A DNA stretch of 64,000 nucleotides. Origin: Candidatus Denitrolinea symbiosum (GTDB taxonomy: Bacteria; Chloroflexota; Anaerolineae; Anaerolineales; Villigracilaceae). The stretch is from the NCBI GenBank assembly GCA_017312345.1, contig BLAA01000001.1, positions 1,302,001 through 1,366,000 of the forward strand. The letters run 5' to 3'. Shown in pieces: positions 1 through 64,000 of this stretch. A program made the translations under genes and the position numbers. Numbering within the stretch: the stretch's first letter is position 1; every line of letters begins with the position of its first letter. The notes beneath the pieces are model-generated. The model was not told where the DNA came from, searched no databases, and was given only the letters and a program-made list of their open reading frames with translations.

Positions 1-2968
1 TCAGATTATCTCCATTCTAGGGAATAAGTTCTCTCAGCCCGTCCTGCTTTCAAACTATGTTGATGAGCAAAGCAGACAAAAACTTTATGATAGAAAAGCA
101 ATAAAAGCCATCAATCAGGATGATTTTCAAAATATCCTGACAAATCAAACACCACCAAAGCCAACCAGCTGGGCTCCACTTTTAGAACTCTGGAATTTTA
201 TTTCGCAACTGCCTTACACATGGAAAAACAAAAACCTGAATATTTTCCCTGTTCGCGGTCAGGATGTTCTCGTGTCCGCCAAAAATGTGGTCCGACTGGG
301 TGAAAAGCGATTGCTTCAATCTGAAGAGGATTGGGATTTTCTTGCCAGGTATTTGTTGGTTCTTGATGTTAACTGGACCCGCTATTTAACTGAGCAGCGA
401 AGAATTTCCGAGGAAAACAACGACAAGGAGTTGGCAGAGAAATCCGCCGCAGCTGAACAGTTATTGATTAATGCCGAGTTGGATAAACCAAGCAATGTCG
501 ATAGCGTGATCGAGCGGACGGCTCTGGTTTTCTTTTCTGAAAACCAGCCCACATTGGATGAGTCAATTCGTATTGCACAGATCGCCGCGAAACTCAACGC
601 AAAGATCGGGGCCAACTTTCGGTTTTGGACAAGAGATGGAAGGCTTTATTCCATCAATGATGTTCTTATGTTCGACGAGACCGGGAGGCTGGAAGAATTT
701 ATTCCACCTCAGATACAGACGAGCGCCTTTCTACACAGTGAGTATTACGGCAACTTTGTTTCCTGCACGAAGAGGGAATGGTATGACTGGATTCGCTCCG
801 GAATGGCGGGGATCAATACATTTCCATCCATCGAGAGCCAGACCAATCCTGTTTGGGGAGATAAGAATATCGAGAAGGAAGTCAAATCGCGCGGATACAT
901 AGAACCGCTTTACTATCAATATAAAACCAGGCAATATGAGATCGAGGACTGGGATTTCGCCATCGAATACTGGGAACACTGGGAGGCATGTGTCCAGAAT
1001 GATCCCACATTCTGGGGCCGGCTGCTCGATCATTTACTCAATCAACGAAAAACGTGGGAGAGCGCCCTTAACGCGAGGGCTTTGCAAGTGGCAACCACCG
1101 GAAGCCGAAGAGTTATCACCACGATGCCCCTTGCGCCCACCTGGCTATTAAAACTACATGCCCTCCCATGCTTGCGTGACACACGCGGAAATTATCGCCA
1201 ACCAGCTGAATTGATGTTGCGTACTCCCGAAACCGAACCACTCATGGATGTTGAGTCGTTCGTGGACGCCCATCTGGATACCGAAGCATCGCGTCCGCTA
1301 CTGAAACTACTTGGAGTGCGCGATACGCCAAGTGGACCGCAACAGATCCTCGAGCGTTTACGTGCACTGGCACTGGCCACAAAGCCACCTCTTTTGGAAT
1401 TGACCAAATGGTACCAGCGCCTGGATGCACTGTTTGAGCACTGCTCCACGGTTGATCAGCAGGAGATGATTTCCGTTTTTCGAAACGAGGCATTGATCTT
1501 CACAGAGGATGGGACCTGGCAAACATCGGAGACAGTGTACATCATCGCTGACGAAAATGATGCGCCTGGCGCGGCGTTGATCCATTCTTCGATAGATCGC
1601 CTATCCTTGTGGAGAAGGATATATGTAAACGAGCGTCCGACAGTTGAACTTGCCATTCAATGGCTCAATCGTCTCCATTCCAATGAAAAACTCCCAACAG
1701 GTGACTCTCGTCGGGTGAAGGCATTGCTGGGACGGCACCCCACACGGATTCTCCGTGAGTGCGGACATTGGCTCAATCTGGCAGGTACATGGGTACCGTT
1801 TGAGGAATTGAAATTTTCCTTGAGCATGCAATCCCTTATCCCTTGGGGACATTTCCACGATTGGGTAAAAGAAGAAACCGCTGACCTGCAAATGCTCAGC
1901 GCAGAAGTGGTGCGCGATGCCCCCTTTGCCTCCCTGTTATCGCTTGCAAGCCAGGTCGAAAACCGTGTCCAAAATCCGCCAAGAGCAACACGATATCTTT
2001 CGATGGAATGGCTTCAAACCTTGGGAAAGATCCTGACTCGAGTTCGTCTTGAAGACAAAACAATGACCCTGAAAGTCCGTGCGCTAGCTCTACGATTGAG
2101 TCAAACCGAATCTGTACAAGTGGATTCCATCAATACTCTTCCCTACCTGCGTGGATTGCCAGCTGGTTCGATTGAAAAGGACCAGCTTGCCTGGGTGGAT
2201 GAAACCCTCTTCATGGTCAAACTCTCCTCAGCAAGGATGGCACGATTATTGCCGGAACGGCTTGGTGCAATTTTCGGGTGGAATGAAATGGGAGCGCTTG
2301 TCCTATATAGCTTCGAGCGTAGTGAGAACGAGATTTGTTCCTACCTGGAAGAGAATTTCGAACTGAAATCGGAAGATATCATTCAACCCCATCGGGAAGA
2401 GCGCGAGGATTCACCTCTTCCTGATGAACCAATGCCTGTTCCCCGCGAGCAGCCTGTCGATGCAGTACCATTCGCTTCCTCTGAACCAGAAAAGGAAATC
2501 ATCGATGATGTCCCGGCACAAGCAGAGACTGAAAATCAGCCAGTAGTCTCCCAGGAGATGGAAGAGACGGTCCGCCCGAGCCGACCGGCAGTGGCTAAGC
2601 TTCCTTTGATCGAGCGCTTCGCCCTTCAGCAGGGATTCCAAAAAGTGGACTCCCAAAATTTTATCCACAAAGATGGCAGGCGTTTGGCAAAAAATATTGG
2701 TATCTTTCCCTGGCTGGTTGAGGATTCAACCGGGACCATTATCAAGTATTATTGGGCGAAGGAACACTGCCTCAAACGAAAGCCTCTTGAAATTCCCACC
2801 GAGATCTGGCATCTCATTGAGCAGACGCCAGAGAACCATGCCTTGATATTCGAGGATCCCAACGGCGATCCTGTTGAAATGGCCGGCAATGAGTTGCAGA
2901 ATCTGAAAAAGCAGGGTGTGCTGAAAATTTATCCGGCGGCCTATCGTTTGACTCTCGAAATGGACTGA
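1..2968 (+). CDS. C-terminal part of a very large sacsin-like protein (5' end outside the window)
   Basis: The reading frame is open from base 2, so the GTG at 272 is internal and the true start lies upstream. About 989 residues are visible. They are mostly helical, with segments such as LPCLRDTRGNYRQPAELML and RPLLKLLGVRDTPSG. These resemble the repeat regions that follow Hsp90-like ATPase folds in sacsin-type bacterial proteins. An acidic, Pro/Glu-rich linker lies near 2380-2590, followed by a compact C-terminal domain of about 120 residues. No catalytic motif is visible in this part. It sits directly before DUF1156 and DUF499 genes, which suggests a role in the same anti-phage operon. The family call is inference; the open frame is seen directly. 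Confidence 0.5.
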   Translation, partial: QIISILGNKFSQPVLLSNYVDEQSRQKLYDRKAIKAINQDDFQNILTNQTPPKPTSWAPLLELWNFISQLPYTWKNKNLNIFPVRGQDVLVSAKNVVRLGEKRLLQSEEDWDFLARYLLVLDVNWTRYLTEQRRISEENNDKELAEKSAAAEQLLINAELDKPSNVDSVIERTALVFFSENQPTLDESIRIAQIAAKLNAKIGANFRFWTRDGRLYSINDVLMFDETGRLEEFIPPQIQTSAFLHSEYYGNFVSCTKREWYDWIRSGMAGINTFPSIESQTNPVWGDKNIEKEVKSRGYIEPLYYQYKTRQYEIEDWDFAIEYWEHWEACVQNDPTFWGRLLDHLLNQRKTWESALNARALQVATTGSRRVITTMPLAPTWLLKLHALPCLRDTRGNYRQPAELMLRTPETEPLMDVESFVDAHLDTEASRPLLKLLGVRDTPSGPQQILERLRALALATKPPLLELTKWYQRLDALFEHCSTVDQQEMISVFRNEALIFTEDGTWQTSETVYIIADENDAPGAALIHSSIDRLSLWRRIYVNERPTVELAIQWLNRLHSNEKLPTGDSRRVKALLGRHPTRILRECGHWLNLAGTWVPFEELKFSLSMQSLIPWGHFHDWVKEETADLQMLSAEVVRDAPFASLLSLASQVENRVQNPPRATRYLSMEWLQTLGKILTRVRLEDKTMTLKVRALALRLSQTESVQVDSINTLPYLRGLPAGSIEKDQLAWVDETLFMVKLSSARMARLLPERLGAIFGWNEMGALVLYSFERSENEICSYLEENFELKSEDIIQPHREEREDSPLPDEPMPVPREQPVDAVPFASSEPEKEIIDDVPAQAETENQPVVSQEMEETVRPSRPAVAKLPLIERFALQQGFQKVDSQNFIHKDGRRLAKNIGIFPWLVEDSTGTIIKYYWAKEHCLKRKPLEIPTEIWHLIEQTPENHALIFEDPNGDPVEMAGNELQNLKKQGVLKIYPAAYRLTLEMD

Positions 2969-3029
2969 ATAGCATTCCATCTCCATTCATTTTTGTTCAG
3001 CTGCATTTGAATAGACCAGGTTGATCCAC

Positions 3030-6000
3030 ATGCCCAAAAAACTCATCGAAGTTGCCCTTCCCCTCGAAGCGATCAACATCGCCTCGGCTCGCGAAAAATC
3101 CATCCGCCACGGACATCCCTCCACGATGCATTTGTGGTGGGCACGGCGACCGTTAGCCGCCGCCCGCGCGGTGATCTTCTCGCAGATGGTGGATGATCCC
3201 TCCGAGTACGTGGATGAATTGCTGGCCGACCCCGCCGCCCGCAAAAAGGCGGAACAGAGTCTTCGCAAGCAATTAAAGGCATGGGAAGAGCGCAAGGTTG
3301 TCTTTGACAAGGCCCACGCCGCCGGCATGACCGATTCTGCCAACCCCGATCCCGGACATAAGCCAACCCTGGAAGGCGTGACCGCTCAACTGGAGCGCGA
3401 GCGGCTATTTGAGATCATCGAGAGATTGGTGTTGTGGGAAAACACGACCAACGAGGTGGTCTTGCAGGCAGCGCGCGATGAGATCTGGCGCAGTTGGCGG
3501 CGGACCTGCGCCCAGAACGCGGACCATCCCCGCGCAAAGGAGTTGTTCAACCCCGAGAAACTGCCGGCCTTCCACGATCCATTTGCTGGAGGCGGGGCTC
3601 TGCCGCTCGAAGCCCAGCGCCTGGGACTGGAAGCCTACGCCAGCGACCTGAACCCCGTGGCCGTGCTGATCAACAAGGCCATGATCGAGATTCCTCCCAA
3701 GTTTGCGGGCATGCCACCCGTGAACCCCGAAGCCCGCAAGGAACAACGGCTGATGGCACGCGAATGGAATGGTGCGGAAGGCTTAGCTGAAGATGTGCGC
3801 TATTACGGCAAGTGGATGCGCGACGAAGCCGAGAAGCGCATTGGACACCTCTACCCAAAATTGGAAGTGACTGCCGAGATGGCGAAGGAACGCCCCGACC
3901 TGAAAAAATACGTGGGACAAAAACTGACCGTGATTGCATGGCTTTGGGCGCGTACCGTGAAAAGCCCTAACCCTGCCTTCGCCAATGTGGATGTGCCGCT
4001 TATCTCCTCATTTTTGCTTTCAACCAAGGCAGGTAAAGAGGCTTATGTTGAGCCGATTATCGAAAAAGGTGGTTATCGTTTTACCGTAAAGATGGGTAAG
4101 CCCGAAAATGCAGAAGTTGCCAAGAAGGGCACGAAAATTTCTCAAGGTAGTTTTCGTTGTTTAATGTCAAATACGCCTTTTTCGTATGGGTACATTGATG
4201 ACGAGGCGAATGCAGGACGAATGGGAGCACGGTTGATGGCTGTTGTTGCGGAAGGTGAACGGGGACGTGTTTATTTTCCCCCGATCATAGATATGGAAAT
4301 CATTGCGAATCATGCACAATCATTTTGGAAACCCGATACTCCCAGCCGTGGAACATGGGCAAGCAATGCGCAAGGCCGCCATTATGGCTTTAGTACCTTT
4401 GGCGATTACTTCACGCCCCGTCAACTTGTCGCCTTGAATACCTTTTCTAATCTTATTTCAGACGTGCGTCAAAAAATATGGGATGATGCTATTGCTTCGG
4501 GTCTACTTGACGATAACCCAACGCCAAGCAAAGGTAGCAAAAACGCTACTGCTTATACCGAAGCCGTAGGAGTATATTTGGCTTTTGTACTAGATAAATG
4601 TAGCGACTATTGGTCTTCACTTTGCAGTTGGCATTCAAGCAAAGAACTTATCCGAAACACTTTTGGGCGTCAAGCAATTGCTATGGCTTGGGATTTCGCT
4701 GAAGTAAATGTTTTCTCAGAATCTTCTGGTAATTGGATAGCAATGTTAGATTGGACTTGGAAAGCATTAATTCCTATGCCAGCAACAATGGGCGGGAATG
4801 CAGTACAAAAAGATGCACAAAGCCAATCTATAAGTGTTGACAAGGTTGTTTCGACAGACCCTCCTTATTATGACAATATAGGCTACGCCGACTTATCAGA
4901 TTTCTTTTATGTTTGGTTACGGCCTTCTCTTAAATCTATCTATCCAAAGCTTTTTACTACTCTTGTTGTGCCTAAGGCAGAAGAGTTGGTGGCAGAGAGT
5001 TACCGACATGGGAGCAAAAAAAGGGCAGAGGTCTTTTTCCTTGACGGCATGACTCAGGCAGTAAGCCGTTTGGCAAAGCAAGCACATCCGGCCTTTCCAG
5101 TAACTATCTACTATGCATTTAAGCAATCTGAAATTGACGAGAAAGGTACAAGCAATACTGGTTGGGATACCTTTTTAGCCGCTGTTATTGAAGCTGGCTT
5201 CGCCATTACTGGAACTTGGCCAATGCGTACTGAATTAAGCAACCGTATGGTTGGCTCTGATGCAAATGCCCTTGCTTCCAGTATCGTATTGGTTTGTCGT
5301 CAGCGTATTATCAATGCACCTATTTCCACGCGGCGAGACTTCGTGAATGCACTCAAAATAGAATTACCAAAAGCTCTCTTCAATTTACAAACAAGCAACA
5401 TCGCCCCAGTAGATTTAGCGCAAGCCGCCATCGGTCCCGGCATGGCAATTTATACCCGCTATGCCAAAGTATTAGACGCTCAAGGTCAGCCGCTCACCGT
5501 CCGCGACGCGCTGGCGCTCATCAACCAAACCCTCGACGAAGCCCTCGCCGAACAGGAAGGCGATTTCGACTCCGATACGCGCTGGGCGCTGGCTTGGTTC
5601 GAACAATCTGGTTTTGACGATGGCGAATATGGCGTCGCCGAAACCCTCTCCAAAGCCAAAGACACCAGTGTTTCAGGCATGGTGGAAGCAGGCATAGTCG
5701 CATCCGGTCGCGGCAAGGTACATTTACTCAAACCTGCCGAACTCTCCGAAGATTGGGATCCAGCCAAAGACAAACGTTTGACGGCCTGGGAAATGGTGCA
5801 TCAATTGATACGTGCCCTTGAGGCCGGCGGCGAAAGCGCAGCCGCCGAACTGGTGTCCAAACTGGGAACACATGCCGAGACCGCCCGCGAATTATGCTAC
5901 CGCCTCTACACCATCTGCGAACGCAAGAAACGCAATGCCGAGGCGCTTTCCTACAACGCCCTCGTGCAAAGCTGGCCAGAGATCACGCGTCTCGCCCGCG

Positions 6001-6041
6001 AAGGCTATCAGCCCTCAGAATCGCAGCTAGCCTTGCTTTAG
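3030..6041 (+). CDS. DUF1156-containing DNA methylase (anti-phage associated)
   Basis: The N-terminus is typical of DUF1156 (KLIEVALPLEAIN, then SIRHGHPSTMHLWWARRP). A SAM-binding loop DPFAGGG follows near residue 183, with YASDLNP after it. The catalytic N6-adenine/N4-cytosine methylase motif DPPYYDN is near residue 610. ATG 3030 is preferred over TTG 3021 because the family begins MPKKLIEV. The protein is about 1,003 residues. DUF1156 proteins commonly pair with DUF499 ATPases in defence islands, as here, and probably mark self DNA. The middle third (about 3990-5400) is visibly more AT-rich, with different codon use from both ends, and it contains the DPPYY motif. That suggests exchange of the specificity region. 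Confidence 0.85.
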   Translation: MPKKLIEVALPLEAINIASAREKSIRHGHPSTMHLWWARRPLAAARAVIFSQMVDDPSEYVDELLADPAARKKAEQSLRKQLKAWEERKVVFDKAHAAGMTDSANPDPGHKPTLEGVTAQLERERLFEIIERLVLWENTTNEVVLQAARDEIWRSWRRTCAQNADHPRAKELFNPEKLPAFHDPFAGGGALPLEAQRLGLEAYASDLNPVAVLINKAMIEIPPKFAGMPPVNPEARKEQRLMAREWNGAEGLAEDVRYYGKWMRDEAEKRIGHLYPKLEVTAEMAKERPDLKKYVGQKLTVIAWLWARTVKSPNPAFANVDVPLISSFLLSTKAGKEAYVEPIIEKGGYRFTVKMGKPENAEVAKKGTKISQGSFRCLMSNTPFSYGYIDDEANAGRMGARLMAVVAEGERGRVYFPPIIDMEIIANHAQSFWKPDTPSRGTWASNAQGRHYGFSTFGDYFTPRQLVALNTFSNLISDVRQKIWDDAIASGLLDDNPTPSKGSKNATAYTEAVGVYLAFVLDKCSDYWSSLCSWHSSKELIRNTFGRQAIAMAWDFAEVNVFSESSGNWIAMLDWTWKALIPMPATMGGNAVQKDAQSQSISVDKVVSTDPPYYDNIGYADLSDFFYVWLRPSLKSIYPKLFTTLVVPKAEELVAESYRHGSKKRAEVFFLDGMTQAVSRLAKQAHPAFPVTIYYAFKQSEIDEKGTSNTGWDTFLAAVIEAGFAITGTWPMRTELSNRMVGSDANALASSIVLVCRQRIINAPISTRRDFVNALKIELPKALFNLQTSNIAPVDLAQAAIGPGMAIYTRYAKVLDAQGQPLTVRDALALINQTLDEALAEQEGDFDSDTRWALAWFEQSGFDDGEYGVAETLSKAKDTSVSGMVEAGIVASGRGKVHLLKPAELSEDWDPAKDKRLTAWEMVHQLIRALEAGGESAAAELVSKLGTHAETARELCYRLYTICERKKRNAEALSYNALVQSWPEITRLAREGYQPSESQLALL

Positions 6042-6056
6042 GAAAAGGAGCACATC

Positions 6057-9000
6057 ATGGCCATCACAAACTACGAACGTGTCGGCAAGTCTATCGAATT
6101 ACTTCGCGATGGGTTGCGTCCCTTTATCGAGCGCGAACTGAGCGCCAAATACGGTAAATATTGGATCACCAAAAGCACCGAAGGCTGGCGCAGTGAGCTT
6201 GCGTGGGCTGCTGATGCCGAGATGCCCGATATGGATACTGCTCTCCTTCTACGCTTAATGTGGGAACAGTGGAACGAAGTTTTTCGTAACACTCTGGGCT
6301 TTGCCGAGCGCAGCCTGGTCAGTGAGTTACGCGAGGTGCGCAACAAGTGGGCGCATCAATCCGCCTTCTCCACCGATGACGCCTACCGCGCCCTCGATTC
6401 CGCTGAGCGTCTGCTCACGGCTGTCTCTGCCCCCGAAGCCGACGAACTCGAGAAGATGAAACTTGAACTCCTGCGCCTGCGCTACGATGAACAGGTCCGC
6501 AGTGAAAAACGCAAAGCCACCGGCACCGCCATCGAAAGCGCCATCACCGGCAGTCTCAAACCCTGGCGCGAAGTGGTCACGCCGCACAAGGATGTGGCCA
6601 GCGGCAAATACCAGCAAGCCGAGTTTGCCGCCGACCTGTGGCAGGTCCATCTGGGCGAAGGCACGGACGAATATAAAAATCCCGTTGAGTTCTTCCGTCG
6701 CACCTACCTCACCGAGAGTCTCAAGACCATGCTGGTCGGCGCGATCCACCGCCTCGCAGGCGAAGGCGGCGATCCAGTGGTGCAATTGCAGACCAACTTC
6801 GGCGGCGGCAAGACCCACTCCATGCTGGCGCTTTATCATCTCTTCTCCAGTGTTTCCCCGAACCAATTGGCTGGCATGGATGCCGTCATGCAAGCCGCGC
6901 AAACCACAACCCTGCCCGAAAAAGTGAAGCGCGTGGTGCTCGTTGGGAATAAGATATCACCCGGCAATCCCACTGTCAAAGCGGATGGGACCGTGGTGCG
7001 CACGCTGTGGGGTGAACTGGCCTGGCAGCTCGGAGGCAAAAAAGCCTACGCTCGCATCCAGGCGGACGATGAAAAGGCTACCAATCCCGGAGATGCACTA
7101 CGGGAAATGTTTGTCGAATATGGCCCCTGCCTGATCCTGATCGACGAGTGGGTGGCCTACGCCCGTCAACTCCACGATCAAAGCGACCTGCCGGCGGGCG
7201 GCTTCGAAACGCAATTCACCTTTGCCCAGTTGTTGACCGAATCTGCCAAGCTTGCCAAGAACTGTCTGCTGGTCATCAGTCTGCCGGCTTCCGATACCAC
7301 CGGTTCCCCGCACACCCAGGCCGATAACGCCGAAGTCGGCGGTCAGCGTGGGCGTGAAGCTCTCGATCGTTTGCGCAACGTGATCGGGCGTGTCGAGTCC
7401 TCCTGGCGTCCGGCCAGCGCCGAGGAAGGCTTCGAGATCGTACGCCGCCGTTTGTTCGAGCCGCTCTCCGATCCCGAACATTTCAAAGCGCGTGACGTGG
7501 TCGCTCGCGCCTTTGCAGATTTATATCGCAATCAACAAGCTGAGTTTCCTCCTGAGTGTCACGAAGCGGAATACGAAAACCGCATCAAAGCGGCCTATCC
7601 CATCCACCCCGAGATCTTCGACCGCCTCTACTCCGATTGGTCCACGCTGATCAAGTTCCAGCGCACCCGCGGTGTGTTGCGCTTGATGGCGGCTGTCATC
7701 CACTTCCTGTGGGAAAAAGGCGACCGCAATCCGCTCATCCTGCCATCGAACATTCCCATCGATGATCCGCGTGTGCAGTTCGAACTTACTCGTTATCTTT
7801 CCGACAACTGGGTGCCGGTCATCGAGAAAGATGTGGATGGTCCCAACTCTCTGCCTTTGCGCATTGACGGAGAGCATCCCACCCTCGGAAAATTTGCCGC
7901 CAGCCGCCGCGTCGCCCGCACGATCTATATGGGTTCCGCGCCTCTATCGCAGGCCGCCCATCGTGGGCTCGAAGACCGCCGCGTGAAACTGGGCTGCGTC
8001 ATGCCGGGTGAATCACCGGCCGTCTTCGGAGATGCCTTGCGCCGTCTGGCCGCCTCCGCCACCTACCTCTATCAGGATGGCGCTCGCTATTGGTATTCCA
8101 CTCAACCCACCGTTACCAAACTGGCCGAAGATCGCGCCGAGCAATTGAAGCGCGAACCCGATAAGGTTGTCCACGAACTCGAACAGCGTCTCCGCGCCGA
8201 CCTGCGCCAGATGGGCGATTTCGTCCGCGTTCATCCGATGCCGCAGTCCGGCCAGGATGTCCCCGATGATTACGAAGCGCGCCTGGTTGTGTTGAGTATC
8301 GATGACGCCTACAGCAAGGAAGCCGGCAACAAGGCTGAAACCACCGCCCGCCAACTTCACGAAACACGCGGCAATTCCCCGCGCCTCTTCCAGAACTCGC
8401 TCGTTTTCCTCGCCGCCGATAAGACCCGCCTGCAGGACCTCGATGAAGCCACCCGAAAATACCTGGCCTGGGAATCCATCCTGAGCGAAAGATTGGTATT
8501 GAATCTCGATCCGCAACAAGTGAAGCAAGCCGAAACACAAAAGGCTTCCGCCGATAGCACGGTCACCACGCGCATTCCAGAAACATATCAGTGGCTGCTC
8601 GTGCCTGTTCAGGCATCTCCTCAAGCACCAGTTACCTGGCAGGTTCTGCGCCTCACCGGTCAGGAGGCTCTGGCCGTCCGCGCCAGCAAGAAACTGAAGA
8701 GCGATGAGCTCCTGCTCACTGGTTTCGCAGCATCCCGCCTGCGCATGGAACTGGACCGCATCCCGCTCTGGCGCGGCAATCACGTATCGGTCAAGCAACT
8801 GGCCGAGGATTTCGCTCGTTATATTTACCTGCCGCGTCTCAAAGACTCGTCTGTTCTGCTCAACGCCATCCGTGATGGCATCTCCTTGTTGACGTGGGAA
8901 CAGGATAGTTTCGGCTTTGCCGATAGTTTCGATGAGGCAGCCGGCCGCTACAAAGGTCTGCGCATCAGCCAAAGCATTTCACTCTACGATGCCAGTTCCC

Positions 9001-9395
9001 CCAGCCTGCTCGTCAAGAGCGAGGTTGCTCGTACTCAACTTGACACCGAAAGTAAAAAGCCCATCACAGGACCGCTCTCCCAGCCGTCTTCCACTACAGA
9101 TGCAAAGTCAACCACCACTGGGACAAAGACAACTCCGCCTCCTGCGCCTCCCGTGCCGCAGTCCAAACGCTTCCACGGCACCGTTGTCCTCGACAGCACC
9201 CGCGTTGGCCGCGATGCCAGCCGCATTGCCGAGGAGGTCATCAGCCACCTCACAAGTCTGCCCGGTGCAAAAGCCACGATCACCCTCGAGATCGACATCG
9301 AAGCCCCGAACGGGATTCCCGAAGACCGCGTGAGGATCGTCAACGAGAATAGCAACACACTGAAGTTCAAGAGTCATGAGTTTGAGGAAGGATGA
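6057..9395 (+). CDS. DUF499 family ATPase (anti-phage associated)
   Basis: This is a 1,112-residue P-loop NTPase. An N-terminal domain resembling Swt1-type HEPN (residues 1-140) is followed by a Walker A motif NFGGGKTHS near residue 247 and a Walker B LILIDEW near residue 358. A Pro/Thr-rich linker near residue 1,010 leads to a small C-terminal domain. The ATG has an AAAAGGAG ribosome site 6 nt upstream and follows the methylase stop by 15 nt, so the two genes are one operon. In published annotations DUF499 accompanies DUF1156. Its likely role is an ATP-driven effector or motor that discriminates unmodified DNA; that role is inferred. Confidence 0.85.
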   Translation: MAITNYERVGKSIELLRDGLRPFIERELSAKYGKYWITKSTEGWRSELAWAADAEMPDMDTALLLRLMWEQWNEVFRNTLGFAERSLVSELREVRNKWAHQSAFSTDDAYRALDSAERLLTAVSAPEADELEKMKLELLRLRYDEQVRSEKRKATGTAIESAITGSLKPWREVVTPHKDVASGKYQQAEFAADLWQVHLGEGTDEYKNPVEFFRRTYLTESLKTMLVGAIHRLAGEGGDPVVQLQTNFGGGKTHSMLALYHLFSSVSPNQLAGMDAVMQAAQTTTLPEKVKRVVLVGNKISPGNPTVKADGTVVRTLWGELAWQLGGKKAYARIQADDEKATNPGDALREMFVEYGPCLILIDEWVAYARQLHDQSDLPAGGFETQFTFAQLLTESAKLAKNCLLVISLPASDTTGSPHTQADNAEVGGQRGREALDRLRNVIGRVESSWRPASAEEGFEIVRRRLFEPLSDPEHFKARDVVARAFADLYRNQQAEFPPECHEAEYENRIKAAYPIHPEIFDRLYSDWSTLIKFQRTRGVLRLMAAVIHFLWEKGDRNPLILPSNIPIDDPRVQFELTRYLSDNWVPVIEKDVDGPNSLPLRIDGEHPTLGKFAASRRVARTIYMGSAPLSQAAHRGLEDRRVKLGCVMPGESPAVFGDALRRLAASATYLYQDGARYWYSTQPTVTKLAEDRAEQLKREPDKVVHELEQRLRADLRQMGDFVRVHPMPQSGQDVPDDYEARLVVLSIDDAYSKEAGNKAETTARQLHETRGNSPRLFQNSLVFLAADKTRLQDLDEATRKYLAWESILSERLVLNLDPQQVKQAETQKASADSTVTTRIPETYQWLLVPVQASPQAPVTWQVLRLTGQEALAVRASKKLKSDELLLTGFAASRLRMELDRIPLWRGNHVSVKQLAEDFARYIYLPRLKDSSVLLNAIRDGISLLTWEQDSFGFADSFDEAAGRYKGLRISQSISLYDASSPSLLVKSEVARTQLDTESKKPITGPLSQPSSTTDAKSTTTGTKTTPPPAPPVPQSKRFHGTVVLDSTRVGRDASRIAEEVISHLTSLPGAKATITLEIDIEAPNGIPEDRVRIVNENSNTLKFKSHEFEEG

Positions 9396-9451
9396 AGTGC
9401 AAGCGTCGGACACCCCAATCAATGCATTAGTGAATCCTTCACCGGGATCAC

Positions 9452-9679
9452 ATGATAGCGTGCCGTTCCCAACTCCGCGCCGAATTGGATGCCTACTACG
9501 CCCGTCTCTACGGACTCACCCGCGACGAACTGCGCTACATTCTCGACCCCAAAGAAGTCCACAGCGAAGATTTCCCTGGCGAAACCTTCCGCGTGCTGAA
9601 GGAGAAGGAAGTCCGCTTGTATGGGGAGTATCGGACGTCAAGGCTGGTGCTGGAGGCGTGGGATGGGATGCTCAAATAG
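9452..9679 (+). CDS. Methylase-tail module, copy 1
   Basis: This small frame of 75 codons encodes AELDAYYARLYGLTRDELRY, then ILDPKEV, EDFPGETFRVLKEKE and LVLEAWDG. That sequence is familiar as the extreme C-terminus of Eco57I/type IIG-like DNA methylases, but no methylase body is attached. Only the first copy carries an unusual head (MIACRS), and no clear ribosome site precedes it. It is one of three near-identical copies in this island, each placed immediately before a different AT-rich gene. It may be translated as a stray peptide, or it may be purely a DNA repeat left by recombination. I favour the latter. Confidence 0.55.
   Translation: MIACRSQLRAELDAYYARLYGLTRDELRYILDPKEVHSEDFPGETFRVLKEKEVRLYGEYRTSRLVLEAWDGMLK
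9462..9669 (+). repeat. Dispersed direct repeat, copy 1 (methylase-tail DNA)
   Basis: The segment runs from the bases encoding SQLRAELDAYY to the conserved end GGCGTGGGATGGG. It is nearly identical to copies at 11384-11609 and 14576-14769. Similarity ends sharply after GTGGGATGGG, where unrelated AT-rich sequence begins. Confidence 0.8.
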
Positions 9680-9721
9680 TTGGATGGCTGGAAAAATAAT
9701 TACAAAACTGGAGAATTTGTT

Positions 9722-11350
9722 ATGACTATTCAGATTATTGACCTTGTGCGCCGTTTTGATTCAGGGGAAATTCAACTTCCCATGATGCAACGTGAATACG
9801 TTTGGAAACCTGCTAAAGTTGTAAAACTTCTGGATTCCCTATACAATCGATGGCCTATTGGATGCTTTTATGTATGGCATACAACAGAAGAACAAAATAC
9901 TAAAGAACGAGTAGGTGGAAAAATTATCCATTATTCAATTGATGGTTTTTATGGTTTTTTGCTTGATGGACAGCAACGTCTCACAAGCCTTTCACTTGCG
10001 ATATCTGGTGAGGTAGCTGAAAACGCTGATAACCGTGCCTTCTTTGACGTTGAAAAAAACCGTTTCTTCCTTCACGGGAGTAATAAAACAATCCAGAAAC
10101 GGGTTGACGCACTAGATCCTGGGCTTGTTCCGCTTTTCGATTTAATGATTAACCCTAATGATACCCAAGCGGTTATACAGCGAATTATTGACAGCCTTTA
10201 TGAATGGGAACGAATTGAAACTAAGGCAGATGAAACAAATTATCGAACCCGTCTTCACTCTGCCGCGACCATGCTAAATCAAACAGCGCTTTGCCAGGAG
10301 TTCCATAATGATCATGTCGCAGATGCTATTGAACTATTTGCGAGATTAAATAAAGGTGGAACAAGTTTGTCATCTGGGGAAGTGGAAGCGGCACGCTTAT
10401 CGCAAGCAGCAACGGCACATATTGTTAAGCCAATGCGTAGTTTTGTGCAAAACAAAAAACTATCTGCGTTAGGATTTAATTTTTCGTTTCTTACTCGTAC
10501 TCTGGTCACGATTCATCGTGGATCGTCTGGATTTGCCAATTTACCGCGCAATTGGGCAACAGGCGATATTGATACTTCTTGGGAGTCCACCCAAAAAGGG
10601 CTTCAATATGCTGCCTCACTTGTTCGGGACGAATTTGGTTGGACAAGTAGGCGTTGGTTGCCATCAGCAAATGCGCTTATCCCTATTGCCTATCTTTTTA
10701 AGGATCATTCAAAAGCACCATCTAAAAAAGAACGAGAGTCTGCAAAGTCTTATCTCCTACTCACTGGGTTGCGTGGACTTTTTAGAGGTTCCGTTGAAAC
10801 TTCCATCAACACCTTTGTAAACCCACTAAAAACTGCACATGCAAATATTAAAAACAGAGGTGGGCTTTTGGTAAAACGTATTCCCCAAAATCGCCTGTTC
10901 AAAATCAAGCCTAACGACATTATAAATACAGTTGGTATGTATTCCCCTCTAATGCAGATATATCTGGCTTACCTTGTCTCTAAGAAAGCCAAAAGTTGGC
11001 CTAGCGGTCGTTTGATTAGCGAAATTGCCCTTGGAAAAATATCGGGCGATATACTTGCTGTCCATCATATTTTTCCCAAAAAATATATGACTTCACTTGG
11101 TTACCCGCCAGAAGATTTTAATGTTATGGCGAATTATGCAGTACTTCTTCAATCCGATAATGCAGAATTAGGGGATGAACCTCCAGCAGAAATATATTCA
11201 AGCTTATCTTCTCAGGAACGTAGCATGACGTCAACTCAATTATTTCTTCGTGGACAGGATGACCTTCTTAACCCAGAGAATTACGATGAGTTCGTTGAGC
11301 ACAGATCAAAGTTGTTGGCGGATGCTTTGAATACATTTCTTGGTTTATAA
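9722..11350 (+). CDS. DUF262/DUF1524 nuclease, GmrSD-like
   Basis: The N-terminal DUF262 domain carries QREYVWKPAKVVKLLDS and the hallmark DGQQRLTSL near residue 81. The C-terminal part holds an HNH-type motif, HHIFPKKY near residue 447, followed by N-x-A-N, as in DUF1524. Together this is the domain order of GmrSD type IV restriction enzymes, which cut modified phage DNA using NTP hydrolysis through DUF262. ATG 9722 is chosen because GGAG lies 8 nt upstream; an earlier in-frame start at 9680 lacks one. The gene is AT-rich compared with its flanks and is bounded on both sides by methylase-tail repeats. Confidence 0.85.
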   Translation: MTIQIIDLVRRFDSGEIQLPMMQREYVWKPAKVVKLLDSLYNRWPIGCFYVWHTTEEQNTKERVGGKIIHYSIDGFYGFLLDGQQRLTSLSLAISGEVAENADNRAFFDVEKNRFFLHGSNKTIQKRVDALDPGLVPLFDLMINPNDTQAVIQRIIDSLYEWERIETKADETNYRTRLHSAATMLNQTALCQEFHNDHVADAIELFARLNKGGTSLSSGEVEAARLSQAATAHIVKPMRSFVQNKKLSALGFNFSFLTRTLVTIHRGSSGFANLPRNWATGDIDTSWESTQKGLQYAASLVRDEFGWTSRRWLPSANALIPIAYLFKDHSKAPSKKERESAKSYLLLTGLRGLFRGSVETSINTFVNPLKTAHANIKNRGGLLVKRIPQNRLFKIKPNDIINTVGMYSPLMQIYLAYLVSKKAKSWPSGRLISEIALGKISGDILAVHHIFPKKYMTSLGYPPEDFNVMANYAVLLQSDNAELGDEPPAEIYSSLSSQERSMTSTQLFLRGQDDLLNPENYDEFVEHRSKLLADALNTFLGL

Positions 11351-11623
11351 ATGAAAGACAAATTTTTTTGTAATCACGATGAACCCTTCCGCTGGGACGA
11401 AGTCCGCCGCGCCCAACTCCGCGCCGAGTTGGATGCCTACTACGCCCGTCTCTACGGTCTCACCCGCGATGAGCTGCGCTACATTCTTGATCCCAAAGAA
11501 GTCCACGGCGAAGATTTCCCTGGGGAGACTTTCCGCGTTCTGAAAGAGAAGGAAGTCAAGCAGTTTGGGGAGTACAGGACGTCAAGGATGGTGTTGGAGG
11601 CGTGGGATGGGATGGAAAGATGA
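11351..11623 (+). CDS. Methylase-tail module, copy 2
   Basis: The ATG directly abuts the TAA of the DUF262 gene, and the last codons overlap the start of the next gene (ATGA). Of the intact copies this one retains the longest upstream match to methylase C-termini (DEPFRWDEVRRAQLRAELD). The core AYYARLYGLTRDELRYILDP is identical to copy 1. There is no catalytic motif. The tight coupling means it could be translated, but its sequence is that of a detached protein tail. Confidence 0.55.
   Translation: MKDKFFCNHDEPFRWDEVRRAQLRAELDAYYARLYGLTRDELRYILDPKEVHGEDFPGETFRVLKEKEVKQFGEYRTSRMVLEAWDGMER
11384..11609 (+). repeat. Dispersed direct repeat, copy 2
   Basis: This is the same methylase-tail DNA as at 9462 and 14576, extended upstream to the CCCTTCCGCTGGGA segment that is also found in the truncated copy near 15955. 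It is GC-rich between two AT-rich genes. Confidence 0.8.
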
Positions 11624-14547
11624 AGAAGGGACGTAGTGTTCTAGTCTTGATACTGCTAGGGATTATCGCTTTGGTTTTGATAATCCTTGCTTCTGCTTAT
11701 AGTGTTTTGCTAGATGCCATAAGTAATTATTTTCAGCCCTATTTAATAGCATTTACTGAGTCAGCAAAGAATGTCCATCCATTATTGATCTTGTTTGGAT
11801 TGCTTATTTTTGTATCTACGTTGATTAGCACATGGAATTATTTTCAAAAGCGATTGGAAGCGGCAACCAAGAATCAACAGGATGAATTTAGAAGTAATCA
11901 CCCTGTTGAGTACAGATATTTGACTTGGATTATAGACAATCTTAGTTCGGAGCAGGCTACGTTCGTAAAGCCCAAAGTATCATTACTTACCCCGATTAAT
12001 TATAAAAAGGCAGGCAGAAAAAAACTAAATATTGGAACAGTAGTTCAAAATGCTTTCCGCTTAACCACTGGTTTTGATAATCTAGTTGAATCCGAAATGA
12101 TGCGTGATGGATATGGGATAATCATTGAGGGAGATCCTGGGTTAGGCAAAACTTCTTGCCTGCGCAGAATAATATTAAATCGAGCAAATAAGATTATTAG
12201 CGGGGAAGAAAATCTGCCCCGCCTTCCAGTTTATGTTGTAATCTCTGATTATCGTGGCGATGTGCCTTTTATTGAGTTTTTCAAGAATAGACTTGATAGG
12301 TCCTTTCGTTACTCATCATTTTTGTCGCAAGACATTGATGGATACTTGGCTCAGGGAAGATTGCTAATCTTTCTTGATGACGATACAAACCAGGGTCAAG
12401 ATTCTCAAAAAAGACTCGAAGAGATTGTTTCTTTTACAAAAAAGCATAAAGATAATTTTTTTGTCATTGCGTCACGTCCAAATTCTCAGTTGGGCAAATT
12501 CAGCTTTGTGCATTACCGTCTTAATCCTTTTTCTGGCAGAGATGCACGGAAACTTTTAGGAAAAATACTGGATAAATCCCAGTTGACACAAGCAAAAAAC
12601 ATTATTGAACGTATTCCAGGTGCTTATTTTTGGCTGGCAACAAATCCCAATATGTTGTGGATGTTAGCAAGAGCAGTGCAATTATCAGAAAAAACTCCAA
12701 AAAACAGAACCGAATTAGTTGCTAATTTCATTGACACAGCATTAAAGACGGAAGCGAATAAAAGGGGTGAGGAAATTGATATTGATAATCTCAGAACTTT
12801 TCTTGAATCCGCCGCCTTTCACAGTGTCGAAAATACCGAATTTGAGATACCTGCTTATTTGCTTGAGGAAAACCCGCGTTTTGAATTTAATGGCTTGATT
12901 ATGCAGATTTTTGTTGGGGCAGGGGTATTAGCACAAACTAAAGACGGTCATGTAACATTTTTTAGCCAAGCAATTATTCGGGATTATTTTGCAGGAAGTC
13001 ATATCAGAAAAGAATGGAAAATGCACGGCAAGTTGGCTTTTCTAGAATGGTCTTCCAAGTGGGTAAGCCCAATCAGTTTTGCGGCTGGAATGCTAGATAG
13101 TGACGAGGGTGAAAAATTACTCCAGCAAATTAAATTGATGTATGGATTTGTAGATAATTCCGTGCTTGTGGGGGAAATGATCGCTTACTCGAACATAGAC
13201 CGTGAGACACAGTTTGTTGTTGAAGTGGTTGAGCAGATAGGCGAAGAACTTAAATCTTTACATAGTTCTCGTTTGCAGATAGTGAGAATTCTAAGTCAAC
13301 TTTATAACAAAAAGACCCAAGAAGTCTTGGACGGCATTTTCTCTGAGAGCCATCAGAATTTGTCTTGGTTGTCTTGGCTTAGTCAGGCAAACGATACGCT
13401 GCAAGTAAGAGAGCAAGTAATAACAGCCATGAAATTGGCTGGCACAAGCGTTCCCTTCTCTTATTGGGCTGTATTTATTCTTACATGGATAGGCGTAAAA
13501 GTGTGGGGAATTGTATCAATTCCATTCAAAATAGATTTTTTTCTTTACCCTTTATTTGTCGCCTTAGTAGAACTTCTACTAACCTATATTTGGATACCCG
13601 TATTAGTTTTTGTTATTTATTGGATCGCGAAACAAGGGATTACAGTACAAAGCATTGGCTCTTTGGGTCAATCAATTACGAATATTATTCATCAATACCC
13701 TCTATTAATATTCATTGGCATTTTAATTTTGGCTGAAATCATTTATTTGCAAGTTAGTTTTTTCATAACCCAAAGGAAATGCCAGACGCAATTAAAAATT
13801 TATTTGAATAAGTTACGAGCCAGCCATAAGCTAAACCCTTGGAGTGTTCTTGTTGCTCAGTTTGCTCTTCAACGCTATGGAGTTTTGGTTAGAGAGAGTA
13901 ATCCTGATGAGGCTGTGGAATTTTTAGCAAGTATTGCAACAGACGATAGATTTCCTGCTCCCTTTATATGTCAGGCAATCAAAGAGCTCGCGTTGACGCG
14001 TGACCCTAGAGCGGCTGATGTAATCGTTAAATTACTGTCAATGATAGATTTCAACGATTCGCGATTTTCATTTTACATTGCGTGGACGTGCACAGTTGCA
14101 CTTGGGTTTTTGGACACTAAGAAATCTATAGATGGGTTAAAAAAAATCACGGAAGAACCGATTAGAAAAATCCGTAAAATCGCTCTTGATTCTTTAGCCT
14201 TGCTTGGCAACGAGGATGCTTCAAAAGAGATATTGCGCACTATTGATTTTGAAACTGAAACTGGACAACATGCTTTGAATTCTTATTTAATTATAGAAGC
14301 GCACCTAATGAATTGTACGCCTACATCAGGTATGCTTTCGGATTTCACGAAACCTAACAAAGATTTTTATCATTGGAAGGATTGGTTAAAAAATATTCAG
14401 GGTAGCATGCATATCCATTATTACAAAGTTGTCTCTGAGTGTGTTCGTAACGGTAAAATGAAAGAATGGTTAAGTCAAAAGATTGAGAACGTCAGTGAAA
14501 CTGAAACAAAAGATAAGCTTCGCAGAATAATAGAAACCTTTGAGTAA
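11620..14547 (+). CDS. Membrane-anchored NACHT-like STAND NTPase with HEAT-like C-terminus
   Basis: Two hydrophobic segments lie in the first 75 residues. An NTPase core follows, with Walker A GDPGLGKT near residue 171, an acidic Walker B LLIFLDDD near 248 and an ASRPN sensor-like motif. A second cluster of about three transmembrane segments lies near residues 610-720, and a helical, HEAT-like region ends the protein. ATG 11620 overlaps the previous stop (ATGA). NACHT proteins in bacteria act as phage sensors whose effector triggers cell arrest or death. Here membrane segments may be the effector, which is inference. It is AT-rich and flanked by methylase-tail repeats. Confidence 0.7.
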   Translation: MKKGRSVLVLILLGIIALVLIILASAYSVLLDAISNYFQPYLIAFTESAKNVHPLLILFGLLIFVSTLISTWNYFQKRLEAATKNQQDEFRSNHPVEYRYLTWIIDNLSSEQATFVKPKVSLLTPINYKKAGRKKLNIGTVVQNAFRLTTGFDNLVESEMMRDGYGIIIEGDPGLGKTSCLRRIILNRANKIISGEENLPRLPVYVVISDYRGDVPFIEFFKNRLDRSFRYSSFLSQDIDGYLAQGRLLIFLDDDTNQGQDSQKRLEEIVSFTKKHKDNFFVIASRPNSQLGKFSFVHYRLNPFSGRDARKLLGKILDKSQLTQAKNIIERIPGAYFWLATNPNMLWMLARAVQLSEKTPKNRTELVANFIDTALKTEANKRGEEIDIDNLRTFLESAAFHSVENTEFEIPAYLLEENPRFEFNGLIMQIFVGAGVLAQTKDGHVTFFSQAIIRDYFAGSHIRKEWKMHGKLAFLEWSSKWVSPISFAAGMLDSDEGEKLLQQIKLMYGFVDNSVLVGEMIAYSNIDRETQFVVEVVEQIGEELKSLHSSRLQIVRILSQLYNKKTQEVLDGIFSESHQNLSWLSWLSQANDTLQVREQVITAMKLAGTSVPFSYWAVFILTWIGVKVWGIVSIPFKIDFFLYPLFVALVELLLTYIWIPVLVFVIYWIAKQGITVQSIGSLGQSITNIIHQYPLLIFIGILILAEIIYLQVSFFITQRKCQTQLKIYLNKLRASHKLNPWSVLVAQFALQRYGVLVRESNPDEAVEFLASIATDDRFPAPFICQAIKELALTRDPRAADVIVKLLSMIDFNDSRFSFYIAWTCTVALGFLDTKKSIDGLKKITEEPIRKIRKIALDSLALLGNEDASKEILRTIDFETETGQHALNSYLIIEAHLMNCTPTSGMLSDFTKPNKDFYHWKDWLKNIQGSMHIHYYKVVSECVRNGKMKEWLSQKIENVSETETKDKLRRIIETFE

Positions 14548-14554
14548 ATAAAAC

Positions 14555-14785
14555 ATGAAGAAAATGGATAAAATACTCCGCGCCAAACTACATGCCTACT
14601 ACGCCCGTCTTTACGGTCTCACCCGCGACGAACTGCGCTACATTCTTGACCCCAAAGAAATCCACGGCGAAGATTTCCCTGGCGAAACCTTCCGCGTGCT
14701 GAAGGAGGAGGAAGTCAAGCAGTTTGGGGAATATCGGACGAGACGTCTTGTTTTGGAGGCGTGGGATGGGCAAGGTCAAGGATGA
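14555..14785 (+). CDS. Methylase-tail module, copy 3
   Basis: This 76-codon frame has the same AYYARLYGLTRDELRYILDP core and the EDFPGETFRVLKEEE stretch, ending in LEAWDGQGQG. The head (MKKMDKIL) differs from the other copies, as expected if each copy was fused to unrelated upstream sequence. It follows the NACHT-like gene by 7 nt and precedes a gene of unknown function. Confidence 0.55.
   Translation: MKKMDKILRAKLHAYYARLYGLTRDELRYILDPKEIHGEDFPGETFRVLKEEEVKQFGEYRTRRLVLEAWDGQGQG
14576..14769 (+). repeat. Dispersed direct repeat, copy 3
   Basis: This is near-identical DNA to 9462-9669 and 11384-11609, from CTCCGCGCC to GTGGGATGGG. It separates the NACHT-like gene from the next AT-rich cassette. 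Confidence 0.8.
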
Positions 14786-14802
14786 AGGCGGAATTATAAA
14801 CG

Positions 14803-15213
14803 ATGAATATGAAGAAAAAGCAAATGAGCAAAACAGAATTTGCCAAGATTGCTGAACGCAAATGGGTACCTACCCTGCTAATTGGAGATGGAAGACCTAA
14901 TTGGATGCTGGGTATTCCAGACGAAAAACTTGCTATGACTCTGGCAAGCGGTACCTTCATCGATCCGAGAATTGTTGAACATGATGGGATTACATATAGT
15001 GGGGTCGTTGGTGGCATGGATATTTATCGCCATGATACAAATGATGTAAGCAAAGGTTTTCCAATCAACAAAGATCACTATATTATTGTTCTTGATCCAG
15101 CCAATGACAACGCTTTGCTTGTGAACGGTCCATTAAAGGACAATGAACACTGGCTTGGAAATTTACCCAATTTACCTGAAAACATAATTATCATTGAGTC
15201 TACAGAAGATTGA
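14803..15213 (+). CDS. Protein of unknown function
   Basis: This 136-residue, soluble, mixed alpha/beta-looking protein has no motif I recognise. It contains GDGRPNWMLGIPDEKLA near the N-terminus and an acidic C-terminus. The gene lies between methylase-tail copy 3 and a broken AlbA_2 gene, so it is part of a cassette. It could be a partner of the downstream AlbA_2 gene (26 nt gap), for example an antitoxin-like or immunity protein, but nothing in its sequence proves this. Confidence 0.6.
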   Translation: MNMKKKQMSKTEFAKIAERKWVPTLLIGDGRPNWMLGIPDEKLAMTLASGTFIDPRIVEHDGITYSGVVGGMDIYRHDTNDVSKGFPINKDHYIIVLDPANDNALLVNGPLKDNEHWLGNLPNLPENIIIIESTED

Positions 15214-15238
15214 CCGTAAGAGCACAACTGGAGTCTGA

Positions 15239-15919
15239 ATGAATAAAGCCAAAAAGAAGCCAACAGCAAAGCAAGAGATCAAGTCCAAAACAATAAAGAC
15301 TATTGCCGCAAAACCTGCCGTTTTGCCTGTACCAACAGCAAAACTTCTTTCCCGTTCTGAGAGTACATAACTTGATTTCAAACGCGATGCCGAGGCTGTG
15401 AAGCATGATGATTTGGTTGCATTCGCAAATAGTGGCGGTGGTGTAATCCTTGTTGGTGTTGATGAAGAATTAGGAAAAAATGGTGTGCAAAAAGGAAAAG
15501 TTGTTGGATGTGATGTTTCTGATCGTGAGCGCAATAGAATTGTGAGTCGGGCGAGCCAGTGTCGACCAGCAATAGCAGTCAAAGTTACGGTTGAAACTCA
15601 CGGAAAAAATTCGATATTTCGAGTTGATATTCCAAAAGGTGGATTGCACTGCACTCCAAATGGCACTTACAAAATCAGACGAGATGGGCAAACAGATATT
15701 ATTGACCCATCAGCAATGGCTCAAATCATTGTTGAGTTGGAGCGAAAACGAATATTTTATTACTTGCGTGCTGCTGTCCGTCCTGAAATCGAAGATGCTC
15801 AATCAGACCTTGAATCAAGATATGATGAAGCCCTAGCGGAAATTGAAGACTTACGTTCTCAAATTGATGATTTCGATGATAGAGATGACTCTTATGACCG
15901 TGACCACGACGAACGATAA
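15239..15919 (+). pseudogene. AlbA_2 (Schlafen-like) domain protein interrupted by an in-frame stop
   Basis: A basic N-terminus starts at ATG 15239 and runs in frame to TAA at 15368-15370. The same frame then continues without a break to 15919. The stop falls inside the AlbA_2 signature: SEST-stop-LDFKRDAEAV, where the family normally has a Glu/acidic residue before L-x-F-K. The rest of the domain is intact (FANSGGGVILVGVDEE), followed by an acidic coiled-coil tail. A single G-to-T change of GAA would explain it. Translation might restart at ATG 15398, but that would lose the FKRD motif. It is either a recently inactivated defence gene or a sequencing error. Confidence 0.7.
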
Positions 15920-16001
15920 CACGGTTGGTCAGCCGAATATCGGCTACCTCGGCGAACCCTTCTGCTGGAACGACACGCCAAGGCGCCACGCCCAATTATG
16001 A
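15885..16001 (+). pseudogene. Truncated methylase-tail relic, copy 4
   Basis: A short frame overlaps the end of the AlbA_2 gene and encodes GEPFCWNDTPRRHAQL followed by a stop at 15999-16001. This matches only the upstream part of copy 2 (DEPFRWDEVRRAQL). The conserved tail core is missing, because the repeat is cut exactly where the opposite-strand ubiquitin-like operon begins. It marks the right edge of the cassette array. Confidence 0.55.
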
Positions 16002-17438
16002 ATGTTCACGACATGGAAGGCGAGCGCGATCACCACGCGCATAGCGGCTCTTGTTAGATGTTCCGCAGTCGAGGCACCCCTCGTCAGTGAGATGACCAAC
16101 GCGGTTCAGCTGGCGTATCTCAGCAAACTCCATTAAATGATCCAGATTTACTTGATCGCTAAATAACCCGGTAAACATCATCATAAAATCGTTTGCTACC
16201 CTGGCTGCGGATAATGCGTTTAGTGTAATGACGCTGGGCTCCTCAATCTCCTCATCGTCAACGTACCGCTGTGCGCGTCTCTCCTTCTCTGATAAGCCTT
16301 CAAGGGTAAGACGATTCGCTGGGATAAGCCTGTTGCAACTTAGACATCCCCCACCGGGAAATGGCAGGACTATTCTACTGGCAACCAATATTTGATCGAC
16401 AACACGGGATTTGTCCACCAAAGGCTTTATACCAATTTGCGCTCCAGGTATTAGGTATTGGTGGACAATCGCATTGAACACAAGACGACTCTGAATTGAG
16501 TCTGTGGCTAAAAACAAGAAATCGACATCTGTGAGTTTGCGTGCAGTTATCTCATCCAGAATATCTCCGGCAACTGCCTCATAATGGATTTTCGGGTTTG
16601 CTTGTTTCGCAAGTCGTCTAGCCACAAAAACCTTACGTCGGGCTAGTCTTTCGCCGAGATGCTTTAACAGGTGATTCTTGCGTCTAGTAAGGAATCCCAG
16701 AGCATCTTGTTCCGTGGCCCCTACAACTCTCGGAAGGTTGGTCAAATCAACACGATCGAAATCAACTGCTACGATATGACCCACGCCAAGACGCGCAAGC
16801 CATTCGTTTAAAAGCGATCCGCCACCTCCCAAGCCGACAATTCCGACTTTTAGGTTTGACAGGATTTCCTGCCCAACGTCACCGAACAAGCGGGAATTTC
16901 TATCGTACTTGGGGTCTATGAATCGGGGAGCATCCGAAGTTCTCGGATAAAGCCTCCGTATTCGAGAACCAATGATGGTGGCATGATCGAGTTTGTAGCG
17001 TCCGTCGCGTGTCCAAACATCACCAGCCACTGCGTTTTTCGTAAATACTAATGCCCCAACTGGCCCTCCCCTTGTTATGTCCAACAAGGCAGGATAACCA
17101 CGTTCATGAGACGCCAAATCATGTCCAGAAAAATCGACCCAATTATCGCCCCCATGACAATGCACAGCAAGGTAACAAAGGTTTTCATCGTCGCAAAATC
17201 CAGACTTTTCTGCAACAAATCTGGCGGTCAGCGCACGATAACCGCGTTTGCCAGGGACATAATCTACCCCGTCCTTCGCAAGAAATATATTTCGCGCCAA
17301 CAAACGCGTACCTAGGGATGTTTCAACGATGCCGGCCGCAATCACCAATCCGTGCTCGTCAGCGTCGCCGGGAAAAAGATGCTGTTGAATTTCTTGAAAC
17401 TGCGGTTCTGTAAATGTGATTGAGAGTGGGATTTTCAT
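15996..17438 (-). CDS. JAMM peptidase-E1 (ThiF) fusion of a ubiquitin-like system
   Basis: Residues 1-165 form a JAB/JAMM metalloprotease-like domain with Glu28, the HCH pair (His93, His95), Ser104 and Asp107. Residues 185-480 are an E1/ThiF adenylation domain with GLGGGG at 202-207 and DFDRVDLTNLPR at 226-237. Two CxxC-type pairs (GGCLSCN and EGCLDCG) probably bind zinc. The JAMM part would trim or remove the ubiquitin-like protein, and the E1 part would adenylate its C-terminus. ATG 17438 overlaps the upstream gene stop (ATGA) and is preferred to ATG 17453. It is the last gene of a four-gene operon. Family confidence is high; the target is unknown. Confidence 0.85.
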   Translation of the reverse strand: MKIPLSITFTEPQFQEIQQHLFPGDADEHGLVIAAGIVETSLGTRLLARNIFLAKDGVDYVPGKRGYRALTARFVAEKSGFCDDENLCYLAVHCHGGDNWVDFSGHDLASHERGYPALLDITRGGPVGALVFTKNAVAGDVWTRDGRYKLDHATIIGSRIRRLYPRTSDAPRFIDPKYDRNSRLFGDVGQEILSNLKVGIVGLGGGGSLLNEWLARLGVGHIVAVDFDRVDLTNLPRVVGATEQDALGFLTRRKNHLLKHLGERLARRKVFVARRLAKQANPKIHYEAVAGDILDEITARKLTDVDFLFLATDSIQSRLVFNAIVHQYLIPGAQIGIKPLVDKSRVVDQILVASRIVLPFPGGGCLSCNRLIPANRLTLEGLSEKERRAQRYVDDEEIEEPSVITLNALSAARVANDFMMMFTGLFSDQVNLDHLMEFAEIRQLNRVGHLTDEGCLDCGTSNKSRYARGDRARLPCREHS

Positions 17439-17818
17439 TGTTGCCGTAACCATTCGAGGACTTTTGCAAGTTTAAGGCCTGCCGTGTCGCGAGTTGGATC
17501 CCAATGGTTAGATCTTCTTGATATTTGGATCGCTTTTCGGCCATGCCAATCAGTAGGACCTGATATACCTTGACCAAATGCAGCCCCATCGGCTCTTCGA
17601 ACATTCGGTTCAATAAAGTGTGGATATACATCCGAACGCGGATATTGAAAGTTGATAGCAAACCCAACCCAGGATTGAGTGGGCGCAAATCCCTTGCCAA
17701 TGAACAAATCATGGACTATGACATGCGCCCCTCCCTGCTCCTCAGGATCGACATCAACTTGATGTCCCGCAAACGCCTGCTTTAATTCGGCAATGGCGGC
17801 CTGGACATCAGGAGTCAT
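17435..17818 (-). CDS. E2-like conjugating protein lacking any cysteine
   Basis: The protein has 127 residues. Its core, YPRSDVYPHFIEP then WHGRKAIQISRRSNHWDP, matches what I recall of the prokaryotic E2-like proteins found between multiubiquitin and E1-JAB genes. There is not a single Cys in the protein, so a classical thioester relay is impossible. Ser, Thr or His residues near SRRSNHW or SDVYPHF would have to substitute, or the protein is only an adaptor. GAGGTG precedes the ATG by a few bases. The stop overlaps the E1 start. Confidence 0.65.
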   Translation of the reverse strand: MTPDVQAAIAELKQAFAGHQVDVDPEEQGGAHVIVHDLFIGKGFAPTQSWVGFAINFQYPRSDVYPHFIEPNVRRADGAAFGQGISGPTDWHGRKAIQISRRSNHWDPTRDTAGLKLAKVLEWLRQQ

Positions 17819-17827
17819 CTTAGCACC

Positions 17828-18106
17828 TCAGCTGTTGTCATCGGGTGCTGTTGCGCGAAACTCCTCGTCCTTATGAAGAGTGACCGTCTCGTCATCAGCA
17901 ACAGGATCCAATTGTCCTCCTCCTTTGACGCGGAAGAGGTTGAAATCCTCTTGGAATGCGACACCTTGTTGGATTGCAGTTCGTTTAATCTCAAGACCAG
18001 TTGCCTTGTGATCTTGAAAGATAACTGGATGGTTGTTCACCTTGACTGTTACGGTCTTGGTTCCATCGGCGTGCGGATTTTGTTGTTCACTCACTGTCTG
18101 TTGCAT
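17828..18106 (-). CDS. Ubiquitin-like protein (multiubiquitin family, single domain)
   Basis: This 92-residue protein has a beta-grasp core: KTVTVKVNNHPVIFQDHKAT, then GLEIKRTAIQQGV. This is the pattern of the multiubiquitin family, but only one domain is present. The ATG at 18106 is fixed by an AGGAGG site 6 nt upstream; a longer frame from 18199 has none. The C-terminus is ATAPDDNS rather than Gly-Gly, so either it is processed first by the JAMM domain or the chemistry is unusual. It is followed directly by the E2-like and E1 genes. Confidence 0.8.
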   Translation of the reverse strand: MQQTVSEQQNPHADGTKTVTVKVNNHPVIFQDHKATGLEIKRTAIQQGVAFQEDFNLFRVKGGGQLDPVADDETVTLHKDEEFRATAPDDNS

Positions 18107-18180
18107 TTTTGCCTCCTGCGCTATCGCGCAAATGTTGTGGTACTTTGAACGAAATTTTAACGAGCTGACTTGCAACGACC

Positions 18181-18582
18181 TTAAGGCACTTTCATCCAAT
18201 GGACGAACTCGCCGTTTGGCAGCCGTAGGAACGCTGTATCACCTGGGTTGTTCCAAACAAACCATTCTCGTTGCATGTAGAAATGGAATTGGGGTGGGTG
18301 TTTATCATCTGCCTTTATAAATTGATTAGTTCCTTTACCTGTCATCAGAAATATATATTCGCCGGGGTCAAGGGTCCATCCGCCACCATTCACTTTCTCG
18401 GGGAAGTGGAATAGGTGCGTTTCTTGGCCTGTCGGCGTCCGGTCACTTACGATCCATCCGCTCATGTTGAACTTTTTGTCCGTGGTGGTATTCTTTATAA
18501 TGATAAACTCATCATTGAGCTTACTTTGCGCATCCAGCCCAGACGGGTTGTTGTGGATGCTGGTTATTTCTACTTCTGCCAT
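18181..18582 (-). CDS. Lamin-tail-domain (LTD) protein
   Basis: This 133-residue protein consists almost entirely of one LTD fold. It has the N-terminal VEITSIHNNPSGLD, the central DEFIIIKNTT and MSGWIVSD, then LDPGEYIFLMTGKG and a C-terminal VWNNPGDTAFLRLPNGEFV. LTDs are Ig-like domains usually involved in binding. An AGGAG site lies 8 nt before the ATG. There is no signal peptide, so it acts in the cytoplasm. As first gene of the ubiquitin-like operon it may be the substrate or a target-recognition module. That role is inferred. Confidence 0.8.
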   Translation of the reverse strand: MAEVEITSIHNNPSGLDAQSKLNDEFIIIKNTTTDKKFNMSGWIVSDRTPTGQETHLFHFPEKVNGGGWTLDPGEYIFLMTGKGTNQFIKADDKHPPQFHFYMQREWFVWNNPGDTAFLRLPNGEFVHWMKVP

Positions 18583-18728
18583 TCGAGTTCTCCTTTACAA
18601 AAATTAGTTTTGCCATCCGAGTCTGTATTACTTACTTGTCGATGAATTATTTACTCTGTTCATTCTCATCAGCTCCTCAACCAGTACGGTTGAGTTGAAT
18701 ATTCATGCAACAATTCTCATAAAAAAAA
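18583..18728. other. Gap between ImmA gene and ubiquitin-like operon
   Basis: The gap is AT-rich. It contains a 7-bp-arm hairpin (CTCAACC at 18676-18682 with GGTTGAG at 18688-18694) and a run of eight A on the + strand near 18721. No convincing promoter for the LTD gene was found, so the operon may be read from the XRE promoter. Confidence 0.4.
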
Positions 18729-19376
18729 TCAGAACAAGCTTTTTACACCCGAGGCTTCCTCTGATGAGCGAAAAATTTTCTTATCGTCAGTAATATAGAT
18801 CAAGCCGAGACCTTTCAGTCTTTTTGTGAAAGCAGTTATGGTCACGCCAAAACTGTCCTTCAGTGAGTATAATGTTTGCCAATTTGTTAAGTCAATGCCT
18901 CGAGTCGCATTCATCAGTAGATGATGAGGCATTAACAAATAGGCAGCATACTTCTCAGCTTGGATTTCTCGCTTGTCGAATTTCTGCTGTCTACATAAAT
19001 AAGGTTCGCTATTAATCACTGGCAGAAGAGACAATTGCACCGCATCATTTTTCTTAGCGATATGGAGATCCCAGTGCCCTACTTCATGCGCCTTTGTATA
19101 AGCCTCGGTTCCGACATATTCATCGAAGTGATCGCGATGACGTTCATTCAACCGAATCTTTTTGGTTGTTGGATCGAGAAGTCCAAGAATCTTTTCTTCA
19201 TCGGTATCTTTAATAACATCCCAATCAATCCAAAGATCTAAGTAAGCCTCAACAATCCGATCGATGGGAATGGGTGGTTTATCCACCTTGCCAAACTGAG
19301 ATTCAAATCCGGTTAGCAAGGCATACGCTTTGCTTTCGATTTCATCGTCAGGAATAAATCTTATATCCTTAATCAT
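18729..19376 (-). CDS. ImmA/IrrE family metallopeptidase
   Basis: This 215-residue protein has a zinc protease signature, HEVGH, at residues 97-101 (context AHEVGHWDLH) and a downstream EKYAAYLLMP helix that supplies the third ligand. A winged-helix-like C-terminus follows (LYSLKDSFGVTITAFTKRLK). ImmA/IrrE proteases cut their partner XRE repressor in response to DNA damage or phage signals. Its ATG overlaps the stop of the XRE gene, the classic pair arrangement. It probably controls the downstream ubiquitin-like operon; this is inferred from position only. Confidence 0.85.
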   Translation of the reverse strand: MIKDIRFIPDDEIESKAYALLTGFESQFGKVDKPPIPIDRIVEAYLDLWIDWDVIKDTDEEKILGLLDPTTKKIRLNERHRDHFDEYVGTEAYTKAHEVGHWDLHIAKKNDAVQLSLLPVINSEPYLCRQQKFDKREIQAEKYAAYLLMPHHLLMNATRGIDLTNWQTLYSLKDSFGVTITAFTKRLKGLGLIYITDDKKIFRSSEEASGVKSLF

Positions 19377-19726
19377 TCACCACTCGATTTATCTTTCTCA
19401 GAAGCAATTTTCAGCATGTTCTTTACCTGGTCATGTGTCAAACTTCTAGATTGCAATTTTCTAAGCAGGATCCCTACATCAGGATTTGATTCAACAGCTT
19501 TTCTAATTTGGTCAGACGAAATCTTTCCAGCGAGTCCTAGTAGTTGCTCGGCCTCAATATCCAACTTACTTGCGATAACTCTTATCTTATCTTCACTTGG
19601 CGGATCAACTTTTCCATTTTCTATTTTGCTGAGGTATGTAAAGTCAATACCTACCATTTCCGCAAAATCACGAAGAGAGATACCCCTGGCCGTTCTAAGT
19701 TGTCTTATACGGCTACCGAAGTCCAT
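19373..19726 (-). CDS. XRE-family transcriptional regulator
   Basis: This 117-residue protein has an N-terminal Cro/C1 helix-turn-helix: RQLRTARGISLRDFAEMVGI, then TYLSKIENGKVDPP. The C-terminal half is a helical extension likely to contact ImmA. It is first in a - strand operon with its own sigma70-like promoter and two direct TTGCGTTGA repeats that overlap the promoter, which suggests autorepression. Cleavage by the ImmA partner would derepress it. Confidence 0.85.
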   Translation of the reverse strand: MDFGSRIRQLRTARGISLRDFAEMVGIDFTYLSKIENGKVDPPSEDKIRVIASKLDIEAEQLLGLAGKISSDQIRKAVESNPDVGILLRKLQSRSLTHDQVKNMLKIASEKDKSSGE

Positions 19727-19741
19727 TTTGCCATTTCCTTT

Positions 19742-19769
19742 TTGCGTTGATTATATCATGTTGCGTTGA
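19742..19769. promoter_or_regulatory. Direct-repeat operator candidate for the XRE regulator
   Basis: Two exact copies of TTGCGTTGA lie at 19742-19750 and 19761-19769, 19 bp apart. They lie on either side of, and touch, the -10 element of the XRE promoter. The spacing is close to two helical turns, as expected for two dimers or two half-sites on one DNA face. Confidence 0.5.
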
Positions 19770-19777
19770 AAAGTCAA
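19750..19777 (-). promoter_or_regulatory. Sigma70-type promoter of the XRE-ImmA operon
   Basis: Reading the - strand: TTGACT (complement of 19772-19777), a 16-bp spacer, and a perfect TATAAT (complement of 19750-19755). It lies about 24 bp upstream of the XRE start codon. Confidence 0.65.
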
Positions 19778-19860
19778 GCAACTTAATTGACTTATTCATC
19801 ATCCATTTGGCAACTTCATCAAGGAGGAATTTTCCCCCATAGATATAGATCGGAATTAAA

Positions 19861-19895
19861 CAAAAAAGCCCCTGATTTTCACAGATCAGGGGCTT
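19861..19895 (-). terminator. Rho-independent terminator after the DUF6011 gene
   Basis: Ten-base-pair arms AGCCCCTGAT (19867-19876) and ATCAGGGGCT (19885-19894) are followed on the - strand by six T. It ends the replication/accessory operon just before the XRE promoter. Confidence 0.85.
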
Positions 19896-19900
19896 GTGGT

Positions 19901-20329
19901 TTATATGAACCGATACTTCGTCAAATAATCTTGCAATCGTTCGTGAGGGATCACCCTTCCACTCGGATTTTCCTTCCAACTTCCATCCTCCAGCGGCTCA
20001 TACACCAGCGGCATTTTCTTTGGCAACAACAAGCCGCATTGAAACGGCTGGCGTGTTTCAAAGGATCGCCGACGTTCCTCCTTTCGCTGGCGATAGATCT
20101 CCTTCTTGCTCAACGGTCTGGCAGGCGGCTCGCCTGGAAAAAGCAAGGACTGTCCGCTACTCATTCCAACGCTTGGATAAGCCCTGCCAGAACTTCGTCG
20201 CGTTTTGGGATGAACTTCCTTTCCAGACGTTGCGGTCATTCCCGCGCACTTCGCCCCCATCCCTCGCGCAATGCTGGCAGGGGATTTCAGCGCACGTCCG
20301 CATTTTTTGCATCGTGGTTTTCCTTCCAA
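19901..20329 (-). CDS. DUF6011-type zinc-binding protein
   Basis: The N-terminus CKKCGRALKSPASIARGMGA followed by KC matches the zinc-binding pattern of DUF6011, common on mobile elements. The remainder is basic (KKEIYRQRKEERRR) and may bind nucleic acid. The start is TTG at 20329, set by an AGGAGG site 6-7 nt upstream; no ATG fits. The protein is 142 residues. It is the last gene of the operon. Function unknown. Confidence 0.7.
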   Translation of the reverse strand: MEGKPRCKKCGRALKSPASIARGMGAKCAGMTATSGKEVHPKTRRSSGRAYPSVGMSSGQSLLFPGEPPARPLSKKEIYRQRKEERRRSFETRQPFQCGLLLPKKMPLVYEPLEDGSWKENPSGRVIPHERLQDYLTKYRFI

Positions 20330-20350
20330 GATGATCCTCCTTTCAAGAGT

Positions 20351-20383
20351 ACACCAGTCCAGACGGCACGCCTGGACTGGTGT
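20351..20383 (-). promoter_or_regulatory. Perfect hairpin ending 21 nt before the DUF6011 start
   Basis: Twelve-bp perfect arms ACACCAGTCCAG (20351-20362) and CTGGACTGGTGT (20372-20383). On the - strand the stem is followed by ACTCTTGAAAGGAGG, so it abuts the ribosome site rather than a T-run. It is one of five such hairpins in the operon. Confidence 0.7.
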
Positions 20384-20388
20384 CGCTT

Positions 20389-20430
20389 CCCCGCATTCTT
20401 CATATGCTATTACGGCTGTAGAATGCGGGG
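20389..20430 (-). promoter_or_regulatory. Second hairpin after the methylase-helicase gene
   Basis: Eleven-bp arms CCCCGCATTCT (20389-20399) and AGAATGCGGGG (20420-20430) lie immediately after the stop of the upstream gene and before the 20351 hairpin. It lacks a T-run, so it is more likely an mRNA 3'-end stabiliser or processing signal than a terminator. Confidence 0.5.
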
Positions 20431-20432
20431 CT

Positions 20433-23400
20433 TTAGAACAGGGACGCCTGGTTTTGCGTCGCCTGTCTGGAACGTACCCGATTGGCAGACGATTTTCCCA
20501 CCACGCCTTTCTGCGTCATCCAATCCGCCCAGGAAACCACCTCGGGCAAATCGGGGACAGGCAACGGCGCGCTCGGAGCCGTCGGGCAGCCCATCGGCGA
20601 ATTGGAGACCACCACTTCATCCGCAAACAGGGATTGCAGGTCGGGCAGGTCCGCAGACTCCAGCGCTTCACGCGCCAGTTTCATCAGGATGTCGCCGTCC
20701 TCTTCCGGGACGATTGCGCCGCCGACCTCATCCCCGTACAACAACTGTGCGGCCTTCATCTTCTGTCCCATCAAAGCCAGGGCGCGCGCCTCCATCGCGT
20801 CGCTGTAGACCGAGAAGATGGCCTTCACGGGTTTGGTCTGTCCCAGCCGCCATACCCTGCGAACCGCTTGCCACAGGGTATAGAGACTGTACTCAATCTC
20901 GGCGAACACGACAGATTGGAAGGCAATCAGATCCAAACCCGTCTCCACCAATTTCGGATTCACTACCAGCGCGTCGAGACCGAAGACTCGTTTGGCGATC
21001 CACTCCTCGCGCTTGCGCGGGTTCACGCCGCTGGTCAGGACTTCGGCGCGCACGCCTCCATCCCGCAGGATTTTCAGGATGCGATCCTGAATGTCGCGCG
21101 TCCCGGTCTGGCGCAGGTAGATCAGCACCTTGCGTCCTTGCTGACGTTCGGACCGGCAGAAGTCCACCAGCCAACTTTCTTTTGGCATGGTTTCACCGTC
21201 CACGACCGCCGGCAATTGCATCAATTGTTTCCTGCGAACGATCTCACCCTGCCGATCCACTTCATCCACTTCCACCACTTCATCACGGAAGGCAGAGTTG
21301 GGACGCGCCAGAGTCCATTGCAGCCAGGTCGAGAGATAGCGGCGATTGTTGAGCGCCAGATCGCGCAGTTTCTTTTCCATCTTACGGTACTGCCCACCCT
21401 GCCCGTCGGTCATGGAGAGCGTCACGACTTCCTCGGCGTAGTGTGGCAGAGACAATCCGAGGTCTTTCAGGGAGAGGAAGACCGTTGTGTCCAGCAGGCG
21501 GTTCACGATGGCAGGCGAGATGCCCGGCTGCTCCTTGGCCTGGTTCTGGTAACGGCGGTTGCCGGTGAAGCCGTCTTCATCATCGTCCGTTGTACGCTTG
21601 CTCTTGCGCGTCGTCTCAAGCACACCATACAAGCGTGCCCAGCGTTTCTCATCGTTGAAGGCGAAGTCCCTGCGTACGCCGGCATTGAGTCGGTGCAACA
21701 GCCAGAAGATGGAGGTAGAACGTCCGCCGAAGAACGTGCCGGTCAGGGTCAGGGTGTAGCGGGTGGAGGCGACAAGTTGGTGGAAAGCGATTCCGCGATC
21801 GCTGGCTTTCGCAGAAAATTGGTGACACTCGTCCGCGATCAGCAACTTGAACTTGCCGCGCGCGTGCCTGGCGATGTAATCCGCCAGTGCCCACCGCCTC
21901 CCGCTGAACTGGAAGAGGGGCGCGCCGCAGATTCGTTTTCCCCAGACGAGGTTTCCCCCCTCGTCCCGCGCGAGCCGTCCGGACTCATCCAATTCGTAGC
22001 CGCTCACCTCCGCATTGCAGAAGCGTCGTTTGTCACCCAACTCATCCACGGTAGTCGCTGTGATAGTGATGCCGCCGGGTTGGTCAATCTGGATCGGCGC
22101 GCCGCACTCGGGACAGGCCAGCGCCTCAAACGGATGGTGATCCTCTTCATCCACGAACCATTTCCGCACCGCGGCCGGTTCCCAACCCGCACCGTACTTG
22201 GCGGAAGTGTGTGCGATGACAGCCACTGCTTTCTTGCCAAGTTTGCCGTCAGACCACAAGTCCAGAAAGCGGCGGACATCGTTCACGTCGCCGGGATCGT
22301 CCGCGTTGCGCCCAATCCGGCTCAGTTCCATCGCCTTGGCGCCGGGGATGGTTTCCTCGATCTCACGAATCCACTTGGGGACGAGATGCGGAGGGCAGAG
22401 AACGATGGCGGGATATGCGCCCAGAAGTTCCAAGGCTGCGGCTGCCTGTCGCGTCTTCCCACTGCCCATCTCGCCCTGGATATTTCCAACACCATGAACT
22501 CGCAGTGCCCGGGCTATGGCTGCCGCAATGTGACGTTGCGTTGGAAGCAATCCAGCCTTTTCCTGGCCGGGGAGAGGTTTGCCAGTCCTTCCCAGGGTAT
22601 CCAAGATCGCTGTCTCCTCCTGCGTCGGGTCGAAGTTGTACAACGGCCGGTACGTAGACAGGATGTGCGCGCCGAGCTGGTCGCCATAGCAGTGCATGAA
22701 CTTGGAGAGCGGCTCGACCTGGTCGATGATCTCGATCCCATTTTGGCGCAAGGTCGCTACCGTCGAGACGAAGCGGTCGCGGAAAACCTCGGCGGTGGAC
22801 TTGCCATCCTTTCCAACTTTCTCCTCCACCTTCTCAGTGACCTTCACCACGCGACCCTTCACCAGCATGGGCTTGTCATCCTCATCGTGCAGACGCAGAG
22901 TGCCCATCATGCCGGAGGCCATTAACATCGCGATATGTCCCTTCTTCAAGGGCATGACCGGTTGCTTGAATTCACCCAATGCCCGCGAGGGATTGATCAG
23001 ATCCAGCCATTCCTTAGAACTCATAACGCCGCGTTTCTGCGTGGCATCCACGATCTCCTCCGGTTGCCAGTCCAGTCGGGTGAAGCGCACCGGTTGTCCA
23101 CTCGCGCCTTTGTCCGATGCAGGGAGAAGTTCGTATATCGGTTCGGATGCAACTTCCAACATCGGCGGTTCCACCTCCGCCCAGGCCTGTACCTGCCGCA
23201 CTTCCTCAGCCGAGGGCAATTTGAACTTCTGCCGCTTCAAGCCCAACACGATCACCTGGTTGAACTCCGTCTCGGGATAGCGGTAGACCGCGATCTGTTC
23301 GTAATACCCCGCCAGGTGCGAGGCCACATCCAGATCGCGCAACAGCGCATGCGGCACGATGTACACCAGAGCGCCGCCGCGCGCCAGTTTGGGCGTGGTG

Positions 23401-23759
23401 GATTTCAGGAATTCCAACTCCAGCCGTTTCTGGTCGCCGAGACGGTCATGGCTGTACGGCGGGTTGAGAAAAAGCAGGGTGATGGATTCGTTGGTGAGGT
23501 GGCAGGAACTCCAAGGCGCATTGAACAGGCGGTCCATCTTCTCGGCGGCCAAGGCAGCGCGAACCGGCGACAACTCCGCGCCCCAACTCTGGCAGTTCAA
23601 GGCGCGGGCGAGGATGGAGGCAGCAATGCCTTCCCCGGCACACGGATCGAGCAGGCGACCACTCTCCTCGTGGGCAGGAAGAAAATAGGTTTTGAGCAAA
23701 TCCACAACGCTCATGGTTGTGGGGTAGAACCCGGCTTTTTCCAAGGCGGGGGGACGCAT
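20433..23759 (-). CDS. N6-methylase (DUF6094-like) fused to SNF2-like helicase
   Basis: Residues 1-200 are a SAM methylase: FYPTT, LLDPCAGEG, then NPPYS near 98. The rest is a superfamily 2 helicase with GEMGSGKT near 430, DECHQF near 643, and a helicase C region ending in YTLWQAVRRVWRLGQTKPV. Cys pairs (CPECGAP near 553, ICGAP near 610) form a probable zinc insert. ATG 23759 is chosen because GGAG lies 6 nt upstream; ATG 23765 touches it. The fusion of modification and translocase suggests protection or remodelling of the element's DNA. About 1,108 residues. Confidence 0.75.
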   Translation of the reverse strand: MRPPALEKAGFYPTTMSVVDLLKTYFLPAHEESGRLLDPCAGEGIAASILARALNCQSWGAELSPVRAALAAEKMDRLFNAPWSSCHLTNESITLLFLNPPYSHDRLGDQKRLELEFLKSTTPKLARGGALVYIVPHALLRDLDVASHLAGYYEQIAVYRYPETEFNQVIVLGLKRQKFKLPSAEEVRQVQAWAEVEPPMLEVASEPIYELLPASDKGASGQPVRFTRLDWQPEEIVDATQKRGVMSSKEWLDLINPSRALGEFKQPVMPLKKGHIAMLMASGMMGTLRLHDEDDKPMLVKGRVVKVTEKVEEKVGKDGKSTAEVFRDRFVSTVATLRQNGIEIIDQVEPLSKFMHCYGDQLGAHILSTYRPLYNFDPTQEETAILDTLGRTGKPLPGQEKAGLLPTQRHIAAAIARALRVHGVGNIQGEMGSGKTRQAAAALELLGAYPAIVLCPPHLVPKWIREIEETIPGAKAMELSRIGRNADDPGDVNDVRRFLDLWSDGKLGKKAVAVIAHTSAKYGAGWEPAAVRKWFVDEEDHHPFEALACPECGAPIQIDQPGGITITATTVDELGDKRRFCNAEVSGYELDESGRLARDEGGNLVWGKRICGAPLFQFSGRRWALADYIARHARGKFKLLIADECHQFSAKASDRGIAFHQLVASTRYTLTLTGTFFGGRSTSIFWLLHRLNAGVRRDFAFNDEKRWARLYGVLETTRKSKRTTDDDEDGFTGNRRYQNQAKEQPGISPAIVNRLLDTTVFLSLKDLGLSLPHYAEEVVTLSMTDGQGGQYRKMEKKLRDLALNNRRYLSTWLQWTLARPNSAFRDEVVEVDEVDRQGEIVRRKQLMQLPAVVDGETMPKESWLVDFCRSERQQGRKVLIYLRQTGTRDIQDRILKILRDGGVRAEVLTSGVNPRKREEWIAKRVFGLDALVVNPKLVETGLDLIAFQSVVFAEIEYSLYTLWQAVRRVWRLGQTKPVKAIFSVYSDAMEARALALMGQKMKAAQLLYGDEVGGAIVPEEDGDILMKLAREALESADLPDLQSLFADEVVVSNSPMGCPTAPSAPLPVPDLPEVVSWADWMTQKGVVGKSSANRVRSRQATQNQASLF

Positions 23760-23783
23760 ATTCATCTCCTTTTTGAAATCAAA

Positions 23784-23811
23784 ATCCCCCGCACCAAACG
23801 GTACGGGGGAT
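23784..23811 (-). promoter_or_regulatory. Hairpin ending 24 nt before the methylase-helicase start
   Basis: Arms ATCCCCCG (23784-23791) and CGGGGGAT (23804-23811). On the - strand it is followed by TTTTGATTTC and then AAAAAGGAG. It could act as a partial terminator or attenuator between the gene at 24224-23832 and the helicase gene. Confidence 0.65.
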
Positions 23812-23831
23812 TTGAGTTGAGTTTGTTTTGC

Positions 23832-24224
23832 CTATCGGACTTTGCAAACCATCCGCATGGCTATGTTCACATATCCCAGCGGCTCACAACGGTCCAGGCG
23901 AACGAACTCGGGAATGCCGCGCGTCCAGTCCGTCTCCGAGTGGCGGAACTGGATCACCAGCCCGCGCGCCTGCTCCGCCAGGATGAAACTCCAGGCGTGC
24001 CAGGCGTCTGCACGCGTATCGCAGACCGCGAACGTAAGGCGTTCCAGCGTGGCGGATGCCAGCGTTTGCTTGCGGGCAGAAGACTTCACCTTGATCTCCA
24101 GGAACTGGAGCAGTTCCTGCCAGTCCGGTTTGCGAAATTGCGCCAGCCAATAGGCGGGGTGAGAGTCCGAGACCTGCCAATAGCGCGGGTCGAAGATCTG
24201 TTGTGGATCAACCATTTGAAACAT
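23832..24224 (-). CDS. Small protein of unknown function
   Basis: This 130-residue soluble protein has a GGAGG site 5 nt before the ATG. It is rich in Trp and Arg (DPRYWQVSDSHPAYWLAQF) with no motif known to me. It is the upstream neighbour of the methylase-helicase gene in the same operon, separated by a hairpin. Confidence 0.7.
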   Translation of the reverse strand: MFQMVDPQQIFDPRYWQVSDSHPAYWLAQFRKPDWQELLQFLEIKVKSSARKQTLASATLERLTFAVCDTRADAWHAWSFILAEQARGLVIQFRHSETDWTRGIPEFVRLDRCEPLGYVNIAMRMVCKVR

Positions 24225-24233
24225 GGGTTCCTC

Positions 24234-25310
24234 CTATACTTTGAGAACTTCCTTTTCAAGCAGGTTCTGCACCAAAGCCTGCCAGTCTTTGGTCAGGTCA
24301 ATGCGCACGCCGCCGCGGCAATCTCCGCCGGTTTCCAGACGCTGTACGAATTCCGCGTCCAGTGCGTACTCCCACAGCGTTTTCGCCCACATGTCCGGGA
24401 TGGGAAAGGCCAGCGTCTCCTGCAGGCGCTTCAAGGTCAACGTTTGCAGATTTGCTTCCACATTGCCATCCTCGAAGATCAGGGCATAGGCTGCGTCATC
24501 CTTGGCTTCCCATTTTCCGGGGAGCGCTTTGCGGCAGATCAACCCGGCGTGCAAGACATTGAAATCGGCCAGCGGCTGGGTCACCATCTTAACTTCCCCG
24601 TCCGCGACAACGGATGTGCCTCGCATCGAACAACTCCCACGCCCGCGAATCAGCGAAGCCCACAGACTCTCCACGCTGGTCTTGTGGGCGGCAATGCCCA
24701 CATAGGTCAGCGTGTGCTGGTACGGCCGGTCTTGCAATACCGCGAAGCCGGTCACATCAGCACGAGTATGGGCATTGCTCAGGGTGGGAATGCGTCCAGT
24801 CGGATACAGATGTCGCACCGCGGAGTCCTGCACCACCGGTTCGATGCGGTACACGTACACCCCGGACTTGGCGCGCACCAGTTCCTGATTGATTTCTCTC
24901 AAGAGTTCGTGTGCGCTCTGGCAGACGTTCAATCCCGTGAAGGTGATCTCGATATCCTCCACCTGGATATTCACCGTGCGGGCATTCATATCCACCACAG
25001 CGCCGGCCGCGATCCAATCCTTGTTGTCCTTCAAAGCCGGGGGAAGTTCCGCGCCTAGAGTCGGCGTGAACCATAACGCGCCGTGGAAAGGCATATCGGC
25101 TGCAGGTTCAAACGTGCCGTATGGCGCGCGGTGCGTTTGCCTGCCGATGTATTCCACGTCCGGCATGTCGTTCAGAACCGGAAGCCAGAATTGCTCGTAG
25201 GGAGCAATCAGGGTTTTGCCGTTTCGCGCGGCGTTCTCTTGCGCATGTCTCAATTCCTTGATGCGTTCCTTGATGTATTCGTCTTCATAGGGTTCGGTCC
25301 ATTCGTACAT
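24234..25310 (-). CDS. Protein of unknown function, about 358 residues
   Basis: This is a mostly beta-rich soluble protein with no recognised motif. The N-terminus is an acidic helix (EPYEDEYIKERIKELRHAQE), followed by a region with PYGTFEPAADMPFHGALWF. ATG 25310 is preferred, as GGAG lies 6 nt upstream; the adjacent ATG 25313 would be only 3 nt away. It overlaps nothing and follows the 25314 gene by a few bases. It is element-specific cargo of unknown role. Confidence 0.7.
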   Translation of the reverse strand: MYEWTEPYEDEYIKERIKELRHAQENAARNGKTLIAPYEQFWLPVLNDMPDVEYIGRQTHRAPYGTFEPAADMPFHGALWFTPTLGAELPPALKDNKDWIAAGAVVDMNARTVNIQVEDIEITFTGLNVCQSAHELLREINQELVRAKSGVYVYRIEPVVQDSAVRHLYPTGRIPTLSNAHTRADVTGFAVLQDRPYQHTLTYVGIAAHKTSVESLWASLIRGRGSCSMRGTSVVADGEVKMVTQPLADFNVLHAGLICRKALPGKWEAKDDAAYALIFEDGNVEANLQTLTLKRLQETLAFPIPDMWAKTLWEYALDAEFVQRLETGGDCRGGVRIDLTKDWQALVQNLLEKEVLKV

Positions 25311-25313
25311 CAT

Positions 25314-25574
25314 TCACTCCTTTGCGTGGATGGTCAGGTTGAAATCCAGCAGTCCGAAGACCTCCCCCTCTTCGGGATCGTCGCTCGCCGTGACAACGGG
25401 TTGGTATTCGGTGAGATAACGCCAATCCAGAATGTGGCTGGCCTCGCAGCAAATCCCGTTTTCGGACAGCATCTCGGAAAGTTCATCCGCGACCGAATTG
25501 GGATCCGCGTGATCCGGGACGGCCAGTTGGATGGTCAGGATGCGGACGCGTTGTCCGGGCTGGACGGCTTGCAT
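25314..25574 (-). CDS. Small unknown protein
   Basis: This 86-residue protein starts with QPGQRVRILTIQLAVPDHAD. Its first 40 bases overlap the end of the upstream gene, and a GAGG site precedes the ATG. The length and overlapping layout are typical of phage or plasmid accessory genes. No motif recognised. Confidence 0.65.
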   Translation of the reverse strand: MQAVQPGQRVRILTIQLAVPDHADPNSVADELSEMLSENGICCEASHILDWRYLTEYQPVVTASDDPEEGEVFGLLDFNLTIHAKE

Positions 25575-26134
25575 GTCGCCTCGCTTTCTTCGATGGTGGG
25601 TTCAGCATTCCCATCTTTCAAAAGGATTGTGAGCCAGGGTTCGGTTTCTTCGGAGGCGTAGCGTTCGCAGCCGAGATGGATCGGCACACCGGGAACCTGA
25701 CGCGCCAAGTGTTTGGCGAACTCCAGCGCCTCCACCAGGTTGCCATCCATTTGATTGGGGAACAATCCGAATTGGACTGAGACGGCGTCGTACTTCCGCC
25801 AGACTTCGAATACACCCGCCACATGACTGTATGTTTCAGGCGTCAGCGTTTTGAAGTCCAATGAATATTCTTCGAGGGCAACATCCACGGTCAGCCAGGT
25901 AATGCCCAGTTCAGAGTCGAGGCCATGAAAGACCTGTTGCAGGATGGTGAGCGCATCCTCGCGCGTGATGGGTTTCTCGGCGCGGTGGGCGGCTTCCAGC
26001 ACATCCTCCACCTGCCAGACGTGGGCAATCTTGTCCTGCCAGTATTGGCCGAGGACGCGCAGGACATCGTTGTTGTCCACGTTACATTCTTTGGCAATGG
26101 CCTCTGCCATTTCCTCTAGCATGTAGTCGTACAT
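25535..26134 (-). CDS. Unknown protein, about 199 residues
   Basis: It starts at ATG 26134 (MYDYMLEEMAEAIAKE) with GGAG 6 nt upstream. A much longer open frame to 26410 would run over the next gene and lacks a ribosome site. The N-terminal 70 residues are a helical bundle and the rest is alpha/beta; the C-terminus is Ser/Thr-rich. No family recognised. Confidence 0.65.
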   Translation of the reverse strand: MYDYMLEEMAEAIAKECNVDNNDVLRVLGQYWQDKIAHVWQVEDVLEAAHRAEKPITREDALTILQQVFHGLDSELGITWLTVDVALEEYSLDFKTLTPETYSHVAGVFEVWRKYDAVSVQFGLFPNQMDGNLVEALEFAKHLARQVPGVPIHLGCERYASEETEPWLTILLKDGNAEPTIEESEATCKPSSPDNASAS

Positions 26135-26145
26135 GGTCATCTCCT

Positions 26146-26466
26146 TTACATTTGCATGTGAGCACAGGTCAGGGCATCGTGCTCCCCAACCAGCGAATAG
26201 TGGATGGCATATACCTGGCGCAGGCGTTTGCGCGCCCCTCGCTCGAAGCGGAAGAGCGGCTCGCCTTCGTGCAGATATTTCTGTGGTGTGCGGCGGAAGA
26301 TCGTCCAGCCGATGGCGTGCGGCGCGCCGGGGTAACTGCGTTCGATCTGCAGGCGCTCCAGATGATTCAAGTGGAGCAGGACCTGCTCGAGGGTCAGGTA
26401 CTCCGGGCAACCGGTCTCTTTGGCTTGAAAGGGCAGGACGATCAACTCAGGATTGGCGTGATCCAT
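26146..26466 (-). CDS. Small unknown protein
   Basis: This 106-residue protein begins MDHANPELIVLPFQ. GGGAGG lies 5 nt before its ATG. A basic central part (RFERGARKRLRQVYAIHY) may contact nucleic acid. It overlaps the end of the upstream gene by 20 bases. Unknown function. Confidence 0.6.
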   Translation of the reverse strand: MDHANPELIVLPFQAKETGCPEYLTLEQVLLHLNHLERLQIERSYPGAPHAIGWTIFRRTPQKYLHEGEPLFRFERGARKRLRQVYAIHYSLVGEHDALTCAHMQM

Positions 26467-26899
26467 CGCCGCCTCCCATCGCCTGCAATAAGCGCGCTTT
26501 CTGTTTTTCCAGCAGGCGTTTCATATCGTCGCGCACGTTCATCTCATCCCAACCGTCGGCGTGTGCCTTTTCAAACTCTGCCAGGAAATCGGTGATGTCG
26601 CGTTCGGGAATGCCGTCCGGGTCCCAATGCGGTTCTGTGGTGAAAGCCACCTGTGCGAACTCATGCCAGGGATGATCGTCTTGATTATCCAGCGCATCGA
26701 AGAAACGTTCCTCGATGTGGACCTGGCGGGCGATGAAGAACTCGCCATCCTGCAAGCAGGCGCGGATTCGTTTTTCCACCTCCTCGATGGATAGGCCAGT
26801 GTTGTTGGTGAAGACCGCCTGGCCGTGCAGTTTGTAATTGCTGGCGTCCCGGTACAGGTACTGGAATGAGATGTTTTGGGAAGCGTTAGCGTTGGTCAT
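26447..26899 (-). CDS. Conserved-looking unknown protein
   Basis: This 150-residue protein has an N-terminal NISFQYLYRDASNYKLHG that I associate with small proteins found on phage-plasmids and conjugative elements, though I cannot name the family. A helical C-terminus (FLAEFEKAHADGWDEMNVRD) ends in a Gly/Ser tail. It overlaps both neighbours by a few bases, so it is part of a compact operon. Confidence 0.65.
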   Translation of the reverse strand: MTNANASQNISFQYLYRDASNYKLHGQAVFTNNTGLSIEEVEKRIRACLQDGEFFIARQVHIEERFFDALDNQDDHPWHEFAQVAFTTEPHWDPDGIPERDITDFLAEFEKAHADGWDEMNVRDDMKRLLEKQKARLLQAMGGGDGSRQS

Positions 26900-27293
26900 C
26901 GTGCACCTGGCTTCTCTGCGCCCAGCCCTGCGCCTGGATATTACGCGCCCACATGCTCAGGAAGGAGGAGACCTCCCGGTCGAAGCGCGTGTCCACCAGA
27001 ACCATATCGTTCATGCGGGTGATGAACTTGGTGCGCCGCACCCCGAAGGCCTGCGTGATGGCGGTGGGCGTCCAGGTCGGGTAATGCAATTCCACCTCCG
27101 GGTCCGGGACGAGATCGCCGTTCTGTTCGAAGTAGTGCGCGACACTGATCAGCTCGGCATGCCGTTCGATCACCAGGCGCTGGTAGCCGGGCATGTCGAA
27201 GCGCACGTGGAAATTGAGTTGGGCACGGAACTTGTCCAGCAGGTGATGGGCGGACAGAAGTTTCTCGATCGTGGTTTGAAACAGGGTGGTCAT
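26886..27293 (-). CDS. DUF6908-like protein
   Basis: This 135-residue protein carries LVIERHAELISVAHYFEQNG then DLVPDPEVEL. This fits my memory of DUF6908, a family seen on mobile elements. AAGGAG lies 7 nt before the ATG. A strong hairpin (27315-27339) ends 21 nt upstream of the start. Role unknown. Confidence 0.6.
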   Translation of the reverse strand: MTTLFQTTIEKLLSAHHLLDKFRAQLNFHVRFDMPGYQRLVIERHAELISVAHYFEQNGDLVPDPEVELHYPTWTPTAITQAFGVRRTKFITRMNDMVLVDTRFDREVSSFLSMWARNIQAQGWAQRSQVHDDQR

Positions 27294-27314
27294 GGGTGGC
27301 TCCTTGAAAAGAAA

Positions 27315-27339
27315 CGGAGGGCGCTGTGTGCGCCCTCCG
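27315..27339 (-). terminator. Hairpin/terminator upstream of the DUF6908-like gene
   Basis: Ten-bp arms CGGAGGGCGC (27315-27324) and GCGCCCTCCG (27330-27339). On the - strand the stem is followed by TTTCTTTT and then AAGGAG. It can be read either as an intrinsic terminator for the gene above or as part of the recurrent hairpin-before-ribosome-site pattern. Confidence 0.7.
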
Positions 27340-27350
27340 CTGTGAAATGG

Positions 27351-28115
27351 TTATTCGTCCCAGCCGCTGATGCGGTCTTCAAATCCGGCTTCCAGCCAGT
27401 CGTCATCGTGCAGGCGGGAAGCGTTCTCATACTGTTCCACAAGCGGCCCTTCATCGGGTTCCACCTCCGGCTCGAAGCAGGTCTGCTCCGGGCGCAACAC
27501 TTCATCCGCCGGGAAGTCGCCTGCGTTCCCGATCTCCAGCGTGTGCGCCAGTTCATAGCCGGGACGGCAGAATTCCTGCGGATCGAGTTCGGGCGAGAGG
27601 ATCACCACATACTCATCCACTTCGGAAACGAAGTGCGCCAGTACGTAGGGGCCGAGATCGGAAAGGCGCGCCTGCTCGTAATCGAAGGGCAGCAGTTCGA
27701 CGCCCGCCTCGGCGAACAGCCAGGTTATTTTTTCCTTAAGCCAGGCGATGTCCGCGTCGCGGTTGTGGATCGTGGAACGGTGAAAATCTTCGGGAATATC
27801 GACCAGATTGCAGAATTCGTCCGGCTTCTGGTCTGCCAGGGCATAGGCCGTGGTCTCGATGGAGAGGGCAACAATCTCCTCCTCATCCCACTTCCAATGC
27901 ACACTACCCACGTATTCGCAGGGCTTGGAAAAAGCCCCGGCGTGCATTGCGATCCCATTCCAACCGGCGGGATGGTCCCAGGGCGTACACCAAATCTGAA
28001 AGCCGCCGTTCCCGGCTTCGAAGATGGCGTTCAGGTCTGGGTTGGTGGAGATGTCGAGCTTGCGCGCCAGATCGAGCGCTGGTTGCATGCGTTGATGTTC
28101 GGTTGTGTAAGACAT
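27351..28115 (-). CDS. Acidic unknown protein, 254 residues
   Basis: It starts at ATG 28115 (MSYTTEHQRMQPALDLARKL). The longer open frame upstream of this is an artefact that covers the neighbouring gene. The C-terminal 60 residues are highly acidic. The middle part has CTPWDHPAGWNGIAMH. No motif known to me; a DNA-mimic role would be speculative. Confidence 0.65.
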   Translation of the reverse strand: MSYTTEHQRMQPALDLARKLDISTNPDLNAIFEAGNGGFQIWCTPWDHPAGWNGIAMHAGAFSKPCEYVGSVHWKWDEEEIVALSIETTAYALADQKPDEFCNLVDIPEDFHRSTIHNRDADIAWLKEKITWLFAEAGVELLPFDYEQARLSDLGPYVLAHFVSEVDEYVVILSPELDPQEFCRPGYELAHTLEIGNAGDFPADEVLRPEQTCFEPEVEPDEGPLVEQYENASRLHDDDWLEAGFEDRISGWDE

Positions 28116-28135
28116 GGTGTTCTCCTGTTGTTTAT

Positions 28136-28831
28136 TTATCCACCGCGTGGACCAGAATACACATCCTGGTGGTGGAATTGTTCCTGTCCGCCACACCAAC
28201 GCGCCTGTCCGCAGAATCCCATCCCGCCTTCGAAATAGGCGAGTTGGAAATCGTGGTCGGGGAACAGCGCGGCGAGTTTTTCGATCACGGGAATGGGCGG
28301 GCTCCAGGCGGTGTCGAATTCCAGATATGCCTCTCGGGGCGAGACATCCGGCAGGGGGCTGCCGCATTGTTTGCAGACGAGGACTGTCATGCGCTCCGTG
28401 TTGTGGACCGTCTGGCAATAGGCGCACTTGATCTTCTTTTGCGGCTCGCTGGTTGCAGTCCCATTCCGTAGGGTGAGGGACACGTGCGCCGCCTGCCATT
28501 TCGTCCCCCAATTGGACCAGCACCACTCATAACCGCCGGAGTTGAAGCCGTCCTTGATCCAGGGCGCACCGGGTTCAGCGTCATACTCCGCGGCCAGTGT
28601 CTCAAGTTTGCTTTGCTGGTCCGGTTCATCCTTTTCGATGGCGCGCAGTTTTTCCTGGTATTCGTGCGCGCGCTGATCCAACTCCCTGTATTCCTTGGGA
28701 TAGGGGATGATCCTGTCGAAGTCGAGCAGGCGCGCGTCTTCATCCTCGTGCGCCTCGGAACGGATGGCGTTCAACACTTTCTGCACATCGGGACCAGAGA
28801 TGGTCAATTCGTTTTCAGTCCAGTTAGGCAT
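28136..28831 (-). CDS. Api92/DUF1281-like protein with zinc finger insert
   Basis: This 231-residue protein begins MPNWTENELTISGP, the characteristic start of the Api92-like (DUF1281) family of phage and element proteins. It has the FDRIIPYPKEY and GTKWQAAH segments and a C-terminal FDTAWSPPIPVIEKLAALFP. A four-Cys cluster (CAYCQ ... CKQCG) is inserted before the C-terminal part and probably binds zinc. AAGGAG lies 7 nt before the ATG. Confidence 0.75.
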   Translation of the reverse strand: MPNWTENELTISGPDVQKVLNAIRSEAHEDEDARLLDFDRIIPYPKEYRELDQRAHEYQEKLRAIEKDEPDQQSKLETLAAEYDAEPGAPWIKDGFNSGGYEWCWSNWGTKWQAAHVSLTLRNGTATSEPQKKIKCAYCQTVHNTERMTVLVCKQCGSPLPDVSPREAYLEFDTAWSPPIPVIEKLAALFPDHDFQLAYFEGGMGFCGQARWCGGQEQFHHQDVYSGPRGG

Positions 28832-29187
28832 GGGATTGCTCCTTGTATTGGAATTTGAATGGGAATGGGGTGATTGCCTTGATTGGCTTCGAGTTGATCG
28901 AGCGCCTCGCACTCGTGTGCGACAGCAAGTTCCTCGTCGGTCATGCTTTCCTCCACGATGGCCTGTTCCATGCGCGGATCGGCGCGGGCCAAACATTCCG
29001 CATCATCGGCATTGCGGATGTGCGGATTGCCCTGGCCATAACGGGCGTAGTAACTTGCCCCGACCTTGCTTCGGAACGGTCCGATCACGGTGAGGAAACG
29101 CGCTCCGTGGGATTCCTTGGTGGGAACGCGGGGGGAATGGAACAGGATCAAATCGCCCTGAGCGCGCCTGCCTAGGTAATACGCCAT
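28804..29187 (-). CDS. Unknown protein, 127 residues
   Basis: It has an AGGAGG site 4 nt before the ATG and overlaps both neighbours. The N-terminal half is basic and beta-rich (GDLILFHSPRVPTKESHGAR), and the C-terminal half is acidic and helical. No recognised family. Confidence 0.6.
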   Translation of the reverse strand: MAYYLGRRAQGDLILFHSPRVPTKESHGARFLTVIGPFRSKVGASYYARYGQGNPHIRNADDAECLARADPRMEQAIVEESMTDEELAVAHECEALDQLEANQGNHPIPIQIPIQGAIPCLTGLKTN

Positions 29188-29573
29188 GTCGCCTCCTGAA
29201 AGTCTGCGAGGAAACCAAGCCGGGCCGTTTCGTTGTTCACCTCACAGCGCAGGCGCAGTGGGATGTTGGTAATCTGCTCCGTCCGCCAATGCTTGCGCGG
29301 AAAGTTGAACGTGAAGTTGGCTGCCTGTTTGTGAACGAGCGAGAGTTCGAAGTGCGCCATCCACAGCGCATCGAATAGGCGTTGTTCATAGTCACCGTCC
29401 TCTTCGGTGGAAATCGGTTCCAGCGCGTCGTGCAGGGCGGGGCTTATTTCCACGGCGGTTGAGAAGCCAACGCCGCGAGCGACATCGCTCACATCGAGCC
29501 AGGCGGGACTGTGAAGAAGCAGAGGAGGCGCGCACGCTTTGGGCGTGAAGTCGAGAGTCAGTTGCATTGGCAT
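29172..29573 (-). CDS. DUF6573-like protein
   Basis: This 133-residue protein has WLDVSDVARGVGFSTAVEIS, then YEQRLFDALWMAHFELS. The pattern resembles what I recall of DUF6573, a family of conjugative-element proteins. AGGAGG lies 5 nt before ATG 29573. Its stop overlaps the start of the next gene. Function unknown. Confidence 0.6.
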   Translation of the reverse strand: MPMQLTLDFTPKACAPPLLLHSPAWLDVSDVARGVGFSTAVEISPALHDALEPISTEEDGDYEQRLFDALWMAHFELSLVHKQAANFTFNFPRKHWRTEQITNIPLRLRCEVNNETARLGFLADFQEATWRIT

Positions 29574-29582
29574 TCGCGCCTC

Positions 29583-30305
29583 CTAACTGAACCCAAGTCC
29601 GCGTTCCTTGAGCGACACCCAACGATTGGGATGCCCGATCACCAGATGATCGAGACAGTCAATATCGAGCAGCTTGCCTGCCTGCACAATGGCACGTGTC
29701 ACGGCTACATCATCCGGGCTGGGCGTGGGGTCCGACGATGGGTGGTTGTGACAAACCACGATGGCGGACGCCAGACATTGGATCGCCGGGCGGAAGATCT
29801 CGCCCACGCGCACCTGCGAGGAATTCACCGAGCCTTGATAGATCTCCACGATGTCCAGCACACGGTTGCGCCGGTCCAACAGGAGCACGCGCAGGTGTTC
29901 CTTTTCGAGCAGGCCCATCTCGGCTTGCACCAGCGCGGCCGCATCTGCCGGACTGTTGATCGCGGGGCGTTCCTCGCTATCGGGCAGATTGAGTCGCAGA
30001 CCCAGGTTGAGTGCGGCTTTGATCCGCGCCGCAGTGGTTTGGCTGATGCCCTTTACAGCCACCAATTCCGCTGGATGCGCCTGGTACAGACGGCGGATGT
30101 CGCCGTTGAAATGCGCCAGCAGAGCCTGCGAAATTTCGATCTGCTTCTGTCCGCCGATCACCGCGGCCAGGAGTTCGGTGAGGTTGCAGGCGGCTACGTT
30201 CTGGAAGACACGCTGTGCGGGCTGCTCGCGCAAGGGTAGACTCTTCAGATTGGTTTGTTCGTAACGCGGGAGGGAGGGAAAGGTCAGTTGGGGATTGGTG
30301 TTCAT
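29583..30305 (-). CDS. radC: RadC family JAMM-domain protein
   Basis: This 240-residue protein has helix-hairpin-helix motifs (ELVAVKGISQTTAARIKAAL) and a C-terminal RadC metalloprotease-like domain with CHNHPSSDPTPSPDD. ATG 30305 has AGGAG 5 nt upstream. Mobile-element RadC proteins are common near replication or partition genes and may act in DNA processing; their catalytic role is not settled. A hairpin ends 19 nt before the start. Confidence 0.85.
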   Translation of the reverse strand: MNTNPQLTFPSLPRYEQTNLKSLPLREQPAQRVFQNVAACNLTELLAAVIGGQKQIEISQALLAHFNGDIRRLYQAHPAELVAVKGISQTTAARIKAALNLGLRLNLPDSEERPAINSPADAAALVQAEMGLLEKEHLRVLLLDRRNRVLDIVEIYQGSVNSSQVRVGEIFRPAIQCLASAIVVCHNHPSSDPTPSPDDVAVTRAIVQAGKLLDIDCLDHLVIGHPNRWVSLKERGLGFS

Positions 30306-30324
30306 GGGGCTCCTGGGAATCAGA

Positions 30325-30349
30325 AGACGGCGCAGGATCTGCGCCGTCT
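30325..30349 (-). promoter_or_regulatory. Hairpin ending 19 nt before radC
   Basis: Eleven-bp arms AGACGGCGCAG (30325-30335) and CTGCGCCGTCT (30339-30349) with a 3-nt loop. It lies between the sliding-clamp and radC genes; no good T-run follows. Confidence 0.7.
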
Positions 30350-30367
30350 CGGTGGGTTGGGGTTCCA

Positions 30368-31534
30368 TTACGCCATTGCCATATCTGGCAGACTCAATGC
30401 CAGGGCTTCGTCTTCGGGGAAGGGATCCTTGGCGCCATCCAACAGCAACGGCATGATCAGCACGGTGAATGCGCCTGCCTCCAAGAGGATTGGTTTTTTA
30501 CCATCTGCCAGTTTGATCGTGATCCCGCCCTTGCAGGATTCCGCAGCGCGCTTCAGGAAGGCGGACGAAAGCCAGACGCTTGCGTCCTCTCCGCTGGCTG
30601 TTCCATCCAGAACGTTGCGCGCCTGTCCGGTGGGTGTCTCCTCGGAGGCCATCTTTACCACGCCACCCGAGGCTTTTATGAAGGTGTTGTGCGTGCCCAT
30701 CGCCTGCACCATGCGGATGGTCTGCATCAGGCTGGTCTGCTGGACGGTGAGGTGCGCGAGCGTATCACTACGCGCCTGCTCGATCAGACTGCCGATCTGC
30801 GCGGCGGGGAAATTCTCCGCGCCGGTGACGGTGGCGAGCGTCAGGTCTTTGGCTTGTTCGGCGTTGGTGATCTGGAAGAGAATGCGATTCGGACCGGAGG
30901 TTCCAATGCGCACCGTGTCATGCTCGTCCACGAGAGTAGTCAACAGACGGGCGAAGTTCCACGGCAGGGAAAGCGAGGTTTGTTGCTGGATCCCCTGCAT
31001 GGTTTCGCGCACGCTGCCAGCTGAGAAGCCATCCGCGGCTTGGGTGAGAATGGAGTCCTTCTCCAACGTCAGGTGAACCACCTGCAAGGCGGCGCGGGAA
31101 CCGTCCGTGGAGGCGAACGGCAGGACGCGCAGCAGACTGCGCAGGATCGTTCCAGAAACGGTGACGATCGTTTGGATGGTCTCCTCCCCGATCATGGGCA
31201 GTTGCTCGTCCACGATGCGCAGAGTGGTGCGATTGGCCTGGCTGTTTAGGATTAGGGAACTTCCATCCACGGACAGTTGGATCGGACCGGCCAGCGTTTC
31301 CACCACGGCGTTCAGGGTCTGCGCATCCACGCAGACGGAGAGTTCCTCATCACAGGCGACCTGGGCGAGGGCACGCGCGGCAGACTCGCCGTTGAAGCAG
31401 GACAAACTCAGTTGGCCTTTCACATCCGCGTCCAAACGCACGAGCGCGAAGGCGGGCAGGGAGGATGCTTTCTGACTGGCGCGCGTCACGGCGTTCAGAG
31501 CCGCGCGCAAGGTATCTTGCGAAATGGTGATCAT
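30368..31534 (-). CDS. dnaN: DNA polymerase sliding clamp (DnaN-like), element copy
   Basis: This 388-residue protein starts MITISQDTLRAALNAVTRAS. It has the three-domain beta-clamp layout and a C-terminal FTVLIMPLLLDGA comparable to the usual MPMR(L) end. ATG 31534 is chosen over an upstream frame that lacks a ribosome site. A clamp encoded beside a primase suggests that the element brings its own processivity factor. The sequence is divergent and extends beyond the usual end by about 20 residues. Confidence 0.8.
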   Translation of the reverse strand: MITISQDTLRAALNAVTRASQKASSLPAFALVRLDADVKGQLSLSCFNGESAARALAQVACDEELSVCVDAQTLNAVVETLAGPIQLSVDGSSLILNSQANRTTLRIVDEQLPMIGEETIQTIVTVSGTILRSLLRVLPFASTDGSRAALQVVHLTLEKDSILTQAADGFSAGSVRETMQGIQQQTSLSLPWNFARLLTTLVDEHDTVRIGTSGPNRILFQITNAEQAKDLTLATVTGAENFPAAQIGSLIEQARSDTLAHLTVQQTSLMQTIRMVQAMGTHNTFIKASGGVVKMASEETPTGQARNVLDGTASGEDASVWLSSAFLKRAAESCKGGITIKLADGKKPILLEAGAFTVLIMPLLLDGAKDPFPEDEALALSLPDMAMA

Positions 31535-31557
31535 AGTTTTGTCTCCTTGATTGAGTT

Positions 31558-31698
31558 TTATTTGCAGATGTCGCGCAGGCGTTTGTCGACGTGGTACTCG
31601 CCGCTGAGAACATAGCGTAGCCACTCGATGACGAACCAGACCGCCCAGCCCAGGATGAGCAGGAGGATCACGAGCATGAAGATAGTGAAGGCAGACAT
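31558..31698 (-). CDS. Small single-pass membrane protein
   Basis: A 46-residue protein: one transmembrane helix (TIFMLVILLLILGWAVWFVI) and a short charged tail. AGGAG lies 7 nt before the ATG. It lies between the primase and clamp genes and is preceded by a hairpin. Unknown function. Confidence 0.6.
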   Translation of the reverse strand: MSAFTIFMLVILLLILGWAVWFVIEWLRYVLSGEYHVDKRLRDICK

Positions 31699-31722
31699 GA
31701 GAGTTCTCCTTGGAAAAAGAAA

Positions 31723-31750
31723 ATCGGGGAGCGATGGGTCGCTCCCCGAT
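31723..31750 (-). terminator. Hairpin/terminator after the primase gene
   Basis: Twelve-bp arms ATCGGGGAGCGA (31723-31734) and TCGCTCCCCGAT (31739-31750) with loop TGGG. On the - strand it is followed by TTTCTTTTTCC and AAGGAG. It ends 24 nt before the next start. Confidence 0.8.
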
Positions 31751-31766
31751 TTGGGTGAGGGTGAAG

Positions 31767-32759
31767 TTAGATTCCGGACGGCCACCATCCGCTTAGGATG
31801 GCTTCGTCCGGGTCGAGTTGATCTGGCGGCAGCACGGTACGCACACTTGCGCCGCCGCTGCGGATGGAGGCCGAGAGCGCCAGCGCCCATTCGACCCCGG
31901 CAGGATCCGGATCGCGCATCAACACGTACTCGTATTGCCCGTGTTCCCGGAACCACCGATGCATTTTTGCGGAGGGACTGGCGCCGTTGGTATACACGGC
32001 GACTGTATCGGATTCGCGTCTGAGTTGGTGGATCTTTTGCGCCGTGATGAGCAGATCGAACAAACCTTCGAGCACGATCACGGTACGCGTGGTGGGCGTG
32101 ATGCGCCAACAGCCGAGTGGTTGAATGCGATTGCCCCAGGTCTTGTGATTCTTTTCGGGCTTGAAATTGCGCGTGCCCTTGGGTAGTTGTTCCTCCGGCA
32201 GGTAGCGCACGTTCATCACAGTGGGATGTGTCGGCGGGTCGGCATAGATCACACCGCCCGCCCACAACCACGTTCCATCCTTGCGCACCAGCATGGATTG
32301 TTTGGCGGCTTCGATGGTCTCGCGATGCACGTTCGGAACGGGGGTGCCGTATCCGAGTCCATACACCAGGGCGGTGTATGGCGACACGCCGCGCGAGGCG
32401 AGGTATGGCCAGGCCGGTGAACGTTGCACCACCGAGCGCGCCTCCGATACAGCTTCATCCAATCGTTCCACCTGTGACGGTGGCCTGGGCGGGCGTGTCG
32501 GTTGCATCGCCGATACGGGCGGCTTCCAATCTTGCCCAAGTTTCTTGCGCAGGGAATTCAACGAGCCGCCCGTTGCGCCACAGCGCAGGCATTTCCAATA
32601 GCCTTTGACCAGGTGGACTCCAAAATTCGGGTGGCCGCCCTGTCCCTGGCGATCCGCGTCGTTATGGAAGGGACACCAGAAGATGGCCCAATCCCGATTG
32701 CGTTCCACCCGAACCGCGGTTCCGAGGATCTCTTCGGCGGCGGAGAGGAGTTCGTCCAT
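31767..32759 (-). CDS. DnaG-like primase with CHC2 zinc finger and TOPRIM
   Basis: This 330-residue protein has an N-terminal zinc finger (Cys29, His32, Cys57, Cys60; WCPFH ... KCLRCG) and a TOPRIM domain with VLEGLFDLL and the acidic RDPDPAG motif. It is shorter than chromosomal DnaG and lacks the C-terminal helicase-binding domain. It presumably primes replication of the element. AAAGGAGG is present but lies 14 nt before the ATG, which is unusually far. Confidence 0.85.
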   Translation of the reverse strand: MDELLSAAEEILGTAVRVERNRDWAIFWCPFHNDADRQGQGGHPNFGVHLVKGYWKCLRCGATGGSLNSLRKKLGQDWKPPVSAMQPTRPPRPPSQVERLDEAVSEARSVVQRSPAWPYLASRGVSPYTALVYGLGYGTPVPNVHRETIEAAKQSMLVRKDGTWLWAGGVIYADPPTHPTVMNVRYLPEEQLPKGTRNFKPEKNHKTWGNRIQPLGCWRITPTTRTVIVLEGLFDLLITAQKIHQLRRESDTVAVYTNGASPSAKMHRWFREHGQYEYVLMRDPDPAGVEWALALSASIRSGGASVRTVLPPDQLDPDEAILSGWWPSGI

Positions 32760-32789
32760 GTGTTTTTCTACGGCCTCCTTTGCGAGGAT

Positions 32790-32897
32790 CTATGCGCCCA
32801 ACAGGTGGGCGAGGTCTGCCAGGAAACTGCCAAGCCAGTGATATGGCTGGGATGCGGCGATGGCGACCAGGATGAGAATCAGGGCGAGGGTTCTCAT
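32790..32897 (-). CDS. 35-residue membrane peptide
   Basis: Short frame MRTLALILILVAIAASQPYH followed by WLGSFLADLAHLLGA and TAG at 32790-32792. AAAGGAG lies 7 nt before ATG 32897. One hydrophobic helix. Its size and ribosome site resemble the small membrane protein at 31558. Unknown function. Confidence 0.5.
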   Translation of the reverse strand: MRTLALILILVAIAASQPYHWLGSFLADLAHLLGA

Positions 32898-32984
32898 GCT
32901 CATTCTCCTTTCGTGGATGGATTAAATTGTTCCAGGGGAATGGCATGATCACGCATCCGGGCAGTCCATGAAGGCGATATCTGC

Positions 32985-33212
32985 TCATCGGATCTCCACG
33001 CTCGCCCATACCGGCGCGGTAGTATACAGAGCCGCGTTCTCGCGCAGCAGTGTAACGGTGGCGGAGTACAGGTAGTCTCCCTGCTGTCGCCCGATGGGGG
33101 ATGCGATGTTGAGCAATTGGCCGTTGGCGAATACCTTGCGTTGCGCGGCGTTCAGGCGGAAAGGCGCGGAAATCTTGACAGTCTTGCTGGTTGTGGTATT
33201 ATCGGAACGCAT
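32985..33212 (-). CDS. Small unknown protein, first gene of the replication operon
   Basis: This 75-residue, beta-rich protein contains ISAPFRLNAAQRKVFANGQL. It has no strong ribosome site. Its 5' end overlaps a + strand promoter, and its leader is covered by a + strand structured RNA. No family recognised. Confidence 0.55.
   Translation of the reverse strand: MRSDNTTTSKTVKISAPFRLNAAQRKVFANGQLLNIASPIGRQQGDYLYSATVTLLRENAALYTTAPVWASVEIR
33175..33202 (+). promoter_or_regulatory. Sigma70-type promoter of a + strand RNA
   Basis: Perfect TTGACA (33175-33180), 16-bp spacer, TATTAT (33197-33202). It lies inside the 5' end of an oppositely oriented gene and has no protein frame downstream before a terminator. 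Confidence 0.65.
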
Positions 33213-33359
33213 GTTCTATGCACCATTGAGGCCGTCCAGTTCGAGCTGGGCGGTCTCACCTTTTGTGTGCCGGGCCTCTCACCCCGGCGAGTCCTCGCTG
33301 TAGTGCGGGAATCGAAAACGGGCGCCGCTCAGGGAAAACCCTGGGACAGCGCCCGTTTT
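33209..33359 (+). ncRNA. Candidate structured small RNA antisense to the operon leader
   Basis: About 150 nt lie between a sigma70-like promoter and a terminator. Three stems can be drawn: a 12-bp helix (GAGGCCGTCCAG with CTGGGCGGTCTC, including G-U pairs, loop TTCGAG), GCCGGG with CCCGGC, and the terminator stem. No coding frame with a ribosome site was found. It is transcribed against the leader of the replication operon, as antisense copy-control RNAs of plasmids are. The identity of the RNA is inference. Confidence 0.5.
33315..33359 (+). terminator. Two-tiered terminator hairpin (possibly bidirectional)
   Basis: Outer arms AAAACGGGCGC (33315-33325) and GCGCCCGTTTT (33349-33359) enclose an inner CAGGG-AAAA-CCCTG hairpin. 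The A-run and T-run on opposite ends allow it to work on either strand. Confidence 0.75.
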
Positions 33360-33360
33360 C

Positions 33361-33896
33361 TGTGTGAGGAGATATTCAGTTGTGGGATTGGTTCAGGTCA
33401 GCGGCTGTATCGGTCTACATCCAGCGACCATGAGCAGCATGGCCAGGTGTATCGGCGCATGCGGTGGACGGATGGGAAGTGATTTGTTTTTTCGCGAGTC
33501 GTTTCTCCTTTCGGATCGATGGGATTGGATTCGGAACAGAGGTTGGAACGTGTGAACTTGCTTGCGGAATGGGACAAAGATTGTGGAAGGTGGTGTGAAT
33601 TGGGGCGATAGGTCTCCTTGGGAATGATTTGGAAGTGGGCGTGGGATACAACAGGAGAAGCCCAGCGGGAGCCGGGCTTCTTGAAGAGGGGGAATGGATT
33701 GTGGAAAGTGGAAACGTTCGGGATTGTAGCGAGGGATGAGAAAACTGTCCACCCACGTAGGCGGCAGAAGGCGAAAGAACCATCAGTAAAAACGCGGTTT
33801 TCACGCCCCCTTTACCTAGGTGTGAAATGAGTCTGAGGTGGGTTGAACGCACAATAATTTTTTCAAACTGCATCGATCCTCGAAAAATATCAAGCC
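33361..33896. other. Non-coding 0.5-kb leader region
   Basis: Open frames here have no ribosome site and low-complexity, Pro/Ser-rich products, so I do not call a gene. It contains a - strand promoter (33723-33751) and an 8-bp-arm hairpin AGAAGCCC/GGGCTTCT at 33656-33681. It would form a leader of about 500 nt for the replication operon. Confidence 0.5.
33723..33751 (-). promoter_or_regulatory. Sigma70-type promoter of the replication operon
   Basis: Reading the - strand: TGGACA (complement of 33746-33751), 17-bp spacer, TACAAT (complement of 33723-33728). It points towards the gene at 33212, about 500 bp downstream. Confidence 0.6.
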
Positions 33897-34295
33897 TCAA
33901 CCGACAAGATGTTTCTGAACAAAGGCTTCCCAATCCTCCCAGCGAACCCGCACCGTCTTGTCTATCGAGATGGAACGGATCTCTTTTTTCTGTATGAGCC
34001 GGTACGCTTTTGCCTTGCTGATTCCCAACATCTTCGCGATATCGCCGGCTGTGAGGAAAGGCTTGTACCGTACAGGTTCTGGAGCATCATATTCCGGGAC
34101 AGACGTTGCAGGGATCGTGGAATGCGCTGCAGCTTCCTTCCCGGATTGTTTTATTTCCTCCCGAAGCAGGATCAAAAATTCCACCAGGCTCGCGTAGACC
34201 ACGTGGCTGATCTGCGCGCCCATCTTTTGGGCAAGTGCAAGCAAGGCGGCTTCCTCGATGGGAAGGGTGGATGAAGAATTGGCTTGTGTTTTCAT
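33897..34295 (-). CDS. Excisionase-type helix-turn-helix protein
   Basis: This 132-residue protein has a C-terminal MerR/excisionase-like helix-turn-helix: FLTAGDIAKMLGISKAKAYR then LIQKKEIRSI and VRWEDWEAFVQ. The N-terminal half is helical. ATG 34295 has AAGGAG 7 nt upstream; a longer frame lacks one. It may control excision or transcription of the element. No integrase was found nearby. Confidence 0.75.
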   Translation of the reverse strand: MKTQANSSSTLPIEEAALLALAQKMGAQISHVVYASLVEFLILLREEIKQSGKEAAAHSTIPATSVPEYDAPEPVRYKPFLTAGDIAKMLGISKAKAYRLIQKKEIRSISIDKTVRVRWEDWEAFVQKHLVG

Positions 34296-34379
34296 GGGGG
34301 ACTCCTTGAGAGATATTTTCCGATACGGTTGGCGACACGCGCAGGATACCTCACCTCGGTTTTTACTATCATGCCCGGC

Positions 34380-35333
34380 ATGAAACCAAACCCGGAAAGG
34401 AATCCCCTCGTGCATCGTATCCTCAAAATCATCCTGTTCCTATTCGCGCTCCTGCTCCTGTGGCTCGGCCTGAACTATCGCCAGCTCATCGCTTATGGAA
34501 CCATCTGGAACGAGACCACGCGTCTGCAAGAACAAGCGCTACATCTTCCCTCCGATTTTCAAAACCCCGCACCTGGACAAGACCTGTTCGATGGAAAACT
34601 CTCGCCCCGGTTCTGGAAGTTCACCACCATCAACGGCGCCGGCCAAGTCTCGAATGAATTTACCTGGCATGCGGCCGCCATCACCTTCGAGCATAACATC
34701 CTGCTCCAGCATTTCCCCGATCCGGACTTCCCGAATGAAAACGCCGACCTGTTCCAATCCCCGGCCGCGGACCAATACAACAACGTGACCCTGATCGGCG
34801 GGAGCGGTTTCCGTCCTACGCCCGCGGAGGATGTGATCTTGAAATTCACCTCCCGGGTCAGCGAGGAATTCTACGGCTCCGCCGGCGTGATCTTCCAACC
34901 GGAAGACACATTGCGAAACGATGGAACCTTCGCCAAACCATTCGACATGTTTGGCTTTGCGGTGATGGGCGATGAGTCCGATGTGATGAACGTCAGCAGT
35001 GCGCTGTGTTATCTCGCCCTCAATTGGACGCCGGTACGCGTGCAATCCTTGAACGTGGATGCGCACACCTGGTACGAGTACACGATCCGCCTGCACTGGC
35101 AGGATGCCACGACTTGGTTGGGGACCGTCTCTGTGGATGGCGAGGAAATGTGCCGCATATCACTGCCGGCCTTCGGTCCCGTGGAAGTGCAGGCTTGGAG
35201 CGACAACGCACTGGTGATCACCCAGCCGCGTCATTGGTGGGAGATCGCGCCAACGTTGGAAATGGGATTCCAAAATGGCGGGAACAAGCAATTCGAACTG
35301 GGATCGATCCAGATCTACGCCGAGGCGCGTTGA
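34380..35333 (+). CDS. Membrane-anchored extracytoplasmic protein of unknown function
   Basis: It starts at ATG 34380 (MKPNPERNPLVHRILKIILF), or 34371. One N-terminal transmembrane segment (IILFLFALLLLWLGL) is followed by about 290 residues that are beta-rich with many Trp and Phe. They resemble lectin-like (concanavalin-type) jelly rolls: LFDGKLSPRFWKFTTINGAG, VSVDGEEMCRISLPAFGPVE. It probably faces outwards. It is the first gene of the + strand secretion operon. Confidence 0.65.
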   Translation: MKPNPERNPLVHRILKIILFLFALLLLWLGLNYRQLIAYGTIWNETTRLQEQALHLPSDFQNPAPGQDLFDGKLSPRFWKFTTINGAGQVSNEFTWHAAAITFEHNILLQHFPDPDFPNENADLFQSPAADQYNNVTLIGGSGFRPTPAEDVILKFTSRVSEEFYGSAGVIFQPEDTLRNDGTFAKPFDMFGFAVMGDESDVMNVSSALCYLALNWTPVRVQSLNVDAHTWYEYTIRLHWQDATTWLGTVSVDGEEMCRISLPAFGPVEVQAWSDNALVITQPRHWWEIAPTLEMGFQNGGNKQFELGSIQIYAEAR

Positions 35334-35390
35334 GCCTCGCACCCGACACACCTCCCATTCCACCCTACACACTTCTGTATCTTTCCACCC

Positions 35391-35963
35391 ATGACTGAAA
35401 ACTATCAGGCCAAACGCGAACGCTGGCAACGGCTGTTGGAATCTTTGCCAACTGGTCTGCGTGAACACGTCTCCTTGCGCAACGTGGAGTCTGTGGCGGC
35501 GCTCACTCCACAGGCGCAGCAGAGATTGTCCGAAGCGATCCAAGCCGGACTCAAACGCCTGCCGCGCGCCGTGGAGCAACTGCGAAACAATCCCGATACG
35601 CCGGTGAGTGAGTTGCTCAACCCCGCCGCTACAACAGTGGCAGAAGTTCAACCGCAAATCTCGCAGCACGTCAAAGACGAATTGGCCGGCCTCGTGCAAC
35701 TGTGTTTCCCGGACATGCCGCGCGTATCGGCCGAGGCATTGGTGGAAGCGGATGTCATGGACATCGCGCTTCAAACCGCCCAAGTTCATCACTTGCTTTT
35801 TCAGTCCGATCACCTGCGCACGGACTTCGTCCTGCTGGTGGTGTACGGACTGATGCGCCAATCGCTCGAACAGATCGAAGCGATCATCAATGGATCGCCT
35901 GCCATCCAGCAGGCATTGCTCCAGAGCGACCTGCCCTGGAAACAAAACGAATGGAGAAAATAA
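35391..35963 (+). CDS. Helical unknown protein
   Basis: This 190-residue, all-helical soluble protein starts MTENYQAKRERWQRLLESLP. No signal peptide and no recognised motif. Its stop overlaps the start of the CpaB-like gene (TAATG), so they are co-translated. It may be a cytoplasmic partner of the secretion ATPases. Confidence 0.7.
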   Translation: MTENYQAKRERWQRLLESLPTGLREHVSLRNVESVAALTPQAQQRLSEAIQAGLKRLPRAVEQLRNNPDTPVSELLNPAATTVAEVQPQISQHVKDELAGLVQLCFPDMPRVSAEALVEADVMDIALQTAQVHHLLFQSDHLRTDFVLLVVYGLMRQSLEQIEAIINGSPAIQQALLQSDLPWKQNEWRK

Positions 35964-36877
35964 TGCTCAAACGAATTGCCAATACCGGAGTCAACCTTGT
36001 CGTGCTGGGCGTTTCGGTCGCCATCTTTCTGGTCGCTTTCTTTGCCTTGAGCGCCCTGGGCGCAGCCGGACGTCCGCCCACCATCGAAGTGTTATCTGCT
36101 ACGCGCGACCTGAACATCGGCGATGTCATCACCGCCAACGATCTGATCGTGAAGAAAGTCTTTCAGGATGACAACGCCGCCTTGTACATCCCCGGCGAGG
36201 AAGCCGCGGGAGTGGTGGGTGGGATCGTCGCCCAACCGATCTTCAGTGGCCAGCCGATTTTCCGCACGGCCATTATCGCCCAAGCCGCGGAAGGCACACG
36301 GCTTTCGGCTGTTCTCGCGAAATACCCTGGATACAGTTTGTTCCCGTTACCGCTGGATGCCATGAACCTGGTGGCTCCGGATGTGGAAGCCTTTCTGCCC
36401 GGCGACCTGGTGGGCGTCACGGTGGTGATTACCAGCCGGCCGCAACAGTTGACGACTCCGACTCCTATGCCGGAGTTGATCCTTCAGCCCGGATACAGCA
36501 CCGGACCCACCGCCACTCCCGAACCGGTGGAAGCCGCGCAGGCTGAGGCGATAAGTCGTGCATTACCTCCACTGGCAAAAGATTTATTCCCGATGGGTGT
36601 GCGCGTGATCGCCGTGCAGGGTCTGCCGCCTTCGACATCCGAAACTTCTGACTCGAGCGGCTCGACCTTTTCCACCACAACACAACCGCGCATGTTGATC
36701 CTCTTGATCCCCAACGCGGCGCGCGAAGTATTGTCTCTGGCCTTGCAGCAAGGAGACCGCCTGGTTGTTTCTCTCATGGCGCGCGGCGATGAGACTCCCA
36801 CGGCCGGCTTTACCTACTGGGACTTCGAAGATCTGTTCAAGCACGACCGCGAAGAAGTCCTGGGCGGAGGCCAGTAA
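35963..36877 (+). CDS. CpaB-like SAF-domain protein
   Basis: This 304-residue protein has an N-terminal membrane helix (LVVLGVSVAIFLVAFFAL) and then an SAF domain (VLSATRDLNIGDVITANDLI, FSGQPIFRTAII). CpaB/RcpC proteins assemble Tad pili at the envelope. The C-terminal half has a Thr/Pro-rich linker and a second beta domain. GGAG lies 6 nt before the ATG; both ends overlap neighbours by TAATG. Confidence 0.75.
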   Translation: MLKRIANTGVNLVVLGVSVAIFLVAFFALSALGAAGRPPTIEVLSATRDLNIGDVITANDLIVKKVFQDDNAALYIPGEEAAGVVGGIVAQPIFSGQPIFRTAIIAQAAEGTRLSAVLAKYPGYSLFPLPLDAMNLVAPDVEAFLPGDLVGVTVVITSRPQQLTTPTPMPELILQPGYSTGPTATPEPVEAAQAEAISRALPPLAKDLFPMGVRVIAVQGLPPSTSETSDSSGSTFSTTTQPRMLILLIPNAAREVLSLALQQGDRLVVSLMARGDETPTAGFTYWDFEDLFKHDREEVLGGGQ

Positions 36878-38235
36878 TGCAGGTGCTATTGCTCGGCGCG
36901 GGAACGGTCACCTCGCGTCTGAACATGCAACTGGCCGAACAGGGACACGCCGTGGTGGCGCAGATCGCGGCCTTCACGCCGCAACACCTGGACCTGTTCG
37001 ACTTTCGTGCCATCCTCGTGGTCTCGCCCGAATCGTCCGTGTCACCGGAGAGTCTGGTGAAGGCCGCAGAACGCGGTAAGCTGATCTTCGTGATCGCGGG
37101 AGTCGGCGACGGCATGTCCGCTTGGGCGAACGGAGTCGGGGTCCCCGCATTGGCCTATCCGCCTTCGGATGTGGACATCAACCGCTTGTATGAGGAACTG
37201 CGTCGCGCCGAGGCCGGCAATCTCGCAGCGGATGATCAATACCGCCGCGCGGTGCTGGGTAGCGACATGTCGGCGCGCATCCAGTCCGGGATGGCGGTGC
37301 GCAAGATCGCCATCACATCGCCGAAAGGTGGAACGGGAAAAACCACCGTGGCGGTGAACCTGGCCGTGGCGCTCGCCCTATCGGGGATCACCACGTATCT
37401 CGTGGACTCGGATGGCAACGCCGGCGCGCTGCAATATCACCTGCGCATGGAGCGCGTCAACACCACCATGATCGGTTTATTGCGTAGGGAAATTGCCAAA
37501 GCCGGGAAAGGCGCGATGATGGATGTGGCATCAAGCGGCGCGTACTTGAATGCCTTCACCCCACTGGAAAATTTACCCACCCTGCGCGTCCTGCCCGGAC
37601 TGATCACCGATGACCTGGGCGACGAAGTCTTGCAACAGGAAGACAAAGTGGGGGAGGTCATCCAGGGTTTGTACGAAGCCGGAGTCGCGGCCGGTGGCGT
37701 GGTCATCATGGATGTGGGCATCAATCCCGCCCATGTCGTCCACCGCGCCGCGTTGAAAGCCGCGGAAGGGATTGCCATCGTGATCAAGCCGGAGATCCCC
37801 GACCTGGCCGAGACGCGCCGTTGGATCGCACGTATGATCAATTCCCTGGCGAATGTGGTGGGACGCGGCAGCGCCCAGGAGTTCGTGGGCAGTCGCGTCA
37901 AGCTCTGCTACAACCAGGTGGTGGGCGATGGCTTCAAGTCCGCGCATAAGATGTTGCAACAGGCGCTCAGTGAAGACAAGTTCGAACTGGCGCTCATCCC
38001 GAATGGAATACTACCCATCGTGGATCCGCGCCTAGCAGCGCAGGCGGTGAACTCGGATCGGCGCGAGGACATTTTGATCTGGCGCTACAAGAAGGAGAAG
38101 TTGGAGGAATTGGGACCCTTCGCTGATTCCCTCTTGGGCTTTGCGGCGCACTTTGTGCCGGCCGTGAGGGAAGGCGCTTCACGCGTCGGTTTGTTGCCGA
38201 ACGCTGGCAAGAAGCGCGGTTGGTTCGGGAAGTAG
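36877..38235 (+). CDS. TadZ/MinD-like P-loop ATPase
   Basis: This 452-residue protein has a receiver-like N-terminal part (FTPQHLDLFDFRAILVVSPE), then a deviant Walker A KGGTGKTT near residue 149 followed by VDSDGNAG. The layout is that of TadZ/CpaE, which positions the Tad secretion ATPase. A Rossmann-like GAGTV at the very N-terminus is an additional feature. It is co-translated with the CpaB-like gene. Confidence 0.75.
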   Translation: MQVLLLGAGTVTSRLNMQLAEQGHAVVAQIAAFTPQHLDLFDFRAILVVSPESSVSPESLVKAAERGKLIFVIAGVGDGMSAWANGVGVPALAYPPSDVDINRLYEELRRAEAGNLAADDQYRRAVLGSDMSARIQSGMAVRKIAITSPKGGTGKTTVAVNLAVALALSGITTYLVDSDGNAGALQYHLRMERVNTTMIGLLRREIAKAGKGAMMDVASSGAYLNAFTPLENLPTLRVLPGLITDDLGDEVLQQEDKVGEVIQGLYEAGVAAGGVVIMDVGINPAHVVHRAALKAAEGIAIVIKPEIPDLAETRRWIARMINSLANVVGRGSAQEFVGSRVKLCYNQVVGDGFKSAHKMLQQALSEDKFELALIPNGILPIVDPRLAAQAVNSDRREDILIWRYKKEKLEELGPFADSLLGFAAHFVPAVREGASRVGLLPNAGKKRGWFGK

Positions 38236-38238
38236 CCC

Positions 38239-39690
38239 ATGTTCGATATTACTGGCAAGACTCTGAAACCCGTAACCGAAGTGCGCAGTTCAGACGAAAT
38301 GGAACGCTGGTGGAATATCCTAGCTGAGGAAGGCCGCGCCCGCAAGGCGACCGAATCGCGCCAGCGCTCGCTGACCTCCACGGAGATCGAGGCCCTGGCG
38401 CGGCAGGCCTTCGAGGAGGTGAGTAGCAGAGCGGCCGAAGGTGCAGGGGTTGCCCTACCCAAGGAATTCATCCTGCGTTTGATCGGCGAGTTGTCCGGGA
38501 TGGGACCGTTACTGGAACTGATCGCCCGTTCGGATATCGAAGACATCGCCATCAACCTCGGGCATATCTATGTGTACACTACCAGCAATGGATGGAAATA
38601 TGCCGGCGCCGCTCCCGATGGCATCGGTGATGCCCTGCGCGTCATGATCGACCGCGCCGGCCAGCGCGCTCCCACACCGGATTATCCCGTCTCAGATGCA
38701 ATGTTGCAGGTGATGGTCCCGCTCGTGGATGGAACCGTGCGAAGAAAGGGTGTGCGTATCAATTATGTTATGCCGCCAGCTTCACCCTATGGCGACACGA
38801 TCACCTTGCGCGTCTCGAACTATCGCACCGCTTCCGACCTCACACAAGGTTCTTTATCTTTATTGTGCCAGACGCGCCTGCCGCCTGTCCCGCGCCCACG
38901 CTTCGATCCGAAGAACTTCCCGCGCGGCGAAGGCATTCTCACCCCCGAGGCCGCGAATTATTTATTGGGGGTGATGGTGCATGGTGGCACACTGGTGATT
39001 GCCGGGACAACCGGTTCGGGAAAAACATTTGTTGGCCAACGCATCCTCCAGGAAATGTTGGACTACTATCCACGCGGCGCCATCCGCTTGTTTATCGTGG
39101 AAGACTCGAACGAGATCATCCTGAACGGCTGGAATGGGGATGGTAAATCTGACACGGGTAACATCATCTACACCGTGACTCGTCCTGAAATTCGTGGCGG
39201 CCCGCCACCCGTGACGATGTATGACCTGATCCGTGCTGCCCTGCGTTCGCGTCCGCATGGCGTGGTGATCGGCGAGGCGCGCGGGGCCGAGGCCTGGGAG
39301 TTGATCCGCGCCGCAGCAACTGGACACGGGCACTCGGCCTTCACCATCCACGCCACCAGCGCCGAGCATGTCTGGCCGCGCTTCCTGCAGGTAGTGCAGT
39401 CCCATCCGGATGCAGCGCGCATGTCCGAGGTGCAGATCGCCCAATCCTTTGCGGAGGCCGTAACCGCCGCGGTCTACATCGAGCGCAACCCGCAACACGG
39501 GCAGATCGTGCGCGAGATCGTGGAGGTCTCACCCATCGTGGAACGCACTGCCGGGCGGCCTTCCTTTTCTCCGTTGTTTCGTTTTGAGTCTGGTAAAGGT
39601 TTGCTCCCAACAGGAAACCGCCCCATGCGTCCAAGCTTTCGTGCCTCCGAATTGAATTTACCCGAGTCCATGTTCAAGGGAATGCTGTAA
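38239..39690 (+). CDS. CpaF/TadA-like secretion ATPase
   Basis: This 483-residue protein has Walker A GTTGSGKTF near residue 255, an Asp box VEDSNEI, Walker B GVVIGEARG and a His-box-like HGHSAFTIHA. This is the GSPII/CpaF family that powers Tad pilus or type IV secretion assembly. It lies 3 nt after the TadZ-like gene and overlaps the next start. Confidence 0.85.
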   Translation: MFDITGKTLKPVTEVRSSDEMERWWNILAEEGRARKATESRQRSLTSTEIEALARQAFEEVSSRAAEGAGVALPKEFILRLIGELSGMGPLLELIARSDIEDIAINLGHIYVYTTSNGWKYAGAAPDGIGDALRVMIDRAGQRAPTPDYPVSDAMLQVMVPLVDGTVRRKGVRINYVMPPASPYGDTITLRVSNYRTASDLTQGSLSLLCQTRLPPVPRPRFDPKNFPRGEGILTPEAANYLLGVMVHGGTLVIAGTTGSGKTFVGQRILQEMLDYYPRGAIRLFIVEDSNEIILNGWNGDGKSDTGNIIYTVTRPEIRGGPPPVTMYDLIRAALRSRPHGVVIGEARGAEAWELIRAAATGHGHSAFTIHATSAEHVWPRFLQVVQSHPDAARMSEVQIAQSFAEAVTAAVYIERNPQHGQIVREIVEVSPIVERTAGRPSFSPLFRFESGKGLLPTGNRPMRPSFRASELNLPESMFKGML

Positions 39691-40217
39691 TGACCGAAGA
39701 GACCGTTGGTTCGACGCGCACGTTTGTTTTAGCGAAAGGCTTCACCCAAGCCGGCAATCACGCCGCGCTCATTGGCGATGATGATTCGAAACGATTATTC
39801 GCAGAGCTATTCGCTGATCCGGACCGACCCGAGGTGCGGCCCCAGGAAGCATATCAAGCCATGCTATCTTCCATTCAACCGGGCTGGACAATACGTTTGA
39901 TACAGGTGTTCTGGCCAGATCCCGAACCGCGCATTGCGTTTCAGCGACAGGTGCAGGAATGGAAGATACCTGAAATAGAAGGCTTGAACATTCTGCAACA
40001 AGGATTGGTTCTGGCGACGCAGGAATATCCATTGCCGTTTGTGCGCCGCACCATTCTGGAATTTGTTCAACCCGGTGATGAAGGGCTGGCGTGGTGGGAG
40101 GGTTTAACCGGCTTGTGCGCCGGCTTTGGAATACGTGTGAGCTATCTGGAACAGGCCGGGATCGAGGAACTGACCCGCTGGGTGCTCAATCCAAATCTGG
40201 AATATCAGCGCTCCTAG
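39690..40217 (+). CDS. Protein resembling the N-terminal domain of a VirB4-type ATPase
   Basis: This 175-residue protein contains GWTIRLIQVFWPDPEPRIAF, then RQVQEW. The stretch is reminiscent of the non-catalytic N-terminal domain of TraC/VirB4 ATPases. There is no P-loop. A P-loop VirB4-like gene lies 10 kb further on the same strand (50415), beyond a - strand block, so this may be a split partner. The family call is weak. Confidence 0.5.
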   Translation: MTEETVGSTRTFVLAKGFTQAGNHAALIGDDDSKRLFAELFADPDRPEVRPQEAYQAMLSSIQPGWTIRLIQVFWPDPEPRIAFQRQVQEWKIPEIEGLNILQQGLVLATQEYPLPFVRRTILEFVQPGDEGLAWWEGLTGLCAGFGIRVSYLEQAGIEELTRWVLNPNLEYQRS

Positions 40218-40228
40218 TGGGCGCTCTT

Positions 40229-43216
40229 TTATTTCACCGGCCCGATCTTCTCGACGCGCAGATAAGGTTCGCCGCGTTCCACATCCATCTCCATCACGCC
40301 GGTGATGAATAACGGTGCGCTGGAACTCACCAGGGATTTCGCGGCGCGATAGGCATCTGGAAAGAGGATCGTGTCCAATGTGCCGGTCAGGTCTTCGATG
40401 GTCAGGAACATCATCGGATCGCCTTTAGCCGTGCGGCTGCGATGAGAAGTTTGTCGCACGCCAGCCACGATGACCCGGCGCCCTACCAGTTGTGCCGCTT
40501 CGAGGATCGTGATGGCGCTTGCCGCGGTGATCTTCCCGGAAACCAATTCCAGTGGGTGAGCATCCAAACTTGCGCCCAGAATTTCCATCTGGGCATCTAC
40601 TTTCTGTTCCAAAGTCCATTCTTCTTCATCGGATGCTGTCCATCCGAACAGGCTCATTTGATTTTGCTGCCAGCCACCGCTTTGTAATCTGCGCAAGATG
40701 GATGGAATGGAATCCAATCCTTCCAGCGCTCCGACCTTGGCGAGGTTCTCCGCCTCTTGAACACGAGGGTCGACCCGCGCCAGGAAATCGTCCAGAGAAG
40801 AAAATGGCGCCAGGCGGAGGATGCGTTCAATTGTGTGATGCGTCAACTCCTTGACCTGTTCCAGGCCCATAAATAAAGTTCCATTGCGGACCCGGAAATT
40901 GGTTCCGGAATAATTCACATGCGGTGGACGGACGCGCAAACCCATGCGGCGTGCTTCGCTGAGATAGACGCGCTGGCTGTAGTATCCGCCCCAATTGGCC
41001 AGCACCGCCGCCATGAACTCGGCCGGAAAATGTTCCTTGCACCAGGCGGAGCGCCACCCTACTTTGGCATACGAGGCGGCATGCGCCTTGGGGAACCCGT
41101 ATCCCGCAAAAGCCGCCATCAGTTCCCAGACGCGTTCGCCGATCTCCAATGGGACACCGCTCTTCTCCTGGGCTTGCGAGACAAACTTGCGTTCCAACTC
41201 CTGCATCTTTTTGCCTGGATCGAAGTGGCTCATGGCGCGCCGCAGCAAATCCGCTTCGGCCAGGCTAAAGCCGGCCAGTTCGTGGGCGATGCGCAACACC
41301 TGTTCCTGGTACAGGATCACGCCGAAGGTCTCATCCAGCAATGGAGCCAGAGCAGGATGGAGATGTTGTACTTTCTCCTCGCCTTTGAAACGGCGTACAA
41401 AGGCATCCTTCAACCCGCCGCTCAAAGGACCGGGACGATACAAAGCCAGCGCGGCCATGATGTCATCTTCGTTTTTGGCATGGATCTCGCGCAGTGTCGC
41501 CCTCATCCCCGGACTTTCGATCTGAAAACAGCCAATGGTCTCTCCATGTTTGACACGCGCAGAGGTGGCGGGATCATCGGAGGGGGTGGAGTCCAAAACT
41601 GTCAAAGGGGTTGCGAAACGCTCCGGCTGGTTGTGCTGGATGAACTCAGACACATCGCCCAGGACCGTCAGGCCGCGAATGCCAAGCAAGTCGATCTTCA
41701 CAAGACCCAGCGCTTCCACTGCTTCCAGATCCAGTTGCGTAATGACCACCCCTTTTCCGCCCGAGCGCATCACGGGCACGAGATCGGTCAGGTTGCCCGG
41801 TGCGACGATCACGCCGCCAGGATGCATCGAGAGATGGCGCGGCAATTTCAGGATGGCTTCGGACTCATCGAAGATGATCTGAAAGGAAGGATACGCCGCG
41901 CGTAATTCCGCAAAGGGAGAGGGCGGTTCCTTACCTTCGCCATTTTCCTCGAAGCGTGCCCACCAGGAGTGCGGCAACTGGTTTGCCAGTTCACGTACTT
42001 TAGCCGGAGTAATTCCGTGCGCCTTGGCCACATCGCCCAGTGCGGAGCGCGGGCGGTAGCGGTTGATGGTGCCCACCATTGCGACTCGTTCGGCGCCATA
42101 GGTATCGAAGACATGCTGGATGACCGCATCTCTTCTACGCGAGCACAGGTCCGTGTCGATGTCGGGCGGGGTGGTGCGGGCCGGGTTGAGGAAGCGTTCG
42201 AAGTACAGGTTCAAACGCAGAGGATCCGGGCTCGTGATTCCCAAACAATGCGCCACTAGGGAGGAAGCCGCCGAGCCACGCGAGGAAAACGGTATGCTCC
42301 TTTCCCGGGCAAAGTCCAGGATTTCCTCCACAATCAGGAAGATCGGTTCGAAGCCCATGCGGGCGATCACATCCAGTTCATGGTTGAGACGCGCTTGGAT
42401 GTCCGGTGTGATCTCGCCATACAGTTTCTGCGCGCCGGCAAAGGCTTTCTTCCGCAGGTGCTCCGCGGCGGTGACACCGGGAGGCAAAGCAACGGTGGGC
42501 ATTTGGGATTCACCCAAGGGCAGGTCGAAGCGGCAACGCTCAGCGATCTCCTGAGTGGTAGCCAAAGCCTCGGGAAAATCCTGGAAGCGTCGTTCCATTT
42601 CCTGGGATGAATGGAAATAGGAATCGGCCGAAGCCAAAGCAGATTGAGGCAGCGAGTCCATGGGTTGGTTCAGGCGGATGGCTGTGAGGGTACGTTGCAA
42701 CCTGGCTTGGTCTGGCGACAGGAAATAAATTGGGTGGGCTGCAACCGTGGGCAGATTGAGTTTGCGTGCTCGGTTTGTGAGTTCGTGTGCCTGGTCGGGG
42801 GTTCGCAAAGCCACATATAGATAACCAGGAAAGATATCCACAAGCGGTTCAGGGGCGTTGCTCAACGCAATCAGCCCATTCGCGTGATGGGAAAGCAACT
42901 CAAGCGAACAAGATTTCTCCGGATCCTCCTGCAACGCCAGCGTACTGCTCAAGCGGCACAGGTTGGACCAGCCGGTCATGTTTGTTGCCAGTAATTGAAG
43001 CGGGCCGGAGTCTAGATCGATCTCCAATCCGATGATTGGTTGAATACCCTCTTGCTTGCAGGCCGAGATGAACTCAATCATACCGGTGAGCAGGCGATGA
43101 TCGGTGAGGCCGAGGGCGGTCATGCCGGCTTCACGCGCGGCATGTGCTAATTCGGCGGGTGTTGCCAAGCCTTCCTGCAGAGAGTAGGCGGAGTGGGCAG
43201 TGAGATGCACGTGCAT
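40229..43216 (-). CDS. DnaE-type DNA polymerase III alpha subunit (short form)
   Basis: This 995-residue protein has an N-terminal PHP domain (HLTAHSAYSLQEGLATPAEL, LGLTDH), a polymerase core with catalytic PDIDTD near residue 350 and KIDLLGIRGL, and a C-terminal OB fold (RRVIVAGVRQTSHRSRTAKG). At about 1,000 residues it is shorter than typical DnaE1 and closer to DnaE2/ImuC error-prone forms. It could be an element-borne or mutagenic polymerase. No ImuA/ImuB partner is visible. Its start codon lies about 8 nt after a -10-like TACAAT. Confidence 0.85.
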   Translation of the reverse strand: MHVHLTAHSAYSLQEGLATPAELAHAAREAGMTALGLTDHRLLTGMIEFISACKQEGIQPIIGLEIDLDSGPLQLLATNMTGWSNLCRLSSTLALQEDPEKSCSLELLSHHANGLIALSNAPEPLVDIFPGYLYVALRTPDQAHELTNRARKLNLPTVAAHPIYFLSPDQARLQRTLTAIRLNQPMDSLPQSALASADSYFHSSQEMERRFQDFPEALATTQEIAERCRFDLPLGESQMPTVALPPGVTAAEHLRKKAFAGAQKLYGEITPDIQARLNHELDVIARMGFEPIFLIVEEILDFARERSIPFSSRGSAASSLVAHCLGITSPDPLRLNLYFERFLNPARTTPPDIDTDLCSRRRDAVIQHVFDTYGAERVAMVGTINRYRPRSALGDVAKAHGITPAKVRELANQLPHSWWARFEENGEGKEPPSPFAELRAAYPSFQIIFDESEAILKLPRHLSMHPGGVIVAPGNLTDLVPVMRSGGKGVVITQLDLEAVEALGLVKIDLLGIRGLTVLGDVSEFIQHNQPERFATPLTVLDSTPSDDPATSARVKHGETIGCFQIESPGMRATLREIHAKNEDDIMAALALYRPGPLSGGLKDAFVRRFKGEEKVQHLHPALAPLLDETFGVILYQEQVLRIAHELAGFSLAEADLLRRAMSHFDPGKKMQELERKFVSQAQEKSGVPLEIGERVWELMAAFAGYGFPKAHAASYAKVGWRSAWCKEHFPAEFMAAVLANWGGYYSQRVYLSEARRMGLRVRPPHVNYSGTNFRVRNGTLFMGLEQVKELTHHTIERILRLAPFSSLDDFLARVDPRVQEAENLAKVGALEGLDSIPSILRRLQSGGWQQNQMSLFGWTASDEEEWTLEQKVDAQMEILGASLDAHPLELVSGKITAASAITILEAAQLVGRRVIVAGVRQTSHRSRTAKGDPMMFLTIEDLTGTLDTILFPDAYRAAKSLVSSSAPLFITGVMEMDVERGEPYLRVEKIGPVK

Positions 43217-43223
43217 GGGGAGA

Positions 43224-43251
43224 ATTGTAAACGAAATGGAGACTGGGCCAA
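43224..43251 (-). promoter_or_regulatory. Possible promoter giving leaderless dnaE-type mRNA
   Basis: Reading the - strand: TTGGCC (complement of 43246-43251), 16-bp spacer, TACAAT (complement of 43224-43229). The ATG at 43216 is 7 nt beyond the -10, so transcription would begin at or next to the start codon. The -35 match is poor. Confidence 0.35.
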
Positions 43252-43356
43252 GCCAAGCTGCACTGACTCAATTAATCCATGACCCAAATATATTTCCCGA
43301 CCTGTCATGAATGCACATCAAATGTTGTGAAATAAGGATTTTGAAACGAGACTAAC

Positions 43357-43932
43357 CTACATAAGCCCCCGAATTATCTGCTTGGCCTTTGATGATTTTT
43401 CCTCCCACGTTACGCCAATATTATCCATCCGATAATATCGCGGGTGACCCTGCCAGACCTGACCCAGGAGCCGATCCAGCCGAATGGACTCTTCCACCGT
43501 TTCGGGGCGATGGGCTTCGGGATAGCGTTTGTAGGCGTGCGCCGCGCCATCCGCGGCAGTGACCAGATGAATTACGACAGCATAACGCTGATAATGTTCC
43601 TCGCGGTGCGTGCGGGTGAAGGAGAAGAACTCCTCTTCCTCCCATCCGCGAGTCAGCCAATACGCCAGCGGGTCAAGACTGCCACGATTACACAAAACCA
43701 GCCCGTCATCATCGAGTTGAAGAGTTTGAGTCAGGGCGTCTTCCAAACCCCATTGGGCGCGCACCATCAACCGCTGGAATTGTTTTTGAGAGGGAGGAAT
43801 ACCCACGCCCCCAACGGCAAAGATGGCTTCGGGTAGAAAGAGAAAACTCCCTTCGTGACGCAGTTCCTCCATCAAAGTGGACTTGCCGCCGCAGGGTCCG
43901 CCAGTGAGGACGATGAAGGGGCGGGGAGTCAT
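43357..43932 (-). CDS. P-loop ATPase/kinase (AAA_28-like)
   Basis: This 191-residue protein has Walker A TGGPCGGKSTL at residues 10-20 and the AAA_28/NadR-kinase-like layout, with CNRGSLDPLAYW in the middle and a C-terminal WEEKSSKAKQIIRGL. ATG 43932 overlaps the stop of the upstream HEAT gene (ATGA). A fragment of a second copy sits at 45584-45664 after the other HEAT gene, so HEAT plus kinase form a duplicated pair. Its substrate is unknown; phosphorylation of the HEAT protein or a small molecule is possible. Confidence 0.75.
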   Translation of the reverse strand: MTPRPFIVLTGGPCGGKSTLMEELRHEGSFLFLPEAIFAVGGVGIPPSQKQFQRLMVRAQWGLEDALTQTLQLDDDGLVLCNRGSLDPLAYWLTRGWEEEEFFSFTRTHREEHYQRYAVVIHLVTAADGAAHAYKRYPEAHRPETVEESIRLDRLLGQVWQGHPRYYRMDNIGVTWEEKSSKAKQIIRGLM

Positions 43933-45566
43933 AGGGGAAAATCTACACCAATACCCATATCAGTATGGTCATCAGTGTGGGGATCAACGAAACCGAGTCC
44001 ATCACAAGTTTCATCGGTATGGGAATCACAGTGTTTCGCGGTTATTGCTTCCCGCTGTAACAAAATGTCCGCTTTAGTTTGCTCATCCAAACCCTGCTGA
44101 TGGTAGATTTCCACCAGCGCATTGGCGACCATCTGACGCGTCCGAGAGCGGTACAATTTTTCAGTGTAAAGCTCAATAATGAGCGGCTTGACGGAAGGTG
44201 AGCCGATTTTAGCCAAGGATTTAAGAGCAACATCTCTAAAATCATCTTTTTTGAATTTCTCCATAAGCGGCTCAACTGCCCGAGAATCGCCGATTTCGCC
44301 AAGTGTGTTGATAGCCCACAACTTCACATCGTTATCCGAATCCTTTAGTGCATTAACAAGCCGCTCAATAACAAGTGGATCGCCGATTTTTATCAAAGCT
44401 CTTAGAGCTGCCAGACGAACAGGACTATTGAAACTTAACTTTAAGTTACCCGTAACATGCTTGGACTCGGCCGCAAGCGCTTCGACAGCAGAAATCTCAC
44501 CAATTTCAGCGAGCGCATTAATGACCGAAATTCTCACGTTAGGGTCACCATCCTCAAGCGCAAAAATGAGTGGCTTTACAGCACGAGCGTCGCCAATCCT
44601 ACCAAGCACCTGGGCAGCAACCGCGCGCACACGGTTGAATTCACTGTGGAGAGCAGCAAGAAGTGCCTCAAGCGCAGGCGCACCGATATTAACAAGCGCA
44701 TCAGCAGCATCAGACTCATGAAACCGAAGTTCTCGAATCAGCGGCTCTACAGCACGGGTATCGCCAATCTTCCCCAACGCCTCAATAGTTGCGATGCCTA
44801 CTTCCATATCCTTAAGCATAGAGATGAGCGCATCCAAGGCGCGAGGATCGCCGATTTTGCCAAGCGCGTTAATGGCATCCAATCTGACACTAATATCCTC
44901 ATCACGGAGAGATTCGATTAGCAACTCAACAGAACGAGAATCTGCAATTTCAGAAAGAACTTTAATAACAGACAACTTCACATTGCGGCGCCCGTTTTTT
45001 AGTGCCGCTCCAAGCGGTTTTACAGCTGGTATGCCTATTTTAGCCAGCACATCAACCACCCCCTCACGGACCAACCCGTCTTGCAATTCAGCGATGAGTG
45101 GTTCTATGGCAGGATTCCCAATTTTACTCAAGGCTTCCGCCACTCCATCGCGGTCCCCAATTTCATACTTCAAGGCGGTTATGAGTGGTTCTATAGCAGG
45201 CGAACCAATTTCAATACATTCATTCCATTCTCGTTTGGCAATCCAATAAATGGCACTGCTTTCATCTTTACTAGGTTGCCAGCCAGTCTTTTCCAGCACA
45301 GATATTGCCGCGTTGCGTACATTTACATTGCCGTCCTGGAGCGCAGTGACGAGCGGCTCTGTAGCAGGCGCGCCAATTTTGACCAACGCGTTTGCCACCT
45401 CTTCACGAATATCATCATACCCGAGTATGGCAACAAGTGCCTCGATGGCATCCTCGCGTATGCTGGCGTCCTTTTTATAATCCAATGCCTTGATTAAGCC
45501 TTTTACATCATGCGTGGCTTTCAGTTTTTCAACATTGGGTTTAAACAAATCTTGTAAAAATGACAT
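43929..45566 (-). CDS. HEAT-repeat protein with His-X-Asp tail (HEAT-A)
   Basis: This 545-residue protein starts MSFLQDLFKPNVEKLKATHD. HEAT/PBS-lyase-type repeats (ALxKIGxPAxEPLIxAL) fill residues 25-500. The last 34 residues form a different, low-complexity tail with four His-X-Asp motifs (His512, 516, 530, 534) and the ending DDHTDMGIGVDFPL. The tail, not the repeats, is what it shares with HEAT-B besides the N-terminus. It is coupled to the kinase downstream. The adjacent radical SAM maturase suggests the tail is modified. AAAGGAG lies 6 nt before the ATG. Confidence 0.8.
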   Translation of the reverse strand: MSFLQDLFKPNVEKLKATHDVKGLIKALDYKKDASIREDAIEALVAILGYDDIREEVANALVKIGAPATEPLVTALQDGNVNVRNAAISVLEKTGWQPSKDESSAIYWIAKREWNECIEIGSPAIEPLITALKYEIGDRDGVAEALSKIGNPAIEPLIAELQDGLVREGVVDVLAKIGIPAVKPLGAALKNGRRNVKLSVIKVLSEIADSRSVELLIESLRDEDISVRLDAINALGKIGDPRALDALISMLKDMEVGIATIEALGKIGDTRAVEPLIRELRFHESDAADALVNIGAPALEALLAALHSEFNRVRAVAAQVLGRIGDARAVKPLIFALEDGDPNVRISVINALAEIGEISAVEALAAESKHVTGNLKLSFNSPVRLAALRALIKIGDPLVIERLVNALKDSDNDVKLWAINTLGEIGDSRAVEPLMEKFKKDDFRDVALKSLAKIGSPSVKPLIIELYTEKLYRSRTRQMVANALVEIYHQQGLDEQTKADILLQREAITAKHCDSHTDETCDGLGFVDPHTDDHTDMGIGVDFPL

Positions 45567-45583
45567 CGTAAACTCCTTTCATG

Positions 45584-45664
45584 TTCGTGCGACAATTTTC
45601 CAATGAGCGTGGATTTGCCGCCGCCGGGTCCGCCGGTTAGGACGATTAACAGGCAGGAGTTCAT
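45584..45664 (-). pseudogene. Truncated kinase remnant (P-loop end only)
   Basis: ATG 45664 overlaps the stop of HEAT-B exactly as the intact kinase overlaps HEAT-A. About 27 codons follow: VLTGGPGGGKSTLIGKLSHE is recognisably the first strand and P-loop of the kinase at 43932. The rest is missing; the sequence then runs into the ribosome site of HEAT-A. It is a relic of a duplicated HEAT-kinase pair. Confidence 0.75.
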
Positions 45665-47772
45665 AGCGGAAAATCAAGGCCAATGCCTATGTCCGTGTGT
45701 CCGCCGCTTTGGTCATTATGGCTCCCGCCACCGGTATCCAAATGATCTTGTGCGCCGGTAAAACATATTTTTATTCTGTCGGTATGCCAAGAGGGGTATT
45801 TCTTGGAATCTGTATGATGACTGTAGTCCCTGTGAGCCTCCATAATTATCTGCCGGTATTCTAGGATATCGCTCTTTTGCAGTTCGTTTAGCTTTCCAGA
45901 CTTGTACAAAGCCAATAACCGAGTAGCAGAAAATCTGCGAACATTGAGATCGAAATGATGGAGTGTTTCAACCAAAGGCTTAAAAGCAGGTGCGCCAATA
46001 GCATCAAGTTCCTGTGCGGCGATTTCCCGCTCTTTGCTATCCAGGCTCTTTGTAATCCAATAACGCGCTCCGTATTCATCCATGCCTGGCTTCCAACCTA
46101 ATTTTGCCAATGTTTTTATTACCTGTTTTTTCTGAGCGTGATTATTTTTCAGCGCAAGCTTTAGCGGCTCGATGGCAAGCACGCCTATCTCCACACAGCG
46201 ATCGAAATCGTTCTTCAGGATCCAATACTGTGCTCCATACTCATCGTTTTCAGGCAACCATCCGAGTTTAGCCAAGGCATCTACCGCCCCTTTTTGCATT
46301 TCCTGCCATGGACGACTCTTTACAGCGGTCACAAACGGTTCAACTACCTGTGGACCAATCCTGCCCAACTCTTCATACCCGCCACTTTGCATCCAGAAAA
46401 TTACGAGTGCCTCTGCAGCGCGCTTATCAGCTATTTTCCCAAGCGCCTTAGCAGCTGATCTTCTCAAGTTGTAGTCTTCATTGCTAAGCGCGTAAATCAA
46501 AGCGTCTATCACTTTAGCAGGTTCAATCTTAATTAGCGCCTTTGTAATTTTGCTTTGCCTTTCTTTATCCATTTTTTTAAGCGCGGCAATCAGTATGTCA
46601 ATGGAAGGTATGCCGATTTGGGCACAGGCTTCCCAGTTCTGTTTGGCAGCCCAATAAGCTGCGCCGAGATGATCTCCCCCAGGTTGCCAATGAAGCTTGT
46701 CCAATGATTCGGCCGCCGCCTTACAAACCGCATCATCTTCATCCTTGAGCGTTTCAACAAGCGGGTCGATTGCGCAGGCATCCTCAATCTTCCCCAAAAC
46801 TTCAGCGGCATTCATGCGAACGTAGGGGGTTTTATCCTTGAGGGCAACCACCAAGTGTTCAACCGCGCTGACATCGCGGATCTCTCCCAGCACTTCAGTC
46901 GCAATCTGGCGTATATCTTTGTTGCCGTCTTTAAGTGCGGCAATAAGCTGTGAGACGGCGTGAGCGCCTCCGATCATTTTTAGCGCATCGACAACAACTC
47001 TGCGCAACTCCTTGTTTTTCGCCGCAGGAAGGAGTATTTCAACTGCGCTGGTGTCACCAATCTTCCCTAGAGACTTGGCAATGACCTGACGAAATTGGGC
47101 ATTTTGAATCTTGAATTTGGCAATAAGCGGCTTAACCGCGCGGGGATCCCTGATATTCCCTAGCGCTTCGATTGCCTCTAATTGCACTCGATTACTTCGA
47201 TCCGTAAGCGCGGCGATGAGCGGTTCAACAGCGCGAGCATCTCCAAGTTTTCCCAGCGCCTCGGCGGCAGCCTCACGAACATCATCCTGGCTATCCTGTA
47301 GCACAACAAGGAGCGGTTCAACAGCTTTTGTCCTGTCCATGCTACCTAACGATATAGCTGCAGACTTGCGTACGGTTTTATTTTCATCTTTGAGTGTGGC
47401 AATCAGTGGCTCAGTAAAACACCTATTTGCAGAATTTCCCACCGTCAAGGCAACCACCTCTCGCACTTGGTCATTACCATCCAAGAGTGCTGTAATTAGC
47501 GCTTCTACAGTGAATCCGCTGGTTCTTACTCCGTTGATTTTTACAAGGGCTATGGCTGCATTAAGTCGCACGCCGAAGTGGTCATCCTTGAGAGCATCGA
47601 TAAGCGGTTTGACGGCGCCATCATCCCCAATAATCCCCAGAGCGTTTGCCGCCTCCAAACGGACTCTCGATTCTTTCTGATAACCCAATGCCTTATATAA
47701 ACCTTTGACATCACGCGCAGATTTCAACTTTTCCACGTTAGGTGGACCAAACAAGCCTTGTAAGAATGACAT
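45661..47772 (-). CDS. HEAT-repeat protein with His-X-Asp tail (HEAT-B)
   Basis: This 703-residue protein starts MSFLQGLFGPPNVEKLKSAR. About 600 residues of HEAT repeats follow, with interspersed Trp-containing variants (LDKLHWQPGGDHLGAAYW). The tail, residues 647-703, has six His-X-Asp motifs (His647, 653, 663, 677, 685, 692) and ends GGHTDIGIGLDFPL, matching HEAT-A. ATG 47772 is preferred by comparison with HEAT-A and by GGAG 6 nt upstream; ATG 47775 is adjacent. It overlaps the radical SAM stop, so synthesis is coupled to the putative modifying enzyme. Confidence 0.8.
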   Translation of the reverse strand: MSFLQGLFGPPNVEKLKSARDVKGLYKALGYQKESRVRLEAANALGIIGDDGAVKPLIDALKDDHFGVRLNAAIALVKINGVRTSGFTVEALITALLDGNDQVREVVALTVGNSANRCFTEPLIATLKDENKTVRKSAAISLGSMDRTKAVEPLLVVLQDSQDDVREAAAEALGKLGDARAVEPLIAALTDRSNRVQLEAIEALGNIRDPRAVKPLIAKFKIQNAQFRQVIAKSLGKIGDTSAVEILLPAAKNKELRRVVVDALKMIGGAHAVSQLIAALKDGNKDIRQIATEVLGEIRDVSAVEHLVVALKDKTPYVRMNAAEVLGKIEDACAIDPLVETLKDEDDAVCKAAAESLDKLHWQPGGDHLGAAYWAAKQNWEACAQIGIPSIDILIAALKKMDKERQSKITKALIKIEPAKVIDALIYALSNEDYNLRRSAAKALGKIADKRAAEALVIFWMQSGGYEELGRIGPQVVEPFVTAVKSRPWQEMQKGAVDALAKLGWLPENDEYGAQYWILKNDFDRCVEIGVLAIEPLKLALKNNHAQKKQVIKTLAKLGWKPGMDEYGARYWITKSLDSKEREIAAQELDAIGAPAFKPLVETLHHFDLNVRRFSATRLLALYKSGKLNELQKSDILEYRQIIMEAHRDYSHHTDSKKYPSWHTDRIKICFTGAQDHLDTGGGSHNDQSGGHTDIGIGLDFPL

Positions 47773-50171
47773 CATAAACTCCTTTCAACTTCGAGCGGAA
47801 AATCAGAAATGAGCAAAGGCAATTTGGCTATCTGCCATTGCTCGACACTCACATCCAACACATCCAACGCGCTCAACAACAATCCGTTTGCCCGCTGGTA
47901 CAAGGCGGAGCAGTCACGCGGCGGGGCGTTGGGGTCTTCGGCGGAACTTCCCCAGGCGCGGCAAAAGCCTCCGCAGAGGTAGCGCAGGTCGCAGGCGCGG
48001 CACTGCGCATTGCTGTCCACGGTGGCAAGGCGGTAGGCATCGTTGCGCTTAATCACGGTGGGCAGTCCTTCATGCAGGGCGTTTCCCAAATGGCTGCGCG
48101 CGCCCATCAGCGCATGGCAGGGATAGCAATTCCCATCGGGCGCAATATACAGGTTCATGCCCAGTCCACAGGTGGAGGCGGGGTCGGCGGCGCGCGCCAG
48201 TTTTTCTTCGTCGTCATCCAGCGATGAGGAAAAGTCATGCGACAGGATCAATCCTGCGGCGCGTCCGATGGGCAGGGTCATTTTGATGCGCGATTCGATT
48301 CCGAGTTCCTCCGCCAGCGCGCGCACAGCATCGTCCGCCGCGCCCTCCGCTTCGGCGGCGGTCAACGTGGCGGCGATCGAAATTCCCAGACCTGACAGGC
48401 TTTGGAACCCTGTCAGGTCTTTTAGATTAGAGACCGTTCGCTGATATGTCCCCCTCCCGCGCCGCGCGTTGTGGGTCGCTTCATCGCCGTCCACGCTCAC
48501 CACCACGAGATCGAAAGCGCGCGCGATTCTTTCCAGCAGGGCTTCGTCCAGCGGCAGGGCAAGGTTGGTGCGCAAGACGAACTTCATCGGTTTCAATTGC
48601 GGGCGCAGTTCGGCAAGCGTGTCCAGCAGGAAGTCGCGCTGCGGGTGTGCCAGCGGTTCGCCGCCTGTGATGACCAGTTTGGCGAAGCCCGCCTGCGCAG
48701 CTTCCTCCGCCATGCGTTTTACGGATGGGACATCCAGCGCGAGTTTGTTCTCCTCGCCCGCGCGGGCATAACAATGGTCACAGCGCAGGTTGCAGGCGTA
48801 GGTCACGTGCAGGTAGGCGTTGAGCAGGCGACCCTGCGGCTGTTCATCCAACCTGCGGCGCAGGGCGCGCAGACTGCCGAGCGCGGTTTCGCGGCGCGTC
48901 ACCAAGCCGGCCGCGTCCAGTTTTTCGATGGCCTCTTCGACGCTGGAACTGCAGCCCAACGCTGCGGCGGCGACGATCTGCCGCGCCTGTTTCGCCGTTT
49001 GGGAGGGGTGTGTCTCGCCGCGCATGATTTGCAGGAGATTCCCGCGCCGCAACAATCCGCCGCCTCTGCTCGAAATCACCGCTTGCATGTTTTCATCCGA
49101 AAAGACCTGCGCCAGCGCCTGATCCGAGATATGATCGAACAGCCGTTTATAGGCGGGACAGCGCGGGTCGCGCCCGTTCTCCCCGACGGAGATGGCGTTA
49201 TAGGGACAACCCCCGCGGCAGACATTCCACCACGCGCAGTCGCCGCATTCCACTTTTGCCTGTGCGTCGCGCGCTTCCAATCGCTTCCACGCGGCGGATT
49301 CTTTCAAGTCCGCCATCGTGGGCGAATCCTGTACCCAACCCAAGCGCCATTCAGGCTGGGTGACAAAACGGTTGCACGAGAAAATCCCGCCGTCGGGCGT
49401 GACGGTCAGGTAATCGCCAAGACAATCGGAGAAGGTACACAGCCCGCCCACCCCCGCCGAGATACTGCGGGCAATCTGGTCAAAGGTGGAGACGCGGATA
49501 CGGGAGATGTTTTCAAGGTAATGATCAAAGAGGCGCACCAAGAGGTTGCCAGATTCGTCGGGAGTCAAGACTTCCGAAGTCTCCGAGACTTCGGAAGTCT
49601 GTAGTTTTCCCACCACCTCATGCACACTGAACGACAATCCTTTTTGCGCGAAGAAATCGAAGATGGCTTCCGCGCGCGGCGCGGATTGGCGCGTGAAAGT
49701 GGCGATGACGCCCGCGGAAATTCCATGCCCCTGTGCGCGTTCGATTCCCGCCATCGTCCGCGCGAAATAGCCCTTGCCCCTCTGCGCGTCGTTCACTTCT
49801 TCGAAACCGTCGAGACTCGTCCCAATCGAAACGTCATACTCGCGGAATAACTCGCACAGTTCGTCGGTCAACAGCCACAGGTTGCTTTGAATCGAAAACT
49901 TGACCTTACGCGGAGCGAGTCCCTGCCGCAGGATGGGCAGCGCCAGCCGATAAAAATCAGCGCCCGGCACAAGGGGTTCGCCGCCGTGGAATGTGAGTTC
50001 CAGTGGCTCCCTGTTACCGAGCGCAGTCTGCCAGCATATGATGGATTCAACCATCTCCTGCTTCATGGTTGCTCCGCCTGTGTGCGGTCCGAAACAATAT
50101 GAACACTTCGCAGGACACGCCAGCGAAGGGATAAGTATCAAATGGGTTGACATTAGCGTCGCTTCAAGCAA
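47772..50171 (-). CDS. Maturase with two radical SAM/SPASM domains
   Basis: This 799-residue protein has two complete radical SAM sites: Cys19-Cys23-Cys26 (CPAKCSYC) and Cys460-Cys464-Cys467 (CNLRCDHC), each with a GGEP motif. Each is followed by a SPASM-like Cys cluster (CGDCAWWNVCRGGC near 309-322; CRACDLRYLCGGFC near the C-terminus). A helical, winged-helix-like linker (about 395-445) joins the halves. Such enzymes install cross-links in peptides. The start may be TTG 50171 (GAGGG 7 nt upstream) or ATG 50153. Its C-terminal ISDFPLEVERSL echoes the DFPL end of the HEAT proteins. Two in-frame palindromes interrupt it. Confidence 0.8.
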   Translation of the reverse strand: MLEATLMSTHLILIPSLACPAKCSYCFGPHTGGATMKQEMVESIICWQTALGNREPLELTFHGGEPLVPGADFYRLALPILRQGLAPRKVKFSIQSNLWLLTDELCELFREYDVSIGTSLDGFEEVNDAQRGKGYFARTMAGIERAQGHGISAGVIATFTRQSAPRAEAIFDFFAQKGLSFSVHEVVGKLQTSEVSETSEVLTPDESGNLLVRLFDHYLENISRIRVSTFDQIARSISAGVGGLCTFSDCLGDYLTVTPDGGIFSCNRFVTQPEWRLGWVQDSPTMADLKESAAWKRLEARDAQAKVECGDCAWWNVCRGGCPYNAISVGENGRDPRCPAYKRLFDHISDQALAQVFSDENMQAVISSRGGGLLRRGNLLQIMRGETHPSQTAKQARQIVAAAALGCSSSVEEAIEKLDAAGLVTRRETALGSLRALRRRLDEQPQGRLLNAYLHVTYACNLRCDHCYARAGEENKLALDVPSVKRMAEEAAQAGFAKLVITGGEPLAHPQRDFLLDTLAELRPQLKPMKFVLRTNLALPLDEALLERIARAFDLVVVSVDGDEATHNARRGRGTYQRTVSNLKDLTGFQSLSGLGISIAATLTAAEAEGAADDAVRALAEELGIESRIKMTLPIGRAAGLILSHDFSSSLDDDEEKLARAADPASTCGLGMNLYIAPDGNCYPCHALMGARSHLGNALHEGLPTVIKRNDAYRLATVDSNAQCRACDLRYLCGGFCRAWGSSAEDPNAPPRDCSALYQRANGLLLSALDVLDVSVEQWQIAKLPLLISDFPLEVERSL
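48388..48420. repeat. Palindromic element inside the maturase gene (first)
   Basis: Perfect 12-bp arms AGACCTGACAGG (48388-48399) and CCTGTCAGGTCT (48409-48420) with a 9-nt loop. It is translated in frame as KDLTGFQSLSG (about residues 584-595). The palindrome looks like the dispersed repeats of many Chloroflexota genomes. Confidence 0.75.
49568..49600. repeat. Palindromic element inside the maturase gene (second)
   Basis: Perfect 15-bp arms AGACTTCCGAAGTCT (49568-49582) and AGACTTCGGAAGTCT (49586-49600) with loop CCG. It is translated in frame as the repeated peptide TSEVSETSEV (residues 191-201). Unrelated in sequence to the other palindrome. Confidence 0.8.
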
Positions 50172-50414
50172 TCCCTCACATTTTTATTCCAGGAAGGTGC
50201 TGACGGTAATGACGGATCCGTTACAAAAGACTTCCGCTTGATGATCATGAAGAGTACAGAAAGTCTTCCACAAATGATACTACCTTTTGGTTGTTTGTGA
50301 AACTAGGAACTAGCATCTGAGCTTATACAGAATCCTGGTATTGGCCAATTAAAAAAACCATTATTAGCGACACCTGCAGGATACCCCAGAGGGTGTTTTT
50401 GTATCATCTGCCGC
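50172..50414. other. Divergent intergenic region
   Basis: This region separates the - strand maturase from the + strand VirB4-like gene. A weak terminator-like hairpin (ACACC with GGTGT near 50367-50395, then T5) ends just before the + strand gene. I see AT-rich sequence but no confident promoter for either direction. Confidence 0.4.
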
Positions 50415-52160
50415 ATGTCTCAACCCCAAGACCAATTCGCTGCCAGCCTCGCCTCCGAAGCCGTGGAGATTCAGGAAGATCATCTGCTCTTTCCGGGCGG
50501 ATACCTGCTGCCTCTCTCGGCGCGCGGCAGCGGCGTGCCCGGTCAGACAGACCGGCCTTGGTCGCGCCTCACGGCAGAGGTTTTCTATCCCAACCTGCCA
50601 GTGATTTACTCATTATCGTTGCGCCGCGAACCACCGGATGTATTGCGCGGCTCCTTGCGCGCGAGGCGTACGCTCTTCGAAGGCTTCATGATGGCGCTGG
50701 CTGAGAAGACCGGCCGCCGTCCCTCGATGGCCGAGCGCGCCTCCGACTCGGCGATGGACGCGGCCGAGTCTGAACTCACCTTCGGGAAACCGGCATTTCG
50801 TATCGCACTTCTCGCGGGACTGTTCGTGGAACGAGATCGCTTCAATGAAGCCGAAGCCGCGCGGCGCGTGATCGAATCGCAGCTACGCGCGCGCGGCCTG
50901 ACGGCCCAGCGCCTGTTCTACATCGCGGAGCGCGCCCTGCACCATTTTCAACCGGGAGGAAAACTCTTTCCGGGATTGGATGAACCAACCCTTTTTCTCG
51001 AAGAAACCCTTCCACTTCTACCCGCGCCTTCGCGCCAGGTATTGCCTGCCGAAGACTCGGTCTGGATCGGAACACATGCGCGGGATGGCCGGGATGTGCA
51101 TTTTTCCTTCACCAGGGGACTCGATCCGAATGTCCCGCCGCCTCCACATGCCACCACTTTGATTCTGGGCGAACCCGGTTCCGGCAAGACCACGCTCCTG
51201 CGCTGGATCATGCTGCAACGACTTCTGCAAGGCCGTACTGTGATCTCCATCGACCCGGAGGGCGAGAATAACCGCTTGTGTGAGGCCGTGGGAGGGAGAG
51301 TCATACCCGCTGGCATTCCCGAAGATAAAGACACCTGCCTGATCCAACCCCTGCAGGGCGAGAACCCGGCTGAAATGTTATTGGCTGCGCGCTTCCTCAT
51401 CGCCGCGCTTGCAGGCGAATCAGTTCTTTCTCCCGGTGTGCAGGCCGCATTACACGAAGCGGTGAAACGTAGGTGGGAGCGGCGGCCCGGTCCCTGTTCC
51501 ATCGCCGAACTGGTGGAGACGCTTGGCACGCTCAATGTTCCAGAGGCTGCCATGCCTCTGGCGCTCCTGCGTCCATTCATGCGCGGCGGTTTGTTTGAGG
51601 GCTTCTTCGATCGTCCCAAGGCATTGCTCTCGCCGCATTTCCCTGCCGGCCAGTGGTGGAACTTCGATCTGTCCTCGTTACGTGAAGAGAACCGCGCCAT
51701 CGTGCATGCCGTACTGGCGTGGTTCCTGTATCACGCCGTGACGATTGGCAGACAACCGATGGACATCTTCATCGATGAAGGCTGGCGTCTCTTACGCAGC
51801 GGTCCGTTCACCGATCTGCTGGACGAACTCGGACGGCGGGCGCGCAAGCGCGGCGTGGGCGTGACCTTGATCACCCACCTGCCGGCCGACCTATTGAAGA
51901 ATCCCACCTCCTTGAGTCTGGCCTCCACCGCCTTCATCGGCCGGCTCGGACCGGACGAAGCCTTTGCCTTTTATCGTTCACTGGGCGTCCCCGAAAGCGA
52001 AGCGCGCAAGAACGCCGAGATGACCTCGCGTCTACCGCCGCGGGTCTTCCTGGCCGCGCCTTCGGGCGGACGCGGCGCGCTCTTTCCTGTTCTCGTTTCC
52101 ATTCCACCCGCCTGGCTGCAATTCTTGAAACAACTCGGCGCCACGGGGATCCTGCGATGA
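50415..52160 (+). CDS. VirB4/TraC-like conjugation ATPase
   Basis: This 581-residue protein has Walker A GEPGSGKTT near residue 252 and Walker B DIFIDEGWRLL near 450, followed by a VTLITHLPADLL sensor. It belongs to the VirB4/TraG P-loop group that energises type IV secretion. The non-catalytic N-terminal domain is short, consistent with the separate small protein at 39690. It is overlapped by the next gene (ATGATG). Confidence 0.75.
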   Translation: MSQPQDQFAASLASEAVEIQEDHLLFPGGYLLPLSARGSGVPGQTDRPWSRLTAEVFYPNLPVIYSLSLRREPPDVLRGSLRARRTLFEGFMMALAEKTGRRPSMAERASDSAMDAAESELTFGKPAFRIALLAGLFVERDRFNEAEAARRVIESQLRARGLTAQRLFYIAERALHHFQPGGKLFPGLDEPTLFLEETLPLLPAPSRQVLPAEDSVWIGTHARDGRDVHFSFTRGLDPNVPPPPHATTLILGEPGSGKTTLLRWIMLQRLLQGRTVISIDPEGENNRLCEAVGGRVIPAGIPEDKDTCLIQPLQGENPAEMLLAARFLIAALAGESVLSPGVQAALHEAVKRRWERRPGPCSIAELVETLGTLNVPEAAMPLALLRPFMRGGLFEGFFDRPKALLSPHFPAGQWWNFDLSSLREENRAIVHAVLAWFLYHAVTIGRQPMDIFIDEGWRLLRSGPFTDLLDELGRRARKRGVGVTLITHLPADLLKNPTSLSLASTAFIGRLGPDEAFAFYRSLGVPESEARKNAEMTSRLPPRVFLAAPSGGRGALFPVLVSIPPAWLQFLKQLGATGILR

Positions 52161-54631
52161 TGCATCCCAAAAACAAATACATGTGCTTGACCTGTGGCTA
52201 TGAGTTCGCTTCCACTCCCAATGATTGCCCACTGTGCAATGGCAAGTGGCAGGGTTGGGAACTGCTCTTCGCACCCTTGAAACTTGATGACCTGCGCGCC
52301 CAGGTGATGGGCTGGCTGGGACAACTTCCCAGTCCAGCGGTCATTGAGTGGATTGCCTCGCCGATGGGACTGCGCGTGCGGCTTTATCTTCCACCGCACG
52401 TTGCCGAAGGAGTGGTGAAGGCCTGGGCCGCCATGACCGGCCAACACAGCCGCTGGCGTGCGATCGAAGAAGTGGATGTGCGCGCTTCCGGTTTCTCCGT
52501 GTTTTCCTCCAATCGCCTGCCTTCGGTACTTGCTTCCGCCAAAGACAGCGATCCGTTGCTTGCCATCGCCAGCAAGTTGATCAGCGCGGCGCGCCATGGA
52601 AAAGAAACCAGTCTGAAATTATGGGTCTTGGGACGCGAGGAGCGCTTGCAGGAACGCCTGCGCAAGTTATCGGCCTATGCCTATGGCACCGAAGGCGGGG
52701 TGGAAAACGAAACGCCCAATCCGTGGGGTAGGGAACTCGTTTTCCTGCGTGCGTTGCTATTCATCAGCCTGCTGGTGGCTGGAGTGAGCGGCGGTTTGTG
52801 GAGCGCGGGTTGGTTGGCGCCGCTCTTTGGTGTGATTGGCCTGATTGCCGGAGGTGTACTTTTTGTTACATCTGCCTTTGGTTTGCGCGACTGGCTGGAC
52901 TGGCGCTCGATCCCGAAAGAGATTCTGGAAAGGAGGATTCAAGAGCCGCTTTTCCGCGTAGCGTTGAGTCTGTCTTCGCCCATTGACCTGCCCTTGTTGG
53001 ATGGACGGCAATATCAGTTTGAACTTCCGAGCCTCTGGCCGGAGATCCGCGAATATGGTTTCCCGCTGCCTGTCGGGGAACTGGCCGGCCTGATCGCCCC
53101 GCTCCAATTGGGCGAGGGATCTGGATTGTTGGACCGAGCCGTTTGGCAGGATGTGCCCGCGCCCCCGCCCTCCCAACCATTGCTCGAAGCAGGCTTCAAG
53201 ATCGGGAAGAGCGTTGCTACTGGCGAAATGATCGGTGTTGATCCGGATGGACATGGAATGGCAACGGGCGGCAGTCGCTCGGGTAAATCCTCCTTTGTCT
53301 TCGCCATGCTCCAGCAACTGCTGGCGCGCGGCGAAAACGCCCCCGGCATTTTCCTGGTTGATCCGCATGTCTCGTTGGCAGACGCCTTCCTGGACGCGGT
53401 TGCTCAGTTGCCGGATGAACAACGTCAGATCGCCATCAAGAGACTCCGTATCGTCACCCCCGATCAACCGCAGGTCATCCCACTCAACCTGCTGGCCGTC
53501 CCGGACTTCACTTGGGCTGGCAACGCCATCGTCCAGATCGGGCGGCGTATCTGGGATGACTACTGGGGGCCGCGCATGCAGGCTGCTTTGCTCGGTCTCT
53601 TCCGCCTGGCGCACGTTTGGAACCAACATCATCCCAAGGATGGATTGGGACTCCTGCACGTGGTCTTCATGGCCTTTAACAAGGAATGGCGGCACAAGGC
53701 AATGGCCCTGCTCCCGCCCGGAGACCGCATGGGCGCGCTGGCGTTGGATGCCCTGCTCGGCCAGACCGGCGAGGATGAACGCAAGAATCAAAGCTGGATC
53801 ACCGAAGTGATCAGCCCGGTGCTCTCGAAGGTGATGGCGCTGGAACTTTCCCCCTGGTTGTTCTCCGCCATGCACCAGGACCGCTTCGTGGATATGACGA
53901 AGTGGGTGGATGAACGCGCCTGGATCTTCCTGCGCCTGCCTTCCGGCGAGATGGGGCGCGAGGGTGCGCGCCTCACCGCCTCAGTCTTGTACAACGTCTT
54001 CGATGCCGCCTATCGCAAGGCTACATTGGATTCGCCCGTTCCCTTCTATTTCATTGTGGATGAAGCCCAGGAGATTGGCTCGGGCATGCGGCTGGAAGCG
54101 ATGTTGTCCGAGGGCGCCAAGTTCGGGGCGCGCATGTTCGTGCTGGCGCAGTCTTTGTCTCTGATGCGCAAGGTGGAAGGCATGGAGCCGGTGGTGCAGG
54201 CTCTGCTCGCCAACACTTCCACCCAGATGTTCTTCTCCCCGGACCCGGAAGACGCCGATCTGATCCGCGCCGCCTTGAACTCCAGCCTGCGCTACGGGAA
54301 CATGACCCTCGACCTGCCCTCCCTGCAGTGCTGGCTGCGTGCGCGTTTGCATGGGCAGTGGCAACCGCCGACCTTGGCGCAGATCCAACCGTTGCCGCGC
54401 GCCGATTCTGGCAGAGTAAACGCACTCATGCAGGAAGTCTTTGCCGCCCATGCGGATGAGTATCTTCCGTTGGATGGCTGGCAGGAACGTGCAGCGCATT
54501 CGTTGAGGGGTATGTTGCCTCCTTCCGTGGCGAACCTCCTCGATGAACTCCTGGCGGCGCGCATCGCGCGTAAGGAGGTAGGCGTGACCCAGCCTGCTCC
54601 GGCAGAGGATCCCCTCAAATTAGGATTTTGA
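52157..54631 (+). CDS. VirD4/HerA-like coupling ATPase with zinc ribbon
   Basis: This 824-residue protein has an N-terminal zinc ribbon (CLTCGYEF ... CPLCNGK), two transmembrane segments near 195-240, Walker A GGSRSGKSS near 370 and Walker B YFIVDEAQE near 630. The membrane anchor plus TraG-like motor matches a coupling protein that brings DNA to the secretion channel. A relaxase was not found in the window. Confidence 0.75.
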   Translation: MMHPKNKYMCLTCGYEFASTPNDCPLCNGKWQGWELLFAPLKLDDLRAQVMGWLGQLPSPAVIEWIASPMGLRVRLYLPPHVAEGVVKAWAAMTGQHSRWRAIEEVDVRASGFSVFSSNRLPSVLASAKDSDPLLAIASKLISAARHGKETSLKLWVLGREERLQERLRKLSAYAYGTEGGVENETPNPWGRELVFLRALLFISLLVAGVSGGLWSAGWLAPLFGVIGLIAGGVLFVTSAFGLRDWLDWRSIPKEILERRIQEPLFRVALSLSSPIDLPLLDGRQYQFELPSLWPEIREYGFPLPVGELAGLIAPLQLGEGSGLLDRAVWQDVPAPPPSQPLLEAGFKIGKSVATGEMIGVDPDGHGMATGGSRSGKSSFVFAMLQQLLARGENAPGIFLVDPHVSLADAFLDAVAQLPDEQRQIAIKRLRIVTPDQPQVIPLNLLAVPDFTWAGNAIVQIGRRIWDDYWGPRMQAALLGLFRLAHVWNQHHPKDGLGLLHVVFMAFNKEWRHKAMALLPPGDRMGALALDALLGQTGEDERKNQSWITEVISPVLSKVMALELSPWLFSAMHQDRFVDMTKWVDERAWIFLRLPSGEMGREGARLTASVLYNVFDAAYRKATLDSPVPFYFIVDEAQEIGSGMRLEAMLSEGAKFGARMFVLAQSLSLMRKVEGMEPVVQALLANTSTQMFFSPDPEDADLIRAALNSSLRYGNMTLDLPSLQCWLRARLHGQWQPPTLAQIQPLPRADSGRVNALMQEVFAAHADEYLPLDGWQERAAHSLRGMLPPSVANLLDELLAARIARKEVGVTQPAPAEDPLKLGF

Positions 54632-54632
54632 A

Positions 54633-54758
54633 ATGGCGCCTTGGCTTCGCTTTCTCTTTCTGTTCGGTTTTCTGCCCGCTGGCTTTGCAGTCCTAGGCGC
54701 AGGCGCCTTCCTGTTCTTTATCGCCTGGGTCTTTGCCCGGCACTTCCAGGATCGTTGA
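54633..54758 (+). CDS. 41-residue membrane protein
   Basis: One long hydrophobic helix: MAPWLRFLFLFGFLPAGFAV, then LGAGAFLFFIAWVF. The start is 1 nt after the previous stop, and its own stop overlaps the next ATG (TGATG). Its position inside the conjugation operon suggests a small channel component. Confidence 0.6.
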   Translation: MAPWLRFLFLFGFLPAGFAVLGAGAFLFFIAWVFARHFQDR

Positions 54759-55036
54759 TGTCCATCCCACAAATTGTGGCAGACCTCTGCGCCCGGGTGA
54801 ATGATCTGGAAGGAACTCGTAAAGAAAGGTTTCTGGATTGGTTGAACAAACACCACCGCGCCTCACAACCGCCCACCAGGGAGACTCTGCCAATCTTTCT
54901 GAACACCTGGCTGGGTAGTTTGAGTCCGCAAGGGTTGCAATGGGAAGTCCAGCTCTTGCTGGATGAGATTAACTGGTGGCGCAATTTGTCCGCGGCACGC
55001 CTGTGGCACATGCTGGAAGCGGAGCGCTCCATATGA
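54758..55036 (+). CDS. Small helical protein
   Basis: This 92-residue soluble, Trp-rich protein starts MSIPQIVADLCARVNDLEGT. The ATG overlaps the previous stop, and its stop overlaps the next ATG. No family recognised. Confidence 0.65.
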   Translation: MSIPQIVADLCARVNDLEGTRKERFLDWLNKHHRASQPPTRETLPIFLNTWLGSLSPQGLQWEVQLLLDEINWWRNLSAARLWHMLEAERSI

Positions 55037-55167
55037 ATTGGTTGGATGGTTTGGTGGAATGGCTGGCCGGGTTGTGCCTCTTGTCTGGCCTGTTGATACC
55101 CGCCGTTTTCTTTCTCATCTTTCATCTGGGAGTCCGCGACTTCCAGGATTACGAGCATAAATCATGA
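55033..55167 (+). CDS. 44-residue membrane protein
   Basis: A single membrane helix ([17 protein letters not shown]) in [13 protein letters not shown]...DYEHKS. It overlaps both neighbours by 4 bases (ATGA). Second micro-membrane protein of this operon. Confidence 0.6.
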
Positions 55168-56774
55168 TCTCACGATTGAAATTTCCCTTGTTTGCCTCTT
55201 TGCTCTTGTTACTCCTGCTCCTGACCAGCAACCTCGTTTCGGCGCGGCCACTCAGCGCAATTTCGTTGTTGGAAGGCCGCACCTATGACCAGGCGCATGA
55301 CACTGGTTACATTGATTGGAGCGGGACAGTGCAATATATCGACCTCCTGCACAAGGATGGTACTTCCCTTCCACCCGACGAGGGCGGCACGTACTGCGGC
55401 GCCGGTTGCCGCGAAGAGGTTACCCGCATTTCCAATGGAGGGGAAGTGAGCGGTTCCTTCGACCGCAACACAACCTACTTCGAGGTGATGGTCGCCTTCT
55501 CGCATGACTTCAATGTGGGAGATGCCGTGCTGTCCGCTTGTTCTGCTACGATGACCTACACCCTGTATGCCGGGCCGGGCTTCAGCCTGCCGGGGTTTGT
55601 GTCCATGCCGCTGAGCGTACCGGCCGGCTGCCGCACCTGGACACTCACCGCTTATGGCGGGTATGTGGATTTCCGATCGGTGGATGTCTATTACGTAGCC
55701 GCCCCGCCGACTGCAACGCCTACCCTTACGTTGACGCCGACCTTTACCGCGGTATTCACCTCAACCCCTACACCTACCTCCACCCCAACGCGGACCGCCG
55801 TTCCCAGCGCAACATACACGGCAACCTCAACCGCCACCTGGACGCCGACATCCACCGCGACGAACACCGCAACGTATACTCCCTCTCCAACTGTCACTTA
55901 TACGGCTACTGCCACGTTTACCTTCACCCCAACGAACACAGCCACCGCAACGGCGACTCAGACGGCAACGCCCTCTCGAACGCCAACTTCCACGGCTACG
56001 TGGACGTTCACTCCTTCTCCAACGAATACTGCCACACGCACGCCGCTCCCACCTTCTACTCAATCAACCACATTCACTGCCACATCCACTTTTACATCGA
56101 CCCCTTCTCGAACGCCGACGTTTACCCCAAGCAATACGGCCTCACCAACAGCGTTTCCACTGCCTCCGGCCGTTTCCCTGACAGAGCATTGGTGGATCTG
56201 GGAGTCTGGCATTTTGAACATCACCCCGAAAACCTACCCCATCGCCAGCGTGAAGCTGACAATTAGCGATCCGCAAGACCGCTGGCCGGCAGTGACGCTG
56301 GAGTTCGATCCGCGTAAACAATCCGAACTGGTGGTTTGGGACCGGCGTTTTGCGGATGGCACACTGGCACCGAGTGGAGAGTATCCTGTGCAGGTACGCG
56401 TCTGCGATGATCACAACCTATGTGCTAACACCACTGGGAGGATCTCAATCCCGGATGGGGTCTGGCCGACCATAACCCCGACATTCACGCCAATAACTAC
56501 CTCTATGACATTGCCTTCTGCCACTCCAACGAGCACCAAGATGCATGCTTCTCCCACGCCGTCACTGGTGGTCCCCTCTCCTACGCCAATTACACCGACC
56601 CCACATCCAATCCCGTGGCCGCTCTGGCAAATGCTTGGCTTGGTGGGGCTGATGATCGTGATCGCCTCCGCCAGTGTGGTGGATCCGCGTCCGAAGGCTT
56701 TGCGCCGGCTGGGTGAGGTGATGGAACAAATATCCAACCGCAATCAGCTCGACTCATCCCGAGATGAAAACTAA
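55164..56774 (+). CDS. Secreted Thr/Ser/Pro-rich surface protein with C-terminal anchor
   Basis: This 536-residue protein has a signal peptide ([18 protein letters not shown]), a folded N-terminal domain with Cys pairs, and about 160 residues of degenerate TATxTxTPT repeats (about 55725-56170). A beta domain follows ([19 protein letters not shown]), then another TPT stretch and a C-terminal transmembrane helix. Such a stalk-like protein fits an adhesin or pilus-tip role of the secretion machine. Confidence 0.75.
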
Positions 56775-56799
56775 CTTCAAATTGAAAGGAAACAAATAA

Positions 56800-57348
56800 A
56801 TGGAACTTCTTCTTGCTTTGGCCGTGATCACCGCGGTGATCATCTTTGGCGCTTTGATCAGTCTCGGAAACGAACGACAGCGCAAGGCGATTGATGAATT
56901 GCGCGAACAGGTGGTCTTGTGGGCCATTCACGATTTGCGCATTAAGCGAGAACATCTGGCGCGTGATGTGCGTGTGGATGATCCCTTGGGCTGGCTGAGC
57001 CGTATGACCGAGAAAATACTTGGGCCAGTGGTGAATTTAAAGGTGGTGGAGTTCTTTCAGGATCCTCCGGTAGTGGTTTGTTCAAATGAAAATGAGAATC
57101 ATCGAATCATTTTCTCTACCCTTTCTCCCGATGAAGTGAACGGTCTAAGAAATGCAAGGAAAAACAGGCTTACCAATCCCTTAATGAGTAATCCGCTATT
57201 ATCCATGCCCAGAAAGGTAGTTGCATATCAACTATCAACATTAAATTGTGGTTTTCTTTTTGACGCGGAATTCGAACTTGCCTGGAAAGGGATTACCGGA
57301 CACAGTGCAGAGAATTCTGAACGGTTGTGGATGTATCTAACACGTTGA
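56800..57348 (+). CDS. Membrane-anchored unknown protein
   Basis: This 182-residue protein has one N-terminal membrane helix (LLLALAVITAVIIFGALISL) and a soluble remainder with coiled-coil potential (ERQRKAIDELREQVVLWAIH). AAAGGA precedes the ATG. Last gene of the + strand operon. No family recognised. Confidence 0.65.
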   Translation: MELLLALAVITAVIIFGALISLGNERQRKAIDELREQVVLWAIHDLRIKREHLARDVRVDDPLGWLSRMTEKILGPVVNLKVVEFFQDPPVVVCSNENENHRIIFSTLSPDEVNGLRNARKNRLTNPLMSNPLLSMPRKVVAYQLSTLNCGFLFDAEFELAWKGITGHSAENSERLWMYLTR

Positions 57349-57372
57349 TCAGAAATTCGGTTTTTTAAATGG

Positions 57373-57407
57373 CAGAAGTCGGAAGCCTGGTGCGCTCCCG
57401 ACTTCTG
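57373..57407. terminator. Bidirectional hairpin between convergent operons
   Basis: Ten-bp arms CAGAAGTCGG (57373-57382) and CCGACTTCTG (57398-57407) lie between the + strand operon end and the convergent rhodanese gene. T-runs are weak on both sides. Confidence 0.5.
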
Positions 57408-57424
57408 TTCTGCATCTGGATTTG

Positions 57425-57853
57425 TTATGGCTTGCCATCCAACGAGAGTCCAGCCTCCTCCCATGCGGTGGTTCCGCCATCCAGCATCCACAGATTGGTG
57501 TAGCCCTCAGAAATCAAGGTGGCGACTGCCTTTTTTGCCATACCAGACGTAAGGCAATAGACCAGAATTTGCGCGCCTTTCTCAGGGGGAAGTTGATCCA
57601 GATTTTCCCCGATCCGATCATATGCCAGGCGCAGATCCGTTTGCGGGATGTCGCCCTGCCACGGGGTGTGGACATTGATCATCGTGAAATCTTTATCTTC
57701 CAGCATGGTCTGTAATTCCTGGGCAGATACAACGCGGTAACTGCCGCCGTCCACGCTTACTTCCTGCCCGACCTTTGGCGAACCCTGACACGCGCCAAGC
57801 ACGAGCGACATGGCGACAGCAAACGTCAGGAAGAATTTCTTTCGTGCAAACAT
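57425..57853 (-). CDS. Rhodanese-domain lipoprotein
   Basis: This 142-residue protein has a lipoprotein signal (MSLVLGAC) and a rhodanese fold with catalytic Cys in ILVYCLTSGMAKKAV. The second motif, LWMLDGGTTAWEEAGL, is typical of single-domain sulfurtransferases. ATG 57853 has AGGAG 6 nt upstream. It is anchored outside the cytoplasmic membrane. Confidence 0.85.
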   Translation of the reverse strand: MFARKKFFLTFAVAMSLVLGACQGSPKVGQEVSVDGGSYRVVSAQELQTMLEDKDFTMINVHTPWQGDIPQTDLRLAYDRIGENLDQLPPEKGAQILVYCLTSGMAKKAVATLISEGYTNLWMLDGGTTAWEEAGLSLDGKP

Positions 57854-57879
57854 ATTAACTCCTTCATATTTCAAAAGCC

Positions 57880-58350
57880 TTATGGCTCAACGGGATAACC
57901 CGCGTCCACCCAGACATTGAATCCGCCGAGCAGAGGGGTCACGTTTTGAAATCCGTTTTCCAGCAGAATGGACGCCGCACGGGCGCTCGATTCTTCGCTG
58001 GGTCAGGTGCAATACGTGATGATCCACTGATTCGGATCGAGTTCGGCGAGCCGCGATTCGAGGTCGGCGAGTGGGATGGATAACGAGCCAGGGATGTGGC
58101 TCATGGTAAAAACGTCGGCGCCGCGCACATCCACAAATACGGCTGTTCCCGCATCGAGCGCGGCTTTTGCGTCCTCCAACGATACGCGCGGGATTTCGGG
58201 ATAGGTTTCCTCATCGTGCGCGCTCGAAGCGGGGGAGGCGGGCTGACCAGCCCCGTTTTGTGTTATCAGCAAGACCGCCGCAAGAAGCAGGAGCAATCCG
58301 CCAGCGATCAGAAATAGAATCGGGAACTTTTGTGGTTTTCGTTTTTTCAT
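57880..58350 (-). CDS. Membrane-anchored rhodanese, candidate selenoprotein (in-frame TGA)
   Basis: An N-terminal membrane helix (FLIAGGLLLLLAAVLLIT) is followed by a rhodanese domain: VFVDVRGADVF and then WIITYCT-TGA-PSEESSARAASI. The frame continues normally for 40 more codons (LLGGFNVWVDAGYPVEP) to TAA at 57880. The TGA (58003-58005, residue 116) falls on the second Cys of the common YC(T/S)CP motif. A hairpin directly after the TGA could be a selenocysteine insertion signal. If it is not a selenoprotein, it is a pseudogene truncated at residue 115. ATG 58350 has GGAG 6 nt upstream. Confidence 0.6.
57960..58001 (-). promoter_or_regulatory. Candidate bacterial SECIS hairpin
   Basis: On the - strand the bases just after TGA can fold. 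Outer arms CCAGC and GCTGG enclose inner AGAAT and AUUCU, with a GA bulge on the 5' side. A GCGCC/GGCGU top stem carries a small loop (CGUGC) that has G at its second position. The loop lies about 21 nt after TGA, within the range expected for bacterial SECIS elements. Confidence 0.5.
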
Positions 58351-58451
58351 GATTAACTCCAAACAAAAGGAAAATATAAGCGCCCCGCGATCTCCGCAAA
58401 AGCGGCAATAGCGGGTTCGCGCCGCTCAACCTAGCGCAAAGTTTAATTGAT

Positions 58452-58745
58452 TTAGAACAGGATTGGGGGATGAGAAATTCGTGTGGCTCGTTCGAGCGGA
58501 ATCCGTGTCGGGAGGTGAATCACGCCTGGCGATTTGCCATCCGCTATCGGGGTCGGGAAAGAGGCGGTCAACACACCAGACTGCAACTGGCACACCAGAC
58601 AGACGTCCACTCCCGAAGCGTCGCTCCCGCCTTCCGTCGCATCGACACAGTTGCAAAGGGGGATGGCAGACGCGGAGTGTGCCGCTAGACCGACCATCAG
58701 CAGGCACAAGGTTAGGGTCAGGATCAAACGCTGGGAGCTGTTCAT
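58452..58745 (-). CDS. Small secreted Cys-rich protein
   Basis: This 97-residue protein has a signal peptide (LTLCLLMVGLAAHSASA), a CNC and a CLVCQ motif, and a proline-rich C-terminus. The Cys pairs and the neighbouring PCuAC and Sco genes suggest metal binding, but the family is not recognised. Confidence 0.55.
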   Translation of the reverse strand: MNSSQRLILTLTLCLLMVGLAAHSASAIPLCNCVDATEGGSDASGVDVCLVCQLQSGVLTASFPTPIADGKSPGVIHLPTRIPLERATRISHPPILF

Positions 58746-58798
58746 GGTACGACAGGTTGATTATATCCGCGGGCGGCATCCCCCAATTAATAGTTGGA

Positions 58799-59233
58799 TT
58801 AGGGTTCCGTGACGGGAACTTCGATCACAACACCGCCCGCACTTTTGAAGTTCAAGGTTAGCGTGATCGTATCACCGACTTTCAAGTCGCGGATAAGACC
58901 GACGAACATCACGTGCAACCCGCCCGCTTTGAATTCGACTTTCCCGCTGGCGGGGATGTTCAGCGCCTCCTGCATCTGCATGGACATCACGCCGTTTCCG
59001 TCCATCATGCTCATGTGAACTTCAGCGGCCGCGGCAATGTCCGAATTGACACTCAACAGAGTGTCGTCGGACGCGGTTCCGTTTTCGATGATGAAGTACG
59101 CCGCACCGTTCTCGCCTGCGCTGGCGGGTCGCGCCCAGGCATCCCGAATCGTCAACTTGCCTGAGGAGGAACCACACGCGCTGGCAAACAATGTTGTCAG
59201 CAAAAGTACGATGATCAAGGCTTTGTTTTTCAC
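58799..59233 (-). CDS. PCu(A)C-type copper chaperone lipoprotein
   Basis: This 144-residue lipoprotein (LFASAC) belongs to the PCuAC family. Met/His copper ligands occur in EVHMSMMDGNGVMSMQM and LHVMFVGL, matching the H-M-x10-M-x21-H-x-M pattern. PCuAC delivers Cu(I) to cytochrome oxidase CuA or CuB sites outside the membrane. It is encoded next to Sco. Confidence 0.85.
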   Translation of the reverse strand: MKNKALIIVLLLTTLFASACGSSSGKLTIRDAWARPASAGENGAAYFIIENGTASDDTLLSVNSDIAAAAEVHMSMMDGNGVMSMQMQEALNIPASGKVEFKAGGLHVMFVGLIRDLKVGDTITLTLNFKSAGGVVIEVPVTEP

Positions 59234-59251
59234 GAACGTCTCCTTTTGAAT

Positions 59252-59869
59252 TTATTTCTTGTTCGATTGTTTCAAGAGTTGGATCAAGTCATCTGCCATA
59301 TCTGTTGCGCTTGTGCCATACGGAAAGGTCATGAGCAGATTCCCATCCTGGTCAATGACATACACACTTGCGGTGTGACTCACCAAATAGCCTGCCGCGC
59401 TGCCTGTATCCTGCTTTTCGACAAACACTCCCAATTCCTTCCAGATCGGTTCAAGGTCTGTCAGGCTCCCGCTCAGCCCGATGAATTCAGGGTTAAATCG
59501 CGCCGTATACTCCGCGACCTTGTCAGGCGTATCACGATCAGGGTCGGCCGTGATCATCACAAAGGCGATCTTCTGCGCGTCTTCACCCAAACGTTCATGC
59601 ACCTGTTTGAAAGTCGCCAATGTAACGGGACAGACATCGGGGCAACTGGTATATCCGAAGAAAAGCAATACGATTTTCCCTTTCGCATCGCTCAGGCGAA
59701 ACGACACATCGTTTGCAGTTTGAAGAGTAAAGTCCGTCACGGGGAGCGGCGGATCAATTACAGCGCCGTGGAAGGTGTGCGGTCTGCGGAATATGAACGA
59801 TGCGGCGAGCGCAATCCCAAGCACCGCAGTCGCCATAATCAGTGGGGTAAAAGAAATTTTCTTATTCAT
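59252..59869 (-). CDS. SCO1/SenC copper protein
   Basis: This 205-residue protein has an N-terminal membrane anchor, a thioredoxin-like fold with CPDVC (Cys76, Cys80) and a conserved His in LVSHTASVYV. Sco proteins hand copper to or reduce the CuA site of cytochrome oxidase. Its start overlaps the upstream gene by 4 bases (ATGA). Confidence 0.9.
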   Translation of the reverse strand: MNKKISFTPLIMATAVLGIALAASFIFRRPHTFHGAVIDPPLPVTDFTLQTANDVSFRLSDAKGKIVLLFFGYTSCPDVCPVTLATFKQVHERLGEDAQKIAFVMITADPDRDTPDKVAEYTARFNPEFIGLSGSLTDLEPIWKELGVFVEKQDTGSAAGYLVSHTASVYVIDQDGNLLMTFPYGTSATDMADDLIQLLKQSNKK

Positions 59870-60195
59870 TTATTCTCGCTTTTTTCAAAAAATTTTCGCA
59901 AGCCGAACGACCCAAGCCCGATGGCTGGCACGGAGAGCAGCCAAAAAAGTTTGTCGTGTCCCTGCCATGCCAGGATAACACCTGCCGTGAGAATGATCAA
60001 ACCTACCCCAACTATCAGGATTGCCAGTTTCCTGTCAACATGGGTTGAGCCAAAGCCAAATATGGCGATGGACGCAAGGGTAACTCCTGCGAGAATAACC
60101 GCCACGCTGTCCAATGTGTGCGGCAAAAAACCGGGGACAAGTACGAGTACGTACAGCCCCAAGCCTGCCAGTAATGTAAACCAATGCCATTTCAT
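59866..60195 (-). CDS. Small integral membrane protein
   Basis: This 109-residue protein has about four hydrophobic segments (WHWFTLLAGLGLYVLVLVPG, LAILIVGVGLIILTAGVIL). The last residues are charged. It is coupled to the Sco gene, so it may help copper insertion, but its family is unknown. Confidence 0.65.
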   Translation of the reverse strand: MKWHWFTLLAGLGLYVLVLVPGFLPHTLDSVAVILAGVTLASIAIFGFGSTHVDRKLAILIVGVGLIILTAGVILAWQGHDKLFWLLSVPAIGLGSFGLRKFFEKSENK

Positions 60196-60247
60196 AAGTC
60201 TCTTTATCCAATCAAATCCAAAGAATTCAAACTTTTTATAATCGTTG

Positions 60248-60601
60248 TTATCGAAACAACAAGCGTCCCCACATGATGATGGAGACTCCGATCAGTGCAA
60301 ACGCCGCGCCGATGATATCGAAGCGGTCGGGACGCCAGCCATCGAAGACCATGCCCCACAGAATCGAAAGAACGACAAAGATTCCGCCATACGCCGCATA
60401 CACACGACCGAAGGCTGATTCTGTTTGCAGGGTTGGAATCACCCCGTAGAGGATCAACACCGCGCCGCCAACGAGTCCAATCCACAGCGCTTTACTTTCC
60501 CGAAGCCACTGCCAGACGAGATATCCGCCCCCGATTTCGGCAAGACCAGCCAAAAGGAATAGAACGAGCGCTCTCAAAATCGCGCTAAAAGAAAGGTTCA
60601 T
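60248..60601 (-). CDS. YnfA/UPF0060 family membrane protein
   Basis: This 117-residue protein has four predicted helices and UPF0060 signatures: LFLLAGLAEIGGGYLVW, FGRVYAAYGGIFV and DIIGAAFALIGVSIIMW. The family resembles small multidrug-resistance-type exporters; its substrate here is unknown. Confidence 0.85.
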   Translation of the reverse strand: MNLSFSAILRALVLFLLAGLAEIGGGYLVWQWLRESKALWIGLVGGAVLILYGVIPTLQTESAFGRVYAAYGGIFVVLSILWGMVFDGWRPDRFDIIGAAFALIGVSIIMWGRLLFR

Positions 60602-61404
60602 AACCTTCTCCGTTCAAGACTGTAGCGCAAAACAGAATTTGCATTTGCCACCAGCGGAATGTAACGCAACAGATTGAACACGCCCAAGCGCGGCTCACGC
60701 TGGTCGAAGTAGCCCCACTTGTCCAGCAATCGCAATCCCCATGCTTCAAGCTGACGGGGATCATCCACCGCCCAATCGGCGCGGGTACCGGTTTCTTTTA
60801 AGAGCGTGCTGGTGCGTTTGTGGGTGTTCACCGTGAGCGACGAGTACGCCTCAAAGACCAGCTCCGCGCCTGGAAAACTCGCCGCCAGAGCCGTGATGAC
60901 CCCTTTTACTTCAGTCTCGGTAAAATAGGAGAACACACCCTCCGCCAGAAAGATGACCGGTTTGTTCATTTGCGCCACCACATCCAGCCACGTCAGGTCG
61001 AACATTGAATGGGCCAGGGTCTGGCAACGCTCGGCATCTTTCAAATAACCGCGCCGTAATTCAATGACTTCCGGCAAATCCAATCCCAGCCAGGTCATCT
61101 GGCCGTTGTCGAGGCGGTCGAAGCGCGTGTCCAGGCCACAACCGATATCCACCACTAAGCCGCCCGGGTTGCGATCCAAAAAAGAACGCGCAAAGCGATC
61201 GAATTGCCGGGCGCGCATGGCGACAAAGAACTGATCGTGGTTGCTCATTCCCATCAGCAGGTTGCGGTTGTCACCCAACGCATGGAACAATTCCACAGCC
61301 AGCGGGTCGTGCAAGATGGCATCCGGGCGCATGCTTTCAAGGGCGCGAACCGACAACGGCGCGAACAACGTACGGGCAACACCTTGTAGTTCGGGAAGGG
61401 TCAT
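60598..61404 (-). CDS. Class I SAM methyltransferase, LCM family
   Basis: This 268-residue protein resembles leucine carboxyl methyltransferase-type O-methyltransferases (polyketide-type), with SAM motif VVDIGCGLDTRFDRLD and AEGVFSYF. It overlaps the ICMT gene by 4 bases, so the two are probably co-translated. The substrate cannot be told. Confidence 0.8.
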   Translation of the reverse strand: MTLPELQGVARTLFAPLSVRALESMRPDAILHDPLAVELFHALGDNRNLLMGMSNHDQFFVAMRARQFDRFARSFLDRNPGGLVVDIGCGLDTRFDRLDNGQMTWLGLDLPEVIELRRGYLKDAERCQTLAHSMFDLTWLDVVAQMNKPVIFLAEGVFSYFTETEVKGVITALAASFPGAELVFEAYSSLTVNTHKRTSTLLKETGTRADWAVDDPRQLEAWGLRLLDKWGYFDQREPRLGVFNLLRYIPLVANANSVLRYSLERRRL

Positions 61405-62027
61405 TTTTCATCTCGCTTTCTTAGACACACAAAGAGCATCGGCACGCGGTGGCAGTACGCCTGCCACTGTTCGCCAAATTCGGCAGACAGGGCTTGCTCT
61501 TCCCGGCGGGCGCGCCGGAGAACGAACGGCGCAAAAAGGGCAAACAGGACTGTCGTCCAAGTTTTGTAGATTAGCAGACTGCCAAATGCGGCAACCATCA
61601 ACCCCAAGTACATCGGGTGGCGCACAATCGCATACGGTCCGCGAGTGACCAACTGATGATCGGCATACAACTGCGCGCCAAAGCCAGTTGAGACAAAGTA
61701 CATTTTTCCGAGCGCCAGCCGTCCCCACAAGACGAATGCCATGCCGGGAAAGTATAGGAGCGCACCGGCAACGAGAAACAGCGCGCGGATGTCAGGGGGG
61801 AGAGTCGGCAGCAGGGGTTTCCAGAAGATAACCGAAACGGCTAGAAAGAGCAATGTCATCAGCGCGTAAAATGCCGGGGAGCGCAACCAGCCTGCGGCGC
61901 GTCCGGCCGTTCTCCCAGTGGGGTGACGTGTCCCGCGCCAGATCCCGTAAAGGATGATTCCCAACGTCGTATACGCGATCATCCCACCGAACCAGCGAAG
62001 CAAAGTTTCGATCATTGCCAGGGTCAT
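61401..62027 (-). CDS. Isoprenylcysteine carboxyl methyltransferase-like membrane protein
   Basis: This 208-residue protein has several transmembrane segments and the ICMT/PEMT motif GPYAIVRHPMYLG, then EEQALSAEFGEQWQAYCHRV. Bacterial members methylate small membrane substrates that are mostly unidentified. Its ATG lies 15 bases from the P-type ATPase stop. Confidence 0.8.
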   Translation of the reverse strand: MTLAMIETLLRWFGGMIAYTTLGIILYGIWRGTRHPTGRTAGRAAGWLRSPAFYALMTLLFLAVSVIFWKPLLPTLPPDIRALFLVAGALLYFPGMAFVLWGRLALGKMYFVSTGFGAQLYADHQLVTRGPYAIVRHPMYLGLMVAAFGSLLIYKTWTTVLFALFAPFVLRRARREEQALSAEFGEQWQAYCHRVPMLFVCLRKRDEK

Positions 62028-62042
62028 TGATGCAGTTACCTT

Positions 62043-64000
62043 TCACGTAGACTGCTTATATCCCAACAATCTCAACGCATTTGCAACCACCACCAGCGTG
62101 CTGCCTTCGTGGAAAATGATGGCAATGCCGATGCTGACAATTCCCGTCAACGAGGTGATGACAAGCAAGGCGATCACGCCGAGCGAGATGAACAGGTTCT
62201 GCATGATGATATTTCGCGTGGCGCGTCCCAAGCCAACCGCAAATGGAAGTTTGGAAAGATCGTCGCCCATCAAGGCAACGTCGGCAGTTTCGAGAGCAAC
62301 ATCCGTTCCTGCGCCGCCCATGGCAATGCCCACGGTTGCATTTGCCAGCGCGGGCGCGTCGTTCACGCCGTCGCCGATCATGGCAACCTGTCCATATTCT
62401 TTTACAAGATCACGAATGACGATCAACTTGTCTTCGGGCATGAGGTCGGCGCGGTAGTCGGTGAGACCCACTTGTGCGGCAATGGCAGAGGCAGAGCGGA
62501 CATTATCGCCCGTCAGCATGATGGTGTGCTCCACGCCGATTTTCTTCAATGCGCTCATCGTTGACGCGGCTTCCTGACGCAATGTATCGGCAAGAGCAAT
62601 CAGCCCAATCGGAGTATTATTTTCAGCAACCCAAAACAATGTCTTGCCTGATCCTTGTAGAGATTGCGCTTTTTGAATCGCATCGGCGGCAAGCGTCACA
62701 CCCGCTTCATCCATCAACTTTTGATTGCCGATCCAAATCGTTTTGCCGTTCAAGATGGCGCGCAAGCCGCGACCCGTCAGCGATTCGACTTCGTCCATAA
62801 CGGAAACAGGCATACCCTGAGTCTGAGCCGAGCGGACAACTGCCTGCGCAAGCGGATGTGCGGATCGTGATTCCGCTCCCGCCGCGATGGATAGTAAATC
62901 CGCTTCCTTCCACCCCGAGGCTGGGAACACGACAACATCTGTTACCTCAGGCTTACCGTGAGTCACTGTGCCCGTTTTGTCGAAGGCGATGGCTTTGAGG
63001 CGACCGAGATTTTCGAGATGCGCGCCACCCTTGACCAGAACACCATTGCGCGCGGCTTGCGCCACACCCGCGAGAATGGTGGCAGGTGTGCCAAGCGCCA
63101 GGGCGCAAGGTGACGCGGCGACAAGGAGAGTCATCGCACGCAGGAATGATTCGCGGAACGGAAAGCCGAACAACGGCGGAAGGACGATGACCAATGCAGT
63201 GAGAATCAAAACCGCAGGGACAAAGACCCGTTCGAATTTTTCAACGGTTTGTTGGGTGGGCGATTTTTGCGCTTGTGCCTCTTCCACCATTTTCATCACG
63301 CGTGAGAGGGTGGAGTCTTTGGCAAGCCGTGTGACTTTTACTTCCAGAGCGCCTTCACCGTTGACCGTACTGGCAAATACCTGATCGCCAGCGACTTTAT
63401 CCACGGGAAGGGATTCACCTGTAACGGAAGATTGGTCAACGCCAGAATTTCCGTTGAGGATGATTCCATCCACGGGAATGCGCACGCCAGGACGGACGAT
63501 GACAACATCGTCAAGTTGCAAAGACTCAACGGGAAGTTCTTGTTCTTTACCGTCGCGTTTCACAAGAGCAGTCTTGGGCGCGAGGTCAGCGAGAGCACGG
63601 ACAGCGCGGCGGGCACGGTCGAGGGCACGTTCTTCGAGGGCATGACCAAGACTAAAGAGGAACAGCAACAATGCGCCTTCGGCAAACTCGCCGAGGAACG
63701 CCGCGCCGAGCGCCGCCATGACCATCAGCAGATCGGTATCGAAATGTCTTTCCTTGATGGCGTGCCAGGCGTGTTGTGAAATATCCCAACCACCGAAGAT
63801 GTAGGCGGTGATGTATAGGACTGTCGCGGCAATGACGGGCAATCCAAAGAAGGTTTGACCGAGCCAGCCAATCAGCACCAGCAATCCCGCCGTCAGACTG
63901 AATACGATTTCACGATTTTCCTTGTACCAACTTCGCAATCCTTCCACAGGGATTTCATATCCAAGCGAACGGACGCGCTTCTCAATGGCAGGGCGGTCTA
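62043..64000 (-). CDS. P1B-type heavy-metal ATPase, SPC subgroup (5' end outside the window)
   Basis: About 652 residues are visible. The frame is open to the window edge; GTG 63947 is internal and the last codons (GYEIP) look like the end of an HMA metal-binding domain. Motifs seen: VTGES, SPCALALGTP, DKTGTVTHGKPE, GDGVNDAPAL and HEGSTLVV. SPC with HEG(S)T defines the P1B-4 subgroup, associated with Co(II), Zn(II) or Fe(II) export, not the CPC copper type. Confidence 0.9.
   Translation of the reverse strand, partial: DRPAIEKRVRSLGYEIPVEGLRSWYKENREIVFSLTAGLLVLIGWLGQTFFGLPVIAATVLYITAYIFGGWDISQHAWHAIKERHFDTDLLMVMAALGAAFLGEFAEGALLLFLFSLGHALEERALDRARRAVRALADLAPKTALVKRDGKEQELPVESLQLDDVVIVRPGVRIPVDGIILNGNSGVDQSSVTGESLPVDKVAGDQVFASTVNGEGALEVKVTRLAKDSTLSRVMKMVEEAQAQKSPTQQTVEKFERVFVPAVLILTALVIVLPPLFGFPFRESFLRAMTLLVAASPCALALGTPATILAGVAQAARNGVLVKGGAHLENLGRLKAIAFDKTGTVTHGKPEVTDVVVFPASGWKEADLLSIAAGAESRSAHPLAQAVVRSAQTQGMPVSVMDEVESLTGRGLRAILNGKTIWIGNQKLMDEAGVTLAADAIQKAQSLQGSGKTLFWVAENNTPIGLIALADTLRQEAASTMSALKKIGVEHTIMLTGDNVRSASAIAAQVGLTDYRADLMPEDKLIVIRDLVKEYGQVAMIGDGVNDAPALANATVGIAMGGAGTDVALETADVALMGDDLSKLPFAVGLGRATRNIIMQNLFISLGVIALLVITSLTGIVSIGIAIIFHEGSTLVVVANALRLLGYKQST

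What the first reader, a model, noticed from the sequence alone, without database searches (positions are those of the whole stretch)
43357..50171. HEAT-repeat proteins with His-X-Asp tails next to a tandem radical SAM maturase: a possible new scaffold-borne RiPP system
Two large HEAT proteins share only an N-terminus and a C-terminal tail. The tails hold four (44033-43932) and six (45834-45664) His-X-Asp motifs and end HTD(M/I)GIG(V/L)DFPL. The upstream gene encodes one protein with two full radical SAM/SPASM domains, and its stop overlaps the start of the first HEAT gene. Radical SAM enzymes that make three-residue cyclophanes act on aromatic-X-X motifs, and His-containing motifs are described for that enzyme class. 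A repeated H-X-D tail fits. The unusual point is that the substrate would be a 545-703-residue repeat scaffold, not a small precursor.
Basis: partly seen in the sequence, partly recalled or inferred. Interest (0 to 1): 0.9.

Follow-up and report, generated by a model that had tools for sequence, protein, structure and literature searches.

The report
HEAT proteins with enzyme-linked His-X-Asp tails
In scattered bacteria of at least six phyla, large HEAT-repeat proteins end in a floppy tail of repeated His-X-Asp motifs, and in every genome sample tested the tail occurs exactly where one particular radical SAM enzyme occurs, so the enzyme very probably cross-links the tail; this would be a peptide-type modification carried on a large folded protein instead of on a small precursor peptide.

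Summary
The maturase's first half belongs to NCBIfam TIGR04083, a "peptide-modifying" radical SAM family (384 bits, cut-off 300); the second half is another complete radical SAM/SPASM domain. A profile of the HEAT tail ((HxD)n-GIGVDFPL) and TIGR04083 were searched separately in four genome samples (Chloroflexota 400, Limnocylindria 177, Acidobacteriota 199, Armatimonadota 151). Both hit exactly the same genomes (5, 8, 1, 2; 14 distinct), never one alone, also where the genes are unlinked. In 44 tails, 123 of 154 His are in H-x-D (shuffled mean 22, maximum 37); the middle residue is anything but Pro. AlphaFold predicts a HEAT solenoid ending at the first HxD, then a disordered tail. New here: a tail Cys tracks the second radical SAM half (17/17 two-half genomes, 1/10 one-half genomes). 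The N-half resembles sulfatase maturase and cyclophane synthases, the C-half thioether maturases. Best reading: the N-half cross-links His to Asp (i, i+2), the C-half acts on Cys, and the tail stays on the protein. The chemistry is inferred, not shown. An AAA_28 P-loop protein is a frequent third component.

The parts
47772..50153 (-). Two-half radical SAM/SPASM maturase, 793 aa (ATG at 50153)
   Evidence: Pfam Radical_SAM and SPASM; TIGR04083 427 bits against cut-off 300; AlphaFold pLDDT 84; Foldseek best anSMEcpe, ChlB, CteB
48954..50153 (-). N-half (TIGR04083 core; CPAKCSYC cluster motif 50094-50117; full SPASM Cys set)
   Evidence: 383.9 bits to TIGR04083 on its own; present in every locus with an HxD tail and an intact maturase gene
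47772..48953 (-). C-half, second radical SAM/SPASM (CNLRCDHC motif 48771-48794); optional, tracks tail Cys
   Evidence: nearest curated models StsB, PapB, MftC, SCIFF, all below cut-off; absent in 10 genomes with tails
45661..47775 (-). HEAT protein 1 (703-704 aa), proposed substrate; overlaps the maturase stop
   Evidence: HEAT_2/HEAT_PBS
45664..45834 (-). Tail 1: six H-x-D, one Cys, ends GIGLDFPL
   Evidence: sequence; alignment A2
45566..45664 (-). Remnant of an AAA_28 ATPase gene (MNSCLLIVLTGGPGGGKSTLIGKLSHEHE...), scar of a tandem [HEAT-ATPase] duplication
   Evidence: translation; G217/L021 has HEAT-ATPase-HEAT-ATPase
43929..45566 (-). HEAT protein 2 (545 aa), proposed substrate
   Evidence: HEAT_2/HEAT_PBS; AlphaFold HEAT solenoid to residue 512, residues 513-545 pLDDT under 50
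43932..44033 (-). Tail 2: four H-x-D, two Cys, ends GIGVDFPL
   Evidence: sequence; alignment A2
43357..43932 (-). AAA_28 P-loop ATPase/kinase-like protein (191 aa), overlaps HEAT2 stop; frequent third component
   Evidence: Pfam AAA_28 4e-18; beside tail-HEAT genes in L025, L021, L026, L036 and in L065, and in L031

Best explanation
This is a protein-borne, RiPP-like modification cassette. The HEAT solenoid with its conserved last helix acts as leader or scaffold, and its disordered C-terminal tail is the core. The TIGR04083-type N-half of the radical SAM maturase docks the tail, probably reading the conserved GIG(V/L)(D/E)F end or the last HEAT helix. Through its 5'-deoxyadenosyl radical it abstracts a beta-H from Asp and joins that carbon to the imidazole of the His two residues before it, giving one His-X-Asp macrocycle (-2 Da) per motif, iteratively. 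Where present, the C-half makes a second modification that involves the conserved tail Cys, most likely a thioether. No peptidase or exporter was recognised as part of the cassette, so the modified tail probably stays on the HEAT protein inside the cell. Shown: tail anatomy, motif statistics, co-occurrence, domain make-up, Cys/C-half association. Inferred: that the tail is the substrate, the His-Asp bond, the Cys thioether, the intracellular fate.
For: Exact co-occurrence of the tail profile and TIGR04083: Chloroflexota 5/400 and the same 5; Limnocylindria class 8/177 and the same 8; Acidobacteriota 1/199 and the same 1; Armatimonadota 2/151 and the same 2. The tails of G267 and G718 were not in the profile's training set. 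In Anaerolinea and G447 the tail protein is elsewhere in the genome, yet present. Adjacent HEAT+tail and maturase in Chloroflexota, Peptococcaceae, Acidobacteria, Bacteroidota, Armatimonadota and Coatesbacteria. HxD 123/154 tail His, middle residue 19 kinds, HxE only 2. Divergent tails lacking the GIGVDF end (L031, L049) keep HxD. The N-half is close to ChlB (multiple cyclophane synthase) in sequence and fold and matches, below cut-off, the cyclophane models AmcB, GrrM/OscB, YhhB. Known enzymes make C2(His)-Cbeta(Ala/Arg) and C3(Tyr)-Cbeta(Asp) i,i+2 bonds (PMC11002830). The C-half's nearest models are the thioether makers StsB and PapB; PapB joins Cys to Asp (PMC9413430). Tail Cys and C-half: 17/17 against 1/10. 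Tail disordered, starts where the last helix ends.
Against: No biochemistry. The N-half's best hit outside its own family is the anaerobic sulfatase maturase (179.8 bits; best PDB anSME), which oxidises Cys/Ser and makes no cross-link. All cyclophane-family models score far below cut-off. The Cys/C-half association is not independent of phylogeny (3-6 label changes on the tree) and has an exception (L040). One tail of the closest relative (L025 HEAT1) has degenerate motifs. A genome with a maturase on a short contig (G826/L035) gave no tail match, and three other fragmentary or divergent genomes (G453, G454, G463) gave none by profile.
Confidence: 0.66

Rival explanations
1. The maturase does modify the tail, but by another reaction: a C-N bond from imidazole N to Asp C-beta, Asp or His oxidation, epimerisation, or Cys-only chemistry with HxD as recognition element.
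For: The dynobactin maturase model is among the closest (169.7 bits), and dynobactin holds an i,i+2 Tyr/His C-N bond (PMC11002830). anSME, an oxidising enzyme, is the closest solved fold.
Against: One-half maturases pair with tails that lack Cys altogether, so Cys chemistry cannot be the core reaction. The strict Asp at +2 with a free middle residue fits a His/Asp bond better than a recognition element.
Confidence: 0.2
2. The HxD tail is a metal-binding or docking tail that the radical SAM enzyme does not modify; the two genes are functional partners, for example with the HEAT protein as a chaperone or adaptor of the enzyme.
For: His and Asp bind metals; HEAT proteins commonly act as scaffolds; the co-occurrence is as strong for partners as for enzyme and substrate.
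Against: A metal tail would tolerate Glu and other spacings: HxE 2 against HxD 123. Multiple HEAT paralogues with varied bodies but the same kind of tail occur per maturase (three in L039 and L049, five in L031), typical of substrates. The family is named peptide-modifying and its fold relatives bind peptides.
Confidence: 0.1
3. An anaerobic sulfatase-type maturase or other housekeeping radical SAM enzyme that merely neighbours HEAT genes; the HxD pattern is low-complexity drift.
For: HEAT genes are common and the fold is that of anSME.
Against: Exact co-occurrence in about 900 genomes, including unlinked cases; sulfatase maturase model far below cut-off (179.8 of 349); HxD conserved across phyla.
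Confidence: 0.03

Closest known systems
Triceptides / three-residue cyclophane-forming enzymes (XncB, OscB/GrrM, MscB, YxdB, HaaB, YhhB) and ChlB
   Same: SPASM radical SAM enzyme; repeated aromatic-X-Asp/Asn/Ala/Arg motif; His and Asp are each known as cross-link partners (PMC11002830); ChlB is a fold neighbour
   Different: Substrate is a 211-1039-residue HEAT protein, not a short precursor; motif is His-X-Asp; maturase scores far under the cut-offs of AmcB, GrrM/OscB, YhhB and FxsB models; often a second radical SAM half
TIGR04083 family peptide-modifying radical SAM enzyme (NCBIfam)
   Same: N-half scores above cut-off in every sample where it was found
   Different: The model is a single-domain 376-aa family; the tool output names no substrate and no paper in the library mentions it. 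Here it is bacterial, paired with HEAT-HxD proteins and often fused to a second radical SAM domain
His-Xaa-Ser system (HxsA, HxsB, HxsC)
   Same: Tandem His-X-(small/acidic) repeats and a pair of radical SAM maturases (PMC9062424)
   Different: HxD, not HxS; the N-half gives 80 bits to HxsB against a cut-off of 370
Ranthipeptide / sactipeptide maturases (PapB, StsB, SkfB, CteB)
   Same: Nearest curated models and PDB chains of the C-half; PapB joins Cys to Asp (PMC9413430); tail Cys tracks the C-half
   Different: 94.9 of 625 bits (StsB) and 85.9 of 340 (PapB): not members; usually one Cys per tail, no C-X3-D array

Membership tests
TIGR04083 peptide-modifying radical SAM | Score above the curated cut-off (300 bits) | tested here: met
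   427.2 whole protein, 383.9 N-half alone
TIGR04083 peptide-modifying radical SAM | Single-domain architecture of the model (376 positions) | tested here: not met
   793 aa with a second radical SAM/SPASM half; single-half relatives exist
Three-residue cyclophane-forming enzymes (triceptides) | Membership of a curated 3-CyFE model (AmcB, GrrM/OscB, YhhB, FxsB) | tested here: not met
   109.2/425, 107.5/310, 102.5/445, 63.9/370 bits
Three-residue cyclophane-forming enzymes (triceptides) | Substrate with repeated aromatic-X-X motif, cross-link partner at +2 | tested here: met
   123 HxD in 44 tails, shuffled mean 21.9
Three-residue cyclophane-forming enzymes (triceptides) | i,i+2 C-C bond, -2 Da per motif | not testable with these tools
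   needs mass spectrometry or NMR
RiPP | Short ribosomal precursor with leader and cleaved core | tested here: not met
   211-1039-aa HEAT proteins; no recurrent peptidase or exporter seen among the neighbours listed (output partly cut)
His-Xaa-Ser system | HxsB above cut-off and HxS repeats | tested here: not met
   80.2 of 370 bits; H.S 8 against H.D 123
Sactipeptide/ranthipeptide maturase (C-half) | Score above cut-off of StsB, PapB or SCIFF models | tested here: not met
   94.9/625, 85.9/340, 69.2/425 bits
Anaerobic sulfatase maturase | TIGR03942 above cut-off | tested here: not met
   N-half 179.8 of 349.45 bits

The most novel reading that the evidence does not exclude
A cross-phylum class of protein-borne multi-macrocycle tails. 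HEAT solenoids carry a C-terminal string of His-X-Asp cyclophanes, put on by the TIGR04083 enzyme family, and in many genomes a Cys cross-link added by a fused second radical SAM domain; the tail is never cleaved off but works as a rigid functional end of the protein. His-X-Asp would be a new cyclophane type and a folded repeat protein a new kind of carrier.
Probability: 0.5. Interest if true: 0.9.

Novelty: new variant of a known kind. Interest (0 to 1): 0.82.

Why it matters
It supplies a likely substrate for an orphan family of peptide-modifying radical SAM enzymes. It predicts a bond (His-X-Asp) that is not in the list of characterised triceptides that was read. It suggests that RiPP-type cross-linking is also used on large folded proteins, with repeat-protein scaffolds instead of leader peptides. 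The one-half and two-half maturases with Cys-free and Cys-bearing tails are a natural experiment on division of labour. All of it is testable by co-expression and mass spectrometry, with many natural homologues to choose from.

Tried and rejected
Viral contigs and plasmids hold no relative, so no mobile-element reading is supported. The first genome-contig scan with the single sequence found nothing; the second, with alignment A1, found 34 loci. NCBIfam has no model for the tail. PADLOC hits of the C-half to viperins and of the HEAT proteins to HEAT-ARM_XIII were judged cross-hits: the C-half has a SPASM domain and its best NCBIfam models are peptide maturases. A clustering of flanking ORFs showed, in the part printed, mainly antisense shadows and local synteny; I took it as no sign of a further shared component, but the output was cut. 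The ATPase gave no useful solved relative. Foldseek on the HEAT model gave only generic HEAT and alphaRep proteins. The idea that the second radical SAM half is essential was dropped. The apparent exception L027 (two halves, adjacent tail without Cys) was resolved by a second tail protein with SSSSDCSHRD in the same genome (L098). Archaeal members (Methanosarcina acetivorans rings in the family control) could not be reached to see their neighbours. Paper searches found no description of the system.
Full report
Observation. On the minus strand the window holds, in order, a 793-aa protein with two radical SAM/SPASM units (47772-50153), HEAT protein 1 (45661-47775), HEAT protein 2 (43929-45566) and an AAA_28 P-loop protein (43357-43932), joined by overlapping stop and start codons except at HEAT1/HEAT2. 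The tails are as described: six HxD at 45834-45664 and four at 44033-43932, ending HTDIGIGLDFPL and HTDMGIGVDFPL. Between the HEAT genes, 45664-45566 reads MNSCLLIVLTGGPGGGKSTLIGKLSHEHERSLR, a truncated copy of the ATPase N-terminus. In G217 the order is maturase, HEAT, ATPase, HEAT, second (frame-disrupted) ATPase. The window layout is therefore best read as a decayed tandem duplication of a [HEAT-ATPase] unit.

The enzyme. The N-half alone scores 383.9 bits to TIGR04083 (cut-off 300), a "peptide-modifying radical SAM" family; next are anaerobic sulfatase maturase 179.8, DynA 169.7, and the cyclophane models AmcB 109.2, GrrM/OscB 107.5, YhhB 102.5, all far below their cut-offs. The C-half's best models are StsB (94.9), PapB (85.9), MftC and SCIFF, also below cut-off. 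Both halves keep CxxxCxxC (CPAKCSYC, CNLRCDHC) and the SPASM cysteines. AlphaFold gives pLDDT 84. Foldseek's best matches are anSMEcpe, ChlB bound to ChlA, and CteB. ChlB is described as a multiple cyclophane synthase (reference title quoted in PMC12636437).

Relatives. A profile scan of GTDB genomes found relatives of the N-half, and the six-frame analysis found a HEAT gene with the tail next to it in Chloroflexota (Anaerolineales, Limnocylindria and others), Peptococcaceae, Acidobacteria, Marinifilum (Bacteroidota), Armatimonadota and Coatesbacteria. A Gemmatimonadota genome has a tail-HEAT gene overlapping an AAA_28 gene on another contig (L065). A HEAT protein with a short HSD...C tail sits before the maturase in a Bacteroidales genome (L048). 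Divergent loci L031 (five HEAT-like genes) and L049 (three genes) have HxD tails that end in NFKL/YFKL or unrelated residues. The tail consensus is AAxALVxIYRSGxL...IL..R..I...HxD......C...HxDxGIGVDFPL.

Motif statistics. In the 28 HEAT ORFs first collected, 69% of His in the last 75 residues have Asp at +2, against 7% in the bodies, and no other offset stands out. In 44 curated tails, 123 of 154 His are in HxD; 5000 shuffles gave a mean of 21.9 and a maximum of 37. HxE occurs twice and D-x-H 16 times. The middle residue is any of 19 amino acids, never Pro. Of the tails not used in the profile, 54 of 67 His are in HxD. Strict Asp, free middle residue and fixed spacing are what an i,i+2 cross-link motif would show, and not what a generic metal-binding tail would.

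Co-occurrence. Chloroflexota: 5/400 and 5/400, the same five, in four families. Limnocylindria class: 8/177 and 8/177, the same eight. Acidobacteriota: 1/199 and the same one. Armatimonadota: 2/151 and the same two. Two of the Limnocylindria genomes are also in the phylum sample, judged from identical contig coordinates (G307 = G823, G314 = G817), so there are 14 distinct positives. If placements were independent, the five-genome match alone would have a chance of 1 in C(400,5), about 1e-11 (my arithmetic; relatedness makes the true figure larger). The tails of G267 and G718 were not in the profile. In the three Anaerolinea genomes and G447 the maturase has no HEAT neighbour, yet a tail-HEAT gene lies elsewhere. 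Caveats: the centres of three samples were chosen because they have the system, most positives contributed tails to A2, and a few genomes with a maturase fragment or a divergent maturase gave no profile match (G826, G453, G454, G463), though G453/L048 has a short HSD-Cys tail by eye.

Cys and the second half. Every genome with a two-half maturase and a readable tail has at least one tail with Cys (17/17 after the L027 genome's second tail protein L098 was found), against 1/10 of genomes with a one-half maturase (exception L040). Before L098, L044 and L049 were added the count was 14/15 against 1/10, Fisher p = 4.6e-5; with them 2e-6. The labels change 3-6 times on the tree, so this is only a moderately independent association. 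In L041 a one-half maturase ends in ...NPVGKCQVHTDEGIGVEFPT, which looks like a deletion scar that joined the enzyme's linker to a Cys-bearing tail. It suggests that one-half forms in Limnocylindria arose by loss. Since one-half enzymes pair with Cys-free HxD tails, HxD is most simply the substrate of the N-half, and Cys of the C-half.

Structure of the substrate. AlphaFold of HEAT2 gives a confident solenoid. The last helix ends at residue 512, the first HxD His by the numbering of the alignment, and residues 513-545 have pLDDT below 50. The tail is an exposed, flexible appendage, accessible to an enzyme.

Mechanism. Characterised SPASM enzymes join C2(His) to Cbeta of Ala (HaaB) or Arg (YhhB) and C3(Tyr) to Cbeta of Asp (YxdB), all i,i+2 (PMC11002830). 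A His-X-Asp cyclophane combines two known half-reactions and is not in that list. PapB makes Cys-Asp thioethers with 0-6 intervening residues (PMC9413430), which makes a Cys-Asp bond by the C-half plausible. The hypothesis: the N-half forms His-Asp bonds iteratively, the C-half ties the Cys, and the HEAT body replaces the leader peptide. The ATPase is a frequent but not obligatory third gene. Its role is unknown; a P-loop phosphotransferase acting with the HEAT protein is my guess only. No peptidase or exporter was recognised as part of the cassette, so I expect the mature tail to remain on the protein.

Verdict. The precise chemistry and the biological role are open. I rate it a new variant of a known kind (radical SAM peptide cross-linking). 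It would approach categorical novelty if the tail is shown to be cross-linked and retained.

Noticed in passing
L041:9300-9425: A one-half maturase whose C-terminus is the inter-domain linker joined to GKCQVHTDEGIGVEFPT, apparently a deletion that fused the enzyme to a HEAT tail; it could be a self-modifying enzyme or a dead scar.
   Followed up: partly
L031:482-7959: Five tandem HEAT-like proteins upstream of one maturase, all with HxD tails; four have Cys before their last HxD and end YFKL/NFKL, a divergent tail terminus.
   Followed up: partly
window 36877-40217 and 50415-54631: Genes that read as CpaE-like, CpaF/VirB11-like, VirB4-like and TraD/VirD4-like ATPases flank the cassette; the VirB4-like neighbour is conserved beside the cassette in G019/L015.
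   Followed up: no
window 40229-43216: A PHP-domain DNA polymerase III alpha-type protein (995 aa, DnaE2-like by eye) downstream of the ATPase gene.
   Followed up: no
L015:9378-11755: The closest relative's maturase gene is split into two overlapping frames (frameshift or assembly error) although its HEAT2 tail and ATPase are intact.
   Followed up: no
L021:6969-8669: HEAT body with long near-identical internal repeats (DHLGWKPAQDESAGWYWMAK...), a recent internal duplication, while the tail stays single.
   Followed up: no
L087:1-3177: Armatimonadota genome G718 has a second maturase gene (N-half frameshifted) directly after a tail-HEAT gene, besides the one on L044.
   Followed up: partly
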